This document shows, piece after piece, positions 1 to 44,455 of a DNA stretch of 44,455 nt. The stretch is from Flavobacteriales bacterium. GTDB taxonomy: Bacteria > Bacteroidota > Bacteroidia > Flavobacteriales_F > PHOS-HE28. The notes below the pieces were generated by a model. It had not been told where the DNA came from. It searched no databases and saw nothing but the letters and a program-made list of their open reading frames with translations. The stretch spans positions 1-44,455 of the forward strand of contig JAHDVX010000028.1 in assembly GCA_023382455.1 (NCBI GenBank), read 5' to 3'. Both the position numbers and the translations under genes were made by a program. Each line of letters opens with the position of its first letter. Positions within the stretch are counted from its first letter, which is position 1.

Positions 1-109
1 AGGTGATGGAGAGCATGGCCTTGTGCTTGAGGTTATCGTGGGCCTTCAGGATGGCGGCAACCTCGGCCCTGCTGAGCACCGGCGGCAACTCCCGTTCGCG
101 CAGGGCCCG
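1..109 (-). pseudogene. Tyrosine recombinase/integrase fragment, cut by the window edge
   Basis: Read on the minus strand, these bases encode a run that includes ELPPVLSRAEV and then DNLKHKAMLSIT. This is the typical start of the catalytic domain of XerC/XerD-type phage integrases. The catalytic Arg, His and Tyr would lie beyond the left edge. Directly upstream in the same frame is a TAG stop (110-112), and I see no ATG between the stop and this segment. The usual N-terminal SAM-like DNA-binding domain is therefore absent here. It is either a decayed remnant or a gene broken by a frameshift. The family call rests on about 36 residues but the pattern is characteristic. An intact gene starting at an internal TTG or CTG is possible but unlikely. 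Confidence 0.6.
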
Positions 110-111
110 CT

Positions 112-439
112 ATTTGGCTGAGATACGGGTCGGTATGACCCTGTGTGAACGGAAAATCCAGGGCAGCATGCTTGGGGTTGGGCAGGGTTCGCCTGCGCAT
201 GCAGCGCGAGGCGTGCGAGGTCTGCGCCTGTGGCGCAATGAGCTATGGCGCTAAAAGCGCAGGCCTCCTGCTCCCGTCCATTTCCATCTATGCCTCATCG
301 CGCTCAAACCTCGGAATGGCACGAGCGGAGCAAGTGTAGAGTCGCGCCAGAGAAAGAACCAAGTGTTGGAATGGCCAAGTGGCAATCAGGAAATCGTTCG
401 GGCGGCGGGGCATCCTGCTGATCGGGAATGCCCCTATCC
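112..439. other. Non-coding stretch between the integrase remnant and the MBL hydrolase
   Basis: No convincing gene is visible in about 330 bases; the short open frames have no recognisable protein character. The stretch holds small hairpins: a perfect GCGCT-AAA-AGCGC stem at 248-260, nested in CTGCGC/GCGCAG arms at 222-227 and 257-262. These lie beside the integrase fragment and could be remnants of a recombination site, but nothing identifies an att core. Confidence 0.4.
407..434 (-). terminator. Weak hairpin just downstream of the MBL hydrolase
   Basis: GGGGCAT (407-413) and ATGCCCC (428-434) can pair across a 14-nt loop, beginning 5 nt beyond the TAA stop of the minus-strand gene. There is no T tract after the stem on the minus strand, so this is a possible terminator or simply a 3' hairpin. 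Confidence 0.3.
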
Positions 440-1075
440 TTACCCTCGCACGAACGGATTCTCCCTCCGCTCCTCACCGATGGTCGTTTCCGGTCCGTGG
501 CCGCAGTACACCACCACGTCATCGCCCAGCGGGTAGAACTGCTCGCGGATGCTGCGCTGCAGCATATCGAAGTCGCCGCCGGGCAGGTCGGTACGGCCGA
601 TGCTGCGGTGGAAGAGCACATCGCCGCCGATGAGGAAGCGCTGCCGGGGGTTGAAGAAGGCCACATGGCCGGGGGCATGGCCGGGCACGAAGAGCACATC
701 GAGGTGCTCCGCGCCCAAGGGGATCACCTGGTCTTCCTCCAGGAAAGCGGCCGGTGCTGGCGGCGGATCGCAGCGCACGCCGAACATGGATCCCTGCAAT
801 TCAGCGGCCTCCAGCACGGGCAGGTCCTTGGGGTGCAGTTCCGGCAAGAGGCCGAAGCGTTCGTGCACCCAGGCACAGCCCATCACATGGTCGATGTGGG
901 CATGGGTGAGCAGCAGGCGCACGGGAGTGACGGCGTTCTCCTCCAGCCATTGTTCCAGTTGCCGTTGCTCGTTCCGGTCGCTGCAACCGGGGTCGATCAG
1001 GATACCTTCACCCGCAGCGTGCAGCACATAGGTGTTCTCCTGGAAGGGGTTGAAGGTGAATTTTTGGATGTGCAT
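440..1075 (-). CDS. MBL-fold metallo-hydrolase (glyoxalase II-like)
   Basis: This 211-residue cytosolic protein carries the full metallo-beta-lactamase metal-site set: THAHIDH at 57-63 (H58, H60, D62, H63), PGHAPGH at 131-137 (H133), GGDVLF with D152, and CGHG with H193. The length and compact N-terminus match the YcbL/glyoxalase II-like hydrolases of about 210 residues, which cleave thioesters or related small substrates using two metal ions. The short form lacks the C-terminal helical domain of true glyoxalase II, so the substrate is not certain. It is transcribed divergently from the outer-membrane protein gene at 1131, with 55 bases between the starts. A TACTTTTG -7-type element lies 35 bases upstream of the ATG. 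There is no signal peptide. The stop is TAA at 440-442. Confidence 0.9.
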   Translation of the reverse strand: MHIQKFTFNPFQENTYVLHAAGEGILIDPGCSDRNEQRQLEQWLEENAVTPVRLLLTHAHIDHVMGCAWVHERFGLLPELHPKDLPVLEAAELQGSMFGVRCDPPPAPAAFLEEDQVIPLGAEHLDVLFVPGHAPGHVAFFNPRQRFLIGGDVLFHRSIGRTDLPGGDFDMLQRSIREQFYPLGDDVVVYCGHGPETTIGEERRENPFVRG

Positions 1076-1110
1076 GCCTGAGGAAAAAGCGTGAACTTCG
1101 CGATCCCCCG

Positions 1111-1118
1111 CAAAAGTA
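1111..1118 (-). promoter_or_regulatory. -7-type promoter element for the MBL hydrolase
   Basis: The minus strand reads TACTTTTG, matching the Bacteroidota TAnnTTTG element, 35 nt upstream of the ATG at 1075. The -33 partner is not clear. Confidence 0.5.
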
Positions 1119-1130
1119 CCCGCCCCAGCC

Positions 1131-4100
1131 GTGAACCGCCTGCCCCGCCTCCTCCTGCTGCCGATCGCGGTGCTGCTAGCCGCCGGGTCTGCTGCGCAGT
1201 TCTACAACGGCAGCCAGCAGCGTTTCGGCAAGAACCGCGTGCAATACAAGGATTTCCTCTGGCAGAGCTACCGGTTCCCGGACATGGAGACCTACTTCTA
1301 CAAGGAGGGGCGCGACGTGGCGAAGTACGTCTCCATCAGCGCCACGCGGAACCGCAAGGAGCTGGAGAAGTTCTTCGACTACGCCATCGGCGAGCGGCTG
1401 CAGTTCGTGGTGTACAACACCTTGGGTGATTTCCGGCAGAGCAACATCGGCCTCACCGATGACGAGCAGTACAACATCGGCGGCGTCACGCGCATCGTGG
1501 GCACCAAGGTGTTCGTGTACAATGAAGGCGACCGCGCACTGCTGGACCGGCAGGTGCGTTCGGGCATCGCCCAGGTGATCCTGGACCAGATGATGTTCGG
1601 GGGCAACTGGCGGGAGGTGCTGAAGAACAGTGCACTGATGAACCTGCCCGCCTGGTACACCAAGGGATTGGTGAGCTACGTGGCGGGCCCTTGGGGGGCG
1701 GACGGCGAAGGCCGCGTGCGCGATGGCGTGCTGGGCGGGCGCTACGCGAAGTTCAACCGGCTGGAGGGCCGGGATGCCGAGCTGGCCGGGCAGGCCCTGT
1801 GGAGCTACGTGGCCGACGTTTACGGCCCTGCGGTGATCCCCAACATCCTGTACATGACGCGGGTGAGCCGAAACCCGGACAGCGGCTTCATGTACGTGCT
1901 GGGTGTGCCCTTGAACCAGCTCATGGAGGAGTGCTTCAACCATTACCGCGAGCGCTTCACCGAACTCGACCGCCAGCGCTCGCCGGACACCTTGGCGGAG
2001 CTGCCCGTGAAGACGAAGAAGACGCGCACCTACACGCAGTTCAAGTTGAGCCCGGACGGACGCCGCGCGGCGTGGGTGAGCAACGAGCTGGGCCAGTACA
2101 AGGTGTGGCTGTACGACTTCGGTACCCGCAAGGTGAAGAAGATCGCCAAGGGCGAAAAGAAGATCGACCGCATCATCGACAACAGTTTCCCCGTGCTGGC
2201 GTGGCACCCCACGGGCGGCGCACTCACCTGGACCAGCGAGCGCAAGGGTGAACTCTTCCTGAACACCTGGACGGCGGACGACCGCAAGACGGTGCGCAAG
2301 CCGGTGTTCATGCTGGACAAGGTGCTCAGCATGGCCTACAGCCCGGACGGGCGCAACATGGTGTTCAGCGGCGTGCGCGAGGGGCGCACCGACCTCTACC
2401 TGTACTACGTGATCGGCAATCGCCAGGAGCAGCTCACCGATGACCAATTCGATGACCTCGATCCCGCCTTCGCCGACGGCGGCCGCACCATCCTCTTCAG
2501 CAGCAACCGCCCGGACGATACGCTGCGCACCAACACGCCACCGGCCTGGGTGCCCACGGACAAGGACATCTTCCGGTTCGACCTAGAGACGCGCGGCCGG
2601 GTGCTCACCCGCCTCACCAACACCCCGGGCGTGGACGAGCGGCAGCCCGCGATGTACGACAGCACCGACTACACCTGGCTGAGCGATGCCCATGCCGTAC
2701 GGGACCGCTGGCTGGCGCATTACGACAGCGCCGTGGTGGCCGTGGACACCGTGGTGCATTACCGCTACTTCACCGTGGCCGAGCGGGTGACCAACACGCG
2801 CCGCGGCATCCTGGAGCAGGACGTGGCCCGCACCGGCGGCCGGTTTTCGGAGCTGGTGTTCCGCGACGGCCGCTTCCATTTCCACCACGGTGATGCTTCG
2901 CGGCAAGCCCATGCGGCACTGCAGCCCGAGCATCTACCGGACGGGGCGGACCATGTGCAGGTACCGGGATCGGTCACCGATGACATGAGCGCCGTGGTGA
3001 AGGTGGACCTGCAGGCACCGCCCGATACCGGGGACGATGTAGTGGACATCCGCAACTACCGCTTCAGTGACGAGCCTGCGGCACCGGCCCGTGAACCGGA
3101 GGTGAAGCCTGTGGGCGAGGTGCCCGTGGTGGGCTTGCCCGGGCAACCTGAGGCGGACACCGCGCTGGTCTCCACCATCGCCTTCCCGGAGCAGCGCAAC
3201 TACACCGTCAACTTCGCCACCGACGAGGTGCTGACCCAACTGGACAACAGCTACGATGCCGAGTTCTACCAGCCCCTGACCGGTCCGGATGCGCTGAACC
3301 CCGGGCTCAGCGGCCTGATGCGAATGGCCATCAGCGACCTGTTCGAGGATTACAAGATCGTCGGTGGCTTCCGCCTGGCGCTGGACCTGAACAACAATGC
3401 CTATATGCTCCAGTTCGCCAATCTGCGGCGGCGGCTGGACAAGGAGATCATCGTGCAGCGGCAGGCCACCCAGGGCCTCAGCAACCTGGGCGTGGTGAAG
3501 CTGCACACCCACTCGGCCACTTGGCGCGTCTCCTGGCCGTTCGATGAGCTCACCTCTCTGCGCGGTTCCCTTTCCTACCGGCACGATCGGTACGTCACCC
3601 AGAGCATCGACCAGTTCTCGCTCGCCGCCCCCAACGTGAGCGACCAGACTGTGAGCGCCAAGCTGGAATACGTGTTCGACAGCAGTCGGCCCCGGGGCCT
3701 CAACCTCTACACCGGCTGGAAGGCCAAGGTCTTCGGCGAGTACTACAAGCAGCCGGACGCGGAGCAGACGGACATGCAGGTGCTGGGCTTCGACCTGCGC
3801 AACGGGTTGAGCATACACCGCGAGCTCACCTGGGTGAACCGGCTGGCCGGCTCGGCGTCCATGGGCAGCCGCAAGGTGCTTTTCTTCATGGGCGGGGTGG
3901 ACAATTGGCTCTTCGCCAAGACGGACAACAGCATGCCCATCGACCCGTCGCAGAACTACTTCTACCAAAGCCTGGCCGTGCCCATGCGCGGCTTCTATTA
4001 CAACGCGCGCAACGGCAGTGCATTCGCCGTGCTCAACTCCGAACTGCGGCTGCCGCTGTTCCGCTACCTCTTCGACCGGCCGTTGCGCAGCGATTTCCTC

Positions 4101-4376
4101 CAAAGCTTCCAGCTGGTGGCCTTCGGCGATGCGGGCACGGCCTGGACGGGGAACGATCCCTACTCGGAGGACAACTTCTTCAACCGCCAGGTGATCCAGC
4201 GCAATCCGCTCACCATCACCATCCGCAACCAGCGCGAGCCCATCATCTGGGGCTACGGCTTCGGGGTGCGTGCACGCCTGCTGGGCTATTTCATGCGCGG
4301 CGACTGGGCATGGGGCGTGGATGACGGCGTGATCCAGAAAGGCTTGTTCCAGTTCTCGCTCAGCCTGGATATTTGA
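1131..4376 (+). CDS. Exported protein: peptidase-like domain, TolB-like propeller, Omp85-like barrel
   Basis: The protein has 1081 residues and starts at GTG 1131, which puts a good signal peptide (LLLLPIAVLLAAG, cleavage near SAAQ) at the N-terminus; the next Met is about 50 residues in. About residues 60-290 resemble the MA-type gluzincin peptidase fold (LPAWYTKGLVSY), but where HExxH is expected the sequence is GIAQVILDQMM, so the domain looks catalytically dead. Residues 300-490 carry PD40/WD40-like propeller repeats (AAWVSNELGQYKVWLYD, TILFSSNRPDD). After a variable linker, roughly 740-1081 read as an outer-membrane barrel of surface-antigen (Omp85/BamA) type with alternating aromatic strands and FGDAGTAW near the end. 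It probably sits in the outer membrane with periplasmic propeller and peptidase-like parts. The M20 gene follows 3 bases after the stop, suggesting one transcript. The exact role is unknown. Confidence 0.75.
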   Translation: MNRLPRLLLLPIAVLLAAGSAAQFYNGSQQRFGKNRVQYKDFLWQSYRFPDMETYFYKEGRDVAKYVSISATRNRKELEKFFDYAIGERLQFVVYNTLGDFRQSNIGLTDDEQYNIGGVTRIVGTKVFVYNEGDRALLDRQVRSGIAQVILDQMMFGGNWREVLKNSALMNLPAWYTKGLVSYVAGPWGADGEGRVRDGVLGGRYAKFNRLEGRDAELAGQALWSYVADVYGPAVIPNILYMTRVSRNPDSGFMYVLGVPLNQLMEECFNHYRERFTELDRQRSPDTLAELPVKTKKTRTYTQFKLSPDGRRAAWVSNELGQYKVWLYDFGTRKVKKIAKGEKKIDRIIDNSFPVLAWHPTGGALTWTSERKGELFLNTWTADDRKTVRKPVFMLDKVLSMAYSPDGRNMVFSGVREGRTDLYLYYVIGNRQEQLTDDQFDDLDPAFADGGRTILFSSNRPDDTLRTNTPPAWVPTDKDIFRFDLETRGRVLTRLTNTPGVDERQPAMYDSTDYTWLSDAHAVRDRWLAHYDSAVVAVDTVVHYRYFTVAERVTNTRRGILEQDVARTGGRFSELVFRDGRFHFHHGDASRQAHAALQPEHLPDGADHVQVPGSVTDDMSAVVKVDLQAPPDTGDDVVDIRNYRFSDEPAAPAREPEVKPVGEVPVVGLPGQPEADTALVSTIAFPEQRNYTVNFATDEVLTQLDNSYDAEFYQPLTGPDALNPGLSGLMRMAISDLFEDYKIVGGFRLALDLNNNAYMLQFANLRRRLDKEIIVQRQATQGLSNLGVVKLHTHSATWRVSWPFDELTSLRGSLSYRHDRYVTQSIDQFSLAAPNVSDQTVSAKLEYVFDSSRPRGLNLYTGWKAKVFGEYYKQPDAEQTDMQVLGFDLRNGLSIHRELTWVNRLAGSASMGSRKVLFFMGGVDNWLFAKTDNSMPIDPSQNYFYQSLAVPMRGFYYNARNGSAFAVLNSELRLPLFRYLFDRPLRSDFLQSFQLVAFGDAGTAWTGNDPYSEDNFFNRQVIQRNPLTITIRNQREPIIWGYGFGVRARLLGYFMRGDWAWGVDDGVIQKGLFQFSLSLDI

Positions 4377-4379
4377 GGC

Positions 4380-5573
4380 ATGGCGGAGACGGTCACCGTG
4401 GAACAGGTCCGGGCACTGGTGCAGGCACAGCATTTGGACACCATCGCCATCCGGCGCCATTTGCACGCGCGGCCCGAGCTGAGCTTCCAGGAGCATGAAA
4501 CAGCGGCCTACATCGCGGACCGGCTGCGGTCCTGGGGTGTGGAGGTGCGCACGGGCATCGCCGGTACGGGCGTGGTCGGCGTGCTGCGCGGGAGCGGCGA
4601 TGGTCCTTGCGTGTGCCTGCGGGCGGACATTGATGCGTTGCCGATCCAGGAGCTGGCGGACGTCCCCTTCCGGTCACAGGTGCCGGGCGTGATGCATGCC
4701 TGCGGCCATGACGTGCACACGGCGATGGTGCTTGCTGCGGGCCGGATCCTTCACGGGCTGCGCGGGGCCTGGCCGGGCACCGTGCTGCTGCTGTTCCAAC
4801 CGGGGGAGGAGAAGATCCCGGGCGGCGCCTCGCTGGTGCTGAAGGAGGGCGCCCTGGCCGATCCGGCCCCGGCCGCGATCCTCGGCCAGCATGTGACGCC
4901 GGAGCTGGAAGTGGGGAAGGTGGGATTCCATGCCGGCCCGTTCATGGCCAGCAGCGATGAACTCTATCTGACCGTGAAGGGCAGGGGGGGGCATGCGGCC
5001 CAGCCGGACAAGCTGGTGGACCCGATCCTGATCGCCGCACGGCTCCTGCTGGCGCTGAAGGAGGAGTTCGAGGCCTGGCGCGGGGATCGGCCGCTGGTGT
5101 TGGCCTTCGGGCGCTTGGTCGCGGACGGTGCCACCAACGTGGTGCCCGATGAAGTGCATATCGCCGGCACCCTGCGCACCTTCGATGAGCGCTTGCGGGC
5201 CGAGGTGCATGCATGGCTACCGCAAAGGGCGGGGGAGTTCTGTGTGGCCTTGGGCGGCGCTTGCCACACCGAGGTGCGGCACGGCTACCCGGTACTGGTG
5301 AACCACGATGACCTCACCAACCGCATACGCATGGCCGCAGTGGAATTCCTGGGTGCGGACAACGTGGTGGACATGCCGCGACGCATGGGCAGCGAGGACT
5401 TCGCCTTCTACAGCCAGGTGATGCCGGCCAGCTTCCACCGCCTGGGCACCGGCAACCCCAGGAAGGGGCCGGCCCCCGGCCTGCATACCCCGCATCTGGT
5501 GATCCCCGAAGAGGCCATGGCCATCGGAGCGGGCCTGATGGTCTGGGGGGCGCTGAAGGAGTTGCGCGGATGA
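4380..5573 (+). CDS. M20 family amidohydrolase (N-acyl amino acid / hippurate type)
   Basis: This is a 397-residue metallo-amidohydrolase of the M20D group, which hydrolyses N-acyl-amino acids or related amides. Visible family marks are the N-terminal RRHLHARPELSFQE, RADIDALP at 81-88, the metal-binding HACGHDVH at 106-113 (C108, H110, H113), and PGEE at 141-144 with the catalytic glutamate. GRGGHAAQP in the dimerisation domain and GSEDFAFY near the C-terminus are also present. Length is normal for the family. There is no signal peptide, so it is cytosolic. It begins 3 bases after the stop of the upstream outer-membrane protein and is very likely co-transcribed with it, though I know of no functional reason for the pairing. 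About 200 bases without a gene follow before ahcY. Confidence 0.92.
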   Translation: MAETVTVEQVRALVQAQHLDTIAIRRHLHARPELSFQEHETAAYIADRLRSWGVEVRTGIAGTGVVGVLRGSGDGPCVCLRADIDALPIQELADVPFRSQVPGVMHACGHDVHTAMVLAAGRILHGLRGAWPGTVLLLFQPGEEKIPGGASLVLKEGALADPAPAAILGQHVTPELEVGKVGFHAGPFMASSDELYLTVKGRGGHAAQPDKLVDPILIAARLLLALKEEFEAWRGDRPLVLAFGRLVADGATNVVPDEVHIAGTLRTFDERLRAEVHAWLPQRAGEFCVALGGACHTEVRHGYPVLVNHDDLTNRIRMAAVEFLGADNVVDMPRRMGSEDFAFYSQVMPASFHRLGTGNPRKGPAPGLHTPHLVIPEEAMAIGAGLMVWGALKELRG

Positions 5574-5740
5574 AGTGGCCCGCAGCGTGGTTCCCGAACG
5601 CTCGCAAACGACCACATCCACACTATCCGCCCGTGGTTGCAACGCGGACGCACACACACTTGTCCTTGTCTGTGATCCGCACACGGGCCACCTTCAGCCT
5701 TCACCACCCCGGGAGCGGATCCACCCGCAGTGAATTGAGT

Positions 5741-5748
5741 ACCTTTGC
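5741..5748 (+). promoter_or_regulatory. -7-type promoter element for ahcY
   Basis: TACCTTTG matches TAnnTTTG exactly and lies 24 nt before the ahcY ATG. I see no SAH or SAM riboswitch in the 200-nt leader and no clear -33 box. Confidence 0.55.
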
Positions 5749-5772
5749 ACTCCTTTTCAGAAAAGAACACCC

Positions 5773-7086
<1,314 letters not shown>

Positions 7087-7108
7087 GTGCGGTCATCGCA
7101 CCAGGCGA

Positions 7109-7136
7109 GGGAAGCCTTCCGCAAGGAGGGCTTTCC
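7109..7136 (+). terminator. Hairpin terminator after ahcY
   Basis: A 12-bp stem (7109-7120 with 7125-7136, two G-U pairs) closes on a GCAA loop 22 nt beyond the ahcY stop. The sequence after it is only weakly T-rich. Confidence 0.5.
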
Positions 7137-7205
7137 CGGTTTACTGAGCCGGTGAGGAAGATCCGTTCTCCTTTTCCATACGGTGGAAGAACGATGTGAT
7201 GCAAA

Positions 7206-7255
7206 GGTTCAAGCGTGCGAGAGTGCGAGGGTCGCTCCTCTCGCACCCTTGAACC
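7206..7255. repeat. Long inverted repeat in the ahcY / Rieske-like intergenic region
   Basis: Arms of 17 nt at 7206-7222 and 7239-7255 are complementary at 16 of 17 positions, around a 16-nt centre. The segment 7216-7232 differs at only 2 of 17 positions from 37557-37573, so it may be one copy of a dispersed repeat. The rest of the 311-nt gap 7087-7397 holds the ahcY hairpin and a small tandem repeat, and no gene. Confidence 0.7.
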
Positions 7256-7351
7256 GTCCGTTTCATTCACGCCGCCTCAGTAGCACATGTCCGTGAAATG
7301 GGCGTTGACCCCCTACTGAAGCAGTTGATCGGGAATCCGGTGAGCTGCACG

Positions 7352-7388
7352 CTGCCCACTGCTCCTGCCCACTGCTCCTGCCCACTGC
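7352..7388. repeat. Short tandem repeat (13-nt unit, nearly three copies)
   Basis: The unit CTGCCCACTGCTC occurs at 7352-7364 and 7365-7377, with a partial third copy from 7378. It ends about 10 bases before the 3' end of the minus-strand lipoprotein gene. Confidence 0.75.
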
Positions 7389-7397
7389 GAACTTCCC

Positions 7398-7841
7398 TCA
7401 ATTGAAGATCCGCAACGTAGTCCCGTTGAACGTGGTGTTGTAGCGCTTCAGCCCGAGCGCTGCGGGGCCTTGGGTCACGCTTCCGTCCTGCAACAGGAAA
7501 GCGCTGTGGCAGCACATGGTATCCCGTGCTATCACCTGGCTGTCGTCCACGGTTACGCGGCATTGGTCGGCGCCTTGGTAGGTGCAGTGCCGGTCCAGCG
7601 CGCTGAATTGATCCGGGCTCACGCGGTACACGATCAAGCCTTCCGAGCCACCGATCACGTAGGCCCACCCTCCGGTCACCTGCAGTGCATTGTACTCCGG
7701 CAGGTTCAGGTTGATGGTGATGTCCACGGGCACGAGCGGCACGGCCACGTCGCGCTCCTTCTTGCATCCGCCCAGAAAGGTGATGCCGATGAATGCGGCG
7801 AGCAACCACGGGCCGGGTGTGTTCAACAGGGTGCGGTGCAT
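7398..7841 (-). CDS. Rieske-like lipoprotein with a degenerate cluster site
   Basis: The 147-residue protein starts at the ATG at 7841, which gives a lipoprotein signal peptide ending in the lipobox LGGC (Cys26). An upstream start would bury this signal. Residues about 42-147 follow the layout of a small Rieske-fold family common in Bacteroidota: NLNLPEYNAL, GGWAYV, VYRVSPDQFSALDRHC, then CCHSAF, LLQDGSVTQGPA and LKRYNTTFNGTTLRI. A canonical 2Fe-2S Rieske site needs CxH and CxxH. Here the first half is C86-T-Y with another Cys at 94, and the second is C110-C111-H112, so the ligand set is altered and cluster binding is doubtful. It probably sits on the inner leaflet of the outer membrane or in the periplasm. 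It is divergent from the small basic protein gene 57 bases away. Confidence 0.7.
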   Translation of the reverse strand: MHRTLLNTPGPWLLAAFIGITFLGGCKKERDVAVPLVPVDITINLNLPEYNALQVTGGWAYVIGGSEGLIVYRVSPDQFSALDRHCTYQGADQCRVTVDDSQVIARDTMCCHSAFLLQDGSVTQGPAALGLKRYNTTFNGTTLRIFN

Positions 7842-7856
7842 TGTCTGGCTTGGACA

Positions 7857-7864
7857 CAAAGATA
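7857..7864 (-). promoter_or_regulatory. -7-type promoter element for the Rieske-like lipoprotein
   Basis: TATCTTTG on the minus strand, 15 nt upstream of the ATG at 7841, supporting that start. The facing plus strand has only the weaker GATCTTTG (7883-7890) ahead of the 7898 gene. Confidence 0.55.
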
Positions 7865-7897
7865 CCGACCTTTGACCGGGTTGATCTTTGCCCGCGC

Positions 7898-8203
7898 ATG
7901 ACCGCACTCCGCATCCTCCTTCGCTTCCTAGCCGTGTTGCTGCTGGCCCTGTTCGCGCTTTCGCCTGCCCGTGCGCAGGAGGGCATCGGTAAAAAGCAGC
8001 AGGAGAAGATCCAGCGCAAGAAGGAGAAGGACGACAAGAAGGAAGTGGAAAAGGAGGAAAAGCGATTGTACAAGCGGCATTTGGAGAACCAGGACAAGGC
8101 CACGCGCAAGCGCATGAAGCGCAACCAGCGGCGCGCGGTAAAGCAAGGCCAGGCGGGCCACCGCGACCCCTTCCTGCGGCGGCTGTTCGGCACCAGGCAC
8201 TAG
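7898..8203 (+). CDS. Small lysine/arginine-rich exported protein
   Basis: The 101-residue protein is taken from ATG 7898 because that Met directly precedes a signal peptide (LLRFLAVLLLALFALSPARA, cleavage near ARAQ). The mature part of about 75 residues is almost entirely charged, with runs such as KKQQEKIQRKKEKDDKKEVE followed by RKRMKRNQRR. It is predicted to be one long helix or disordered. I do not recognise a named domain. Small secreted Lys/Arg-rich proteins of this type are frequent in Bacteroidota and have no assigned function that I know. The C-terminus is DPFLRRLFGTRH. Its start is 57 bases from that of the divergent Rieske-like lipoprotein. Confidence 0.7.
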   Translation: MTALRILLRFLAVLLLALFALSPARAQEGIGKKQQEKIQRKKEKDDKKEVEKEEKRLYKRHLENQDKATRKRMKRNQRRAVKQGQAGHRDPFLRRLFGTRH

Positions 8204-8390
8204 CGGCTTACCGGCTTCGGACGTGTATATCCGGGCTGTGATCGGGCAGGGCCTGGCATGTGCATCTGCCGGTTGTTGGCCTACTTTGGTCGTGCATCAG
8301 CACTGGACCGGACGCAATGACCCGCGGAAAAGAGAACGCCCCAATTGCCGCGAAAGCGACAATCGCACGTCCCGCAAGGGTTTCCGGCGA

Positions 8391-8420
8391 TTTGCCCAAT
8401 TCGGGACTTTTCTATCTTTA
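8391..8420 (+). promoter_or_regulatory. Promoter of the TonB receptor operon (-33 TTTG, -7 TATCTTTA)
   Basis: TTTG (8391-8394) and TATCTTTA (8413-8420) are 18 nt apart, close to the Bacteroidota arrangement TTTG / TAnnTTTG. They lie 46 nt ahead of the receptor start. This is the best two-part promoter in the window. Confidence 0.6.
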
Positions 8421-8466
8421 CGCCCCCTCGTCGCCTATCACTAAAGAACGTAACAACCTCCCGTTG

Positions 8467-11400
8467 ATGCTGAGAAAACTATGCTCAGCCGCTGTGGCCT
8501 TTGTTTGCAGCGCGCTCAGCCTGAATGCACAAGTCGGTTCAGGCACCCTTCAAGGCACCATCAAGGACAAGACCTCCAACGAGCCGCTTCCCTTTGTCTC
8601 CATCGTGGTGGAGAACAGGGGAACCCGGGTGGCTGCGGGCCAGTCCGATTTCGACGGCAACTACAAGATCAACCCCATTGAGCCGGGCACCTATGATGTG
8701 ACCGCGAGCTTCGTGGGCTACCAGCCGTTGAAGATCACCGGGATGATTGTCAACAGCAACAAGATCACCTTCCAGGACTTCGCCCTGAACAGCGGGGTGC
8801 AACTGGGTGATGTGGAAGTGGTCCGTTACAAGGTGCCTTTGATCGACAAGGATGGCGGTGCCACCGGTGCCACCGTCACACGCGACCAGATCGCCAAGAT
8901 GCCCACCCGTTCGGCCACGGCCATCGCCACCACCGTGGCAGGTGCCAGTACGGCGGGCACGGGCGGTGGCATCAGCATCCGCGGTGCGCGCTCGGACAAT
9001 ACCTATTACTATATTGATGGAGTGAAGGTGCCGGCCGGCGCGGGAACGGGTCTGCCCAAGAGCGCCATCGAGGAAGTGCAGGTGCTCACCGGCGGTCTGC
9101 CGGCCAGCTATGGCGACGTCACCGGTGGTGTGGTGAACATCACCACCCGCGGACCCAGCAGGTCCTTCTTCGGCGGGGTGGAATACTTGACCTCGGGCTA
9201 CAAGGTCGGGTCGGACATCACCGATATCGTCGGCTTGGACAAGTTCGCCTTCAACCAGTTGGAACTCAGCCTATCCGGGCCGCTCTTCTTCAAGAAGGAC
9301 AGCTTGGGCAACAAGGACAAGCCCTTGCTGGGCTTCTTCCTCAGCGGCCAGTTGACGGACGTGGTGGACGGGTCCCCGCTGTACAACGGTGATATTCGTG
9401 TGAAGACCGATGTGCGCGACCGCCTGCTTGCCGAACCCTACCGCGTGGTGACCGTGGCCGGGCAACCGGTGGTACGCTACAATTCGGACTACCTGCGTGA
9501 CAGCGATATCGAGCACCTCAAAACGCGCCAGAATGCACGCAGCCAAGGTGCACTGGCCTCCTTGAAGATCGACATCACCACCACGCCCACCATCAACCTG
9601 TCCGTGGGCGGTTCCATGGACCTGAGCAACAACTTGTCCTTCAACCGCAACAACTCCCTGCTGAACGCGGGCAACAACACCGAATTCCGGAACAATACGT
9701 GGCGTACCTTCCTGCGCTTCACGCAGCGCTTCAACAGCCGTGAGGAGGAAGCAGGGGCCGAAGGGGAGAAGGGAGGTATCAAGAACGCGTATTACAGTGT
9801 GCAGTTGGACTACTCCCGCTTCACGCAGAAAAGCGCTGCCGAGGCCCATGGCGACAACCTGTTTGATTACGGCTACCTCGGCAAGTACACCATCGACCGG
9901 ATACCGACCTATTCCCTCGCGGGTCGGCAAACGGGCTTCATGGACACCCAGGTGCACTTCACCCCGTCGGACCTGAACCCTGATGCCGCCGCCTTCCCCA
10001 CACAGTATTTCTCCCTGTTCGGCGATGGGTCGCCATTTTACCTGGACCTTCTGGCCGTTCAGCAGAACAACGGCCTGCGCAATGGCGACCTCCCCAATTC
10101 CGTGTACAGCCTTTGGAACAACGTTGGCGTGCTCAGCAACCAATGGTCCAGCTACCAAAGCGACCAGGCCCGGGTCTCCGCCACGGGGGCCGCGGATATC
10201 GGCAAGCACAGCGTGAGCGTGGGGGTGGAATATGAGCAGCTCACCCAGCGTTCCTATGCCTTGGCCCCGGTGGGCCTGTGGGGGGTGGCGCGCCAATTGA
10301 CCAACTTCCACCTGCGCGAGTTGAACTACAACGACTCCACCCTGGTCCAAGGGCCAGGTGGGCTGATCCTCACCAACTTCAACCGGTTGGTGGGTGATGA
10401 CCAGACCGTGTTCGATTACAACCTCCGCCAAGCCTTGGGCCTTGATCCCCGGGGAACCGACTTCATCGACGTGGATGCCCTGGACCCCTCGGTGTTCTCC
10501 TTGGACATGTTCTCGCCTGATGAGCTGATTCAGAACGGCCAAGGCGGGCTGATCAACAGCTACTACGGATACGACTACACCGGGGAGAAGCTGACCAAGC
10601 GCCCCAGCTTCTCCGATTTCTTCAACGATTTCAAGATGATCGGGAACGACACGGCCTACACGCGCCTGCAGGCCCCCTTCCAACCGATCTATGTGGCGGG
10701 CTATGTGATGGACAAGTTCGCCTTCGACGACATCATCTTCAACGTGGGTGTGCGTGTGGACCGATATGACGCGAACCAGTACGTGCTGAAGGATCCCTAC
10801 CTCTGGCGCCCGGCCTACACGGCCGGGGATGCCGCGGTGCAGGACCTGTACAATACGGGAGTGCCGCGCCCCGGGAACATCGGGGATGATTTCGTGGTGT
10901 ACGTGAACAACAGCGCTGAGCCCACGGCCATCGTGGGTTACCGTGACGGTGATACCTGGTACAACGCCCAAGGTGAGGTACTGGCCGACCCCAAGGTGCT
11001 TCGCCAGTCGGAAGGCATTCAACCGTATTTGGTGGACTACAAGAACGACCCGGCGGGCAGCTTGGTCGGCTCCAAGCTCCGCCAGGAGGCCTTCGAGGTA
11101 TACAAGCCGCAAGTGAACGTGATGCCCCGCATCGCTTTCTCCTTCCCGATCAGCGACGAGGCCGTGTTCTTCGCGCACTACGACATCCTCACCCAGCGTC
11201 CCACGGGCTACGGCCGCCTGGACCTGCTGGGCTATGCCTACATCGAGAACACGGGGGCCATCATGAACAACCCCAACCTGAAGCCCACCAAGACCATCGA
11301 CTACGAGCTGGGCTTCCAGCAGGTGCTCAGCAAGGCCTCCTCCTTGAAGCTTTCGGCCTACTACCGTGAGCTGCGCGACCAGATCCAGGTGCGCAACGTG

Positions 11401-12174
11401 GCCCAGGCCTGGCCGGTGACCTACCGCACCTACGACAACATCGACTTCGGCAACGTGATCGGGTTCACGGCCACCTACGACCTGCGCCGCACCAAGAACG
11501 TGTGGTTGCGCGGCAGCTACACCCTGCAGTTTGCCAAGGGCACGGGTTCGGACCCCAACACCACCCTCTCCCTGATCAACGCCAACCTGCCCAACCTGCG
11601 CACGGTCTTCCCGCTGAGCTTCGACCAGCGCCACCGCTTCCAGGCCACCGTGGACTTCCGCTACGGGGAGGGAACCGACTACAATGGCCCGATGCTTTTC
11701 GGCAAGAAGATCTTCGAGCGTACCGGTATCAACATCGTGGCCGACCTCGGCAGCGGAACGCCTTACAGCCGTTCGTCGCGGATCGTGAACACCGGCGAGG
11801 GCCAGGGCGGCTACCAGCTGGACGGGACCCTCAACGGTGCGGGCCTGCCTTGGCAGTTCAACACCAGCCTGGTGCTGGACCGCGACATTCCCTTGGTTTT
11901 CGGCAAGGACAAGGGTGAGCAGGCCAAGCGTTCGAACCTGAACATCTTCCTGCTGGTGAACAACGTGCTGAACACCGAGATGGTGACCGGCGTGTATCGT
12001 GCCACCGGGTCGCCGGACGATGACGGCTTCCTGGCCTCGGCCGACTTCCAGACCTATATCGACGGGAAGAACGACCCGCAGAGCTACCGCGACCTCTACG
12101 CGCTCAAGGTGAACACACCATACAACTACGGAGCCCCGCGTACCATCCGTCTGGGTGCACGCCTCGACTTCTGA
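8467..12174 (+). CDS. TonB-dependent receptor with N-terminal carboxypeptidase-regulatory-like domain
   Basis: The outer-membrane receptor has 1235 residues. ATG 8467 is chosen because it begins a signal peptide (MLRKLCSAAVAF, cleavage near LNAQ at 21-22). The frame is open further upstream, but that part crosses the promoter. Residues about 24-109 form a CarboxypepD_reg-like domain (GTLQGTIKDKTSNEPLPFVS, GTYDVTASFVGYQP). The plug follows at about 130-250 (IRGARSDNTYYYIDGVKVP, GGLPASYGDVTGGVVNITTRGP). A long 22-strand-type barrel ends in Phe (RLGARLDF). Such receptors use TonB/ExbBD energy to import ligands or act with surface partners. No SusD-like gene is next to it. Instead it is followed, 20 bases on, by a large exported protein and then a PorV/PorQ-like barrel, suggesting a three-part surface unit. 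The ligand is unknown. Confidence 0.9.
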   Translation: MLRKLCSAAVAFVCSALSLNAQVGSGTLQGTIKDKTSNEPLPFVSIVVENRGTRVAAGQSDFDGNYKINPIEPGTYDVTASFVGYQPLKITGMIVNSNKITFQDFALNSGVQLGDVEVVRYKVPLIDKDGGATGATVTRDQIAKMPTRSATAIATTVAGASTAGTGGGISIRGARSDNTYYYIDGVKVPAGAGTGLPKSAIEEVQVLTGGLPASYGDVTGGVVNITTRGPSRSFFGGVEYLTSGYKVGSDITDIVGLDKFAFNQLELSLSGPLFFKKDSLGNKDKPLLGFFLSGQLTDVVDGSPLYNGDIRVKTDVRDRLLAEPYRVVTVAGQPVVRYNSDYLRDSDIEHLKTRQNARSQGALASLKIDITTTPTINLSVGGSMDLSNNLSFNRNNSLLNAGNNTEFRNNTWRTFLRFTQRFNSREEEAGAEGEKGGIKNAYYSVQLDYSRFTQKSAAEAHGDNLFDYGYLGKYTIDRIPTYSLAGRQTGFMDTQVHFTPSDLNPDAAAFPTQYFSLFGDGSPFYLDLLAVQQNNGLRNGDLPNSVYSLWNNVGVLSNQWSSYQSDQARVSATGAADIGKHSVSVGVEYEQLTQRSYALAPVGLWGVARQLTNFHLRELNYNDSTLVQGPGGLILTNFNRLVGDDQTVFDYNLRQALGLDPRGTDFIDVDALDPSVFSLDMFSPDELIQNGQGGLINSYYGYDYTGEKLTKRPSFSDFFNDFKMIGNDTAYTRLQAPFQPIYVAGYVMDKFAFDDIIFNVGVRVDRYDANQYVLKDPYLWRPAYTAGDAAVQDLYNTGVPRPGNIGDDFVVYVNNSAEPTAIVGYRDGDTWYNAQGEVLADPKVLRQSEGIQPYLVDYKNDPAGSLVGSKLRQEAFEVYKPQVNVMPRIAFSFPISDEAVFFAHYDILTQRPTGYGRLDLLGYAYIENTGAIMNNPNLKPTKTIDYELGFQQVLSKASSLKLSAYYRELRDQIQVRNVAQAWPVTYRTYDNIDFGNVIGFTATYDLRRTKNVWLRGSYTLQFAKGTGSDPNTTLSLINANLPNLRTVFPLSFDQRHRFQATVDFRYGEGTDYNGPMLFGKKIFERTGINIVADLGSGTPYSRSSRIVNTGEGQGGYQLDGTLNGAGLPWQFNTSLVLDRDIPLVFGKDKGEQAKRSNLNIFLLVNNVLNTEMVTGVYRATGSPDDDGFLASADFQTYIDGKNDPQSYRDLYALKVNTPYNYGAPRTIRLGARLDF

Positions 12175-12194
12175 TCCCCATTTGAAAAGGCCAC

Positions 12195-15100
12195 ATGACC
12201 ATGAACAACTTCCGCCTTTCCACCCTGACGATCGCCCTGTCGACCGCCTCGCTGCTGTGCGCACGCGAGGTGCCGGGTGAGGGGCCCAGGGATAATGGTG
12301 CAAATGCCGGCGGCAGGGCTGCTGCCTGCGCACCCGCAACGGCCTTCGCCGAATTGGACCTCAACAACGTGCGTGCCCGCATCGAGAACGGCGGTACCCT
12401 TTGGGAAGACCGCGCCAGCGGTACGGCGGCCTACGAGGTGCCCAAGACCGATGGGCGCAATGGCCCCAAGGGCCTCTTTGCCGGCGCACTGTGGATGGGG
12501 GGGCTCTCGCCGGACAACGTGCTCAAGTTGGCCGCCGTGCGCTTCCGCCAAGTGGGCAATGACTACTGGCCGGGCCCGCTGACCGCTTTTGACACGATCA
12601 CCCAAACCGGTGACGCCTCGGTGGACGGCACCGTGTGCACCCAGTATGACCGCCTGTGGAAGACCATGCGGATGGACGCACAGCGCCAAGATGCCTACTT
12701 CAACTGCTTGGCAGACCCGGAATGCGACCCGAGCGATGAATTCCAAGGTTATTCCGTGCCCAGCTACTTCTTCGATTGGCCGGCCCACGGCGACGTATCC
12801 AAGGGACAGGACTACAACCTTGCGCCTTACCATGATTTCAACGACAACGGGGAGTATGACCCGGAGGGCGGGGATTATCCCGGCTATGACCTCAAAGGCG
12901 TGATCGACTGCAAGGCCAAGCGCCGTGAAGACGCGATTCCCCTGTTCGGCGACCAGAATATCTGGTGGGTGTTCAACGACAAGGGCAACACGCACACCGA
13001 ATCCGGTGGACAGCCCATCGGCATGGAAGTGCGTGCCCAGGCTTTCGCCTTCGCCACCAATGATGAGGTCAACAACATGACCTTCTACAACTACGTGCTG
13101 ATCAACCAGGGCAGCCAAACACTGGGGCAAACCTATTTCGGCCAATGGGTGGACGTGGAGATCGGTGGGCCTTATGACGACTATGTGGGCTGCGACGTGC
13201 AGCGTGGTCTCGGATATGGGTACAACGGTGATGCCGTGGACGAGGATTACTCCGGTGCCCCAGGTTACGGTGGCCCGAACCCCCCGCCGCCGGCCATGGG
13301 CGTGGACTTCTTCGAAGGGCCCTATCAGGACTATGATGCCATGGACAATCCGCTGACCACCAACTGCCAGGATGCCCGGGACTCCTTGGGTATCCCGTAC
13401 GCAGGTATCGGTATCGGCTATGGCGATGGCGTTGCGGACAACGAGCGTTACGGCATGCGTGCATTCGTGTACCACAACAATGCCGGCGGCGCCACCGGCG
13501 ACCCGAGCAGTGCAGGGCAGTACTACAACTACCTGCGGGCCATGTGGGGTGATGGCACCCCGATGACGTACAGCGGGAATGGCTACAGCACCTCCGGTGG
13601 AGGCGTACGGGCTTACTACATGTTCCCCGGCACCTCGGACACGCATGGCTGGGGCACGGATTGCGTACCCCAGGCGAATTGGGATGAGGTCAGCTCCGGC
13701 AACGCACCCTATGACCGCCGCTTCATCCAGAGCGCAGGTCCTTTCACCCTGGACCCGGGCGCCTACAACAACATCACCGTCGGGGTGGTGTATGCCCGTG
13801 CGGCAGGCGGTGGTGCACAGGCCAGCGTGGAGTTGATGCGCATCGCGGATGACAAGGCACAATCCCTGTTCGACAACTGCTTCCGTATCCTCGACGGTCC
13901 GGATGCCCCTGAAATGACGATCCAGGAGCTGGACCGTGAGCTGATCATCAGCCTGTCCAACCCGAAATCAAGTAACAACTTCAACGAACAGTACGTGGAG
14001 CTGGATGCCACCATCCCGCCGACCTCGGTTCAAACCCTGTATGAGACCCAGTCGCTGTACGACAGCCTGGGCAACTACATGGGCGAGTTTGAGGTGGAAG
14101 TGGGTACTACCACCACGAACAACGACCGCTTCTACCGCTTCCAAGGGTACCAGATTTACCAGTTGAAGGACGAGCAGGTATCACCGGACGAGCTGACCAA
14201 CACGGAGAAAGCCCGCTTGGTGGCCCAGGTGGACATCCAGGATGGCGTGAAGCAGCTGATCAACTATGTGAACGATCCGTCGATGGGCGTACCGGTCCCC
14301 GTTGAGCGGGTGAACGGGAACGACACCGGGATTGTGCACACGTTCCGGATCCTGGAGGACAAGTTCGCCACCGGCGACCCCCGCCTGACGAACTTCAAGA
14401 CCTACCATTTCATGGCGGTGGCGTACGGATTCAATGAGTACCAACCGTACAACCCCGAACAACTCACCGGGCAGGCCTTCCCCTACTTGGCCGGACGCAA
14501 ATCTCCCACGGGCTCCATTCGCAGCTACGCGGGTATTCCGCACAAGCCTTCCGTGGAAAATGGCGGCACGGTGATGAACGCGCAGTACGGTGACGGGTTC
14601 GAGATCACCCGCCTGGAGGGTCAAGGCAATGGCGGCAACAAGGTGGCCATCTCCAAGGAGACCATCGACGCCATCATGGCATCGCCGGATGGGCGCGTGG
14701 ACCAGATCAAGTACAGGAAGGGCCTGGGGCCGGTGAACATCAAGGTGGTCGACCCCTTGAAGGTACCGGTGGGCAATTTCGAGCTGTGGATCACGGATTC
14801 CACTACCATTCCCAACCCCACGGCTCCCATTACCTACAAGAGGCTCCAGGATGCGAGCTGGATGCTGGTACACCTGACGAACAACCCCACGAGCAGCGAT
14901 ACCATCCGTTCTGCGCGCACCATCCAGATGCAGAATGAGCAGTTGGTGCCCGAATGGGGCATCTCCATCACGATCACGCAAACACTGTTCTCCGGGGCCA
15001 ATGAGCGCTTCACGCCGTTCCTTGGAGGGTTCCGTGAAGCCGTGGGAACCGACTGGCTCACCGGCATACCCGATGAGGAGGGCGAGCAGACGCTGAACTG

Positions 15101-16373
15101 GATCAGGTCGGGTTCCGCGGTTGATGATGCGCTGCTCTTCCCGGACTATGTGGGAACGGATCCCGAGCAGAAGTACGAAAAGGTGTTTGACGGTACATGG
15201 GCACCATGGGCACTGGTGGGCCGCGCCGAGAACCAACCGGGTGCCAATGTGTTCAAGACCACGCAAGTGAATGCTGCGATCAAGGACATGTCCAGCGTGG
15301 AGGTGGTGTTCACCCCGGACAAGAGCAAATGGAGCCGATGCGTGGTGGTGGAGACCAACACGGATTCCTCCTTCTCCTTCCCGGCCAACACGCGCAAACT
15401 CTTCATGCGGCCGGTACCCAGCGTGGACAAGAACGGCCTGTCGGCCGGTATGCCGGGTGCCAACGTGGATGAAGCCAATAGCGTGAATGCCACGGGCATG
15501 GGCTGGTTCCCCGGCTATGCCATCGACCTGGAGACCGGGGAGCGCCTGAACATCTTCTTCGGGGAGAACAGCTTCACCGGTGGCGGCATCGGACGGGACA
15601 TGCTGTGGAACCCGAACGACCTGTTCGTGAACAGTTCGGGCCAACCGGTGCTCGGTGGCGGGCATTGGATCTATGTCACACGCAACGTGCGGCGCACCTT
15701 CGGCTCGGCCTTGGCCGGCAATAAGATGCCCCAGTACGATGGCTGTGCCTTCATCCGCTCCAAGATGGAAGGCAACGTGGCCACGAGCATGAACAACGTG
15801 TACGAAGGCGTGGCCTGGGTGGGCTCATCCCTGATGATGCCCGGCATGCAGATGAAGAGCCCGCAGGAAGGGTTGGTTCCCAACGAGCTTCGCCTGCGCC
15901 TTGATATCAGCAAGCCTTACAACATCTATTCGGAGCCCTACGCCGGATACACGCCCACGATCACGAACACCAGCCGGAACCAGGGACTGCCGCTCTACAC
16001 CTTCAGCACGGCATCTGGCATGACCGAGACCAATGTCACCGCCGTGGGTGAGGAGGGCCTGGACCTGATCGGCGTAGTGCCCAACCCGTACTATGCCTAC
16101 AGCGGGTATGAAACCTCACGGCTGGACAACCGGGTGAAGTTCATCAACCTGCCGAAGACCTGCACCATCACCATCTACACCGTGAGCGGCACCTTGGTGC
16201 GCAAGTACCGCAAGGACAATGACCTCACCTACCTGGATTGGGACCTGAAGAACAACTACAACGTTCCGATCTCCAGCGGCACCTACATCTGCCACATCGA
16301 TGCGCCCGGCCTGGGTGAGCGGGTGATCAAATGGTTCGGCGTAATGCGCCCGGTGGACCTGCAGAATTTCTAA
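12195..16373 (+). CDS. Large exported protein with a C-terminal T9SS-like sorting domain
   Basis: The protein has 1392 residues with an N-terminal signal peptide (STLTIALSTASLLCA). A second in-frame ATG at 12201 is an equally possible start. The body is rich in Gly, Asn, Asp and Tyr and contains stretches I recall as conserved in unnamed Bacteroidota surface proteins: LWEDRASGTAAYEVPK, FAGALWMGG, LFGDQNIWWVFNDKG, FYNYVLINQ. The acidic segment DFNDNGEYDPEGGDYPGYD looks calcium-binding. The last 100 residues form an Ig-like sorting domain (VPNPYYAYSGYE, then ITIYTVSGTLVRKY, SGTYICHIDAPG), followed by the tail WFGVMRPVDLQNF, which standard type A domains lack. It probably goes through T9SS to the surface. 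It sits between the receptor (20-base gap) and the PorV-like gene (6-base gap). I know of no assigned function. Confidence 0.8.
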   Translation: MTMNNFRLSTLTIALSTASLLCAREVPGEGPRDNGANAGGRAAACAPATAFAELDLNNVRARIENGGTLWEDRASGTAAYEVPKTDGRNGPKGLFAGALWMGGLSPDNVLKLAAVRFRQVGNDYWPGPLTAFDTITQTGDASVDGTVCTQYDRLWKTMRMDAQRQDAYFNCLADPECDPSDEFQGYSVPSYFFDWPAHGDVSKGQDYNLAPYHDFNDNGEYDPEGGDYPGYDLKGVIDCKAKRREDAIPLFGDQNIWWVFNDKGNTHTESGGQPIGMEVRAQAFAFATNDEVNNMTFYNYVLINQGSQTLGQTYFGQWVDVEIGGPYDDYVGCDVQRGLGYGYNGDAVDEDYSGAPGYGGPNPPPPAMGVDFFEGPYQDYDAMDNPLTTNCQDARDSLGIPYAGIGIGYGDGVADNERYGMRAFVYHNNAGGATGDPSSAGQYYNYLRAMWGDGTPMTYSGNGYSTSGGGVRAYYMFPGTSDTHGWGTDCVPQANWDEVSSGNAPYDRRFIQSAGPFTLDPGAYNNITVGVVYARAAGGGAQASVELMRIADDKAQSLFDNCFRILDGPDAPEMTIQELDRELIISLSNPKSSNNFNEQYVELDATIPPTSVQTLYETQSLYDSLGNYMGEFEVEVGTTTTNNDRFYRFQGYQIYQLKDEQVSPDELTNTEKARLVAQVDIQDGVKQLINYVNDPSMGVPVPVERVNGNDTGIVHTFRILEDKFATGDPRLTNFKTYHFMAVAYGFNEYQPYNPEQLTGQAFPYLAGRKSPTGSIRSYAGIPHKPSVENGGTVMNAQYGDGFEITRLEGQGNGGNKVAISKETIDAIMASPDGRVDQIKYRKGLGPVNIKVVDPLKVPVGNFELWITDSTTIPNPTAPITYKRLQDASWMLVHLTNNPTSSDTIRSARTIQMQNEQLVPEWGISITITQTLFSGANERFTPFLGGFREAVGTDWLTGIPDEEGEQTLNWIRSGSAVDDALLFPDYVGTDPEQKYEKVFDGTWAPWALVGRAENQPGANVFKTTQVNAAIKDMSSVEVVFTPDKSKWSRCVVVETNTDSSFSFPANTRKLFMRPVPSVDKNGLSAGMPGANVDEANSVNATGMGWFPGYAIDLETGERLNIFFGENSFTGGGIGRDMLWNPNDLFVNSSGQPVLGGGHWIYVTRNVRRTFGSALAGNKMPQYDGCAFIRSKMEGNVATSMNNVYEGVAWVGSSLMMPGMQMKSPQEGLVPNELRLRLDISKPYNIYSEPYAGYTPTITNTSRNQGLPLYTFSTASGMTETNVTAVGEEGLDLIGVVPNPYYAYSGYETSRLDNRVKFINLPKTCTITIYTVSGTLVRKYRKDNDLTYLDWDLKNNYNVPISSGTYICHIDAPGLGERVIKWFGVMRPVDLQNF

Positions 16374-16379
16374 GCCATC

Positions 16380-17459
16380 ATGACCGGAACAATGCGGAAT
16401 AGCAAGAGCATGAAGAATTCAATTGCCCGTATGATGGCCGCCGCTTCGCTGGCCTTGATCGCCGGAGGTGCCTGGGCGGGAAACCCCGACCGGGCCGGCT
16501 CTGCCGGTGCCACGCAGTTGCTGATCAATCCTTGGGCCCGCAGCAATGGCTGGTCCTTGGCGAACTCGGCCACTTTGAGGGGGGCCGAGGGCATGTTCGG
16601 CAACGTGGCCGGCCTGGCCCATGTGCGCAAGACCGAACTGCTGTTCACCACCACGCGTTGGCTGGAAGGAAGCGGGGTGAAGATCAACGCAGTCGGCTTC
16701 GGCCAGAAGCTCGGGGAAAGCGGCGTGCTCGGCATTACGGCCACCACGCTCTCCTTCGGTGAGATCCCGGTGACCACCGTGGACCAGCCGGAAGGCGGCC
16801 TTGGTACGTTCAGCCCCACACAGGCCAACATCGGGCTGGCCTATTCCAAGGCGTTCTCCAACAGCATCTTCGGAGGTCTGTTGGTGCGGGTGGTGTCCGA
16901 GTCCATCTCCAATGTCCGCACGTCGGGGGTCTGCTTCGATGCAGGTATCCAGTACGTCACCGGTCCCACGGACAACATCCACTTCGGCATCGCCTTGAAG
17001 AACGTCGGCCCGGCCATGCGGTTCGAAGGTGACGGCTTCGCCGTGCAAGGGCTCTTGCTCGCGTCGGATGATATCCTCACCTTGGAGCAGCGTTCCGCAG
17101 AGTTCGAATTGCCCTCGATGATGAATATCGGTGCGGCCTACGACATCAACATCAGCGAATTGCACCGGGTGACGGTGGCGGGCAACTTCACCTCCAACTC
17201 CTTCACCCGCGACCAATTCATCCTCGGGGCCGAGTACGCCTTCAAGAAGATGATCCACGTGCGCGGCGGCTACCTGTACGAGAAGAACGTGGGCGACAAG
17301 GACCTGCGGGAAACCGTGTTCACCGGCCCGAGCGCCGGCCTCAGCATCGATTTCCCCTTCGGCGAGGAGAAACAGAGCGCCATTGCACTGGATTACGCCT
17401 ACCGGGCCACCAATCCCTTCAGCGGTGTCCACAGCATCGGTGTGCGGTTGAGCCTGTAA
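16380..17459 (+). CDS. PorV/PorQ family outer-membrane barrel protein
   Basis: This 359-residue exported barrel starts at ATG 16380 or at one of two nearby in-frame ATGs (16392, 16410). The last gives the most usual signal peptide (MKNSIARMMAAASLALIAGG, cleavage near AWA). Family marks are the early segment AGATQLLINPWARSNG and LRGAEGMFGNVAGLA, which correspond to the conserved start of PorV/PorQ proteins. Repeated amphipathic beta-strands follow, with a terminal strand GVHSIGVRLSL. In the T9SS, PorV is a 14-stranded FadL-like barrel that binds cargo sorting domains and shuttles them to the attachment complex; PorQ and other paralogues have less clear roles. The gene lies 6 bases after the large exported protein and ends the operon before a perfect hairpin terminator. 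That makes it a candidate dedicated partner of that protein, which is inference. Confidence 0.8.
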   Translation: MTGTMRNSKSMKNSIARMMAAASLALIAGGAWAGNPDRAGSAGATQLLINPWARSNGWSLANSATLRGAEGMFGNVAGLAHVRKTELLFTTTRWLEGSGVKINAVGFGQKLGESGVLGITATTLSFGEIPVTTVDQPEGGLGTFSPTQANIGLAYSKAFSNSIFGGLLVRVVSESISNVRTSGVCFDAGIQYVTGPTDNIHFGIALKNVGPAMRFEGDGFAVQGLLLASDDILTLEQRSAEFELPSMMNIGAAYDINISELHRVTVAGNFTSNSFTRDQFILGAEYAFKKMIHVRGGYLYEKNVGDKDLRETVFTGPSAGLSIDFPFGEEKQSAIALDYAYRATNPFSGVHSIGVRLSL

Positions 17460-17471
17460 TCCGCAATTCCA

Positions 17472-17479
17472 TATCTTTG
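17472..17479 (+). promoter_or_regulatory. -7-type promoter element for greA
   Basis: TATCTTTG, with TTG at 17448-17450 lying 21 nt upstream as a possible -33 box. The terminator hairpin of the preceding operon begins 2 nt downstream, so a transcript from here would start inside that hairpin. Confidence 0.5.
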
Positions 17480-17480
17480 G

Positions 17481-17503
17481 AAAAGGACCCGCCGGGTCCT
17501 TTT
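17481..17503 (+). terminator. Perfect hairpin terminator of the TonB receptor operon
   Basis: AAAAGGACCC and GGGTCCTTTT pair over 10 bp around a GCC loop, 21 nt after the PorV-like stop. The stem itself supplies the T run. Its symmetry would also allow function on the other strand. Confidence 0.8.
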
Positions 17504-17559
17504 CCATGTTCCACCCCTCAAGGGACCGTTAACAAGCCGCCGGACAAGGCGGAGGAGAG

Positions 17560-18033
17560 ATGAGCACGCCAGCCTATTACACGGAGGAAGGTCTCCGTAA
17601 ACTGCAGGAGGAACTGCACCATTTGCGCACCGTGGAGCGCCCCCACATCAGCCAACAGATCGCTGAGGCGCGGGACAAGGGTGACCTGAGCGAGAATGCC
17701 GAGTACCACGCCGCCAAGGAGGAACAAGGCCTACTGGAGGCACGCATCGCCAAGATGGAGGAGGTGCTGGCCAGCGCCCGCGTGGTGGACCCGGACCTGT
17801 TGGCCACCGACAAGGTGTACATCCATTGCACCGTGAAGGTGAAGCAAGTGGCCAACGGCATGGAGCGCTCCTTCACGCTGGTGGCCGAGAGCGAGGCCGA
17901 CATCAAGAGCGGGAAGATCAGTGTGAGTTCGCCCATCGGGCAAGGCCTGTTGGGCCGCATGGCCGGTGATGTGGCCGACATCAAGACCCCGAACGGCACC
18001 ATGCAGTTCGAGGTGATCGAGATCTCCCGCTGA
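17560..18033 (+). CDS. greA: Transcription elongation factor GreA
   Basis: This 157-residue cytosolic factor enters the RNA polymerase secondary channel and stimulates cleavage of backtracked transcripts. The N-terminal coiled coil has the signature ARDKGDLSENAEYHAAKEEQ, with acidic tip residues D42 and E45 that hold the catalytic magnesium. The C-terminal FKBP-like domain ends GRMAGDVADIKTPNGTMQFEVIEI. Length is exactly that of the family. Its stop overlaps the start of the HIT protein gene by one base (TGATG), so the two are probably translationally coupled. A TATCTTTG promoter element lies about 80 bases upstream. Confidence 0.97.
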   Translation: MSTPAYYTEEGLRKLQEELHHLRTVERPHISQQIAEARDKGDLSENAEYHAAKEEQGLLEARIAKMEEVLASARVVDPDLLATDKVYIHCTVKVKQVANGMERSFTLVAESEADIKSGKISVSSPIGQGLLGRMAGDVADIKTPNGTMQFEVIEISR

Positions 18034-18422
18034 TGGCCTCCATTTTCACCCGCATCATCCGGGGCGAGATCCCCTGCCACCGCATCGGCGAGGACGACCG
18101 GTTCCTGGCCTTCCTGGACATCAATCCGGTGCGCAAGGGCCACACCCTGGTGATCCCGAAGGTGGAAGTGGACCGCTTCTTCGACCTGCCCGCCGATGTG
18201 CTGTCAGGCATTCTGCCGTTCGCCCAAGGGGTGGCCCGGCGGATTGAGGCGGTGGTGCCCTGCGACCGCATCGGCATGAGCGTGGTGGGGCTGGAGGTAC
18301 CCCATGCGCACATGCACCTGATCCCCATCGATTCCCTCAATGACATGGACTTCACCCGGCCCAAGGTGAAGATGTCCAACGAGGAGATGGCGGCCTTGGC
18401 GGAGCAGATCCGCAACGCCTGA
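18033..18422 (+). CDS. HIT family nucleotide-binding hydrolase
   Basis: This 129-residue cytosolic protein begins with the HIT pattern IFTRIIRGEIPCHRI and DDRFLAFLDINPVRKGHTLVIPK. It carries the histidine triad HAHMHLIPI with His91, His93 and His95. HIT hydrolases of the HINT type cleave adenosine phosphoramidates and related nucleotide conjugates through a histidine-AMP intermediate. The second half is a little unusual (residues 76-90 read VPCDRIGMSVVGLEV), but the triad is intact. The ATG overlaps the greA stop by one base. The gene converges on ruvC with 30 bases between the stops and no strong terminator between them. Confidence 0.93.
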   Translation: MASIFTRIIRGEIPCHRIGEDDRFLAFLDINPVRKGHTLVIPKVEVDRFFDLPADVLSGILPFAQGVARRIEAVVPCDRIGMSVVGLEVPHAHMHLIPIDSLNDMDFTRPKVKMSNEEMAALAEQIRNA

Positions 18423-18452
18423 GCACCGATCCCTGCCTTTGCGTAGGCGACT

Positions 18453-19064
18453 TTACTTCACCACGCGGTCCGGGTTGTTGCGGATAAAGCTTCCCCAGCC
18501 GCCCTTGGAACCACTGCGGGAGGATGGGCGTGGCATGTTGCCCCCGGCAAAGTGGTGGCAAACGGCCACGGCCAAGGCATCGGTGGCGTCGGTCCTGGCC
18601 GGCAGTTCCTTTACGCCCAGGATGGTGTGCAGCATGGCCGCCACCTGTTCCTTGGTGGCGTTGCCATTGCCGGTGATGCTCTGCTTCACCCGCTTGGGCG
18701 CATACTCCACCACGGCCAGTCCGCGCTGCAACGCCGCCGCGATGGCCACGCCCTGGGCCCGGCCCAGCTTGAGCATGCTTTGCACGTTCTTGCCGAAGAA
18801 CTGCGCCTCGATGGCCAGTTCGTCCGGGTGGTGCCGGTCAATGACCTGAAGGACATGGTCGAAGATGGCCCGAAGGCGCAAGGTGTGGTCGTCCTCGCCG
18901 GAGAACCGCACGGCATCGGCCTCCAGCAGGCTCACCCGGTTGCCTTGCACGAGGATCACGCCGTAGCCCATCACCAGCGTTCCGGGGTCGATCCCCAGAA
19001 TGATGCACTCCGAGGGGCGCCCCCCGCGGCTACTTTTGGCGGACCCTGTTTCCGGGGTGGTCAT
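18453..19064 (-). CDS. ruvC: Crossover junction endodeoxyribonuclease RuvC
   Basis: This 203-residue Holliday-junction resolvase cuts four-way junctions made by recombination, working with RuvAB. All four catalytic acids are visible: D26 in LGIDPGTLVMGYG, E86 in AIEAQFFGKN, and D159 and D162 in ARTDATDALAVAVCH. KQSITGNGNATKEQV is also typical. ATG 19064 is the only Met before the catalytic domain. It leaves an N-terminal extension of about 18 Ser/Gly-rich residues compared with E. coli, and there is also a basic C-terminal tail (RPSSRSGSKGGWG). The start codon is only 3 bases from the start of the divergent membrane protein gene, so each promoter must lie inside the other gene. Confidence 0.95.
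   Translation of the reverse strand: MTTPETGSAKSSRGGRPSECIILGIDPGTLVMGYGVILVQGNRVSLLEADAVRFSGEDDHTLRLRAIFDHVLQVIDRHHPDELAIEAQFFGKNVQSMLKLGRAQGVAIAAALQRGLAVVEYAPKRVKQSITGNGNATKEQVAAMLHTILGVKELPARTDATDALAVAVCHHFAGGNMPRPSSRSGSKGGWGSFIRNNPDRVVK
19031..19038 (+). promoter_or_regulatory. -7-type element inside ruvC, reading toward the UPF0104 gene
   Basis: TACTTTTG on the plus strand, 29 nt upstream of ATG 19068 and within the first codons of ruvC on the other strand. It fits the need for a promoter inside ruvC. Confidence 0.45.
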
Positions 19065-19067
19065 TGC

Positions 19068-20027
19068 ATGTCTCGCCGCACGCTGCTGGTTCTCCGCTGG
19101 GCCGTTTTCCTGGCCGCCTGTGCGTTCCTGTACCTGCGCTTGGCGGAGGGCCAAGGTAACCACGCCGGTTGGGGCGGTGGCTTGTCCGTGTTGTCCGATA
19201 GGCCGTTGGGGCTGTTGGGCCTGGTGGCCGCCATGGTCCTGCTCAACTGGGGCATCGAAGCGGCGAAGTGGCGCTGGCTGGTGGCACCCGTGGAGCAGGT
19301 GGGCTTCGCACGGGCGTTCACCGCCACCATAGCGGGCACGGCGCTGGGCTTGGTAACGCCCAATCGCACGGGCGAATTCGCCGGTCGCGTGCTTTTCCTC
19401 GCACCGGAGAACCGCGGACCGGGCAGCTTTGCCACCCTGCTGGGCAGCATGGCGCAGTTCGTGATCACCTTGGCGTTGGGCGGCATCGCCTTCCTGTTGC
19501 TATGGCGCGGCCCGTGGGGGTATCCGGGGCTGGAGGGCTGGTGGGGCTGGCCCTTGGCGGCGGTGGTGGCGCTGGCCGTTGCGGGATCATTGGCCCTCTA
19601 CTTCCATCCTGGCCTGATGTGGCGTGCCCTCCGCAGATTGCCCTGGCTGGGTCGCCTGGAGCGCGGCGCCTTGGTGCTGGAAAGCTACCGCCGCCGCGAC
19701 CTGGCGGTGGTGGCGGGCATGAGCGCGGCACGCTATGCGGTGTTCTGTGCGCAGTACATCATCCTGCTCCGTGTGTTCGCCGAGATCCCGTGGCATCAGG
19801 CCCTGATGACCGTCCCGGTGGTGTACCTGGTCTCCACCCTGATTCCCACGATGCTGCTCTCGGAACTGGGCGTGCGGGGTTCGGTGGCCGTGGCCATGTT
19901 CGCCCCCCTGGGCGGCCCGGCGGCCATGGTGCTGTTGGCCTCCTTCGGGCTCTGGCTGGTAAACCTGGCCTTGCCGGCGCTGGCCGGGGCATTGATCCTG
20001 CTGGTGGCACGAATCCGCACCCGATGA
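19068..20027 (+). CDS. Lysylphosphatidylglycerol synthase-type (UPF0104) membrane protein
   Basis: This 319-residue inner-membrane protein has about eight hydrophobic segments and no soluble domain. The pattern matches the flippase-like transmembrane family (UPF0104/LPG_synthase_TM): VLLNWGIEAAKWRWL early, then GLVTPNRTGEFAGRVLFL, and STLIPTMLLSELGVRGSVAV near the end. In MprF proteins this module moves lipid across the membrane; in stand-alone proteins the substrate is mostly unknown. The downstream glycosyltransferase overlaps it by four bases (ATGA), implying a shared job, perhaps synthesis and flipping of a glycolipid; that is inference. The start codon lies 3 bases from the ruvC start on the other strand. 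Confidence 0.85.
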   Translation: MSRRTLLVLRWAVFLAACAFLYLRLAEGQGNHAGWGGGLSVLSDRPLGLLGLVAAMVLLNWGIEAAKWRWLVAPVEQVGFARAFTATIAGTALGLVTPNRTGEFAGRVLFLAPENRGPGSFATLLGSMAQFVITLALGGIAFLLLWRGPWGYPGLEGWWGWPLAAVVALAVAGSLALYFHPGLMWRALRRLPWLGRLERGALVLESYRRRDLAVVAGMSAARYAVFCAQYIILLRVFAEIPWHQALMTVPVVYLVSTLIPTMLLSELGVRGSVAVAMFAPLGGPAAMVLLASFGLWLVNLALPALAGALILLVARIRTR

Positions 20028-21187
20028 GCCCCTTGCTGTTATTGGCCTTGGCGGCGTTCGTGGCATCGGCCGTGTTCGCCCTGGTGGTCATGGGCTGGCG
20101 CGATGCCGTGGATGGAGCTTGGCGGACGGGGAGTGCCCCGGCCACCGCGGCGGCCACGGAGATGGTGAGCCTGGTGGTGCCGGCACGCGATGCGGCAACG
20201 ACCTTGGTGGCCCTGTTGCAGGACTTGCATACCCAGCAGTGGCCGCGGGAGCAGCTGGAAGTGCTGGTGGTGGACGACGGCAGCAGCGATGGAACGGCGG
20301 ACCTGGTGCGCGGCATGATGCGCACATGGCCTGCCTTGCGGCTGGTGACCGCAACGGGTGAAGGCAAGAAAGCGGCCATTGCACAGGGAGTGGAGGAAGC
20401 GCGTGGGTCGTGGGTCATCCTCACCGATGCGGATGCGCGATGCGGTCCGGGCCGGGTGCGCGGCATCATGGCGGCGCAGGCGGAGCACGGTTGGGATTTG
20501 ATCTTGGGGCCGGTGGAAACGCGGGCCGGCCGCGGTTTCCTGCAAAGTGTACAGGCCGATGAGCAGGCGGCATTGCTGGGCGTGGCGGCAGGCACGGCCC
20601 TGCAAGGCCATGCGGTGCTGGCCAATGGCGCAAACCTGGCCTTTCGCAAGGCGGCCTTCCTGGAGGTAGGCGGCTATGCGGGCGACGGCTGGGCGGGTGG
20701 CGACGACCTCTTCCTGCTCAAGCGCATGCGCAAGGCCGGGCTGCGGATTGGCTACCTGCTGGACAAGGCGGTGCTGGTTGCCGTGGACGCGGAGCCATCC
20801 ATCCGCGGGTTTGGGCAGCAACGCCTGCGATGGGCGGGCAAGATGCGCGGCGTGAGCGGCCCGGGCGCGTGGCTCGGCGCGGCGGGCATGGCCTTGCCGT
20901 GGTTCATACTGGCCGTTTCCTGCTCGGTCACCTTGGATGGGCTGATGGCATATCGTCCCATGGCGGTGGTGCTGCTGTTGTCCGCGGCCTGGCTGCTCTG
21001 GCTGCTGCCGGTGGTGTCCTTGGCCGGTGCGGTGCGCCGCTTCCTGCACGCGGCCGGGTCGGGCGTGCGCATGCGGCTGGCCGGTCCGTCAACCGCCGTG
21101 TCGCTGGTGTTGTTCAGCGTGTATGCACCGGTGATCGCCGTGCTTTCGCTGTTCGTCAGGCCGAGGTGGAAGGGCAGAAGGATCTGA
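20024..21187 (+). CDS. Family 2 glycosyltransferase with C-terminal membrane helices
   Basis: The protein has 387 residues: one N-terminal membrane helix (MSPLLLLALAAFVASAVFAL), a GT-A domain at about 45-275, and two or three hydrophobic helices at the C-terminus. Catalytic marks are VVDDGSSDGTAD (D84, D85), LTDADA with the metal-binding D135/D137, GGDDLFLLKRM as the general-base region, and QQRLRWAGK, the Q..RW motif of membrane-bound processive or lipid-acceptor GT2 enzymes. It transfers a sugar from a nucleotide donor to an acceptor that cannot be named from sequence. The start overlaps the stop of the UPF0104 gene (ATGA), so the pair is coupled. It converges with the DUF3127 gene. Confidence 0.9.
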   Translation: MSPLLLLALAAFVASAVFALVVMGWRDAVDGAWRTGSAPATAAATEMVSLVVPARDAATTLVALLQDLHTQQWPREQLEVLVVDDGSSDGTADLVRGMMRTWPALRLVTATGEGKKAAIAQGVEEARGSWVILTDADARCGPGRVRGIMAAQAEHGWDLILGPVETRAGRGFLQSVQADEQAALLGVAAGTALQGHAVLANGANLAFRKAAFLEVGGYAGDGWAGGDDLFLLKRMRKAGLRIGYLLDKAVLVAVDAEPSIRGFGQQRLRWAGKMRGVSGPGAWLGAAGMALPWFILAVSCSVTLDGLMAYRPMAVVLLLSAAWLLWLLPVVSLAGAVRRFLHAAGSGVRMRLAGPSTAVSLVLFSVYAPVIAVLSLFVRPRWKGRRI

Positions 21188-21260
21188 TCGGTCCTGTTGC
21201 CGTAAAAGGGGTTCACCACAAGGACCTGATGCCCCAGCGGGCACCGCCGCAAGCTGGTCC

Positions 21261-21659
21261 TCAGAAGGGCAGGTCGTCCTCGCCGGCCGGAGGGATTTCC
21301 GACAGGCCCGGGGGCGGCACAGATGCCGCTTCGGGTGCCTGCCGGTATCCGGCAGGAGCCCCGGCTGCGGCACCGGCCTTCTCGATGCGGTCGCCGCGCA
21401 GGCTGAGGAAATACTTGGTCACGCCGTCGCGGCCGGTCCACTCGCGGCCATTCACGTAGCAGGTCACGGACACCTCGTCGCCAGGGGCGAAGGCGTCCAG
21501 CAGGTTGGTCTTCTCCTGGGCGAATTCCACGGGGAGGAACTGCGGGTACTGGCTTCCGCCGGCCTCCTGGATCACGATCTCCCGTTTGCTGAAGCGCTCG
21601 CTCACCTGCTGGGTCTTGCCCACCAGTTTCACGGTGCCGTTGATGGTTACTGATGCCAT
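21261..21659 (-). CDS. DUF3127 protein with an SSB-like acidic tail
   Basis: This 132-residue cytosolic protein is of the DUF3127 family, found mainly in Bacteroidota. Residues 1-95 form a small beta-rich, OB-like domain: GTVKLVGKTQQVSERFSKRE, PQFLPVEFAQEKTNLL, DEVSVTCYVNGREW, TKYFLSLRGDRIEK. After a Pro/Ala-rich linker the protein ends in EDDLPF. That closely resembles the C-terminal tip of single-stranded DNA-binding protein, which docks many DNA repair proteins. The tail suggests a role with single-stranded DNA or SSB partners, but this is inference, as the family has no established function that I know. It follows the flavin reductase gene by 31 bases on the same strand and is probably co-transcribed with it. 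Confidence 0.85.
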   Translation of the reverse strand: MASVTINGTVKLVGKTQQVSERFSKREIVIQEAGGSQYPQFLPVEFAQEKTNLLDAFAPGDEVSVTCYVNGREWTGRDGVTKYFLSLRGDRIEKAGAAAGAPAGYRQAPEAASVPPPGLSEIPPAGEDDLPF

Positions 21660-21690
21660 GTGCTTGCGCCCAAGGGCGCTGGTTTGGTTG

Positions 21691-22587
21691 TTATCGGTCG
21701 TTGAAGGCGAGCAGGGTCTTCCAGGCCTCCTCGCGGCGGCCCTCCCGGAGCAGTTCGCGGGCCTTGGTGTGCAGGGCCAGTTCCAGCCCGGCGGGGTCGT
21801 CCTCCAGGCTGATGAAAAGCTCGGCCAGCTCGGTGAGCTTGTATTCGTTCACGGCGGTCTCGTCGGGCACGGTGCGCAGGCTGGCAAGCCTGCCCAGGTC
21901 ATTGCCGGTGAGGATGCTGCTGTTGCGCACGGCGGGCGGCAGGGCGTCCACCCCGACCCCGAAATCCTTGTTGGGCTGCACCAGTTCGAAGAGTGCATCG
22001 CCGTGGGCGCGCACATAGAAGGACCCGCCCATGCGGCCCACGAGGTCGATCCGGCGCTGGTCGATCTTGCCGTCCGGCCCCAGCACGGCGGGGTCCACAT
22101 GGATCAGCACCACCTCGCACACCACCAGGTTGGCGGCGGCCCCTCCGGTGCCGGTCTCGATCACCTCCTTCACCCGGCATTCGAACTGCACCGGGCTTTC
22201 CATTACGCGGAAGGGGCGCACTTTCTCCGCAGGGACCGGGGTGAGGCCCGATTTCCCGAATTCGTTCACCCCTTCGGCGAATTCGCCGCTGGCCACCGAC
22301 ACCTGCTCCACCATGGCGTGGGTCACCACGTTGATCACCACCTCTGGCACGGCCTTCACGTTGTGGTAGGTGTGCTTGGTGGTGTTGTCGCGCCCGCGGC
22401 GGGCAGGGCTGAAGATCACGATGGGCGGGTTGGCGCCGAACGCGTTGAAGAAGCTGAACGGGCTCAGGTTCGGCCGGCCGTCCGGGTCGATGGTGCTGGC
22501 CAGGGCAATGGGCCTGGGCCCGATGGCCCCGGTGAGGTAGTGGTGCACCTCGGCCACGGGGATCTCGGAAGGGTCGAAACGCTTCAT
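21691..22587 (-). CDS. Flavin reductase family protein (FMN-binding split barrel)
   Basis: This 298-residue cytosolic flavoprotein has the flavoredoxin-like split barrel in its first 200 residues: GAIGPRPIALASTID, RPNLSPFSFFNAFGANPPIVIFSP and KHTYHNVKAVPEVVINVV. These contact FMN in relatives such as DIM6/NTAB proteins. About 90 further residues (ELVQPNKDFGVGVDALP and on) form a mostly helical C-terminal extension that includes ALHTKARELLREGR. Such proteins reduce flavin or small substrates using NAD(P)H; the substrate is not evident. It is the first gene of a minus-strand pair with DUF3127 and faces tRNA-Leu. A TACCTTCG element sits 12 nt before the ATG, implying a very short leader. Confidence 0.88.
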   Translation of the reverse strand: MKRFDPSEIPVAEVHHYLTGAIGPRPIALASTIDPDGRPNLSPFSFFNAFGANPPIVIFSPARRGRDNTTKHTYHNVKAVPEVVINVVTHAMVEQVSVASGEFAEGVNEFGKSGLTPVPAEKVRPFRVMESPVQFECRVKEVIETGTGGAAANLVVCEVVLIHVDPAVLGPDGKIDQRRIDLVGRMGGSFYVRAHGDALFELVQPNKDFGVGVDALPPAVRNSSILTGNDLGRLASLRTVPDETAVNEYKLTELAELFISLEDDPAGLELALHTKARELLREGRREEAWKTLLAFNDR

Positions 22588-22599
22588 GGGGCGGGTCCG

Positions 22600-22607
22600 C
22601 GAAGGTA
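22600..22607 (-). promoter_or_regulatory. -7-type promoter element (TTCG variant) for the flavin reductase
   Basis: TACCTTCG on the minus strand ends 12 nt before the ATG. Back to back with it, 20 nt away, is the element for tRNA-Leu. Confidence 0.45.
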
Positions 22608-22627
22608 ATCCGGCCGCAGGAACGGTT

Positions 22628-22635
22628 TATCTTTG
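22628..22635 (+). promoter_or_regulatory. -7-type promoter element for tRNA-Leu
   Basis: TATCTTTG, 36 nt before the mature tRNA 5' end, which would leave a short 5' leader for RNase P. It may also serve trigger factor downstream. Confidence 0.5.
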
Positions 22636-22671
22636 CCGCCTTGCCGTGGCTACCGCGTACGGCTGGAATGA

Positions 22672-22756
22672 ACGGACGTGGCGGAATTGGTAGACGCGCT
22701 GGTCTTAGGAGCCAGTACCGCAAGGTGTGGGGGTTCGACTCCCCCCGTCCGTACCA
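22672..22756 (+). tRNA. tRNA-Leu (anticodon UAG), CCA encoded
   Basis: An 85-nt class II tRNA. The acceptor arm ACGGACG (22672-22678) pairs with CGTCCGT (22746-22752), followed by discriminator A and a genomic CCA (22754-22756). The anticodon stem CTGGT/GCCAG closes the 7-nt loop CTTAGGA, with the anticodon TAG at 22706-22708, which reads CUN leucine codons. The long variable arm (near TACCGCAAGGTG) and the T arm GGGGG-TTCGACT-CCCCC confirm a leucine-type structure. Trigger factor starts 100 bases downstream. Confidence 0.97.
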
Positions 22757-22856
22757 CCCGGCCCGCCTATGAGAACCGGCACCGCAGCCCAGAAAACCCT
22801 GAGAACAACACTTCCCTTAGCGGCCGGCCAGATCCGGCCCGCGCAACAACGAAGCC

Positions 22857-24209
22857 ATGAACATTGAACGCCAAGAGACCGGAGCGCTGACCGCCACGCT
22901 GAAATTGAAACTGGAACCGGCGGACTACCTGCCTTCCGTGGACAAGGAACTCAAGGAGCAGCGCCGCAAGGCGGCCTTGCCGGGGTTCCGCCCCGGGCAG
23001 GTGCCCATGGCCATCATCCGCAAGCGCGTGGGCAAGAGCGTGCTGGTGAACGAGGTGGAGCGCCTGATCGACAGCAACCTGCGCGGATACATCGAGGAGA
23101 ACAAGTTGCGCCTGCTGGGCCAGCCTTTGCCCGGCAGCGGGGAAGACACCAACAACTGGGATGAGCCGGGCGAACTGAACTTCAGCTATGACGTGGGCTT
23201 CGCACCTGCCGTGGAGGTGGAGATGGACCCGAAACTTGGCGTGGAACTACCCCTGGTGAACGTGGATGATGCCATGGTGGACCAGGAGGTAGAGGCCATG
23301 CGCCGCCGCCATGGGAAGCTGGTGGATGCCGACATCGCCGGGGCCAAGGACATGGTGATCGGCGACCTGATCGAACTGGAGGAGGACGGCACCATCAAGG
23401 CGGGCGGCCTGATGAACCGGACCACCGTGACAGTGGAGGACCTGAAGGATGAGGAGACGCGCAACTTGTTCATCGGCCGCGCGGCAGGTGATTCCGTCAC
23501 GGTCGATCCGCACCGCATCAGCCGGGACCACGACGACCTGGCCAAGATGCTGAACACCGACCATGACGCCGTGCATGACCTGAACGGCAACATGCTTTTC
23601 CGGATCGCCGAGATCAAGCACATGGAACCCATCGAGGTGGGAGCGGCCCTGTTCGAGCGCGTTTTCGGCGAGGGGGCCGTGGCCGATGAAGCCGAATTCC
23701 GCACCAAGGTGAAGGAGGGCCTGGAGGGCATGTTCCGCAACGACGGTGAGCGCATCTTCAAGCGTGAAGTGATCAAGGCCTTGGCGGCCAAGGCACGGCT
23801 GGAGCTGCCCGATGCGTTCCTCAAGCGCTGGATCAGCATGACCTCCGAGCAGCCCATCGAAGAGGACCGCTTGGAGGGTGAATACCCGGACTATGCAGAG
23901 AGCCTGCGCCGCCAATTGGTGGAGGACCGCATCGTGGAGAAGTACGGCCTGGAGGCCAAGGGAGAGGAGATCGGCGAGTTCGCGGCGCGCCACATTGCCG
24001 GCCAGTTCGCACAGTACGGCCTGCCCGCCCCGGAAGAGGACCGCTTGCGCGAGATGGCCGGCCGCATGCTCGCCGACCGCAAGCAGGTGACGGACATGCG
24101 CAACACCATCGTGGAGCGCAAGCTCATCACCCACTTCAAGGCCATGCTCAGCCCCAAGGAAAAGCGCATGTCCATGGATGAATTCATAAACTTGGCCCGC
24201 ACCGCGTGA
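22857..24209 (+). CDS. tig: Trigger factor (ribosome-associated chaperone)
   Basis: This 450-residue cytosolic chaperone binds at the ribosome exit tunnel and shields nascent chains. The ribosome-docking signature appears as PGFRPGQVP at 42-50, where GFRxGKVP is usual. The order is the normal one: N-terminal tail-binding domain (about 1-120), a diverged peptidyl-prolyl isomerase region (about 150-245; ISRDHDDLAKML sits here), and a long helical C-terminal cradle (KVKEGLEGMFRNDGER, then MSMDEFINLART at the end). The isomerase domain looks degenerate, as is common in this phylum. It lies ahead of clpP and clpX, the classic bacterial order tig-clpP-clpX, with 46 bases to clpP. No strong terminator separates it from the tRNA gene upstream. 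Confidence 0.93.
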   Translation: MNIERQETGALTATLKLKLEPADYLPSVDKELKEQRRKAALPGFRPGQVPMAIIRKRVGKSVLVNEVERLIDSNLRGYIEENKLRLLGQPLPGSGEDTNNWDEPGELNFSYDVGFAPAVEVEMDPKLGVELPLVNVDDAMVDQEVEAMRRRHGKLVDADIAGAKDMVIGDLIELEEDGTIKAGGLMNRTTVTVEDLKDEETRNLFIGRAAGDSVTVDPHRISRDHDDLAKMLNTDHDAVHDLNGNMLFRIAEIKHMEPIEVGAALFERVFGEGAVADEAEFRTKVKEGLEGMFRNDGERIFKREVIKALAAKARLELPDAFLKRWISMTSEQPIEEDRLEGEYPDYAESLRRQLVEDRIVEKYGLEAKGEEIGEFAARHIAGQFAQYGLPAPEEDRLREMAGRMLADRKQVTDMRNTIVERKLITHFKAMLSPKEKRMSMDEFINLARTA

Positions 24210-24255
24210 AGTAAACCGGGCATCCGTTCGTCCTCAATTCCAAATACCACATTGC

Positions 24256-24924
24256 ATGTTCCCGAAGGATGAGTTCCGCAAATACGCGGTGAACCACCGC
24301 CGCATCGCCAGCACCACGCTGGACAGCTACATCAGTGCCTCCATCACACCGTACATCATCGAGGAGCGCCAGCTCAACGTGGCCCAGATGGACGTGTTCA
24401 GCCGCCTGATGATGGACCGCATCATCTTCCTGGGCACGGGCATCAACGACCAGGTGGCCAACATCATCCAGGCCCAGCTGCTCTTCCTGGAAAGCGTCGA
24501 CCCCAAGAAGGACATCCAGATCTACCTCAACAGCCCCGGCGGCGGGGTGTATGCCGGCCTGGGCATCTACGACACCATGCAGTACATCGTGCCCGACGTG
24601 GCCACCATCTGCACCGGCATGGCCGCCTCCATGGGCGCCGTGCTGCTGTGCGCCGGGGCCAAGGGTAAGCGCAGTGCCCTGAAGCACGCCCGCGTCATGA
24701 TCCACCAGCCCATGGGCGGTGCCGAGGGCCAAGCCAGCGACATGGAGATCACGGTGAACGAGATCAAGAAGCTCAAGAAGGAGCTCTACGACATCATCAG
24801 CCTCCACAGCGGGCAGCCCTTCGACAAGGTGTCCAAGGACGGTGACCGCGATTACTGGATGATCGCCGAGGAGGCCAAGGAGTACGGCATGATCGACGAA
24901 CTGCTGGTCCGCAACTCCAAGTAA
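24256..24924 (+). CDS. clpP: ATP-dependent Clp protease proteolytic subunit
   Basis: This 222-residue serine peptidase assembles as two stacked heptameric rings and degrades proteins fed by ClpX or other Clp ATPases. The catalytic triad is visible: Ser125 in GMAASMG, His150 in MIHQPMGG, and Asp199 in GDRDYWM. The oxyanion segment NSPGGGVYAG is at 92-101. The N-terminus is about 25 residues longer than the E. coli mature enzyme, consistent with a short propeptide or the phylum's usual extension. Start ATG 24256 follows trigger factor by 46 bases. The gene ends before a very strong hairpin, so clpX is transcribed from its own promoter at least in part. Confidence 0.97.
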   Translation: MFPKDEFRKYAVNHRRIASTTLDSYISASITPYIIEERQLNVAQMDVFSRLMMDRIIFLGTGINDQVANIIQAQLLFLESVDPKKDIQIYLNSPGGGVYAGLGIYDTMQYIVPDVATICTGMAASMGAVLLCAGAKGKRSALKHARVMIHQPMGGAEGQASDMEITVNEIKKLKKELYDIISLHSGQPFDKVSKDGDRDYWMIAEEAKEYGMIDELLVRNSK

Positions 24925-24940
24925 GTGAACTTCAAAGAGG

Positions 24941-24979
24941 AACGGTGGCCGGGGCCTTCCCGGCCACCGTTCTTTTTCC
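24941..24979 (+). terminator. Strong intrinsic terminator after clpP
   Basis: A perfect 13-bp GC-rich stem (24941-24953 with 24959-24971) around a GCCTT loop is followed by CTTTTT. It separates clpP from clpX and is the textbook intrinsic form. Confidence 0.9.
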
Positions 24980-24999
24980 GGCCGCCGCCCCGCGTTCCG

Positions 25000-25007
25000 T
25001 ATCTTCG
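25000..25007 (+). promoter_or_regulatory. -7-type promoter element (TTCG variant) for clpX
   Basis: TATCTTCG, 41 nt before the clpX ATG and just downstream of the clpP terminator, consistent with separate transcription of clpX. Confidence 0.5.
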
Positions 25008-25048
25008 TGCGGCCGTTGCCGTTGAACTGCGGCAAGTCATCGCCAACC

Positions 25049-26284
25049 ATGGAAAGAAAGGATGTCAAATGCTCATTCTGTGGGCGCGACAAGCAGGACA
25101 CCAACGTGCTGATCGCCGGCATCACCGGCCACATCTGCGACAGCTGCATCACCCAGGCCCAGGCCATCATCGCTGAGGAGCTCAGCCAGCGTGAGCGCAC
25201 CGAGCTCGAGGGCAACCTCGCCCTGCAGAAGCCGACGGAGATCAAGCGCTACCTGGACGAATACATCATCGGCCAGGACGAGGCCAAGAAGGTGCTGAGC
25301 GTGGCGGTGTACAACCACTACAAGCGGTTGATGCAGAAGGTGGTCTCCGCCGATGATGTGGAGATCGAGAAGAGCAACATCATCCTCGTGGGCGAGACGG
25401 GCACGGGCAAGACCTTGCTGGCCAAGACCATCGCCCGCATGCTCAACGTGCCCTTCGCCATCGCCGACGCCACGGTGCTCACCGAGGCGGGCTATGTGGG
25501 CGAAGATGTGGAGAGCATCCTCAGCCGCCTGCTGCAAGCCGCGGACTACGACGTGGCCAAGGCGGAGCGTGGCATCGTCTTCATTGACGAGATCGACAAG
25601 ATCAGCCGCAAGAGCGACAGCCCGAGCATCACGCGCGACGTCAGCGGTGAAGGCGTGCAGCAGGCCCTGCTGAAGCTGCTGGAAGGCGCGGTGGTGAACG
25701 TGCCGCCCCAAGGCGGGCGCAAGCACCCCGAGCAGAAACTGATCCAGGTGGACACCCGCAAGATCCTCTTCATCTGCGGCGGTGCCTTCGACGGCATCCA
25801 GAAGATCATCGCGCGCCGCGTGCGCAGCAGCGCAGTGGGCTACAGCGCCAGCAAGGCCGCCCGCGTCAGCGACGAGAACCTGCTGCAGTACGTGGGGCCC
25901 ACCGACCTGCGCACCTTCGGCCTCATCCCGGAGCTCATCGGCCGCTTCCCCGTGCTCACCTACCTCGACCCGCTGGACCGCGACAGCCTGCGCCGCATCC
26001 TCACCGAGCCCAAGAACGCCTTGGTGAAGCAGTACGTCAAGCTCTTCGAAATGGACCGCGTGAAGCTCACCTTCGACAAGAAGGTGCTCGATTTCATCGT
26101 GGACCGCGCCGTGGACTACAAGCTCGGCGCCAGGGGCCTGCGCAGCATCTGCGAGGCCATCATGACCGATGCCATGTACGAGCTGCCCAGCGACGACCAG
26201 CGGCCTTCCGAACTGCGCATCACCCTGAGCTATGCCCGCGAGAAGTTCGAGCACTCGCGCATGAGCCAGCTGAAGGTGGCCTGA
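25049..26284 (+). CDS. clpX: ATP-dependent Clp protease ATP-binding subunit ClpX
   Basis: This 411-residue AAA+ unfoldase recognises substrates and threads them into ClpP. ATG 25049 is chosen because [12 protein letters not shown] begins the zinc-binding domain; an in-frame GTG at 25007 lies in the promoter. The zinc ligands are C8, C11, C30 and C33. Walker A reads GETGTGKT (115-122), a Glu replacing the common Pro, and Walker B is VFIDEID (177-183). The pore loop GYVGED is at 148-153, and the sensor and ClpP-contact regions are normal ([24 protein letters not shown]). Length is normal for the family. It is preceded by the clpP terminator and its own TATCTTCG element. Confidence 0.97.
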
Positions 26285-26318
26285 GAGGCCGATCGGCCGG
26301 GCTACCGCAGGGATGGCG

Positions 26319-26326
26319 TAACTTCG
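26319..26326 (+). promoter_or_regulatory. -7-type promoter element (TTCG variant) for the DUF2911 gene
   Basis: TAACTTCG, 23 nt before the ATG at 26350. Confidence 0.45.
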
Positions 26327-26349
26327 CGCCCATCGCAAAACCCTGCAAC

Positions 26350-27180
26350 ATGAAGCACTATTTCCTGCCTGTGGCCGCCATGGCCATGTGCCTTTCCGCG
26401 GCGGCACAGGACCTGCCGCAAGCAAGCCCCTACGGGGAGGTGGAACAGATCGTCGGCCTCACCAAGGTGGAAGTGGACTACTCGCGCCCCAGCGCCCGCG
26501 GCCGCCGCATCTTCGGCGACCTGCTGGCCTATGGCGAACCCTGGAGGCTGGGCGCCAACTCGGCCACCACCATCGAGTTTGATGGACCGGTGGTGATCGA
26601 AGGGACCAAGATGGCCGCCGGTGCCTATTCCATGTTCGCCATCCCCCACCAGGAATCATGGGAGATCATCCTCAACAAGAACACCAAGCTGTGGGGCAAC
26701 AGCCGCGACGAGAAGGAGGATGCGCTCCGGATCAAGGTCAAGGCGGAGCCTTCCGAGTTCACCGAGACGTTGACGATCACCTTCGATGACGTGAAGGATG
26801 ACAAGGCCCTCATGAGCATCCGCTGGGAGAAGACCCGCGTCAGCGTCCAGCTGTATGCCGATGCCACCGCGCAGGGCATGGAGAACATCAAGAAGGCCAT
26901 GGCCGGGAAGGAGATCAAGGCCGGAACCTATGCCAGCAGCGCCCGCTTCGCCCTGGAGCGCGGCGTAATGACCAAGGAAGCCCTGGATTGGGCCCAGCGG
27001 GCGGTGGACATGGATCCGCGCTACTACTGGATGCACACGCTGGCTTTGGCACAAGCCGCCAACGGCATGAAGAAGGAGGCCATCGCAACGGCGGAGAAGA
27101 GCATGCAGGTGGCCGAAAAGGAAGGGGACAAGGCTTACATCCGTAAGAACCAGGACGTGATCGCCGAGTGGTCCAAGTGA
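26350..27180 (+). CDS. DUF2911 domain protein, exported, with TPR-like C-terminus
   Basis: The 276-residue protein has a signal peptide (FLPVAAMAMCLSAAA, cleavage near AAAQD). Residues about 25-185 are the DUF2911 domain seen mostly in Bacteroidota: VGLTKVEVDYSRPSARGR, IFGDLLAYGEPWRLGAN, ATTIEFDGPVVIEG, AGAYSMFAIP and SWEIILNKNTKLWG. Residues 195-276 look like two or three helical pairs of TPR type (ALDWAQRAVDMDPRYYWMHTLALAQ, AIATAEKSMQVAEKEGD). The domain has no established activity that I know; it is predicted to be periplasmic or outer-membrane associated. It follows clpX by 65 bases but has its own TAACTTCG element, and a textbook terminator downstream suggests a single-gene unit. Confidence 0.88.
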   Translation: MKHYFLPVAAMAMCLSAAAQDLPQASPYGEVEQIVGLTKVEVDYSRPSARGRRIFGDLLAYGEPWRLGANSATTIEFDGPVVIEGTKMAAGAYSMFAIPHQESWEIILNKNTKLWGNSRDEKEDALRIKVKAEPSEFTETLTITFDDVKDDKALMSIRWEKTRVSVQLYADATAQGMENIKKAMAGKEIKAGTYASSARFALERGVMTKEALDWAQRAVDMDPRYYWMHTLALAQAANGMKKEAIATAEKSMQVAEKEGDKAYIRKNQDVIAEWSK

Positions 27181-27207
27181 TCCCTCCGATCGTTCCGACG
27201 CTCAGGC

Positions 27208-27245
27208 AGCCCCCGCCTCCGGAAAGAGGCGGGGGCTTTTTTTTT
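27208..27245 (+). terminator. Strong intrinsic terminator after the DUF2911 gene
   Basis: A perfect 12-bp stem (27208-27219 with 27226-27237) and a 6-nt loop are followed by a run of nine T. Confidence 0.95.
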
Positions 27246-27336
27246 GGCTGGGCCACAATTCCAGGGGAACGGCTCCTCTACCAGGCGGATCGGATGGGGC
27301 AAGCGGGTCGGTCACGGTCGTGGCCGGGCAAGGCCC

Positions 27337-27375
27337 AAAAGAAAACGCCCCCGCAGGCCGTCCTGCGGGGGCGTT
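27337..27375 (-). terminator. Intrinsic terminator of the first T9SS protein gene
   Basis: A 14-bp GC-rich stem (27344-27357 with 27362-27375) around CCGT. On the minus strand it is followed by TTTTCTTTT (27337-27345). It lies 20 nt past the stop at 27395. Confidence 0.9.
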
Positions 27376-27394
27376 CCGGAAGCGGATGCTGCGG

Positions 27395-29302
27395 TCACTT
27401 CAATGTGATCCGCTGCACATGGAAGCGCTCGCCGTTGCTTATGCGCACGGTGTAGATGCCCGGCGCATTGCCGCCCAGGTCAATGGTGGTGGCCGTTCCG
27501 TTGAAGTGGGCGGACTGGACCAGTGAGCCCAGCACGTTGAACACCTCCACGGTCATGGAGCCGGGCTCTTTCGCGTGGATCTCAACGGGGCCGGTGGTCG
27601 GGCTGGGGTACATGCGGATACCGGCCAGGCTGGACACTTCCTGGATGCCGATCGTGGGATCGCTGGTCAGGCGGATCGCCCAGGCATTGCCATTGCCGTA
27701 GAGGTTCACGCCCTGGTCATCCACCGGCAGCCAGAGCATGCTGGCCGCGCCCGGCTGGGGCACGGTCAGGTCGTCGATGACGTAAATGTTCTTGCCGTTT
27801 TCCTGGTACAGGTTCGCCGATACGTAGTAGCCGCCGGGCTGGAGCGTGATCGGCTCATAGAACTGGGCCATGGGCCGGCGCTGGGACACATCGGTGCCGG
27901 TGAGCACGCGCACATCCGTCTCCACCAGGGGAGAGGAAAGGTTCGGCGGGCTGGAGAACACATCGGCTGTGTCGTACACGGCCGCGATGAAGTAGCTGCC
28001 GGCCTGGCTTTGGGTGGCCAGGCGGACCTCCACCCCGGTGAAGGTGGCCGGTTGGGCGATCTCGAAGTAGTTCAGCAGCCGCACATCCTGGGTGTTGTTC
28101 GTGAATGTGGTCGTTCCGGCACGGCTCGATACCAGTTGGGCGGAGGGCACCGCATCGATGGCATCCAGCGCGTACAGGTGCTCCGTGACCCGGAAATAGC
28201 GGGTCTTGCTGTTGTTGTTGGGGTCCGTATCGTTCGCGATGTCGTCGCTGCTGATGGTGAACTCAGCCTTGTAGGTGCCGATAGGCAACGGCGTGGGCAG
28301 GGTGAGGTCGGCATCGGCCACCATGGTATCGCCCATGGCCATGGAGCCCACGTTGATGGTGGTGTTCGCCACCTCGTTGTTGGCAGCGTCCTTCACGGAT
28401 ACGTTCACGGAGACATTGTTCTGGGTGGCACCGCCGAAGTTGATGATGCCGGCGCCCACGTTGATCGAGCCGGGCATTTGGACCTGTGGCATGCTGCCGT
28501 ATTCCGTCCCTTCCCCGAACTGGGAGGTGTAGCCATAATCCATCACCAGTTCGTGGTCGGGCAGGGTGTTGATCTCCACGTCGTCGATCTGCCAGTGGTA
28601 GTGCGTTACGGTCTCATGCGTGAACCGGAAGCGCACGTTGGAAGGGGCAGCCGCGATGACGGTGCCGATGGAGAAGGCCACCTCGCGCGTGTCGGAATCG
28701 ATGTTCATGGCGACATCCTGACCCACGGAAATGCGGGTGGGCCAGGTAGTGCCACCGTCCGTGCTCACCTCCAGGTAATAGCCGGGGGCGGAGGTGCAGC
28801 AAAAGCGGAAGCGCTCATGGAAGCGGATCTCCACGGCGGGCGTGGCGCTCAGGTCCAGGACCGGGGACACCAGCGAACCCACGAATACGGCCGGGGAGGC
28901 CACCATGGCGGGCGGCGTGCTGGTCCAGTCGGTGTTCGCCGAATCGGAGGCGAAGATCATGAAGCCGTTGGCGGCGGTGGGGGAATCAATGTTCTCTGTG
29001 GCATTGCTCCAAGCCCCGGTCACACCGGTGGTGGTATGGCGCCAAATATTGCCGTTGGGCCCTGCTGTGGTCCAGGCACCTACGCCGTTGTTGCCGGCCA
29101 GGCCGTTGGCGAAGTCCTCATGGAAGACCTGGTCGCGCTGGGCACCGGCCATCGGAGATGCTGTCGGGTGTGCCGGGGAGGCGGCCTGCGAGGTTTCCCA
29201 TTGGCCCTTGTAGGGCTGGGGTGCGGAGACCTGTAATTGGGCATGGGCGCCGCTTCCGATCAGGGAGAGGGCCAATGCCGAAGCGTGGAACCTGTTTATC
29301 AT
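27395..29302 (-). CDS. T9SS type A sorting-domain protein (paralogue 1)
   Basis: This is a 635-residue secreted protein. ATG 29302 is chosen because it opens a signal peptide (MINRFHASALALSLIGSGAHAQ) and has a TACTTTTG element 17 nt upstream. About residues 45-235 look like a jelly-roll, MAM-like domain (VFHEDFANGLAG, GYYLEVSTDGGTTWP, FRFTHETVTHYHWQIDDVEI). Residues 250-370 are Ig/CARDB-like (NFGGATQNNVSVNVSVKD, IGTYKAEFTISSDD). A beta-rich region with GSYFIAAVYDTAD follows. The last 80 residues are a type A sorting domain (MYPSPTTGPVEIHAKEPG, VFNVLGSLVQSAHF, GNAPGIYTVRISNG, VQRITLK). It should cross the outer membrane by T9SS and be anchored or released. The next gene upstream is a full-length paralogue. 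The function is unknown; adhesin or protease-associated roles are guesses. Confidence 0.88.
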   Translation of the reverse strand: MINRFHASALALSLIGSGAHAQLQVSAPQPYKGQWETSQAASPAHPTASPMAGAQRDQVFHEDFANGLAGNNGVGAWTTAGPNGNIWRHTTTGVTGAWSNATENIDSPTAANGFMIFASDSANTDWTSTPPAMVASPAVFVGSLVSPVLDLSATPAVEIRFHERFRFCCTSAPGYYLEVSTDGGTTWPTRISVGQDVAMNIDSDTREVAFSIGTVIAAAPSNVRFRFTHETVTHYHWQIDDVEINTLPDHELVMDYGYTSQFGEGTEYGSMPQVQMPGSINVGAGIINFGGATQNNVSVNVSVKDAANNEVANTTINVGSMAMGDTMVADADLTLPTPLPIGTYKAEFTISSDDIANDTDPNNNSKTRYFRVTEHLYALDAIDAVPSAQLVSSRAGTTTFTNNTQDVRLLNYFEIAQPATFTGVEVRLATQSQAGSYFIAAVYDTADVFSSPPNLSSPLVETDVRVLTGTDVSQRRPMAQFYEPITLQPGGYYVSANLYQENGKNIYVIDDLTVPQPGAASMLWLPVDDQGVNLYGNGNAWAIRLTSDPTIGIQEVSSLAGIRMYPSPTTGPVEIHAKEPGSMTVEVFNVLGSLVQSAHFNGTATTIDLGGNAPGIYTVRISNGERFHVQRITLK

Positions 29303-29319
29303 GTGTTTGGTGTTGTGCT

Positions 29320-29327
29320 CAAAAGTA
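29320..29327 (-). promoter_or_regulatory. -7-type promoter element for T9SS paralogue 1
   Basis: TACTTTTG on the minus strand, 17 nt upstream of the ATG at 29302, which implies a short 5' leader. Confidence 0.5.
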
Positions 29328-29507
29328 GCCGGGCGAAGTTGAGGATTTCCCTTCATCCGGGCTACGGTGCCGGAAGGCTGGGGAGCGGTTTGCGGAGCAA
29401 GGCCTTCGGGATGCAGGGAAGGCTATTGTGACGGCACACATGTTCCGGGCGCTGAACTTTCGAGGCAAACACCTCCGCCATGTGTGCTCGGGCTACAAGT
29501 CACCATC

Positions 29508-29569
29508 GGGAAATCCAAGCTTGTTTGGTCCTCGGCTACGCTCGGACTGACAACAAGCTTGGCTTTCCC
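29508..29569. repeat. 62-nt imperfect palindrome (REP/cruciform-like)
   Basis: Arms 29508-29525 and 29552-29569 pair at 17 of 18 positions, containing CCAAGCTTGTT and AACAAGCTTGG inside GGGAAA/TTTCCC ends. The loop contains a second short stem, GTCC (29528-29531) with GGAC (29544-29547), around TCGGCTACGCTC. There is no T tract, and it lies more than 140 nt from the nearest stop codon, so it is not a normal terminator. It resembles repetitive extragenic palindromes. Confidence 0.85.
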
Positions 29570-29712
29570 TTCCCAATCAGGGGCGTTGTGCGAGACCCTA
29601 TCGGAAATTCCAATCACCTATCGCTCATCCCCGCATCGGCAGCAGACCCTCCATGGCCGTCCATTACAAAGATGCCGGAGCAATAAGACCGGACATGGGG
29701 AAGCTCCTCCCG

Positions 29713-29753
29713 AAAAAGGAACACCCCCCTGGCCGCACGGGCCAAGGGGGTGT
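29713..29753 (-). terminator. Intrinsic terminator of T9SS paralogue 2
   Basis: Stem 29721-29734 with 29740-29753, one mismatch. The minus strand then reads CCTTTTT. It lies 20 nt past the stop at 29773. Confidence 0.85.
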
Positions 29754-29772
29754 GCCGAATAAGGAAGGAAGC

Positions 29773-31596
29773 TTACTTCACGGCGATACGCTGCACGTTG
29801 AAGCGGGCACCGTCGCTGATGCGCACGCTATAGATGCCGGGCGCATTGCCCTCCAGGTTGATGGAGGAGGTCGTTCCGTTGAAGTGTGCGGTCTTCACCA
29901 GTGCACCCAGTGCGTTGAACACTTCCACGGTCATCTTTCCGGCATCCTGCACGCGGATCTCCACCTGTCCGTTGGTGGGGTTCGGGTACATGGATACACC
30001 GGTGAGGCTGGGGTTTTCCTGCACGCCCACGGAGGGGTCGGTGGTCAGGCGGATGCCCATGGCGTTACCGTTGCTGTAGATGAACTGGCCTTGGTCGTCG
30101 TTGGGGATCCACAGCATGGTCGCATCGAACGGCTGCTCCACGGTGATGTCATCCAGGATGTACAGGTCGTTACCTCCTTCCTGGAACAGGCGAACGGCCA
30201 CGTAGTAGGCGTTGGGGTCCAAGGTGAGGGGATCCATGAAGGCCACTTGGGCCACACCGGCGGCCAGGTCGGCTTCCGTGATCACGCGGGGTTCGCTCTC
30301 CACCAAGGGTGAGGAAAGGGGCGTGCCGACGTACATCTCGGAGGTGTCGTACACGGCGGCGATGAAGTAGCTGCCGGCCATGGAGTTGTTCACGTCCAGT
30401 ACCACTTCCACGCCGGTGAAGGTGGACTGGTCAATGACGTTGTAGTAGTTCAGGAAGCGCACGTCCTGGTTGTTGTCGGTGAAGGAGCCGGTACCCAGGG
30501 TGGTCAGGCGCAGTACGGAGTCCGGCACCAGGTTGATGCCGTCCAAGGAGTACCAATCGTCGGTCACCTCGAAATAGCGGTAGGCCGTGTTGTCGGCGGG
30601 GTTCTCATCCGAGCCGATCTGGTCGCTGGAGATGGTGAAGGTCGCGGTGTACAGGCCCACCGGGAGTGGGGAGGGCAGGGTGATGGTTTCATCCGACAGC
30701 ACCGTATCGCCATTGTTCATGGTGGCAAACGTGCTCGTGGCCGTCCCCACCGTGGCGGAAGAGGCATCGGTAATGGTGGTTGTCACCGTTACGTTGGTCT
30801 GAGGTTGGCCGCCGAAGTTCACCACCTGCGCGCCGGCATTGATGGTGGAGGGCATCTGGTTCTGGGGGATACGGGCGTATTCCATGCCGTTGCCGAACTG
30901 GGAGGTGTACCCCCAAGTGGTGATCATTTCATAGTCCGGCAGGGTGATGATGGCCACATCGTCGATCATCCAGGCATAGTCGCAGCCACCCTCATAGCGG
31001 AAACGCACCCAAGCACTGCTTGCTCCGGCAATGTCCGCGGATACGTTCAGGGAGAACACCTGGGGGTTGGATGCGACGAAATTGTTCACGCCCACATCGT
31101 TGATCTGGTGGGTGGTCCAGTTCACGTTGTCGGTGCTGGTCTCCACATAGCAAAAACCTTGGAACGCACGGTAGTACTGCTCGAATTGCACCACCACGCC
31201 CGAATAGGCGCTGAGGTTCACCGGGTTCGCCATGGCAATCCAAGCGTTCTGGGAGCCGCCGCAGAGCAGGTCGGAGTCGAACAGGGCGAAGCCATTGTCC
31301 GCCGTGGTGGAGGCAATGGGGTTGATGGCATAGGCGCCGGAGGGAACATCGGTGCCGATCACCCAGTTGTCGTTGTTCGGGTCGTTGATGTTACCGATGG
31401 TCCAGTTGGCCGGGTTGGAAAAGTCGTCGGACCAGATCACGGCGCGCTCACCGCCTTGGGCGGTAACGGTCGGGGTGGTCCGGTTGGGAACGTCCAACGC
31501 ACGCTGCTTCAGGTAGCGCTGGGTTCCGACACCCTGGGCCGATACCCCGAACGATGCCACGGCGACTGCCATAGCGGTCAAGTAGAGTCTGTTCAT
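29773..31596 (-). CDS. T9SS type A sorting-domain protein (paralogue 2)
   Basis: This is a 607-residue secreted protein. ATG 31596 begins the signal peptide MNRLYLTAMAVAVASFGVSAQ; the frame upstream is open only as far as a TTG. It matches paralogue 1 along its whole length. The N-terminal jelly-roll segment has AVIWSDDFSNPANWTIG and CDYAWMIDDVAIITLPDYE. The middle has PLPVGLYTATFTISSDQI against PLPIGTYKAEFTISSDDI in paralogue 1, and AGSYFIAAVYDTSE against AGSYFIAAVYDTAD. The sorting domain has MYPNPTNGQVEIRV, VFNALGALVKTAHF and GNAPGIYSVRIS. It is probably secreted and surface-attached. Each paralogue has its own terminator, so they are regulated separately. A weak TAACTTGG element lies about 40 nt upstream of the start. 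Confidence 0.88.
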   Translation of the reverse strand: MNRLYLTAMAVAVASFGVSAQGVGTQRYLKQRALDVPNRTTPTVTAQGGERAVIWSDDFSNPANWTIGNINDPNNDNWVIGTDVPSGAYAINPIASTTADNGFALFDSDLLCGGSQNAWIAMANPVNLSAYSGVVVQFEQYYRAFQGFCYVETSTDNVNWTTHQINDVGVNNFVASNPQVFSLNVSADIAGASSAWVRFRYEGGCDYAWMIDDVAIITLPDYEMITTWGYTSQFGNGMEYARIPQNQMPSTINAGAQVVNFGGQPQTNVTVTTTITDASSATVGTATSTFATMNNGDTVLSDETITLPSPLPVGLYTATFTISSDQIGSDENPADNTAYRYFEVTDDWYSLDGINLVPDSVLRLTTLGTGSFTDNNQDVRFLNYYNVIDQSTFTGVEVVLDVNNSMAGSYFIAAVYDTSEMYVGTPLSSPLVESEPRVITEADLAAGVAQVAFMDPLTLDPNAYYVAVRLFQEGGNDLYILDDITVEQPFDATMLWIPNDDQGQFIYSNGNAMGIRLTTDPSVGVQENPSLTGVSMYPNPTNGQVEIRVQDAGKMTVEVFNALGALVKTAHFNGTTSSINLEGNAPGIYSVRISDGARFNVQRIAVK

Positions 31597-31734
31597 CTGT
31601 CGGTTGAGGTTGGGTTTTTTTTGAGGTTGAGGGGGCCAAGTTAACAAACACCATCGGCCCCTTGGACTTGGATGACGTGCGGTTATTGGAAAACGCTGCC
31701 TGTCGCCCTGGTGTTCACACTTTTTAGGGGAATC

Positions 31735-31754
31735 ATTGGAGCCCGGTCTCCAAT
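31735..31754 (-). terminator. Hairpin after the sodium:solute symporter
   Basis: ATTGGAG and CTCCAAT (7 bp) around CCCGGT, 4 nt past the stop at 31759. The minus strand carries no immediate T run, so it may act only weakly. Confidence 0.5.
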
Positions 31755-31758
31755 CCTG

Positions 31759-33441
31759 CTACTGCCGGGTCTTCGGGATGAAGAATTGCAGCACCACGGC
31801 CAGGCCCACCGTGATGGCCGGTGCGATCAGGTTGTACCACAGAAAGGCCACCTGAATGCCGGAGAAATGGATGGCCAGGATCACCCCTTGGGCCACCAAA
31901 GCCGCAAGGAACACCGCCGTGCCCTGCACCTGCTTCAGGAAGAAGGCCACCAGGAAGATGCCCAGGATGGTGCCGTAGAAAAGCGAGCCCAGGATGTTCA
32001 CCGCCTGGATGAGGTTCTCGAACAGGGAGAACATCGCCGCGAAGACCAACGCCAACAGGCCGAAGGCCACGGTGGCCCACTTCCCCAGGCGGACCTGGTG
32101 CCCGTCGGTGGTGCGCTTGGGCAGCACGTCCACCACGGCGGTGGTGGCCAGCGCGCTCAGCTCGGCGCTGGTGCTGCTCATGCCGGCGCTGAAGATCATG
32201 GCCAGCAACAGGCCGATCACCCCGATGGGCAGGTGGTCCATGATGAAGCTGATGAAGATGTAGTCCTTGTCGTTGGGCTCGCGCTCCGGCAAGGCTTGTT
32301 GCAGCAAGGCGGTGGCCTCACCGCGCAGGGCCTGGTCCGTGGCGAGGCCTTGCACCAGGGCGTCATGGGCGGCGGCCTCGGCGGCGGGCTCCGCGGCCCT
32401 GCGGGCCTGCACCCAGGCCAGGGCTTGGGTGCGCAGCCGGGCATTGTTCGCCTCATGCTCCGCCTCCAAGGCCCGCAGTCGGGGTGCGGCGGAGGTTTCC
32501 TCCAAGGCGGCCATGTTGGCGGCGTTCCAGTGGACCGGTGCGTTGTTCATCAGGTAGAACACGAACACCAGCACGCCGGTGAGCAGGATGAAGAACTGCA
32601 TGGGGATCTTCAGCACGGCGTTCATCCACAGGCCCATGCGTGCCTCCCGCGGGTCGCGGCCGCCCAGGTAGCGCTGCACCTGGCTCTGGTCCGTGCCGAA
32701 GTAGGAGAGTTGCAGGAAGAAGCCCCCGATGAGGCCGCTCCACAGGGTGTACTTGTCGGCGGGGTCGAAGCTGAGGTCCACCACCTGCATTTTCCCCAGG
32801 CTGCCCGCCAGTTGCAGGCTTTCGCCGAAGCCCATGGAGCGGCCCAGGTAGTGCACCACCAGGCCGAAGGCCACGAAGAGGCCGCCGAACATCACGGCCA
32901 TCTGTTGTTTGTGGGTGACGCCCACGGCCCGCGCGCCGCCGGTGGCGGTGTACACGATCACCAGCACCCCGATGAAGCCGCAGGTCCAGGCCAGGGGCCA
33001 GTGCAGCACCTTGCTGAGGATGATGCTGGGCGCGTAGATGGTGATGCCAGCGGCCATGCTGCGCTGCAGCAGGAAGAGCCCGGCGGTGAGCAGGCGTGCC
33101 CGCTCATCGAAGCGCTTGCCGATGAACTCGTACGCGGTGAAGACCTTCCACTTGTAGTAGAGCGGGATGAACACGAGATTGATCACCACCATGGCCAGCG
33201 GCAGGCCGAAGTAGAACTGCACGAAGCCCAGGCCGTCCAGAAAACCCTGCCCCGGCGTGCTCAGGAAGGTGATGGCGCTGGCCTGGGTGGCCATCACGCT
33301 TAGGCCCACGCCCCACCAGCGGGCGTCGCCGCCGCCGCGCAGGTAGCCCTCGGAGGTGTTCGTGCTGCGCGTTTTCCAGACGCCGTAGGCCACGATGAAG
33401 CCCAGCGTGCCCAGCAGGATGGTCCAGTCAAGCCAGTGCAT
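31759..33441 (-). CDS. Sodium:solute symporter family protein with a hydrophilic insert
   Basis: This 560-residue inner-membrane transporter of the SSS family drives solute uptake with sodium. About 13 hydrophobic helices are visible. Family features include the first helix (WTILLGTLGFIVAYGVW), SVMATQASAITFLSTPGQGF near residues 48-67 at the substrate/sodium site, GGARAVGVTHKQQMAV, and FFLQLSYFGTDQSQVQRYL. IFSAGMSSTSAELSALATT at about 416-434 carries conserved sodium-site serines. Between helices, residues about 302-390 form an Ala/Glu/Arg-rich, coiled-coil-like hydrophilic insert (LEAEHEANNARLRTQALAW). The substrate cannot be read from sequence. It is the last of three same-strand genes, PIG-L deacetylase, aminotransferase, symporter, spaced by about 100 bases. 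Confidence 0.9.
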   Translation of the reverse strand: MHWLDWTILLGTLGFIVAYGVWKTRSTNTSEGYLRGGGDARWWGVGLSVMATQASAITFLSTPGQGFLDGLGFVQFYFGLPLAMVVINLVFIPLYYKWKVFTAYEFIGKRFDERARLLTAGLFLLQRSMAAGITIYAPSIILSKVLHWPLAWTCGFIGVLVIVYTATGGARAVGVTHKQQMAVMFGGLFVAFGLVVHYLGRSMGFGESLQLAGSLGKMQVVDLSFDPADKYTLWSGLIGGFFLQLSYFGTDQSQVQRYLGGRDPREARMGLWMNAVLKIPMQFFILLTGVLVFVFYLMNNAPVHWNAANMAALEETSAAPRLRALEAEHEANNARLRTQALAWVQARRAAEPAAEAAAHDALVQGLATDQALRGEATALLQQALPEREPNDKDYIFISFIMDHLPIGVIGLLLAMIFSAGMSSTSAELSALATTAVVDVLPKRTTDGHQVRLGKWATVAFGLLALVFAAMFSLFENLIQAVNILGSLFYGTILGIFLVAFFLKQVQGTAVFLAALVAQGVILAIHFSGIQVAFLWYNLIAPAITVGLAVVLQFFIPKTRQ

Positions 33442-33539
33442 TCCGGTGCGTGCTGGCCTTCGTCCGATACACCCGGAGCGCCGCCCCCGTGGATCGACCG
33501 TACAGGTGCATGCACGGGACCTTGGTGCGTTTCATCCGG

Positions 33540-34814
33540 TCACCGTAGCGCATCAATGGCTTTGCGTATCCTGTCGATCACGTCGGGGATCATGTCCATG
33601 CGGGTGGTGCCCACCGAGATGCGGAACCAATCGCTGTCGCGGCCGGTGCCGAAGGCGAAGAAGGGCACCATGCCCACACCGGCCTTTTGGATCAGGTACC
33701 AGGTGGCGTCGAAGGCATCTTTCAGCACATGGCCCTCCGGCGCGGTGCGGCCGATGATGCCGATGCGCACGGAGAGGTAGATGGCGCCTTGGGCGGGGAT
33801 GGAGTCCACCGGGAGGCCGTCCGTCTTCATGGCCTGGAAGCCGTTGTGGTACGCCGCCACGCGTTCTTCCACCATGCGCCGGTGTTCGTTCACGGCGGCA
33901 TTGTACGCCGGTTCGACCAGGAAGCGGGCCGTGGCCACCTGTTCGGGTTTCGGGGCCCAGGCCCCCACGTGGCCGAGGATGGCGGCCATCTTGCACATCA
34001 CCGCCGACGGGCCGAAGCCCCAGCCTACGCGCACCCCGGTGGCGGCGAGCGACTTGGAGATGCCGTCCACGTAGATGGTGTACGGGCGCATCTCCGGCCG
34101 GATGGACACCGGGTCCACATGCGCGCTGCCGCCAAGGACCAGCTCATGGTAGATCTGGTCGTACATCACGTACAGCGGCTTGGTGCCGTTGCGCCGGGCG
34201 TTCTCTTGCAGCACCAGGTCGCAGATGGCGGCCAGTTGCTCCCGGGTGAAGGAGGTGCCCGTGGGGTTGAGCGGGGAGCAGAGCGCGAGCAGGGCGGCCC
34301 CTTGCAGGTGCGGGCGCAGGTCGTCGGCCGTGGGCAGGAAGCGGTTCTCCGGCGTGGTCTGTACTTCCACTTTCTCCGCTTGGTGCAGGTAGCTGTAGTG
34401 GTTGTTGTTCCAGCTCGGCACGGGATAGACCACGCGTTCCCCGGGATCCACCACGGCCTTGTACGCGGCGTAGATCACGGGCCGCGCCCCGGCGGCGATC
34501 AGGATGTCATCGGCGGCGTACGCCGATCCGAGGTTGTGTTGCACCAACCCGGCCACCGCCTTGCGAAGCTCGGCCACGCCGTTCGCTGCGGGGTAGTTGC
34601 TCAGGCCTTCGGTGTACGCCTGTTGGATCAGTTCGCGGTAGCGGGCGGGCAACGGGAACACGCCCGGGTCGAAATCACCGATGGTGAGGTTGTGGATGCG
34701 CTCGCCCTTGGCGATGCGCCCGTTGATCTCGCCCGCGATGCGGATGATCTCCGACCCGATCAGATGCTCCGCAAGCTGGGATACCAGGGGCGTGGAAAGT
34801 GTGGTGGGTTCCAT
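33540..34814 (-). CDS. PLP-dependent aminotransferase, class I/II
   Basis: This 424-residue cytosolic fold-type I aminotransferase transfers an amino group between an amino acid and a 2-oxoacid. ATG 34814 is chosen because it starts just before the first helix (LSTPLVSQLAEHLIGSEI); the longer open frame upstream runs into the PIG-L gene and has no domain character. Visible motifs are IGDFDPGVFPLP, YPAANGVAELRKAV, IAAGARPVIYAAYKAV, SPLNPTGTSF with the PLP-contacting Asn183, YVMYDQIYHELV with Asp219, and DGISKSLAATGVRVGW with the Schiff-base Lys254. The substrate is probably an amino acid of aspartate/aromatic type but is not determined. It lies between the PIG-L deacetylase (113 bases) and the symporter (98 bases). 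Confidence 0.92.
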   Translation of the reverse strand: MEPTTLSTPLVSQLAEHLIGSEIIRIAGEINGRIAKGERIHNLTIGDFDPGVFPLPARYRELIQQAYTEGLSNYPAANGVAELRKAVAGLVQHNLGSAYAADDILIAAGARPVIYAAYKAVVDPGERVVYPVPSWNNNHYSYLHQAEKVEVQTTPENRFLPTADDLRPHLQGAALLALCSPLNPTGTSFTREQLAAICDLVLQENARRNGTKPLYVMYDQIYHELVLGGSAHVDPVSIRPEMRPYTIYVDGISKSLAATGVRVGWGFGPSAVMCKMAAILGHVGAWAPKPEQVATARFLVEPAYNAAVNEHRRMVEERVAAYHNGFQAMKTDGLPVDSIPAQGAIYLSVRIGIIGRTAPEGHVLKDAFDATWYLIQKAGVGMVPFFAFGTGRDSDWFRISVGTTRMDMIPDVIDRIRKAIDALR

Positions 34815-34927
34815 GGCAGGTGGGCTGAGGTTCGGGGCGAATGTCCGGATGGCGGGCCCGATGTGGCAAATTTGCGGGGCTTGGAGGTTCGTTGTGTCTG
34901 GTGGTGCATTCAAATTGCCGTTGATGC

Positions 34928-37426
34928 TCAGGTTCCTTTCCGGGCGGAGATCAGGTTGGCCAGCAGCCGGTATGCACCCGGCACGCCCGCAGGCAGTTGC
35001 CGGAAGAAACTGATGCCCGTGTACACATACCGCCCCTTCCCGTAGTCGCACGTGACCAGGGCGCCATCCATCGGTTTTTCGCCGGGGTCGCTCCAGGCGA
35101 TCAACGGGGTGTACTGGGGGGCCAGGTTGCCGAGGAAGTAGAGGCCGCGCTCCTGCACCCAGTCCGCGAAGTCGGCCCCGGTGATCTTGTTCGGGGTGTT
35201 CAGCAACGGGTGCCCGGGGTAGAGGAAGGTGGGCGGGGCCTCTTCCACGGTGACCCGGTCACGCGTGATGCGGAAAGGGTACGGGCCGATGAGCGAATCG
35301 GGCAGCACCATGTCGCGGCTATGGGTGTTGTACTGCACCACCAGTGTGCCGCCCTGCTTCACGTAGTCCATCAAGGCAGGGTTGAAGGCTGCGAGCGCTG
35401 CGTTGGTGTTGTAGGCGCGAATGCCGGTCACGATGGCGTCGTACCGTTCCAGTTCCTGCGGGGTGGCTTTCCCCGGATCGATCATTTCCACGGCTACGCC
35501 CAGTTGCTCCAGCGCCCGGGGCACGTCATCCCCGGCACCCATGATGTAGCCCACGCGCTTGGCATCCACTTCCACGTGCACGGGCACGGCCTTGAAGGCG
35601 GCCTGGGTGTACCAGGAGCGCTCCGGCACATGGTCGTAGGCGATTACGCGCCGGGTGAGGTTGGTGGGGCCGCTGCGGCCAACCCCCATGCGCATGTAGG
35701 GAATGGTGCTCTTGGCGTCGGCTTGCGGGATCACCAGCAGTTGAGCGCCTCTGCGGTCACCCTGCACCATCGGACCCAGGTCCTGGTCATGCGGGCTGAA
35801 TTCCCATCCGTAGACATGTTCGCAGATCACCTCGGCCTTGGGCAGGTCCGTGAACGCCTCCACGCCGATGTGCTCCACGGCGCTGCTGTCCTTTACCATC
35901 AGCACACCGGGCGATGCGAAGACCGAAACGGGCGGCACCACTTCGCAATAGCGTTCCAGTTCACCCTTCACGCGGTCCACCTCGCGGTGTATCACCGGCA
36001 CGGTACCATCCACCACGGCACCGCCAGGAAAGCGCAACGCATAGGGCACTTGCAGTTGCATAGGGGCCACGGGCATGCCGATCATGCGCGGGTCGTCCAC
36101 TTGGAACAGGTTGCCGTGCGGATGTTTCAGCCAGTACGGCTGGTCGGGGCTTTCCGGCGCCTGAACGGTCATCTTCTCCGTCCAGGGAATGTTGTGCCCA
36201 AGGCTGACCTCACCCTGGTCCTTGGTGAGTACCGTCACCGTGGCCGGGCTGCGGGTGAGGATGTTCAGCGAGAGGTCCACCACCTCGCCGGTCACCACCT
36301 GGCTTTGCGGCGCCAAGGCTTCCACCACGGTGCCGGTCACATCCATCAGCAGCTGGTTCAAGCGAAGGCGCGTGAACTCCTTCCATGACGATGCCGGAAG
36401 CGCATCCACGGCGGCCACAAGCCGGGACAAGGCCTCCACGCTCTGCTGGGGAGCACGCATGTTGTAGTTGGCCAGCAGGGCGGTCACCTCCTTGGCCACG
36501 GTTTCGCCGCCCTTCACGCGGCTCCATGTCATGTCGATGCCGCTGAGGAAATCCGGGCCCTTGGGGCGGTCTCCCATTTCGAGGTGCAAGTATTCCCATT
36601 GCTGGCCGCGTGTTTCCGCCGCGCCGAAGCCCTGGCTCTTGTGCATGCTGCGGCTTCGCCCGGCGATCTCCGTGTAGCTCTGGCCGAGCAGCGGGTCGTA
36701 GCCGCCCACGTCCACCGCCAACCAATCGGGGTCGTTCGCTGCGATGTCCGCCAGGTCCTTTTTCCACCACGTGCTGCCGTTGAAGAATAACCGGCGCGGC
36801 TGCCAGGTCTCCAAACCTTCCTTCAATTGCTCGGGGAATGCCGTGGGGTCGGCGGCGAGTTCGAACGCCTCCCGGGCCAGGATGGCGCTGGCCTCGTGAT
36901 GGCCATGCCCGGCCTCGCGCGTGGGCGGGAAGCGGGTGATGATGACATCCGGGCGGAATTCCCGGACCACGCGGACCACATCACCCAGCACGGCATCATG
37001 CCCCCATTTGTCAAAGCTTTCCGCGGCACTCCTGCTGTAGCCGAAGTCCACCGCACGGGTGAAGAATTGCTCGCCCCCATCGATGCGGCGCGCGGCCAAC
37101 AGCTCCTCCGTGCGGATGATGCCCAGCGCATCGCCCAGCTCGGGGCCGATCAGGTTCTGCCCGCCGTCCCCGCGGGTGATGCTGAGGTAGCCCGTGCGCA
37201 CCTTCCGGCCATTGGCCAGCCACGCAATGAGCCTGGTGTTCTCGTCATCCGGATGGGCCGCCACGTAGAGCACGGAACCCACCACCGGGAGCTGTTCCAT
37301 GCGGTGCATGATGCGGGCGGCATCGGCCTTGGTTGGTTGGGCGGATGCCGGCGCAGTGCCGACTGTGGAAAGGAATACAAGCGCCAGAAGAGGCCGCCGG
37401 ATACCGGAAAGAACAGGATGGAACAT
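34928..37426 (-). CDS. Large exported PIG-L family deacetylase
   Basis: This 832-residue exported protein has a signal peptide (PLLALVFLSTVGTAPASAQ). Residues about 50-290 form a PIG-L (LmbE-like) zinc-dependent N-deacetylase domain: YVAAHPDDENTRLIAWL with H58, D60 and D61, ITRGDGGQN, and EAGHGHHEA with H174, H176 and H177. The family removes acetyl groups from amino-sugar conjugates. The remaining 540 residues are beta-rich regions followed by a glutamine-amidotransferase-like fold near the C-terminus (YDAIVTGIRAYNTN, YVKQGGTLVVQYNT, and CDYGKGRYVYTGISFFRQLPAG). The long form differs from the 230-residue bacillithiol-type enzymes. It probably works in the periplasm or at the surface. Its neighbours, an aminotransferase and a sodium symporter, suggest use of an acetylated amine, which is inference. 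TACCTTCG ends only 4 nt before the ATG. Confidence 0.88.
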   Translation of the reverse strand: MFHPVLSGIRRPLLALVFLSTVGTAPASAQPTKADAARIMHRMEQLPVVGSVLYVAAHPDDENTRLIAWLANGRKVRTGYLSITRGDGGQNLIGPELGDALGIIRTEELLAARRIDGGEQFFTRAVDFGYSRSAAESFDKWGHDAVLGDVVRVVREFRPDVIITRFPPTREAGHGHHEASAILAREAFELAADPTAFPEQLKEGLETWQPRRLFFNGSTWWKKDLADIAANDPDWLAVDVGGYDPLLGQSYTEIAGRSRSMHKSQGFGAAETRGQQWEYLHLEMGDRPKGPDFLSGIDMTWSRVKGGETVAKEVTALLANYNMRAPQQSVEALSRLVAAVDALPASSWKEFTRLRLNQLLMDVTGTVVEALAPQSQVVTGEVVDLSLNILTRSPATVTVLTKDQGEVSLGHNIPWTEKMTVQAPESPDQPYWLKHPHGNLFQVDDPRMIGMPVAPMQLQVPYALRFPGGAVVDGTVPVIHREVDRVKGELERYCEVVPPVSVFASPGVLMVKDSSAVEHIGVEAFTDLPKAEVICEHVYGWEFSPHDQDLGPMVQGDRRGAQLLVIPQADAKSTIPYMRMGVGRSGPTNLTRRVIAYDHVPERSWYTQAAFKAVPVHVEVDAKRVGYIMGAGDDVPRALEQLGVAVEMIDPGKATPQELERYDAIVTGIRAYNTNAALAAFNPALMDYVKQGGTLVVQYNTHSRDMVLPDSLIGPYPFRITRDRVTVEEAPPTFLYPGHPLLNTPNKITGADFADWVQERGLYFLGNLAPQYTPLIAWSDPGEKPMDGALVTCDYGKGRYVYTGISFFRQLPAGVPGAYRLLANLISARKGT

Positions 37427-37430
37427 GCGC

Positions 37431-37438
37431 CGAAGGTA
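37431..37438 (-). promoter_or_regulatory. -7-type promoter element (TTCG variant) for the PIG-L deacetylase
   Basis: TACCTTCG on the minus strand, only 4 nt from the annotated ATG, so the transcript would be leaderless or nearly so. Alternatively the real start is further inside the gene, but that would remove the signal peptide. Confidence 0.4.
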
Positions 37439-37554
37439 GGGGAGGGCCGGAAGCTGTTCAGGAGAGATGAAGGCAAGGATGGCTAAATCGCGTTATTGAT
37501 CCGGCGTCATTGTCTTGGACGATCATCCAGGATTCGCTGGGCATGGGAGGAGAA

Positions 37555-37580
37555 GGTGCAAGAGTGCGGGGGTGCAAGAG
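37555..37580. repeat. Short direct repeat GGTGCAAGAG (two copies), related to the 7206-7255 element
   Basis: Copies at 37555-37564 and 37571-37580, 16 nt apart. The stretch 37557-37573 matches 7216-7232 at 15 of 17 positions, suggesting a dispersed intergenic repeat. Confidence 0.6.
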
Positions 37581-37701
37581 AGAATGCGTGCTGGTCCAGG
37601 GGAGTGCCATGATCACGTCAGGGGGCCTCAAGTCCCGCCTTTCACGGAGCAAGCTGCATGCGGTGATCCATGAAGGAAGAATGGCACATGCAGGGACGAG
37701 C

Positions 37702-37733
37702 AAAAGGGGCCGTCCCTTTCGGAACGGCCCCTT
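37702..37733 (-). terminator. Intrinsic terminator of the giant T9SS protein gene
   Basis: AAGGGGCCGT (37704-37713) pairs with ACGGCCCCTT (37724-37733) around a 10-nt loop. The minus strand continues as TTTT. It lies 22 nt past the stop at 37755. Confidence 0.85.
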
Positions 37734-37754
37734 CTCATGGGATGGAAGTATACC

Positions 37755-40700
37755 CTACTTGCTCACCACTACCCGCTGGGTAAAGGTGTGCTCGCCGGCC
37801 ACCACCTGCAGCAGGTAGGTGCCATTGGCGGCGTCATGCAGGTCCATCACGGTATTGATGCGTCCTTCGGCCACCAGCAGGGTGGTGCTCAGGGTCGTAC
37901 GGCCGGTGAGGTCCACCAAGCGTGCCTCCACGGTGGTGAGGCTGACGTCAAGCCCATCCATCGCCACGTTGAGGCGGTCGCCATTGTTGGGGTTCGGCCA
38001 GATGTTGAAGCCGGCCTGCTCGTCCAAGGACAACAGTCCTGCAGGACGCCCGGCCCCGCCGCCATTGTCGATGGTGATGGTGCAGGTGCTCGGGCAGAAG
38101 TCGCCCCACATGCCGCTCACCATGGCCCGCACTTCCACATTGTAGGTGGCGCCGTTCATCAGGGGCGGAGCCACATTGCTGTTCCACTTCAGCTGCAGGA
38201 TGTACGTGTTGCGCACGAAGGTCTGGTCGTAGCCCTCGCCCGCATTGAAGATGCGGAACTCATACTGGCTGGCAGCCTCCACCGGGGTGGCGTAGATGAA
38301 GCTGTTGTTGGTGTTGAAGCTCCGCGTCTCGTTGCAGCTGTGGCCGTAGGCCGGGGCCTGGACCAGCTGCGGGCAGCCGGTGACCGAGGTGCTGATGGCC
38401 ATTTCGCAGCCCGCGCCCCAGTGGGCATCGGCCAAGGGGCCGAACTTGTCGGTGCGCACGCGGGCGAAGTAGGTCACGCCCGGGGTGAGCGGGTTCACCG
38501 AGGCCATGTCCCAGAAGATCACGTAGTTGGTGGTCTTGGCGATGCGGCGGATGAAGCCGGCATCGGGGTCGCTGAACTCGAACTGGTACTTCAGGGCTTG
38601 GCCTTGGTAGTTGGTACCGGTCTGCTTCACGGCGTACACCTTGTTGCCCATGAGGTTGTTCATGATGCCGCACTCATTGGCCGCGATGTTGACCGGGCCC
38701 AAGGGCAGGCAGAAGCTGTGGCTGCTGCCGTAGCTGGGGCTTTGTGCCGGGTTGGCGGGCGAAGCGCTTCCACCGTTGAAGCTGTCGCGCAGGATCACCT
38801 TGCCGTTCGTGGTGCGCAGTTCCCATCCGCCGTTCACGATGCCGTCACCGAAGCTGTCCATCAACTGGAAGCCGTAGCAGCTTCCGGCCAGGAACACCGT
38901 TTCATTCACCGTGGTGTTGGCTTGGGCTGCGGCAGGTCCACCGGAGGCCACCACCAAGCTGGTCTCATTGGTGATCTGCCAAGTGATCTGGTCGGGGTTG
39001 CCATCGGTGGTGATGCTGATCACCGCCATGTTTCCGCCCACACACTCGCAGTCGCTGCTGATGCGGCCCGTGGCGAACCCGGGGCCGGCATCGCACACAT
39101 CACCCACCACGCCAGGCATGAAGGGGCAGTTGTCCGCGCAGTCCGGCAGGCCGTCCTCGTCGCTGTCCGGCGAGTTGGAGATCTCGTTGTACCCCACGGT
39201 GAAGTTGTAGCCGTAGTTGTACCCGTCGGCGATCACGTAGTAGGTCTCGCCGATGTCCACCTTGATCTTGGGCGTTTCATTTACCCAGTTCCAGACCTCG
39301 GGATCATCGTTGAACCACTCGTACTGGAAACAGGCTCCGCTGGCTACATAAGCGTAATAGCCGGGGTCATCGGCCGGTGGGAAGACCACGGCGTTGTCCG
39401 AAGCCCGGATGATCTGCAGGGCCACGTAGTTGGCGGGCTCGTTGGCAGGCAGGCAAAGGTTCACCACGGCGCTGTCGGCACAATCCGATGCGGTGAATGA
39501 GGACCAGCTGTCATTGCCCCAGAAGGAGCCGTTCAAACTGCTGTACCCGTTCGTTGCGGAGGTGTTGCCGGCAACGGCGATGCCATCGGTCAGCGGAATG
39601 GCGTTGGAGGCTCCGTTGCCACCAATGCTGAAGGTCCAGGTCGTGGGGCAGGAGGCCGTGCCGAAGCTGTTCGTGGGTACCACGTGCCAGCTCAAGGTTG
39701 AGCCCAGGTCCACGCCGGGCCAATTGAGCATGTTGGCCGTGTTGTAGTCGCCGTCGGTGATGCTGGTGCCGGGGTAATTGGCCACCACCAAGGTGCCGTT
39801 GAAGTACACGTCATAACCGGTTGCACCGAAGGCGGCCGGCCAGCTGAAGGCGATGGGCGTGGTGTTCACCGCCAGGGTGGTGCCGTTGGCCGGGAAGGTG
39901 GGGGCGGGCACGCACGGCGGGATACCGGGGCACAGCAGGGTGAAGGGCCGCTTGTGCACCCCGTAGTTCGCATCGCTCATGATGTAGTAGTCACCCGGCG
40001 TGGATACGGTGAAGTTCAACAAGCCACCGGCGTTGGCCGCCGGCTTGCCGATGCAGGTGAATGCGCTGGCGGCGCAACCATCCTCCACGGGTGCCATCAC
40101 GAACTTGATGGTGCTGGCTCCGCCCATGTCGGAGGTTCCGGCTTGAATGGCGTAGGTGCCTGCCTGTGTGGCGGTGAAGCGGTAAAGGCGCTCGGGTCCG
40201 TTACCCTCTACGGCGGAGCCGCTGAAGCAGCTGACGGCGCTGGTGTATTTGTCCCCGTTGTAGGCCGCTGCACCGTAGGCGTATGCTGCGGGGGCGTTGG
40301 CATCATCCACGTATTCACCGCAGGCAAGCACTTGGGCGGTGCTGCAATCCATGCTGGTGGTGAAGCGTGCGAAGAAGCTGTTGGCCGAGTAGCTGGGCCC
40401 GGAACACACTTGGCGGATCCTCACCTCATAGGTGGTGGTGGGGTTCAGGCCGGTGATGGTGTAGGGCGAGGTGGCGCTGGTGCTGGCCACGGTGCCGGCG
40501 CCGGCGGTGGCACCGGTGCCCGGGATGAATCCGGCGGGGCCGTATTCGATCACGCAGGGCTCCGAGGTGTTGCCCCAGCTCACGGTGGCACTGCTGCTGC
40601 CCACGGCGGAGAAGCTCACCGCATCAGGCGTGCTGCAGGCCGGGGCCGGTGCACACGAGATCATGGACTTCATGCCCTGGTCGTAGGTGCTGGAGGAATA

Positions 40701-43700
40701 GGCCACGAAGCGCAGGGTGAGGCAGCCGTTGGCCGCCGTGCTGGTAAAGGGACCGGGCAAAGTGCCGGAACCGGGTACACGGTAGGTATCTCCCCAATAG
40801 GCACCAGCGGCCACGGTGTTGGCACCCGATGTCTTGGCAGGCAGGCCCGAATTGAAGATGGGCGCCGCGGTGCTGTTGCCGTTGTGAACGAACAGCCCCA
40901 AGGTGCCGTTGGCTCCGGAGTTGAAGGAGAACTGGCTCATGGTCAGCGTCACCACATCACCTGCGTTGTCCGGGCAGATCACCGCCACGCTGTCGATGCC
41001 CCCTGTGGGGATCGGGGTGTAGGCGGCATAAGCTGTTGAAGGATACAGGTCGTACGGACCGCCGCAACCGACCTTGGTGCGGAAGTTCAGGCCCGGCGAG
41101 CTCCATGCGCTGGGGTCGTCACCCGTGCCTTGGTCGTCGCAGAGGCCGCGGAAGTATGCGGTATACTGCGTGTTGGCGGTCAGCGTGGCGGCCGTGGTGG
41201 CGCTGCCGGCGCTGCTGGTGCCCGAGAGGACTGCCGTGGCGGATGCGGGCTGGCCGAAGGCAACCACCTTGTACTCCACGTTGGGCGATGCGCCGGCATT
41301 CCAGCTGAAGCTGGCATCATGCACGGTGGTGCCGGTAACGGTGCGTGCAGTGGGGGCGAAGCAGGTGGGGCGGGGGGCGCAGGTGAAGTCGGCGCTCCAG
41401 CCCATGCCGCCGGTCCACGAGCCATAGGACATCACCTTGATGGTGAGGCATCCGCTGGCGGCGTTGGACGTGATGATGGGAGGCTTGGTGACCCAGCCTC
41501 CTGCGGGCACCACCCATGCACCACTGGTGTACCCGGTGCCGGTGCCGGTGATCATCGGGGCGTTGGTGTCATCCCCGTCGTAGATGAAGATGGCCGATCC
41601 CTGGGGCAGGTTCCAGTTCAGCCCGTTCCATACGGTGAAGTCGATGGTCACCACATCACCCGCATTTTCCGGGCAAACGGTGAAGACCTTGGTGTACTGC
41701 ACATCCGTCAGGTTGTTCACGCCACCGGGGCTGATCCAGGTGTCGCCGCAGCCCAGCGGGGTGGTGAAGGTGCCGGACATCCAAACGCTCAGGTCCCCGC
41801 CACCGCAATCACTGCGCACGTAGAAGGTATAGGCCGTGTTGCTGGCCAGGCCGGTCGCGGTGGCGGTGGTGCCTGCCGCCGTGCCGCTGGCGGCAAGGCC
41901 GGTGGCGCCCGATCCGGGTGTGCCGCTGGTGCGTACCTCCCAATCGTAGCCCGTGGAGTTGTTGCTGGCGGTCCAGCTCAGGTCCGCACTATGGATGGCC
42001 ACGTTGCTGGCCGCCAGGTTGGTGGGCGGCGGGCAGGTCAGTATGCCCACGTTCAAGGTGTAGTCCTCCACTTGGCCGTAGTACATGCCTTCGCCGCAGG
42101 CCACGGGATAGGCCCAGTCGTTGGCCCAGACCACGCGCATGCGCGAGTTGCCCGGCAGCGCCGTCGCGGGCACATCAATGGTTCCGGTAATGGATCCGGT
42201 GTTGGTGGTATTGCCGCCGTTCAAGGGGAAGGAAGCTTCGAACACGCCATCCTGGTCCCAGTCGATGAAGACGGTGGCGTACATATTGCCGCCATTGTAA
42301 CCGGTTACGGTGATCGGGAAGCTCAGGGTGGGGAACACGCTGCCCACCACGCTGGTGAAGTCCTGGTATTTGGCCGGGTCCGTACCGTCGTTGATCGGGT
42401 CTGCGGAACTGGTGTTGTCAATGTCGGAGATCTGAACCCGTGAAATGGGGTAGATGCCGTAGTAGAAGGAAGAAACCGGGCAGGGCAGGGTGTTGAACGC
42501 CACGGCCCCGGACCACAGGCTGACGTTGCCGCCGCCGCAGTTGGTGCGTACCCATGCCTTGTAATTGGTGCTTCCGGCCAGGCCGCTCAGGGCTGCGCTG
42601 TTGCCGGTAACGGTACCGGTGAAGGTGGCCGTGGCCGGATTGGAGCCCGTGCCCACGGCGTAGTCAAAGGTACCCGAGCCGCTCCAGCTCAGCGTGGCTG
42701 AGGCCAGGCCGATGCTGCCCACGGCCAGGCCGGAGGCGGCTTGCACGCAGGTGGGCGGCGTCCACACAAAGCTCATCATGTCCGGTGTATAGGCCGCAGT
42801 GCCGCTGATGACGCGTGTGGCATCATCCTTGGGGCTGCCTGCCTTCGAACCCGTTTGGGTGAAGATGGCGCTGTAATAATCCTGCGCCGATCCGGAGCCG
42901 TAGCTGTTGTACGGGGAATAGCCTTGCGTTCCGGTCCAAGGGATGCGCTGGCTGAAGGCGGTGGAGCCGGGGTAGCCGTTGTGGTTGGCTTGGGCCGTGA
43001 AGGCATAGGGCCATCCCTGCCAACTGTTGCCGGCCTGGTTGTAGAACCCGAAGGAGTTGAAGGAGCCGGAAGTGCCGTTGCCGCCTGTCTTGCCGCCCAG
43101 GCCGGTTTGGAAGTAGGAGGTGGTATTGCTCCGCCAGGCCTTGCCGAAACGAACCTCCACCTTGTTGGTGGTTTCGTAGAGGCGGATCTGGAAATCCATG
43201 CGCCGGTAATACTGGTGGTCCAGGCTGTTAATGGTGAAGCCGTAGTTGCGCCATTGCACCACGAACACCCGGTTGGGCGCGGTGCCAATGGTCTCATAGC
43301 GCAATTCCGCACCGGGATAGGACCCGTAGGTGGGATTGTACACGATGGGCATGATGTTGGTGCCCACGTTAAATGCCCCCCCGCTCACGCCGGTGGCCAC
43401 CACGCGGTTCCGCCGGCTGTCGTTGGCCAGCAGGCTGGTATTGCTCAGCGGCAGGTTGGTGGTGGCAGACGTTGGTGCGGTGTATACCGCCACGGCGTTG
43501 GTGCCGTTGCTGCTGTTTCCGAAGCCGATCCATCCCTGTCCGGAGATGCCCACACGGTCGAAGGTTTCACCGTTGTAGGTGAAGTTGAAGCCGATGGGAT
43601 AGCCGGGGCCGGTCTTCAGGGCAGGAGATCCGCTTAACTGGTATTCCGCTTGGCTGGGCATGCCGTTTTCATCCGCTTGGGCGTTACCCACAAAGGAGGC

Positions 43701-44042
43701 ATTGCCAGCCCAGTTTTTGGGCCGGGTCGTGGTGCCGAAGAATCCCCCTACGGTTTCATACTCCTTGTACCCCATGCCGAATGTTGTTCCGGCAACCACG
43801 GCCGCTTGGCCGCCGTCGGCGAGCACGGTGCCACCGGTGATGGGTTCGAAGGCGGCATCCTCATCGGCTTGGAGGATGCTGGAGGTTTGGAGCAGCTTGT
43901 CATACGTCAAGCTGTAATCCGCCACCTGCGCTTGCAAGGCGTTGGTGGTACACAGGGCCAAGGTGGCGGCTGCCACAGGCAGTGCCCACGGCCTGCGACG
44001 CGTTCGCACCAGGTCCGTGCAGCGTACTGTACTTCGTTGCAT
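37755..44042 (-). CDS. Giant modular T9SS surface protein (fibronectin III, GEVED, CUB-like, TSP3)
   Basis: This is a 2095-residue secreted protein. ATG 44042 gives a signal peptide (RPWALPVAAATLALCTTNALQAQ); an in-frame ATG at 44102 is possible but adds an atypical leader. Approximate domain order: a beta-rich N-terminal region (to about 430), fibronectin type III (431-518), a GEVED domain (520-665, ending YYGQVEDYTLNV), fibronectin III (670-755), and a CUB-like domain (765-887, CPENAGDVVTIDFTVWNG). Then come fibronectin III, a second CUB-like domain (CPDNAGDVVTLTMSQFSF), fibronectin III and a MDCSTAQVLACGEYVDD module. A thrombospondin type 3-like calcium loop (DSDEDGLPDCADNCP, about 1625-1650) precedes beta-rich modules. 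A type A sorting domain ends it (IWPNPNNGDRLNVAM to FTQRVVVSK). Such proteins are usually adhesins or matrix components; no enzyme domain is recognised. It forms its own transcription unit. Confidence 0.88.
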   Translation of the reverse strand: MQRSTVRCTDLVRTRRRPWALPVAAATLALCTTNALQAQVADYSLTYDKLLQTSSILQADEDAAFEPITGGTVLADGGQAAVVAGTTFGMGYKEYETVGGFFGTTTRPKNWAGNASFVGNAQADENGMPSQAEYQLSGSPALKTGPGYPIGFNFTYNGETFDRVGISGQGWIGFGNSSNGTNAVAVYTAPTSATTNLPLSNTSLLANDSRRNRVVATGVSGGAFNVGTNIMPIVYNPTYGSYPGAELRYETIGTAPNRVFVVQWRNYGFTINSLDHQYYRRMDFQIRLYETTNKVEVRFGKAWRSNTTSYFQTGLGGKTGGNGTSGSFNSFGFYNQAGNSWQGWPYAFTAQANHNGYPGSTAFSQRIPWTGTQGYSPYNSYGSGSAQDYYSAIFTQTGSKAGSPKDDATRVISGTAAYTPDMMSFVWTPPTCVQAASGLAVGSIGLASATLSWSGSGTFDYAVGTGSNPATATFTGTVTGNSAALSGLAGSTNYKAWVRTNCGGGNVSLWSGAVAFNTLPCPVSSFYYGIYPISRVQISDIDNTSSADPINDGTDPAKYQDFTSVVGSVFPTLSFPITVTGYNGGNMYATVFIDWDQDGVFEASFPLNGGNTTNTGSITGTIDVPATALPGNSRMRVVWANDWAYPVACGEGMYYGQVEDYTLNVGILTCPPPTNLAASNVAIHSADLSWTASNNSTGYDWEVRTSGTPGSGATGLAASGTAAGTTATATGLASNTAYTFYVRSDCGGGDLSVWMSGTFTTPLGCGDTWISPGGVNNLTDVQYTKVFTVCPENAGDVVTIDFTVWNGLNWNLPQGSAIFIYDGDDTNAPMITGTGTGYTSGAWVVPAGGWVTKPPIITSNAASGCLTIKVMSYGSWTGGMGWSADFTCAPRPTCFAPTARTVTGTTVHDASFSWNAGASPNVEYKVVAFGQPASATAVLSGTSSAGSATTAATLTANTQYTAYFRGLCDDQGTGDDPSAWSSPGLNFRTKVGCGGPYDLYPSTAYAAYTPIPTGGIDSVAVICPDNAGDVVTLTMSQFSFNSGANGTLGLFVHNGNSTAAPIFNSGLPAKTSGANTVAAGAYWGDTYRVPGSGTLPGPFTSTAANGCLTLRFVAYSSSTYDQGMKSMISCAPAPACSTPDAVSFSAVGSSSATVSWGNTSEPCVIEYGPAGFIPGTGATAGAGTVASTSATSPYTITGLNPTTTYEVRIRQVCSGPSYSANSFFARFTTSMDCSTAQVLACGEYVDDANAPAAYAYGAAAYNGDKYTSAVSCFSGSAVEGNGPERLYRFTATQAGTYAIQAGTSDMGGASTIKFVMAPVEDGCAASAFTCIGKPAANAGGLLNFTVSTPGDYYIMSDANYGVHKRPFTLLCPGIPPCVPAPTFPANGTTLAVNTTPIAFSWPAAFGATGYDVYFNGTLVVANYPGTSITDGDYNTANMLNWPGVDLGSTLSWHVVPTNSFGTASCPTTWTFSIGGNGASNAIPLTDGIAVAGNTSATNGYSSLNGSFWGNDSWSSFTASDCADSAVVNLCLPANEPANYVALQIIRASDNAVVFPPADDPGYYAYVASGACFQYEWFNDDPEVWNWVNETPKIKVDIGETYYVIADGYNYGYNFTVGYNEISNSPDSDEDGLPDCADNCPFMPGVVGDVCDAGPGFATGRISSDCECVGGNMAVISITTDGNPDQITWQITNETSLVVASGGPAAAQANTTVNETVFLAGSCYGFQLMDSFGDGIVNGGWELRTTNGKVILRDSFNGGSASPANPAQSPSYGSSHSFCLPLGPVNIAANECGIMNNLMGNKVYAVKQTGTNYQGQALKYQFEFSDPDAGFIRRIAKTTNYVIFWDMASVNPLTPGVTYFARVRTDKFGPLADAHWGAGCEMAISTSVTGCPQLVQAPAYGHSCNETRSFNTNNSFIYATPVEAASQYEFRIFNAGEGYDQTFVRNTYILQLKWNSNVAPPLMNGATYNVEVRAMVSGMWGDFCPSTCTITIDNGGGAGRPAGLLSLDEQAGFNIWPNPNNGDRLNVAMDGLDVSLTTVEARLVDLTGRTTLSTTLLVAEGRINTVMDLHDAANGTYLLQVVAGEHTFTQRVVVSK

Positions 44043-44380
44043 GTGTTGAGAGTTTTGGTGAGTGGAGTTGAACGAGTTGCGCACACAGCCCATAGGGGCC
44101 ATACGCCTTGGAGCAGGTGCCGACCCGTACAGGGCCGGAATCGGTCGGGCAAACTGCGTGAATGCCTTGACGGCTCGGGACGCAGTTTCAACAAGATGAA
44201 TGGGATCGAGGGGGAGAGTAGGGGCTTGCTTCGGCTTTGGAGAGTGGTTTGGAGAGGTTGAATGGAGAGTTAGCCGGTGCCAATGTTAACGGATATGAAT
44301 GAGCAGTGCAAGTGAAAAATGTTATTCACATTAGGCAACCCTTTGGTCATTCGTACGACAGCGCGAGAAGGATCCTGTTG
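44043..44380. other. Upstream region of the giant T9SS gene
   Basis: No gene is recognised. The segment about 44282-44345 is clearly more AT-rich than its surroundings and contains, on the minus strand, TAACATTT. It is the likeliest place for the giant gene's promoter, which would imply a leader of roughly 250 nt. No TAnnTTTG match is seen closer to the start. Confidence 0.4.
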
Positions 44381-44455
44381 GCGATCGCCCTACCGTCACT
44401 GCGAGCGATCGTGCGCCTAGCGATCGCCCCTTGACGTCACTGCGAGCGATCGTGC
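44381..44455. repeat. Tandem palindromic repeat array, cut by the right window edge
   Basis: Two units are visible. Each begins GCGATCGCCC (44381-44390 and 44420-44429), and each ends with the same 21-nt sequence CGTCACTGCGAGCGATCGTG+C (44394-44414 and 44435-44455, spacing 41). The two ends of a unit can pair through GCGATCGC/GCGATCGT. TCACTGCGAGCG resembles repetitive extragenic palindromes common in Bacteroidota. Further copies may lie beyond the window. Confidence 0.75.

Follow-up and report, generated by a model that had tools for sequence, protein, structure and literature searches.

Several described systems combine a surface protein with an outer-membrane barrel or a TonB-dependent receptor. 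The C-terminal domain (CTD) of PorZ is described as uncleaved, and PorZ and PorU as held by the barrels PorQ and PorV, respectively (PMC8545088, PMC10202324); the head of PorZ is reported to consist of two propellers (PMC8545088). Cargos of the type 9 secretion system (T9SS) with a type B CTD are described as having a cognate barrel encoded downstream, although orphan cargos occur too (PMC12618676). In the BamG-BamH pair, a FadL-homologous barrel is reported to hold a surface protein (PMC12578637, PMC12611786).

We analyzed a 44,455-nt stretch of DNA (the window) from a Flavobacteriales bacterium (phylum Bacteroidota, class Bacteroidia) that contains a cassette of three genes, encoding a TonB-dependent receptor, a 1392-residue protein, here called BIG, and a barrel of the PorV/PorQ family (Table 1). 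As in PorZ-PorQ and PorU-PorV, BIG would be a T9SS-exported protein held by a PorV/PorQ-family barrel through a type-A-like CTD, which is reported uncleaved in those pairs. Unlike in PorZ and PorU, the head of BIG is neither a pair of propellers nor a protease, and the cassette further differs from both pairs in its barrel, which forms a separate clade, in the longer C-terminus of BIG, and in the TonB receptor gene of the operon. PorZ and PorQ are themselves encoded in the same genome. The barrel gene directly follows the cargo gene and orphan cargos exist, as described for the SprB-SprF type (PMC12618676), but the BIG CTD is type-A-like, the type B model TIGR04131 is absent from its NCBIfam matches at E ≤ 1, and the barrel is not of the PorP/SprF kind of shuttle but of the PorV/PorQ family. 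BamH is a lipoprotein, and a BamG/BamH identity was rejected because the BamG model is absent from the matches of the cassette barrel at E ≤ 1.

Like SusC-SusD, the cassette places the gene of a TonB-dependent receptor beside that of a large, presumably surface-exposed partner. However, BIG matches no SusD family at E ≤ 1 (Pfam), shows no lipobox by eye in the window (a loose lipobox pattern occurs in 12 of the 96 cassette BIGs), and has a predicted super-beta-sandwich at its N-terminus, and the NCBIfam matches of the receptor include no SusC model. A SusD-like identity of BIG was rejected on the family scans, and the SusD-like role that the initial annotation had offered is unsupported; the substrate-capturing role that it had also offered is possible. 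A search of open-licence papers, in which BIG has no name to search by, found no description of the operon.

A conserved operon of three genes

A three-gene unit with a two-part promoter before it and a perfect hairpin after it had been noted in the initial annotation, and each of these features was borne out. The ORF list places gaps of 20 bases between the receptor and BIG genes and of 6 bases between the BIG and barrel genes, and the gene order recurs in other loci. The promoter-like element is the single match in the whole window to TTTGN{17,21}TANNTTTR (expected, 0.09), which we take to be the Bacteroidota-type promoter consensus. The hairpin has perfect arms of 14 nt; it is absent from the output of a terminator scan and is not followed by a long T-run, so that a terminator function is plausible only. 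The receptor combines CarboxypepD_reg, Plug, and OMP_b-brl_3 domains (PF13620, PF13715, PF07715, PF14905).

Table 1. Coordinates of the cassette and adjacent features in the window.
Feature	Position	Strand	Basis
Bacteroidota-type promoter-like element, TTTG-18-TATCTTTA	8391..8420	+	Pattern match
TonB-dependent receptor, 1235 aa	8467..12174	+	ORF, ATG at 8467
Receptor CarboxypepD_reg domain	about 8545-8787	+	Pfam
Receptor plug, then beta-barrel	about 8869-9132	+	Pfam
BIG, 1392 aa, putative T9SS cargo with a Sec-type N-terminus by eye	12195..16373	+	ORF and family alignments
BIG N-terminal module, residues 36-622, predicted super-beta-sandwich	12300..14060	+	AlphaFold2, VIA-align
BIG CTD, about residues 1282-1384, nearest folds PorZ and PorU CTDs	16038..16346	+	AlphaFold2, Foldseek, VIA-align, NCBIfam
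Last 13 residues of BIG, after Lys1379	16332..16370	+	Length conservation
Outer membrane barrel of the PorV/PorQ family, 359 aa, in its own clade; proposed private anchor	16380..17459	+	NF033709, tree
Perfect hairpin, terminator-like, 1-nt loop	17478..17506	+	Arms 17478-17491 and 17493-17506
greA, frequent downstream neighbor, outside the claimed complex	17560..18033	+	PF03449, PF01272
HIT-domain gene, frequent downstream neighbor	18033..18422	+	PF01230, 69.4 bits

Among the loci read from the class, 21 of 34 (18 families) have the order receptor-BIG-barrel. Four of the 13 incomplete loci lie at contig ends, six are orphans, two encode distant N-module proteins, and in one the receptor is hidden by an antisense ORF, where tblastn locates a receptor at the same place. 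Loci were chosen non-randomly, as 80 named loci that were the best among at least 584 relatives and 40 further loci from the stronger phylum matches, and ORFs were called mechanically, which may pick antisense ORFs in GC-rich loci. The 80 named loci contain 82 BIG ORFs, of which 49 show the trio order; a barrel follows 51, and a receptor precedes 49 of those 51. The order is also present in 36 of the 40 further loci, 36 of which come from other classes (32 of 36 complete there); of the four incomplete loci, one had nothing called, two had no receptor called, and one had no adjacent barrel. We conclude that the trio is one conserved operon that is old in the phylum. No adjacent barrel was called for 34 distinct BIGs, where some barrels may have been missed through ORF calling or contig ends; adjacency is thus not obligatory. 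In the class, 6 of 6 genomes read that have such a BIG also had a cassette.

Among 392 genomes of the phylum, SprA is present in 320 and BIG (E ≤ 1e-10) in 189, all of them SprA-positive, compared to none of the 72 SprA-negative genomes. Export of BIG through the SprA translocon is proposed on the basis of this genome-level co-occurrence (189/189). At E ≤ 1e-40, a threshold for strong BIG and barrel matches that was picked after the scores were seen, BIG occurs in 85 genomes, all with the barrel (85/85; Fisher p 2e-36 within SprA-positive genomes), and the barrel in 150 genomes, all with BIG (150/150). The barrel at 1e-40 is missing from 39 of the 189 genomes with BIG at 1e-10; at 1e-55 it is present in 81 of the 85 strong-BIG genomes and in 28 genomes without strong BIG. 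The co-occurrence test that the initial annotation had set as a possible refutation of its proposal thus did not refute it.

The sorting-type domain and tail of BIG

BIG of the window has no Pfam match, and none of its NCBIfam matches exceeds the cut-off of the model. Its score against the T9SS type A sorting model TIGR04183 is sub-threshold (15.0 or 17.3 bits; cut-off, 23), and none of the 121 matches in a PF18962 scan of its own genome falls at BIG. For the CTD, NCBIfam matches at E ≤ 0.1 among 60 relatives include TIGR04183 in 56, the PorZ model in 51, and the PorU model in 24. The AlphaFold2 model of the CTD is an Ig-like beta-sandwich, which is the type A CTD fold. Foldseek with this model returned PorZ as the best match (E 2e-5), and VIA-align gave PorZ 5m11 (Z 10.4, rmsd 2.5, 89 residues) and PorU 6za2 (Z 9.2), whereas unrelated Ig-like domains reach Z 6.5-8.5. 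A PDB sequence search found PorZ only at E 0.43. In other genomes, the PorZ model matches the CTD of BIG with E values from 7e-11 to 8e-9 (seven among the matches listed). CTDs like that of PorZ also occur outside BIG: non-BIG proteins match the PorZ model over the same segment, and one of them (1e-17) scores better. By sequence models and predicted structure, PorZ and PorU have the CTDs nearest to that of BIG, and the earlier designation of BIG as a T9SS-type protein is supported, with a window CTD that scores below the type A cut-off.

The C-terminal Ig-like domain could instead be a FlgD-like adhesion fold in a plain uptake operon, with BIG not exported by the T9SS. FlgD models do match weakly (27 of 60; PF13860 in 3 of 19). 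But the confinement of BIG to SprA-positive genomes, the identity of its two best structural matches, which are both T9SS CTDs, and an N-module paralogue in the same genome whose ordinary type A CTD exceeds the cut-off (33 bits) make this explanation highly improbable. The idea that the BIG CTD serves other cargos as a general signal was rejected, since its own genome carries it on BIG alone.

The extra tail that the initial annotation had seen on the sorting domain, WFGVMRPVDLQNF, is present, and its length is conserved. Of 111 distinct cassette BIGs, which end in Phe (83), Tyr (11), Ile (10), or Leu (7), 110 have Lys or Arg at position -14, with exactly 13 residues following, as do 31 of the 34 distinct BIGs with no adjacent barrel called. 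BIGs were counted as distinct when they differed within the last 500 residues, and two contig-cut BIGs were removed before these counts. BIG departs from the type A pattern, in which the chain ends a few residues after a near-invariant Lys, in that 13 residues follow Lys1379; most of 29 PorZ proteins end at about K+5, in Asn, Arg, Ile, or Lys, in an alignment that is uncertain by one position. None of 24 readable type A CTDs among the 121 matches in the same genome ends in Phe, Tyr, Ile, or Leu (28 were taken as controls and four, read on the wrong strand, were dropped). In 58 relatives, weak non-BIG matches to the BIG CTD, two of which are PorZ genes, extend no further than position 95 of 103 and thus at most into the first tail residues. 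AlphaFold2 predicts, at low confidence, a short C-terminal helix (residues 1386-1391) beyond the last strand.

The cassette barrel and its relation to the tail

The cassette barrel belongs to the PorV/PorQ family, as the initial annotation had proposed, with 137.4 bits against NF033709 (cut-off, 90). Its scores lie below the equivalog cut-offs of PorV (47 of 250 bits), PorQ (67 of 220), and PorV2 (31 of 325) and below that of PorP_SprF (16.9 bits; cut-off, 22.3). In trees, cassette barrels form their own clade, apart from PorV, PorQ, and PorV2 (SH-aLRT 98-99). The first tree was disturbed by two misread rows (PorV_L308 and PorQ_L236), and the second was built without both and without PorV_L305. 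Derivation of the cassette barrel from PorQ, suggested by the resemblance of the BIG CTD to that of PorZ, was rejected, because the unrooted tree pairs PorQ with PorV (SH-aLRT 82-86) and places the cassette barrel with PorV2 on the opposite side.

With greA, the receptor, and BIG as a whole taken into account, tail distances predict barrel divergence (n 54) with a partial r of 0.447, a value reached by 2 of 587 BIG windows, whereas tail and receptor divergence show a partial r of -0.044. In another co-variation test, the CTD core showed no excess (0.006) and the middle of BIG showed some (0.284). Within the class (n 54 and 60), the tail-barrel signal is strong, mostly via one clade split. It is weak for RP-type tails alone (r 0.189; 55 of 591 BIG windows as high) and for all 96 cassettes pooled (r 0.184; 70 of 444 as high), and its support is accordingly moderate only. 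The separate clade, and a tail that co-varies with the barrel and not the receptor, thus lend indirect support to the part of the initial annotation that made the barrel the dedicated exporter or anchor of BIG.

BIG could also be ordinary type A cargo of canonical PorV, with the cassette barrel acting as a FadL-like channel or as a structural partner of the TonB receptor. PorV is described as the barrel used by every type A CTD (PMC12618676), the same genome carries both canonical PorV and PorQ, and BIGs without an adjacent barrel exist. We nevertheless find this explanation quite improbable, given that the barrel never occurs without BIG in the genome sample, that the tail is missing from all 24 ordinary type A CTDs read, and that its co-variation is with the barrel.

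A proposed surface complex and its possible roles

Our best reading of the whole, which we hold with moderate confidence, is that the T9SS exports BIG, that its uncleaved CTD and tail dock on the cassette barrel, and that this pair works with the receptor, the three gene products forming one outer-membrane surface complex. BIG would pass Sec, and the type 9 translocon would then recognize its type-A-like CTD. Instead of hand-over to PorU for cleavage, BIG would be collected by its own PorV-family barrel, and the CTD would remain uncleaved, like those of PorZ and PorU. The 13 residues that follow the conserved Lys and end in a hydrophobic residue form an extra C-terminal segment that may help to lock the CTD on the barrel, which would thereby serve both as shuttle and as permanent anchor. 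The large head of BIG, anchored in this way, would lie beside the TonB-dependent receptor, most likely as a ligand-capturing or gating partner.

The N-terminal module of BIG was modeled with a pLDDT of 90.4 (AlphaFold2) and aligned to 9ju0 by VIA-align (Z 18.9, rmsd 3.2, 252 residues aligned). The predicted super-beta-sandwich is common to GH94, GH15, and GH116 domains. A glycosidase identity was rejected, because the match is limited to this accessory domain (252 of 587 residues). For the C-module, the structural matches listed were taken up by those to its CTD.

This fold would also suit an envelope-building module in place of nutrient uptake, in which BIG and its barrel, like PorZ-PorQ, handle a surface glycan or mature outer-membrane or T9SS clients, while the receptor supplies TonB energy. 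A CTD nearest to that of PorZ, an A-LPS delivery protein, and the single barrel match per genome in the class (8 of 8) are in keeping with such a module, and in Myxococcus a TonB-dependent transporter is described as used in secretion (Oar/PopC, PMC6434023). In 51 named loci (among those 80, the best of at least 584 relatives), greA lies directly 3' of the barrel gene in 40 and the HIT gene follows greA in 37. Nutrient loci are variable, unlike this frequent synteny. However, BIG has no match in 203 of the 392 phylum genomes and occurs in just 8 of 100 SprA-positive genomes of the class, a patchy distribution that implies that BIG is dispensable for the T9SS or BAM in general. Moreover, genomes outside the class have 1 to 5 barrel matches, as fits a diversifying uptake system, and no kinship was found between the rest of BIG and known biogenesis factors. 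We consider an envelope-building role unlikely.

More tentatively, the surface complex that we favor could represent a widespread outer-membrane machine, in which a TonB-dependent transporter works with a T9SS-delivered surface partner that is not a lipoprotein and that has an uncleaved CTD, a hydrophobic C-terminal key of fixed length, and a private PorV paralogue. The choice of T9SS cargos between release, LPS attachment, and permanent anchoring is a standing question. For type A signals, a single generalist shuttle, PorV, has been described; the type-A-like signal of this cassette is accompanied by a barrel of its own and an additional C-terminal key, so that shuttle specificity becomes testable in a segment of 8 to 13 residues. 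If the proposal is correct, the cassette barrel would be a further lineage of T9SS cargo barrels beside PorV, PorQ, and PorP/SprF, dedicated to a type-A-like signal, and one conserved operon would directly link type 9 secretion to TonB-driven transport.

The receptor-BIG-barrel cassette and its distribution

The initial annotation had placed three genes between a two-part promoter and a perfect hairpin, and our analysis bears out the placing of the genes: a TonB-dependent receptor, BIG (a putative T9SS cargo of 1392 aa) and a PorV/PorQ-family gene (the cassette barrel) follow one another closely. The promoter-like element is the sole match to its pattern in the window, where 0.09 matches are expected. 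At the other end, TATCTTTG lies at 17471-17478, ending by eye where the hairpin starts. By its likeness to the consensus, this element may be the -7 box of a promoter for greA, in which case the hairpin would be at the start of the greA transcript.

Features of the cassette in the window
Feature	Position	Detail
Promoter-like element	8391-8420	TTTG-N17..21-TAnnTTTR
TonB-dependent receptor	8467-12174	carboxypeptidase-regulatory domain, plug and barrel domain
BIG	12195-16373	gap of 20 bases from receptor
PorV/PorQ-family barrel	16380-17459	gap of 6 bases from BIG
Hairpin	17478-17506	perfect 14-nt arms

BIG homologues were found in 55 of the 58 relatives searched (E ≤ 1e-5), and the order receptor-BIG-barrel was kept in 21 of 34 loci read from these relatives, across 18 families of the class; the next two genes were greA- and HIT-sized in 14 of these 21. 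Among the best 80 loci of at least 584 relatives, the barrel followed 51 of 82 BIG ORFs, with the receptor before 49 of the 51, greA directly after the barrel in 40, and greA then a HIT-domain gene in 37. The trio was also in order in 36 of 40 further loci drawn from the stronger phylum matches, 32 of the 36 from outside the class. Named carriers are labeled Flavobacteriales, Bacteroidales, Crocinitomicaceae, Cryomorphaceae, Fluviicola and others, and every one is a metagenome assembly or "uncultured". Two Bacteroidales loci (L123 and L152) have a second BIG downstream of the barrel; that of L152 is sited between barrel and greA and ends in KWFGSRYQE, a shortened tail. Several BIGs (L106, L131, L145, L118 and others) stand in unrelated contexts without receptor or barrel, and by eye the genes upstream of the lone BIG in L131 and L145 resemble subunits of exonuclease VII.

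Of 392 evenly sampled Bacteroidota genomes, 189 contained BIG (E ≤ 1e-10), 320 the translocon protein SprA and 150 the cassette barrel (E ≤ 1e-40). SprA was present in every one of the 189 BIG carriers, BIG in each of the 150 barrel carriers, and the barrel in each of the 85 genomes with a strong BIG match (E ≤ 1e-40; Fisher p 2e-36 within SprA-positive genomes). The barrel was missing at 1e-40 from 39 of the 189 BIG carriers; at a barrel threshold of 1e-55, 81 of the 85 strong-BIG genomes had it, and 28 barrel genomes were without strong BIG. BIG is patchily distributed: 203 of the 392 genomes had no match, only 8 of 100 SprA-positive genomes sampled in the class carried it, and none of the genomes sampled from families f14, f21, f25, f26, f27, f30, f31 and f33 was among the matches listed. 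Carriers had one barrel match in the class (8/8) and 1 to 5 elsewhere.

The modules and C-terminal tail of BIG

Pfam and NCBIfam scans placed BIG in no Pfam family, and their sole match, to a type A sorting domain, fell below the cut-off. Three more window genes have type A sorting domains above the Pfam cut-off (27395-29356, 29773-31647 and 37755-44102 (- strand)), one of them encoding 2115 aa. Single-chain models of both BIG halves, built from alignments of 60 sequences, were confident. The N-module (residues 36-622; pLDDT 90.4) aligns to the accessory super-beta-sandwich domain of GH15/GH94/GH116 enzymes (best Z 18.9, rmsd 3.2, 252 residues). Because overall Foldseek TM-scores are low (0.17-0.33, query-normalised), this likeness is confined to a shared sub-fold, and we do not call the N-module an enzyme. 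Contig 35 of the same genome encodes a 657-aa paralogue of the N-module (L016:2790-4763; 41-46% identity) with a C-terminal type A sorting domain above cut-off (33 bits), and therefore a similar head may use the standard export route. BIG cysteines C45, C148, C333 and C1323, one within the C-terminal domain (CTD), are invariant or nearly so across the family and could form disulphides or a modification site.

The C-module (residues 640-1392; pLDDT 87.4) ends in a beta-sandwich that best matches PorZ (VIA Z 10.4; Foldseek E 2e-5), followed by PorU at Z 9.2; further T9SS CTDs scored Z 7.0-7.7, interspersed with unrelated Ig-like domains at 6.6-8.5. NCBIfam matches among 60 relatives (E ≤ 0.1; TIGR04183 56, PorZ model 51, FlgD 27, PorU 24) agree with this structural match. 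Among the matches listed, the PorZ model hit seven BIG CTDs of other genomes at 7e-11 to 8e-9; it also matches some non-BIG proteins, one at 1e-17. In that one, a 1428-aa frame (G035 contig 4, about 8939-9220), it is the C-terminus that matches the CTD segment of PorZ and, weakly, also the profile of the BIG CTD; the protein is possibly PorU-like. Passages of two papers report the CTDs of PorZ and PorU as uncleaved and barrel-held (PMC8545088, PMC10202324).

In 110 of 111 distinct BIGs followed by a barrel, Lys (108) or Arg (2) stands exactly 13 residues from the end, the remaining one having Lys at 12. Across all 111, the chain terminates in F (83), Y (11), I (10) or L (7). This rule was kept in 37 of 38 BIGs from the further loci, mostly of other classes, with very unlike letters (for example ...QEQQILDRF, ...KKRVQLNTF and ...NRKFDPSGL). 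The same genome has 121 matches to ordinary type A CTDs, and none of the 24 that could be read ended in F, Y, I or L. A set of 29 PorZ proteins end mostly about five residues past the Lys, the final residue being N in 20, R in 6, I in 2 and K in 1. Tail length was kept in 31 of 34 BIGs for which no adjacent barrel was called, with a more varied last residue (six end in T, E, M or K). Part of the account by Lauber et al. describes a near-invariant Lys by the C-terminus of type A CTDs, contacting PorV (PMC10994853); K1379 of BIG is probably its counterpart, although the PorZ alignment is off by one position.

The cassette barrel and its co-variation with the tail

The barrel scores 137 bits against NF033709 (cut-off 90) and falls far under the NCBIfam equivalog cut-offs for PorV, PorQ and PorV2. 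Cassette barrels form a single clade across classes, apart from these three groups (SH-aLRT 99 with 37 rows, 98 with 29), and the genome carries all four. Its PorV2 is a strong match (contig 22, L017:5890-6864; NF052325, 468 bits); PorV2 occurs in 27 of 30 class genomes.

We compared pairwise distances of 13-residue BIG stretches with those of the barrel after removing greA, receptor and whole-BIG distances. The tail correlated with the barrel at r 0.447 (n 54; 2 of 587 windows as high) and showed no excess with the receptor (-0.044). With greA left out, r was 0.391 in the class (n 60; 2/592). Values were lower among RP-type tails only (0.189; n 50; 55/591), in other classes (0.292; n 32; 18/367) and over all cassettes (0.184; n 96; 70/444), and therefore part of the signal is one clade split. 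A coarser version gave an excess of 0.284 for the middle of BIG too and none for the CTD core (0.006).

A proposed scheme for export, capture and retention

In the simplest model, the T9SS would export BIG, the cassette barrel would take its CTD out of the translocon, the tail would help the barrel to keep that CTD uncleaved, and barrel-held BIG would be displayed beside the receptor. In its parts this scheme resembles PorZ-PorQ; in its logic it resembles the pairing of type B cargo and PorP/SprF shuttle set out in a 2025 paper, which also states that PorV recognises all type A CTDs (PMC12618676). Among the papers listed by searches of the open-licence literature, none has as its subject an operon in which a TonB receptor accompanies a type-A-like signal that has a C-terminal extension of fixed length and a PorV-family barrel of its own.

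Within the class, the single barrel copy and the frequent synteny with greA favour a steady function. An accessory function is favoured by the lack of BIG in half of the phylum sample and in most T9SS genomes sampled from the class, and by the several barrel matches per genome outside it. An envelope-building step is the alternative role for receptor and BIG; our first choice, held less firmly than the export model, is that together they would capture a ligand for uptake.
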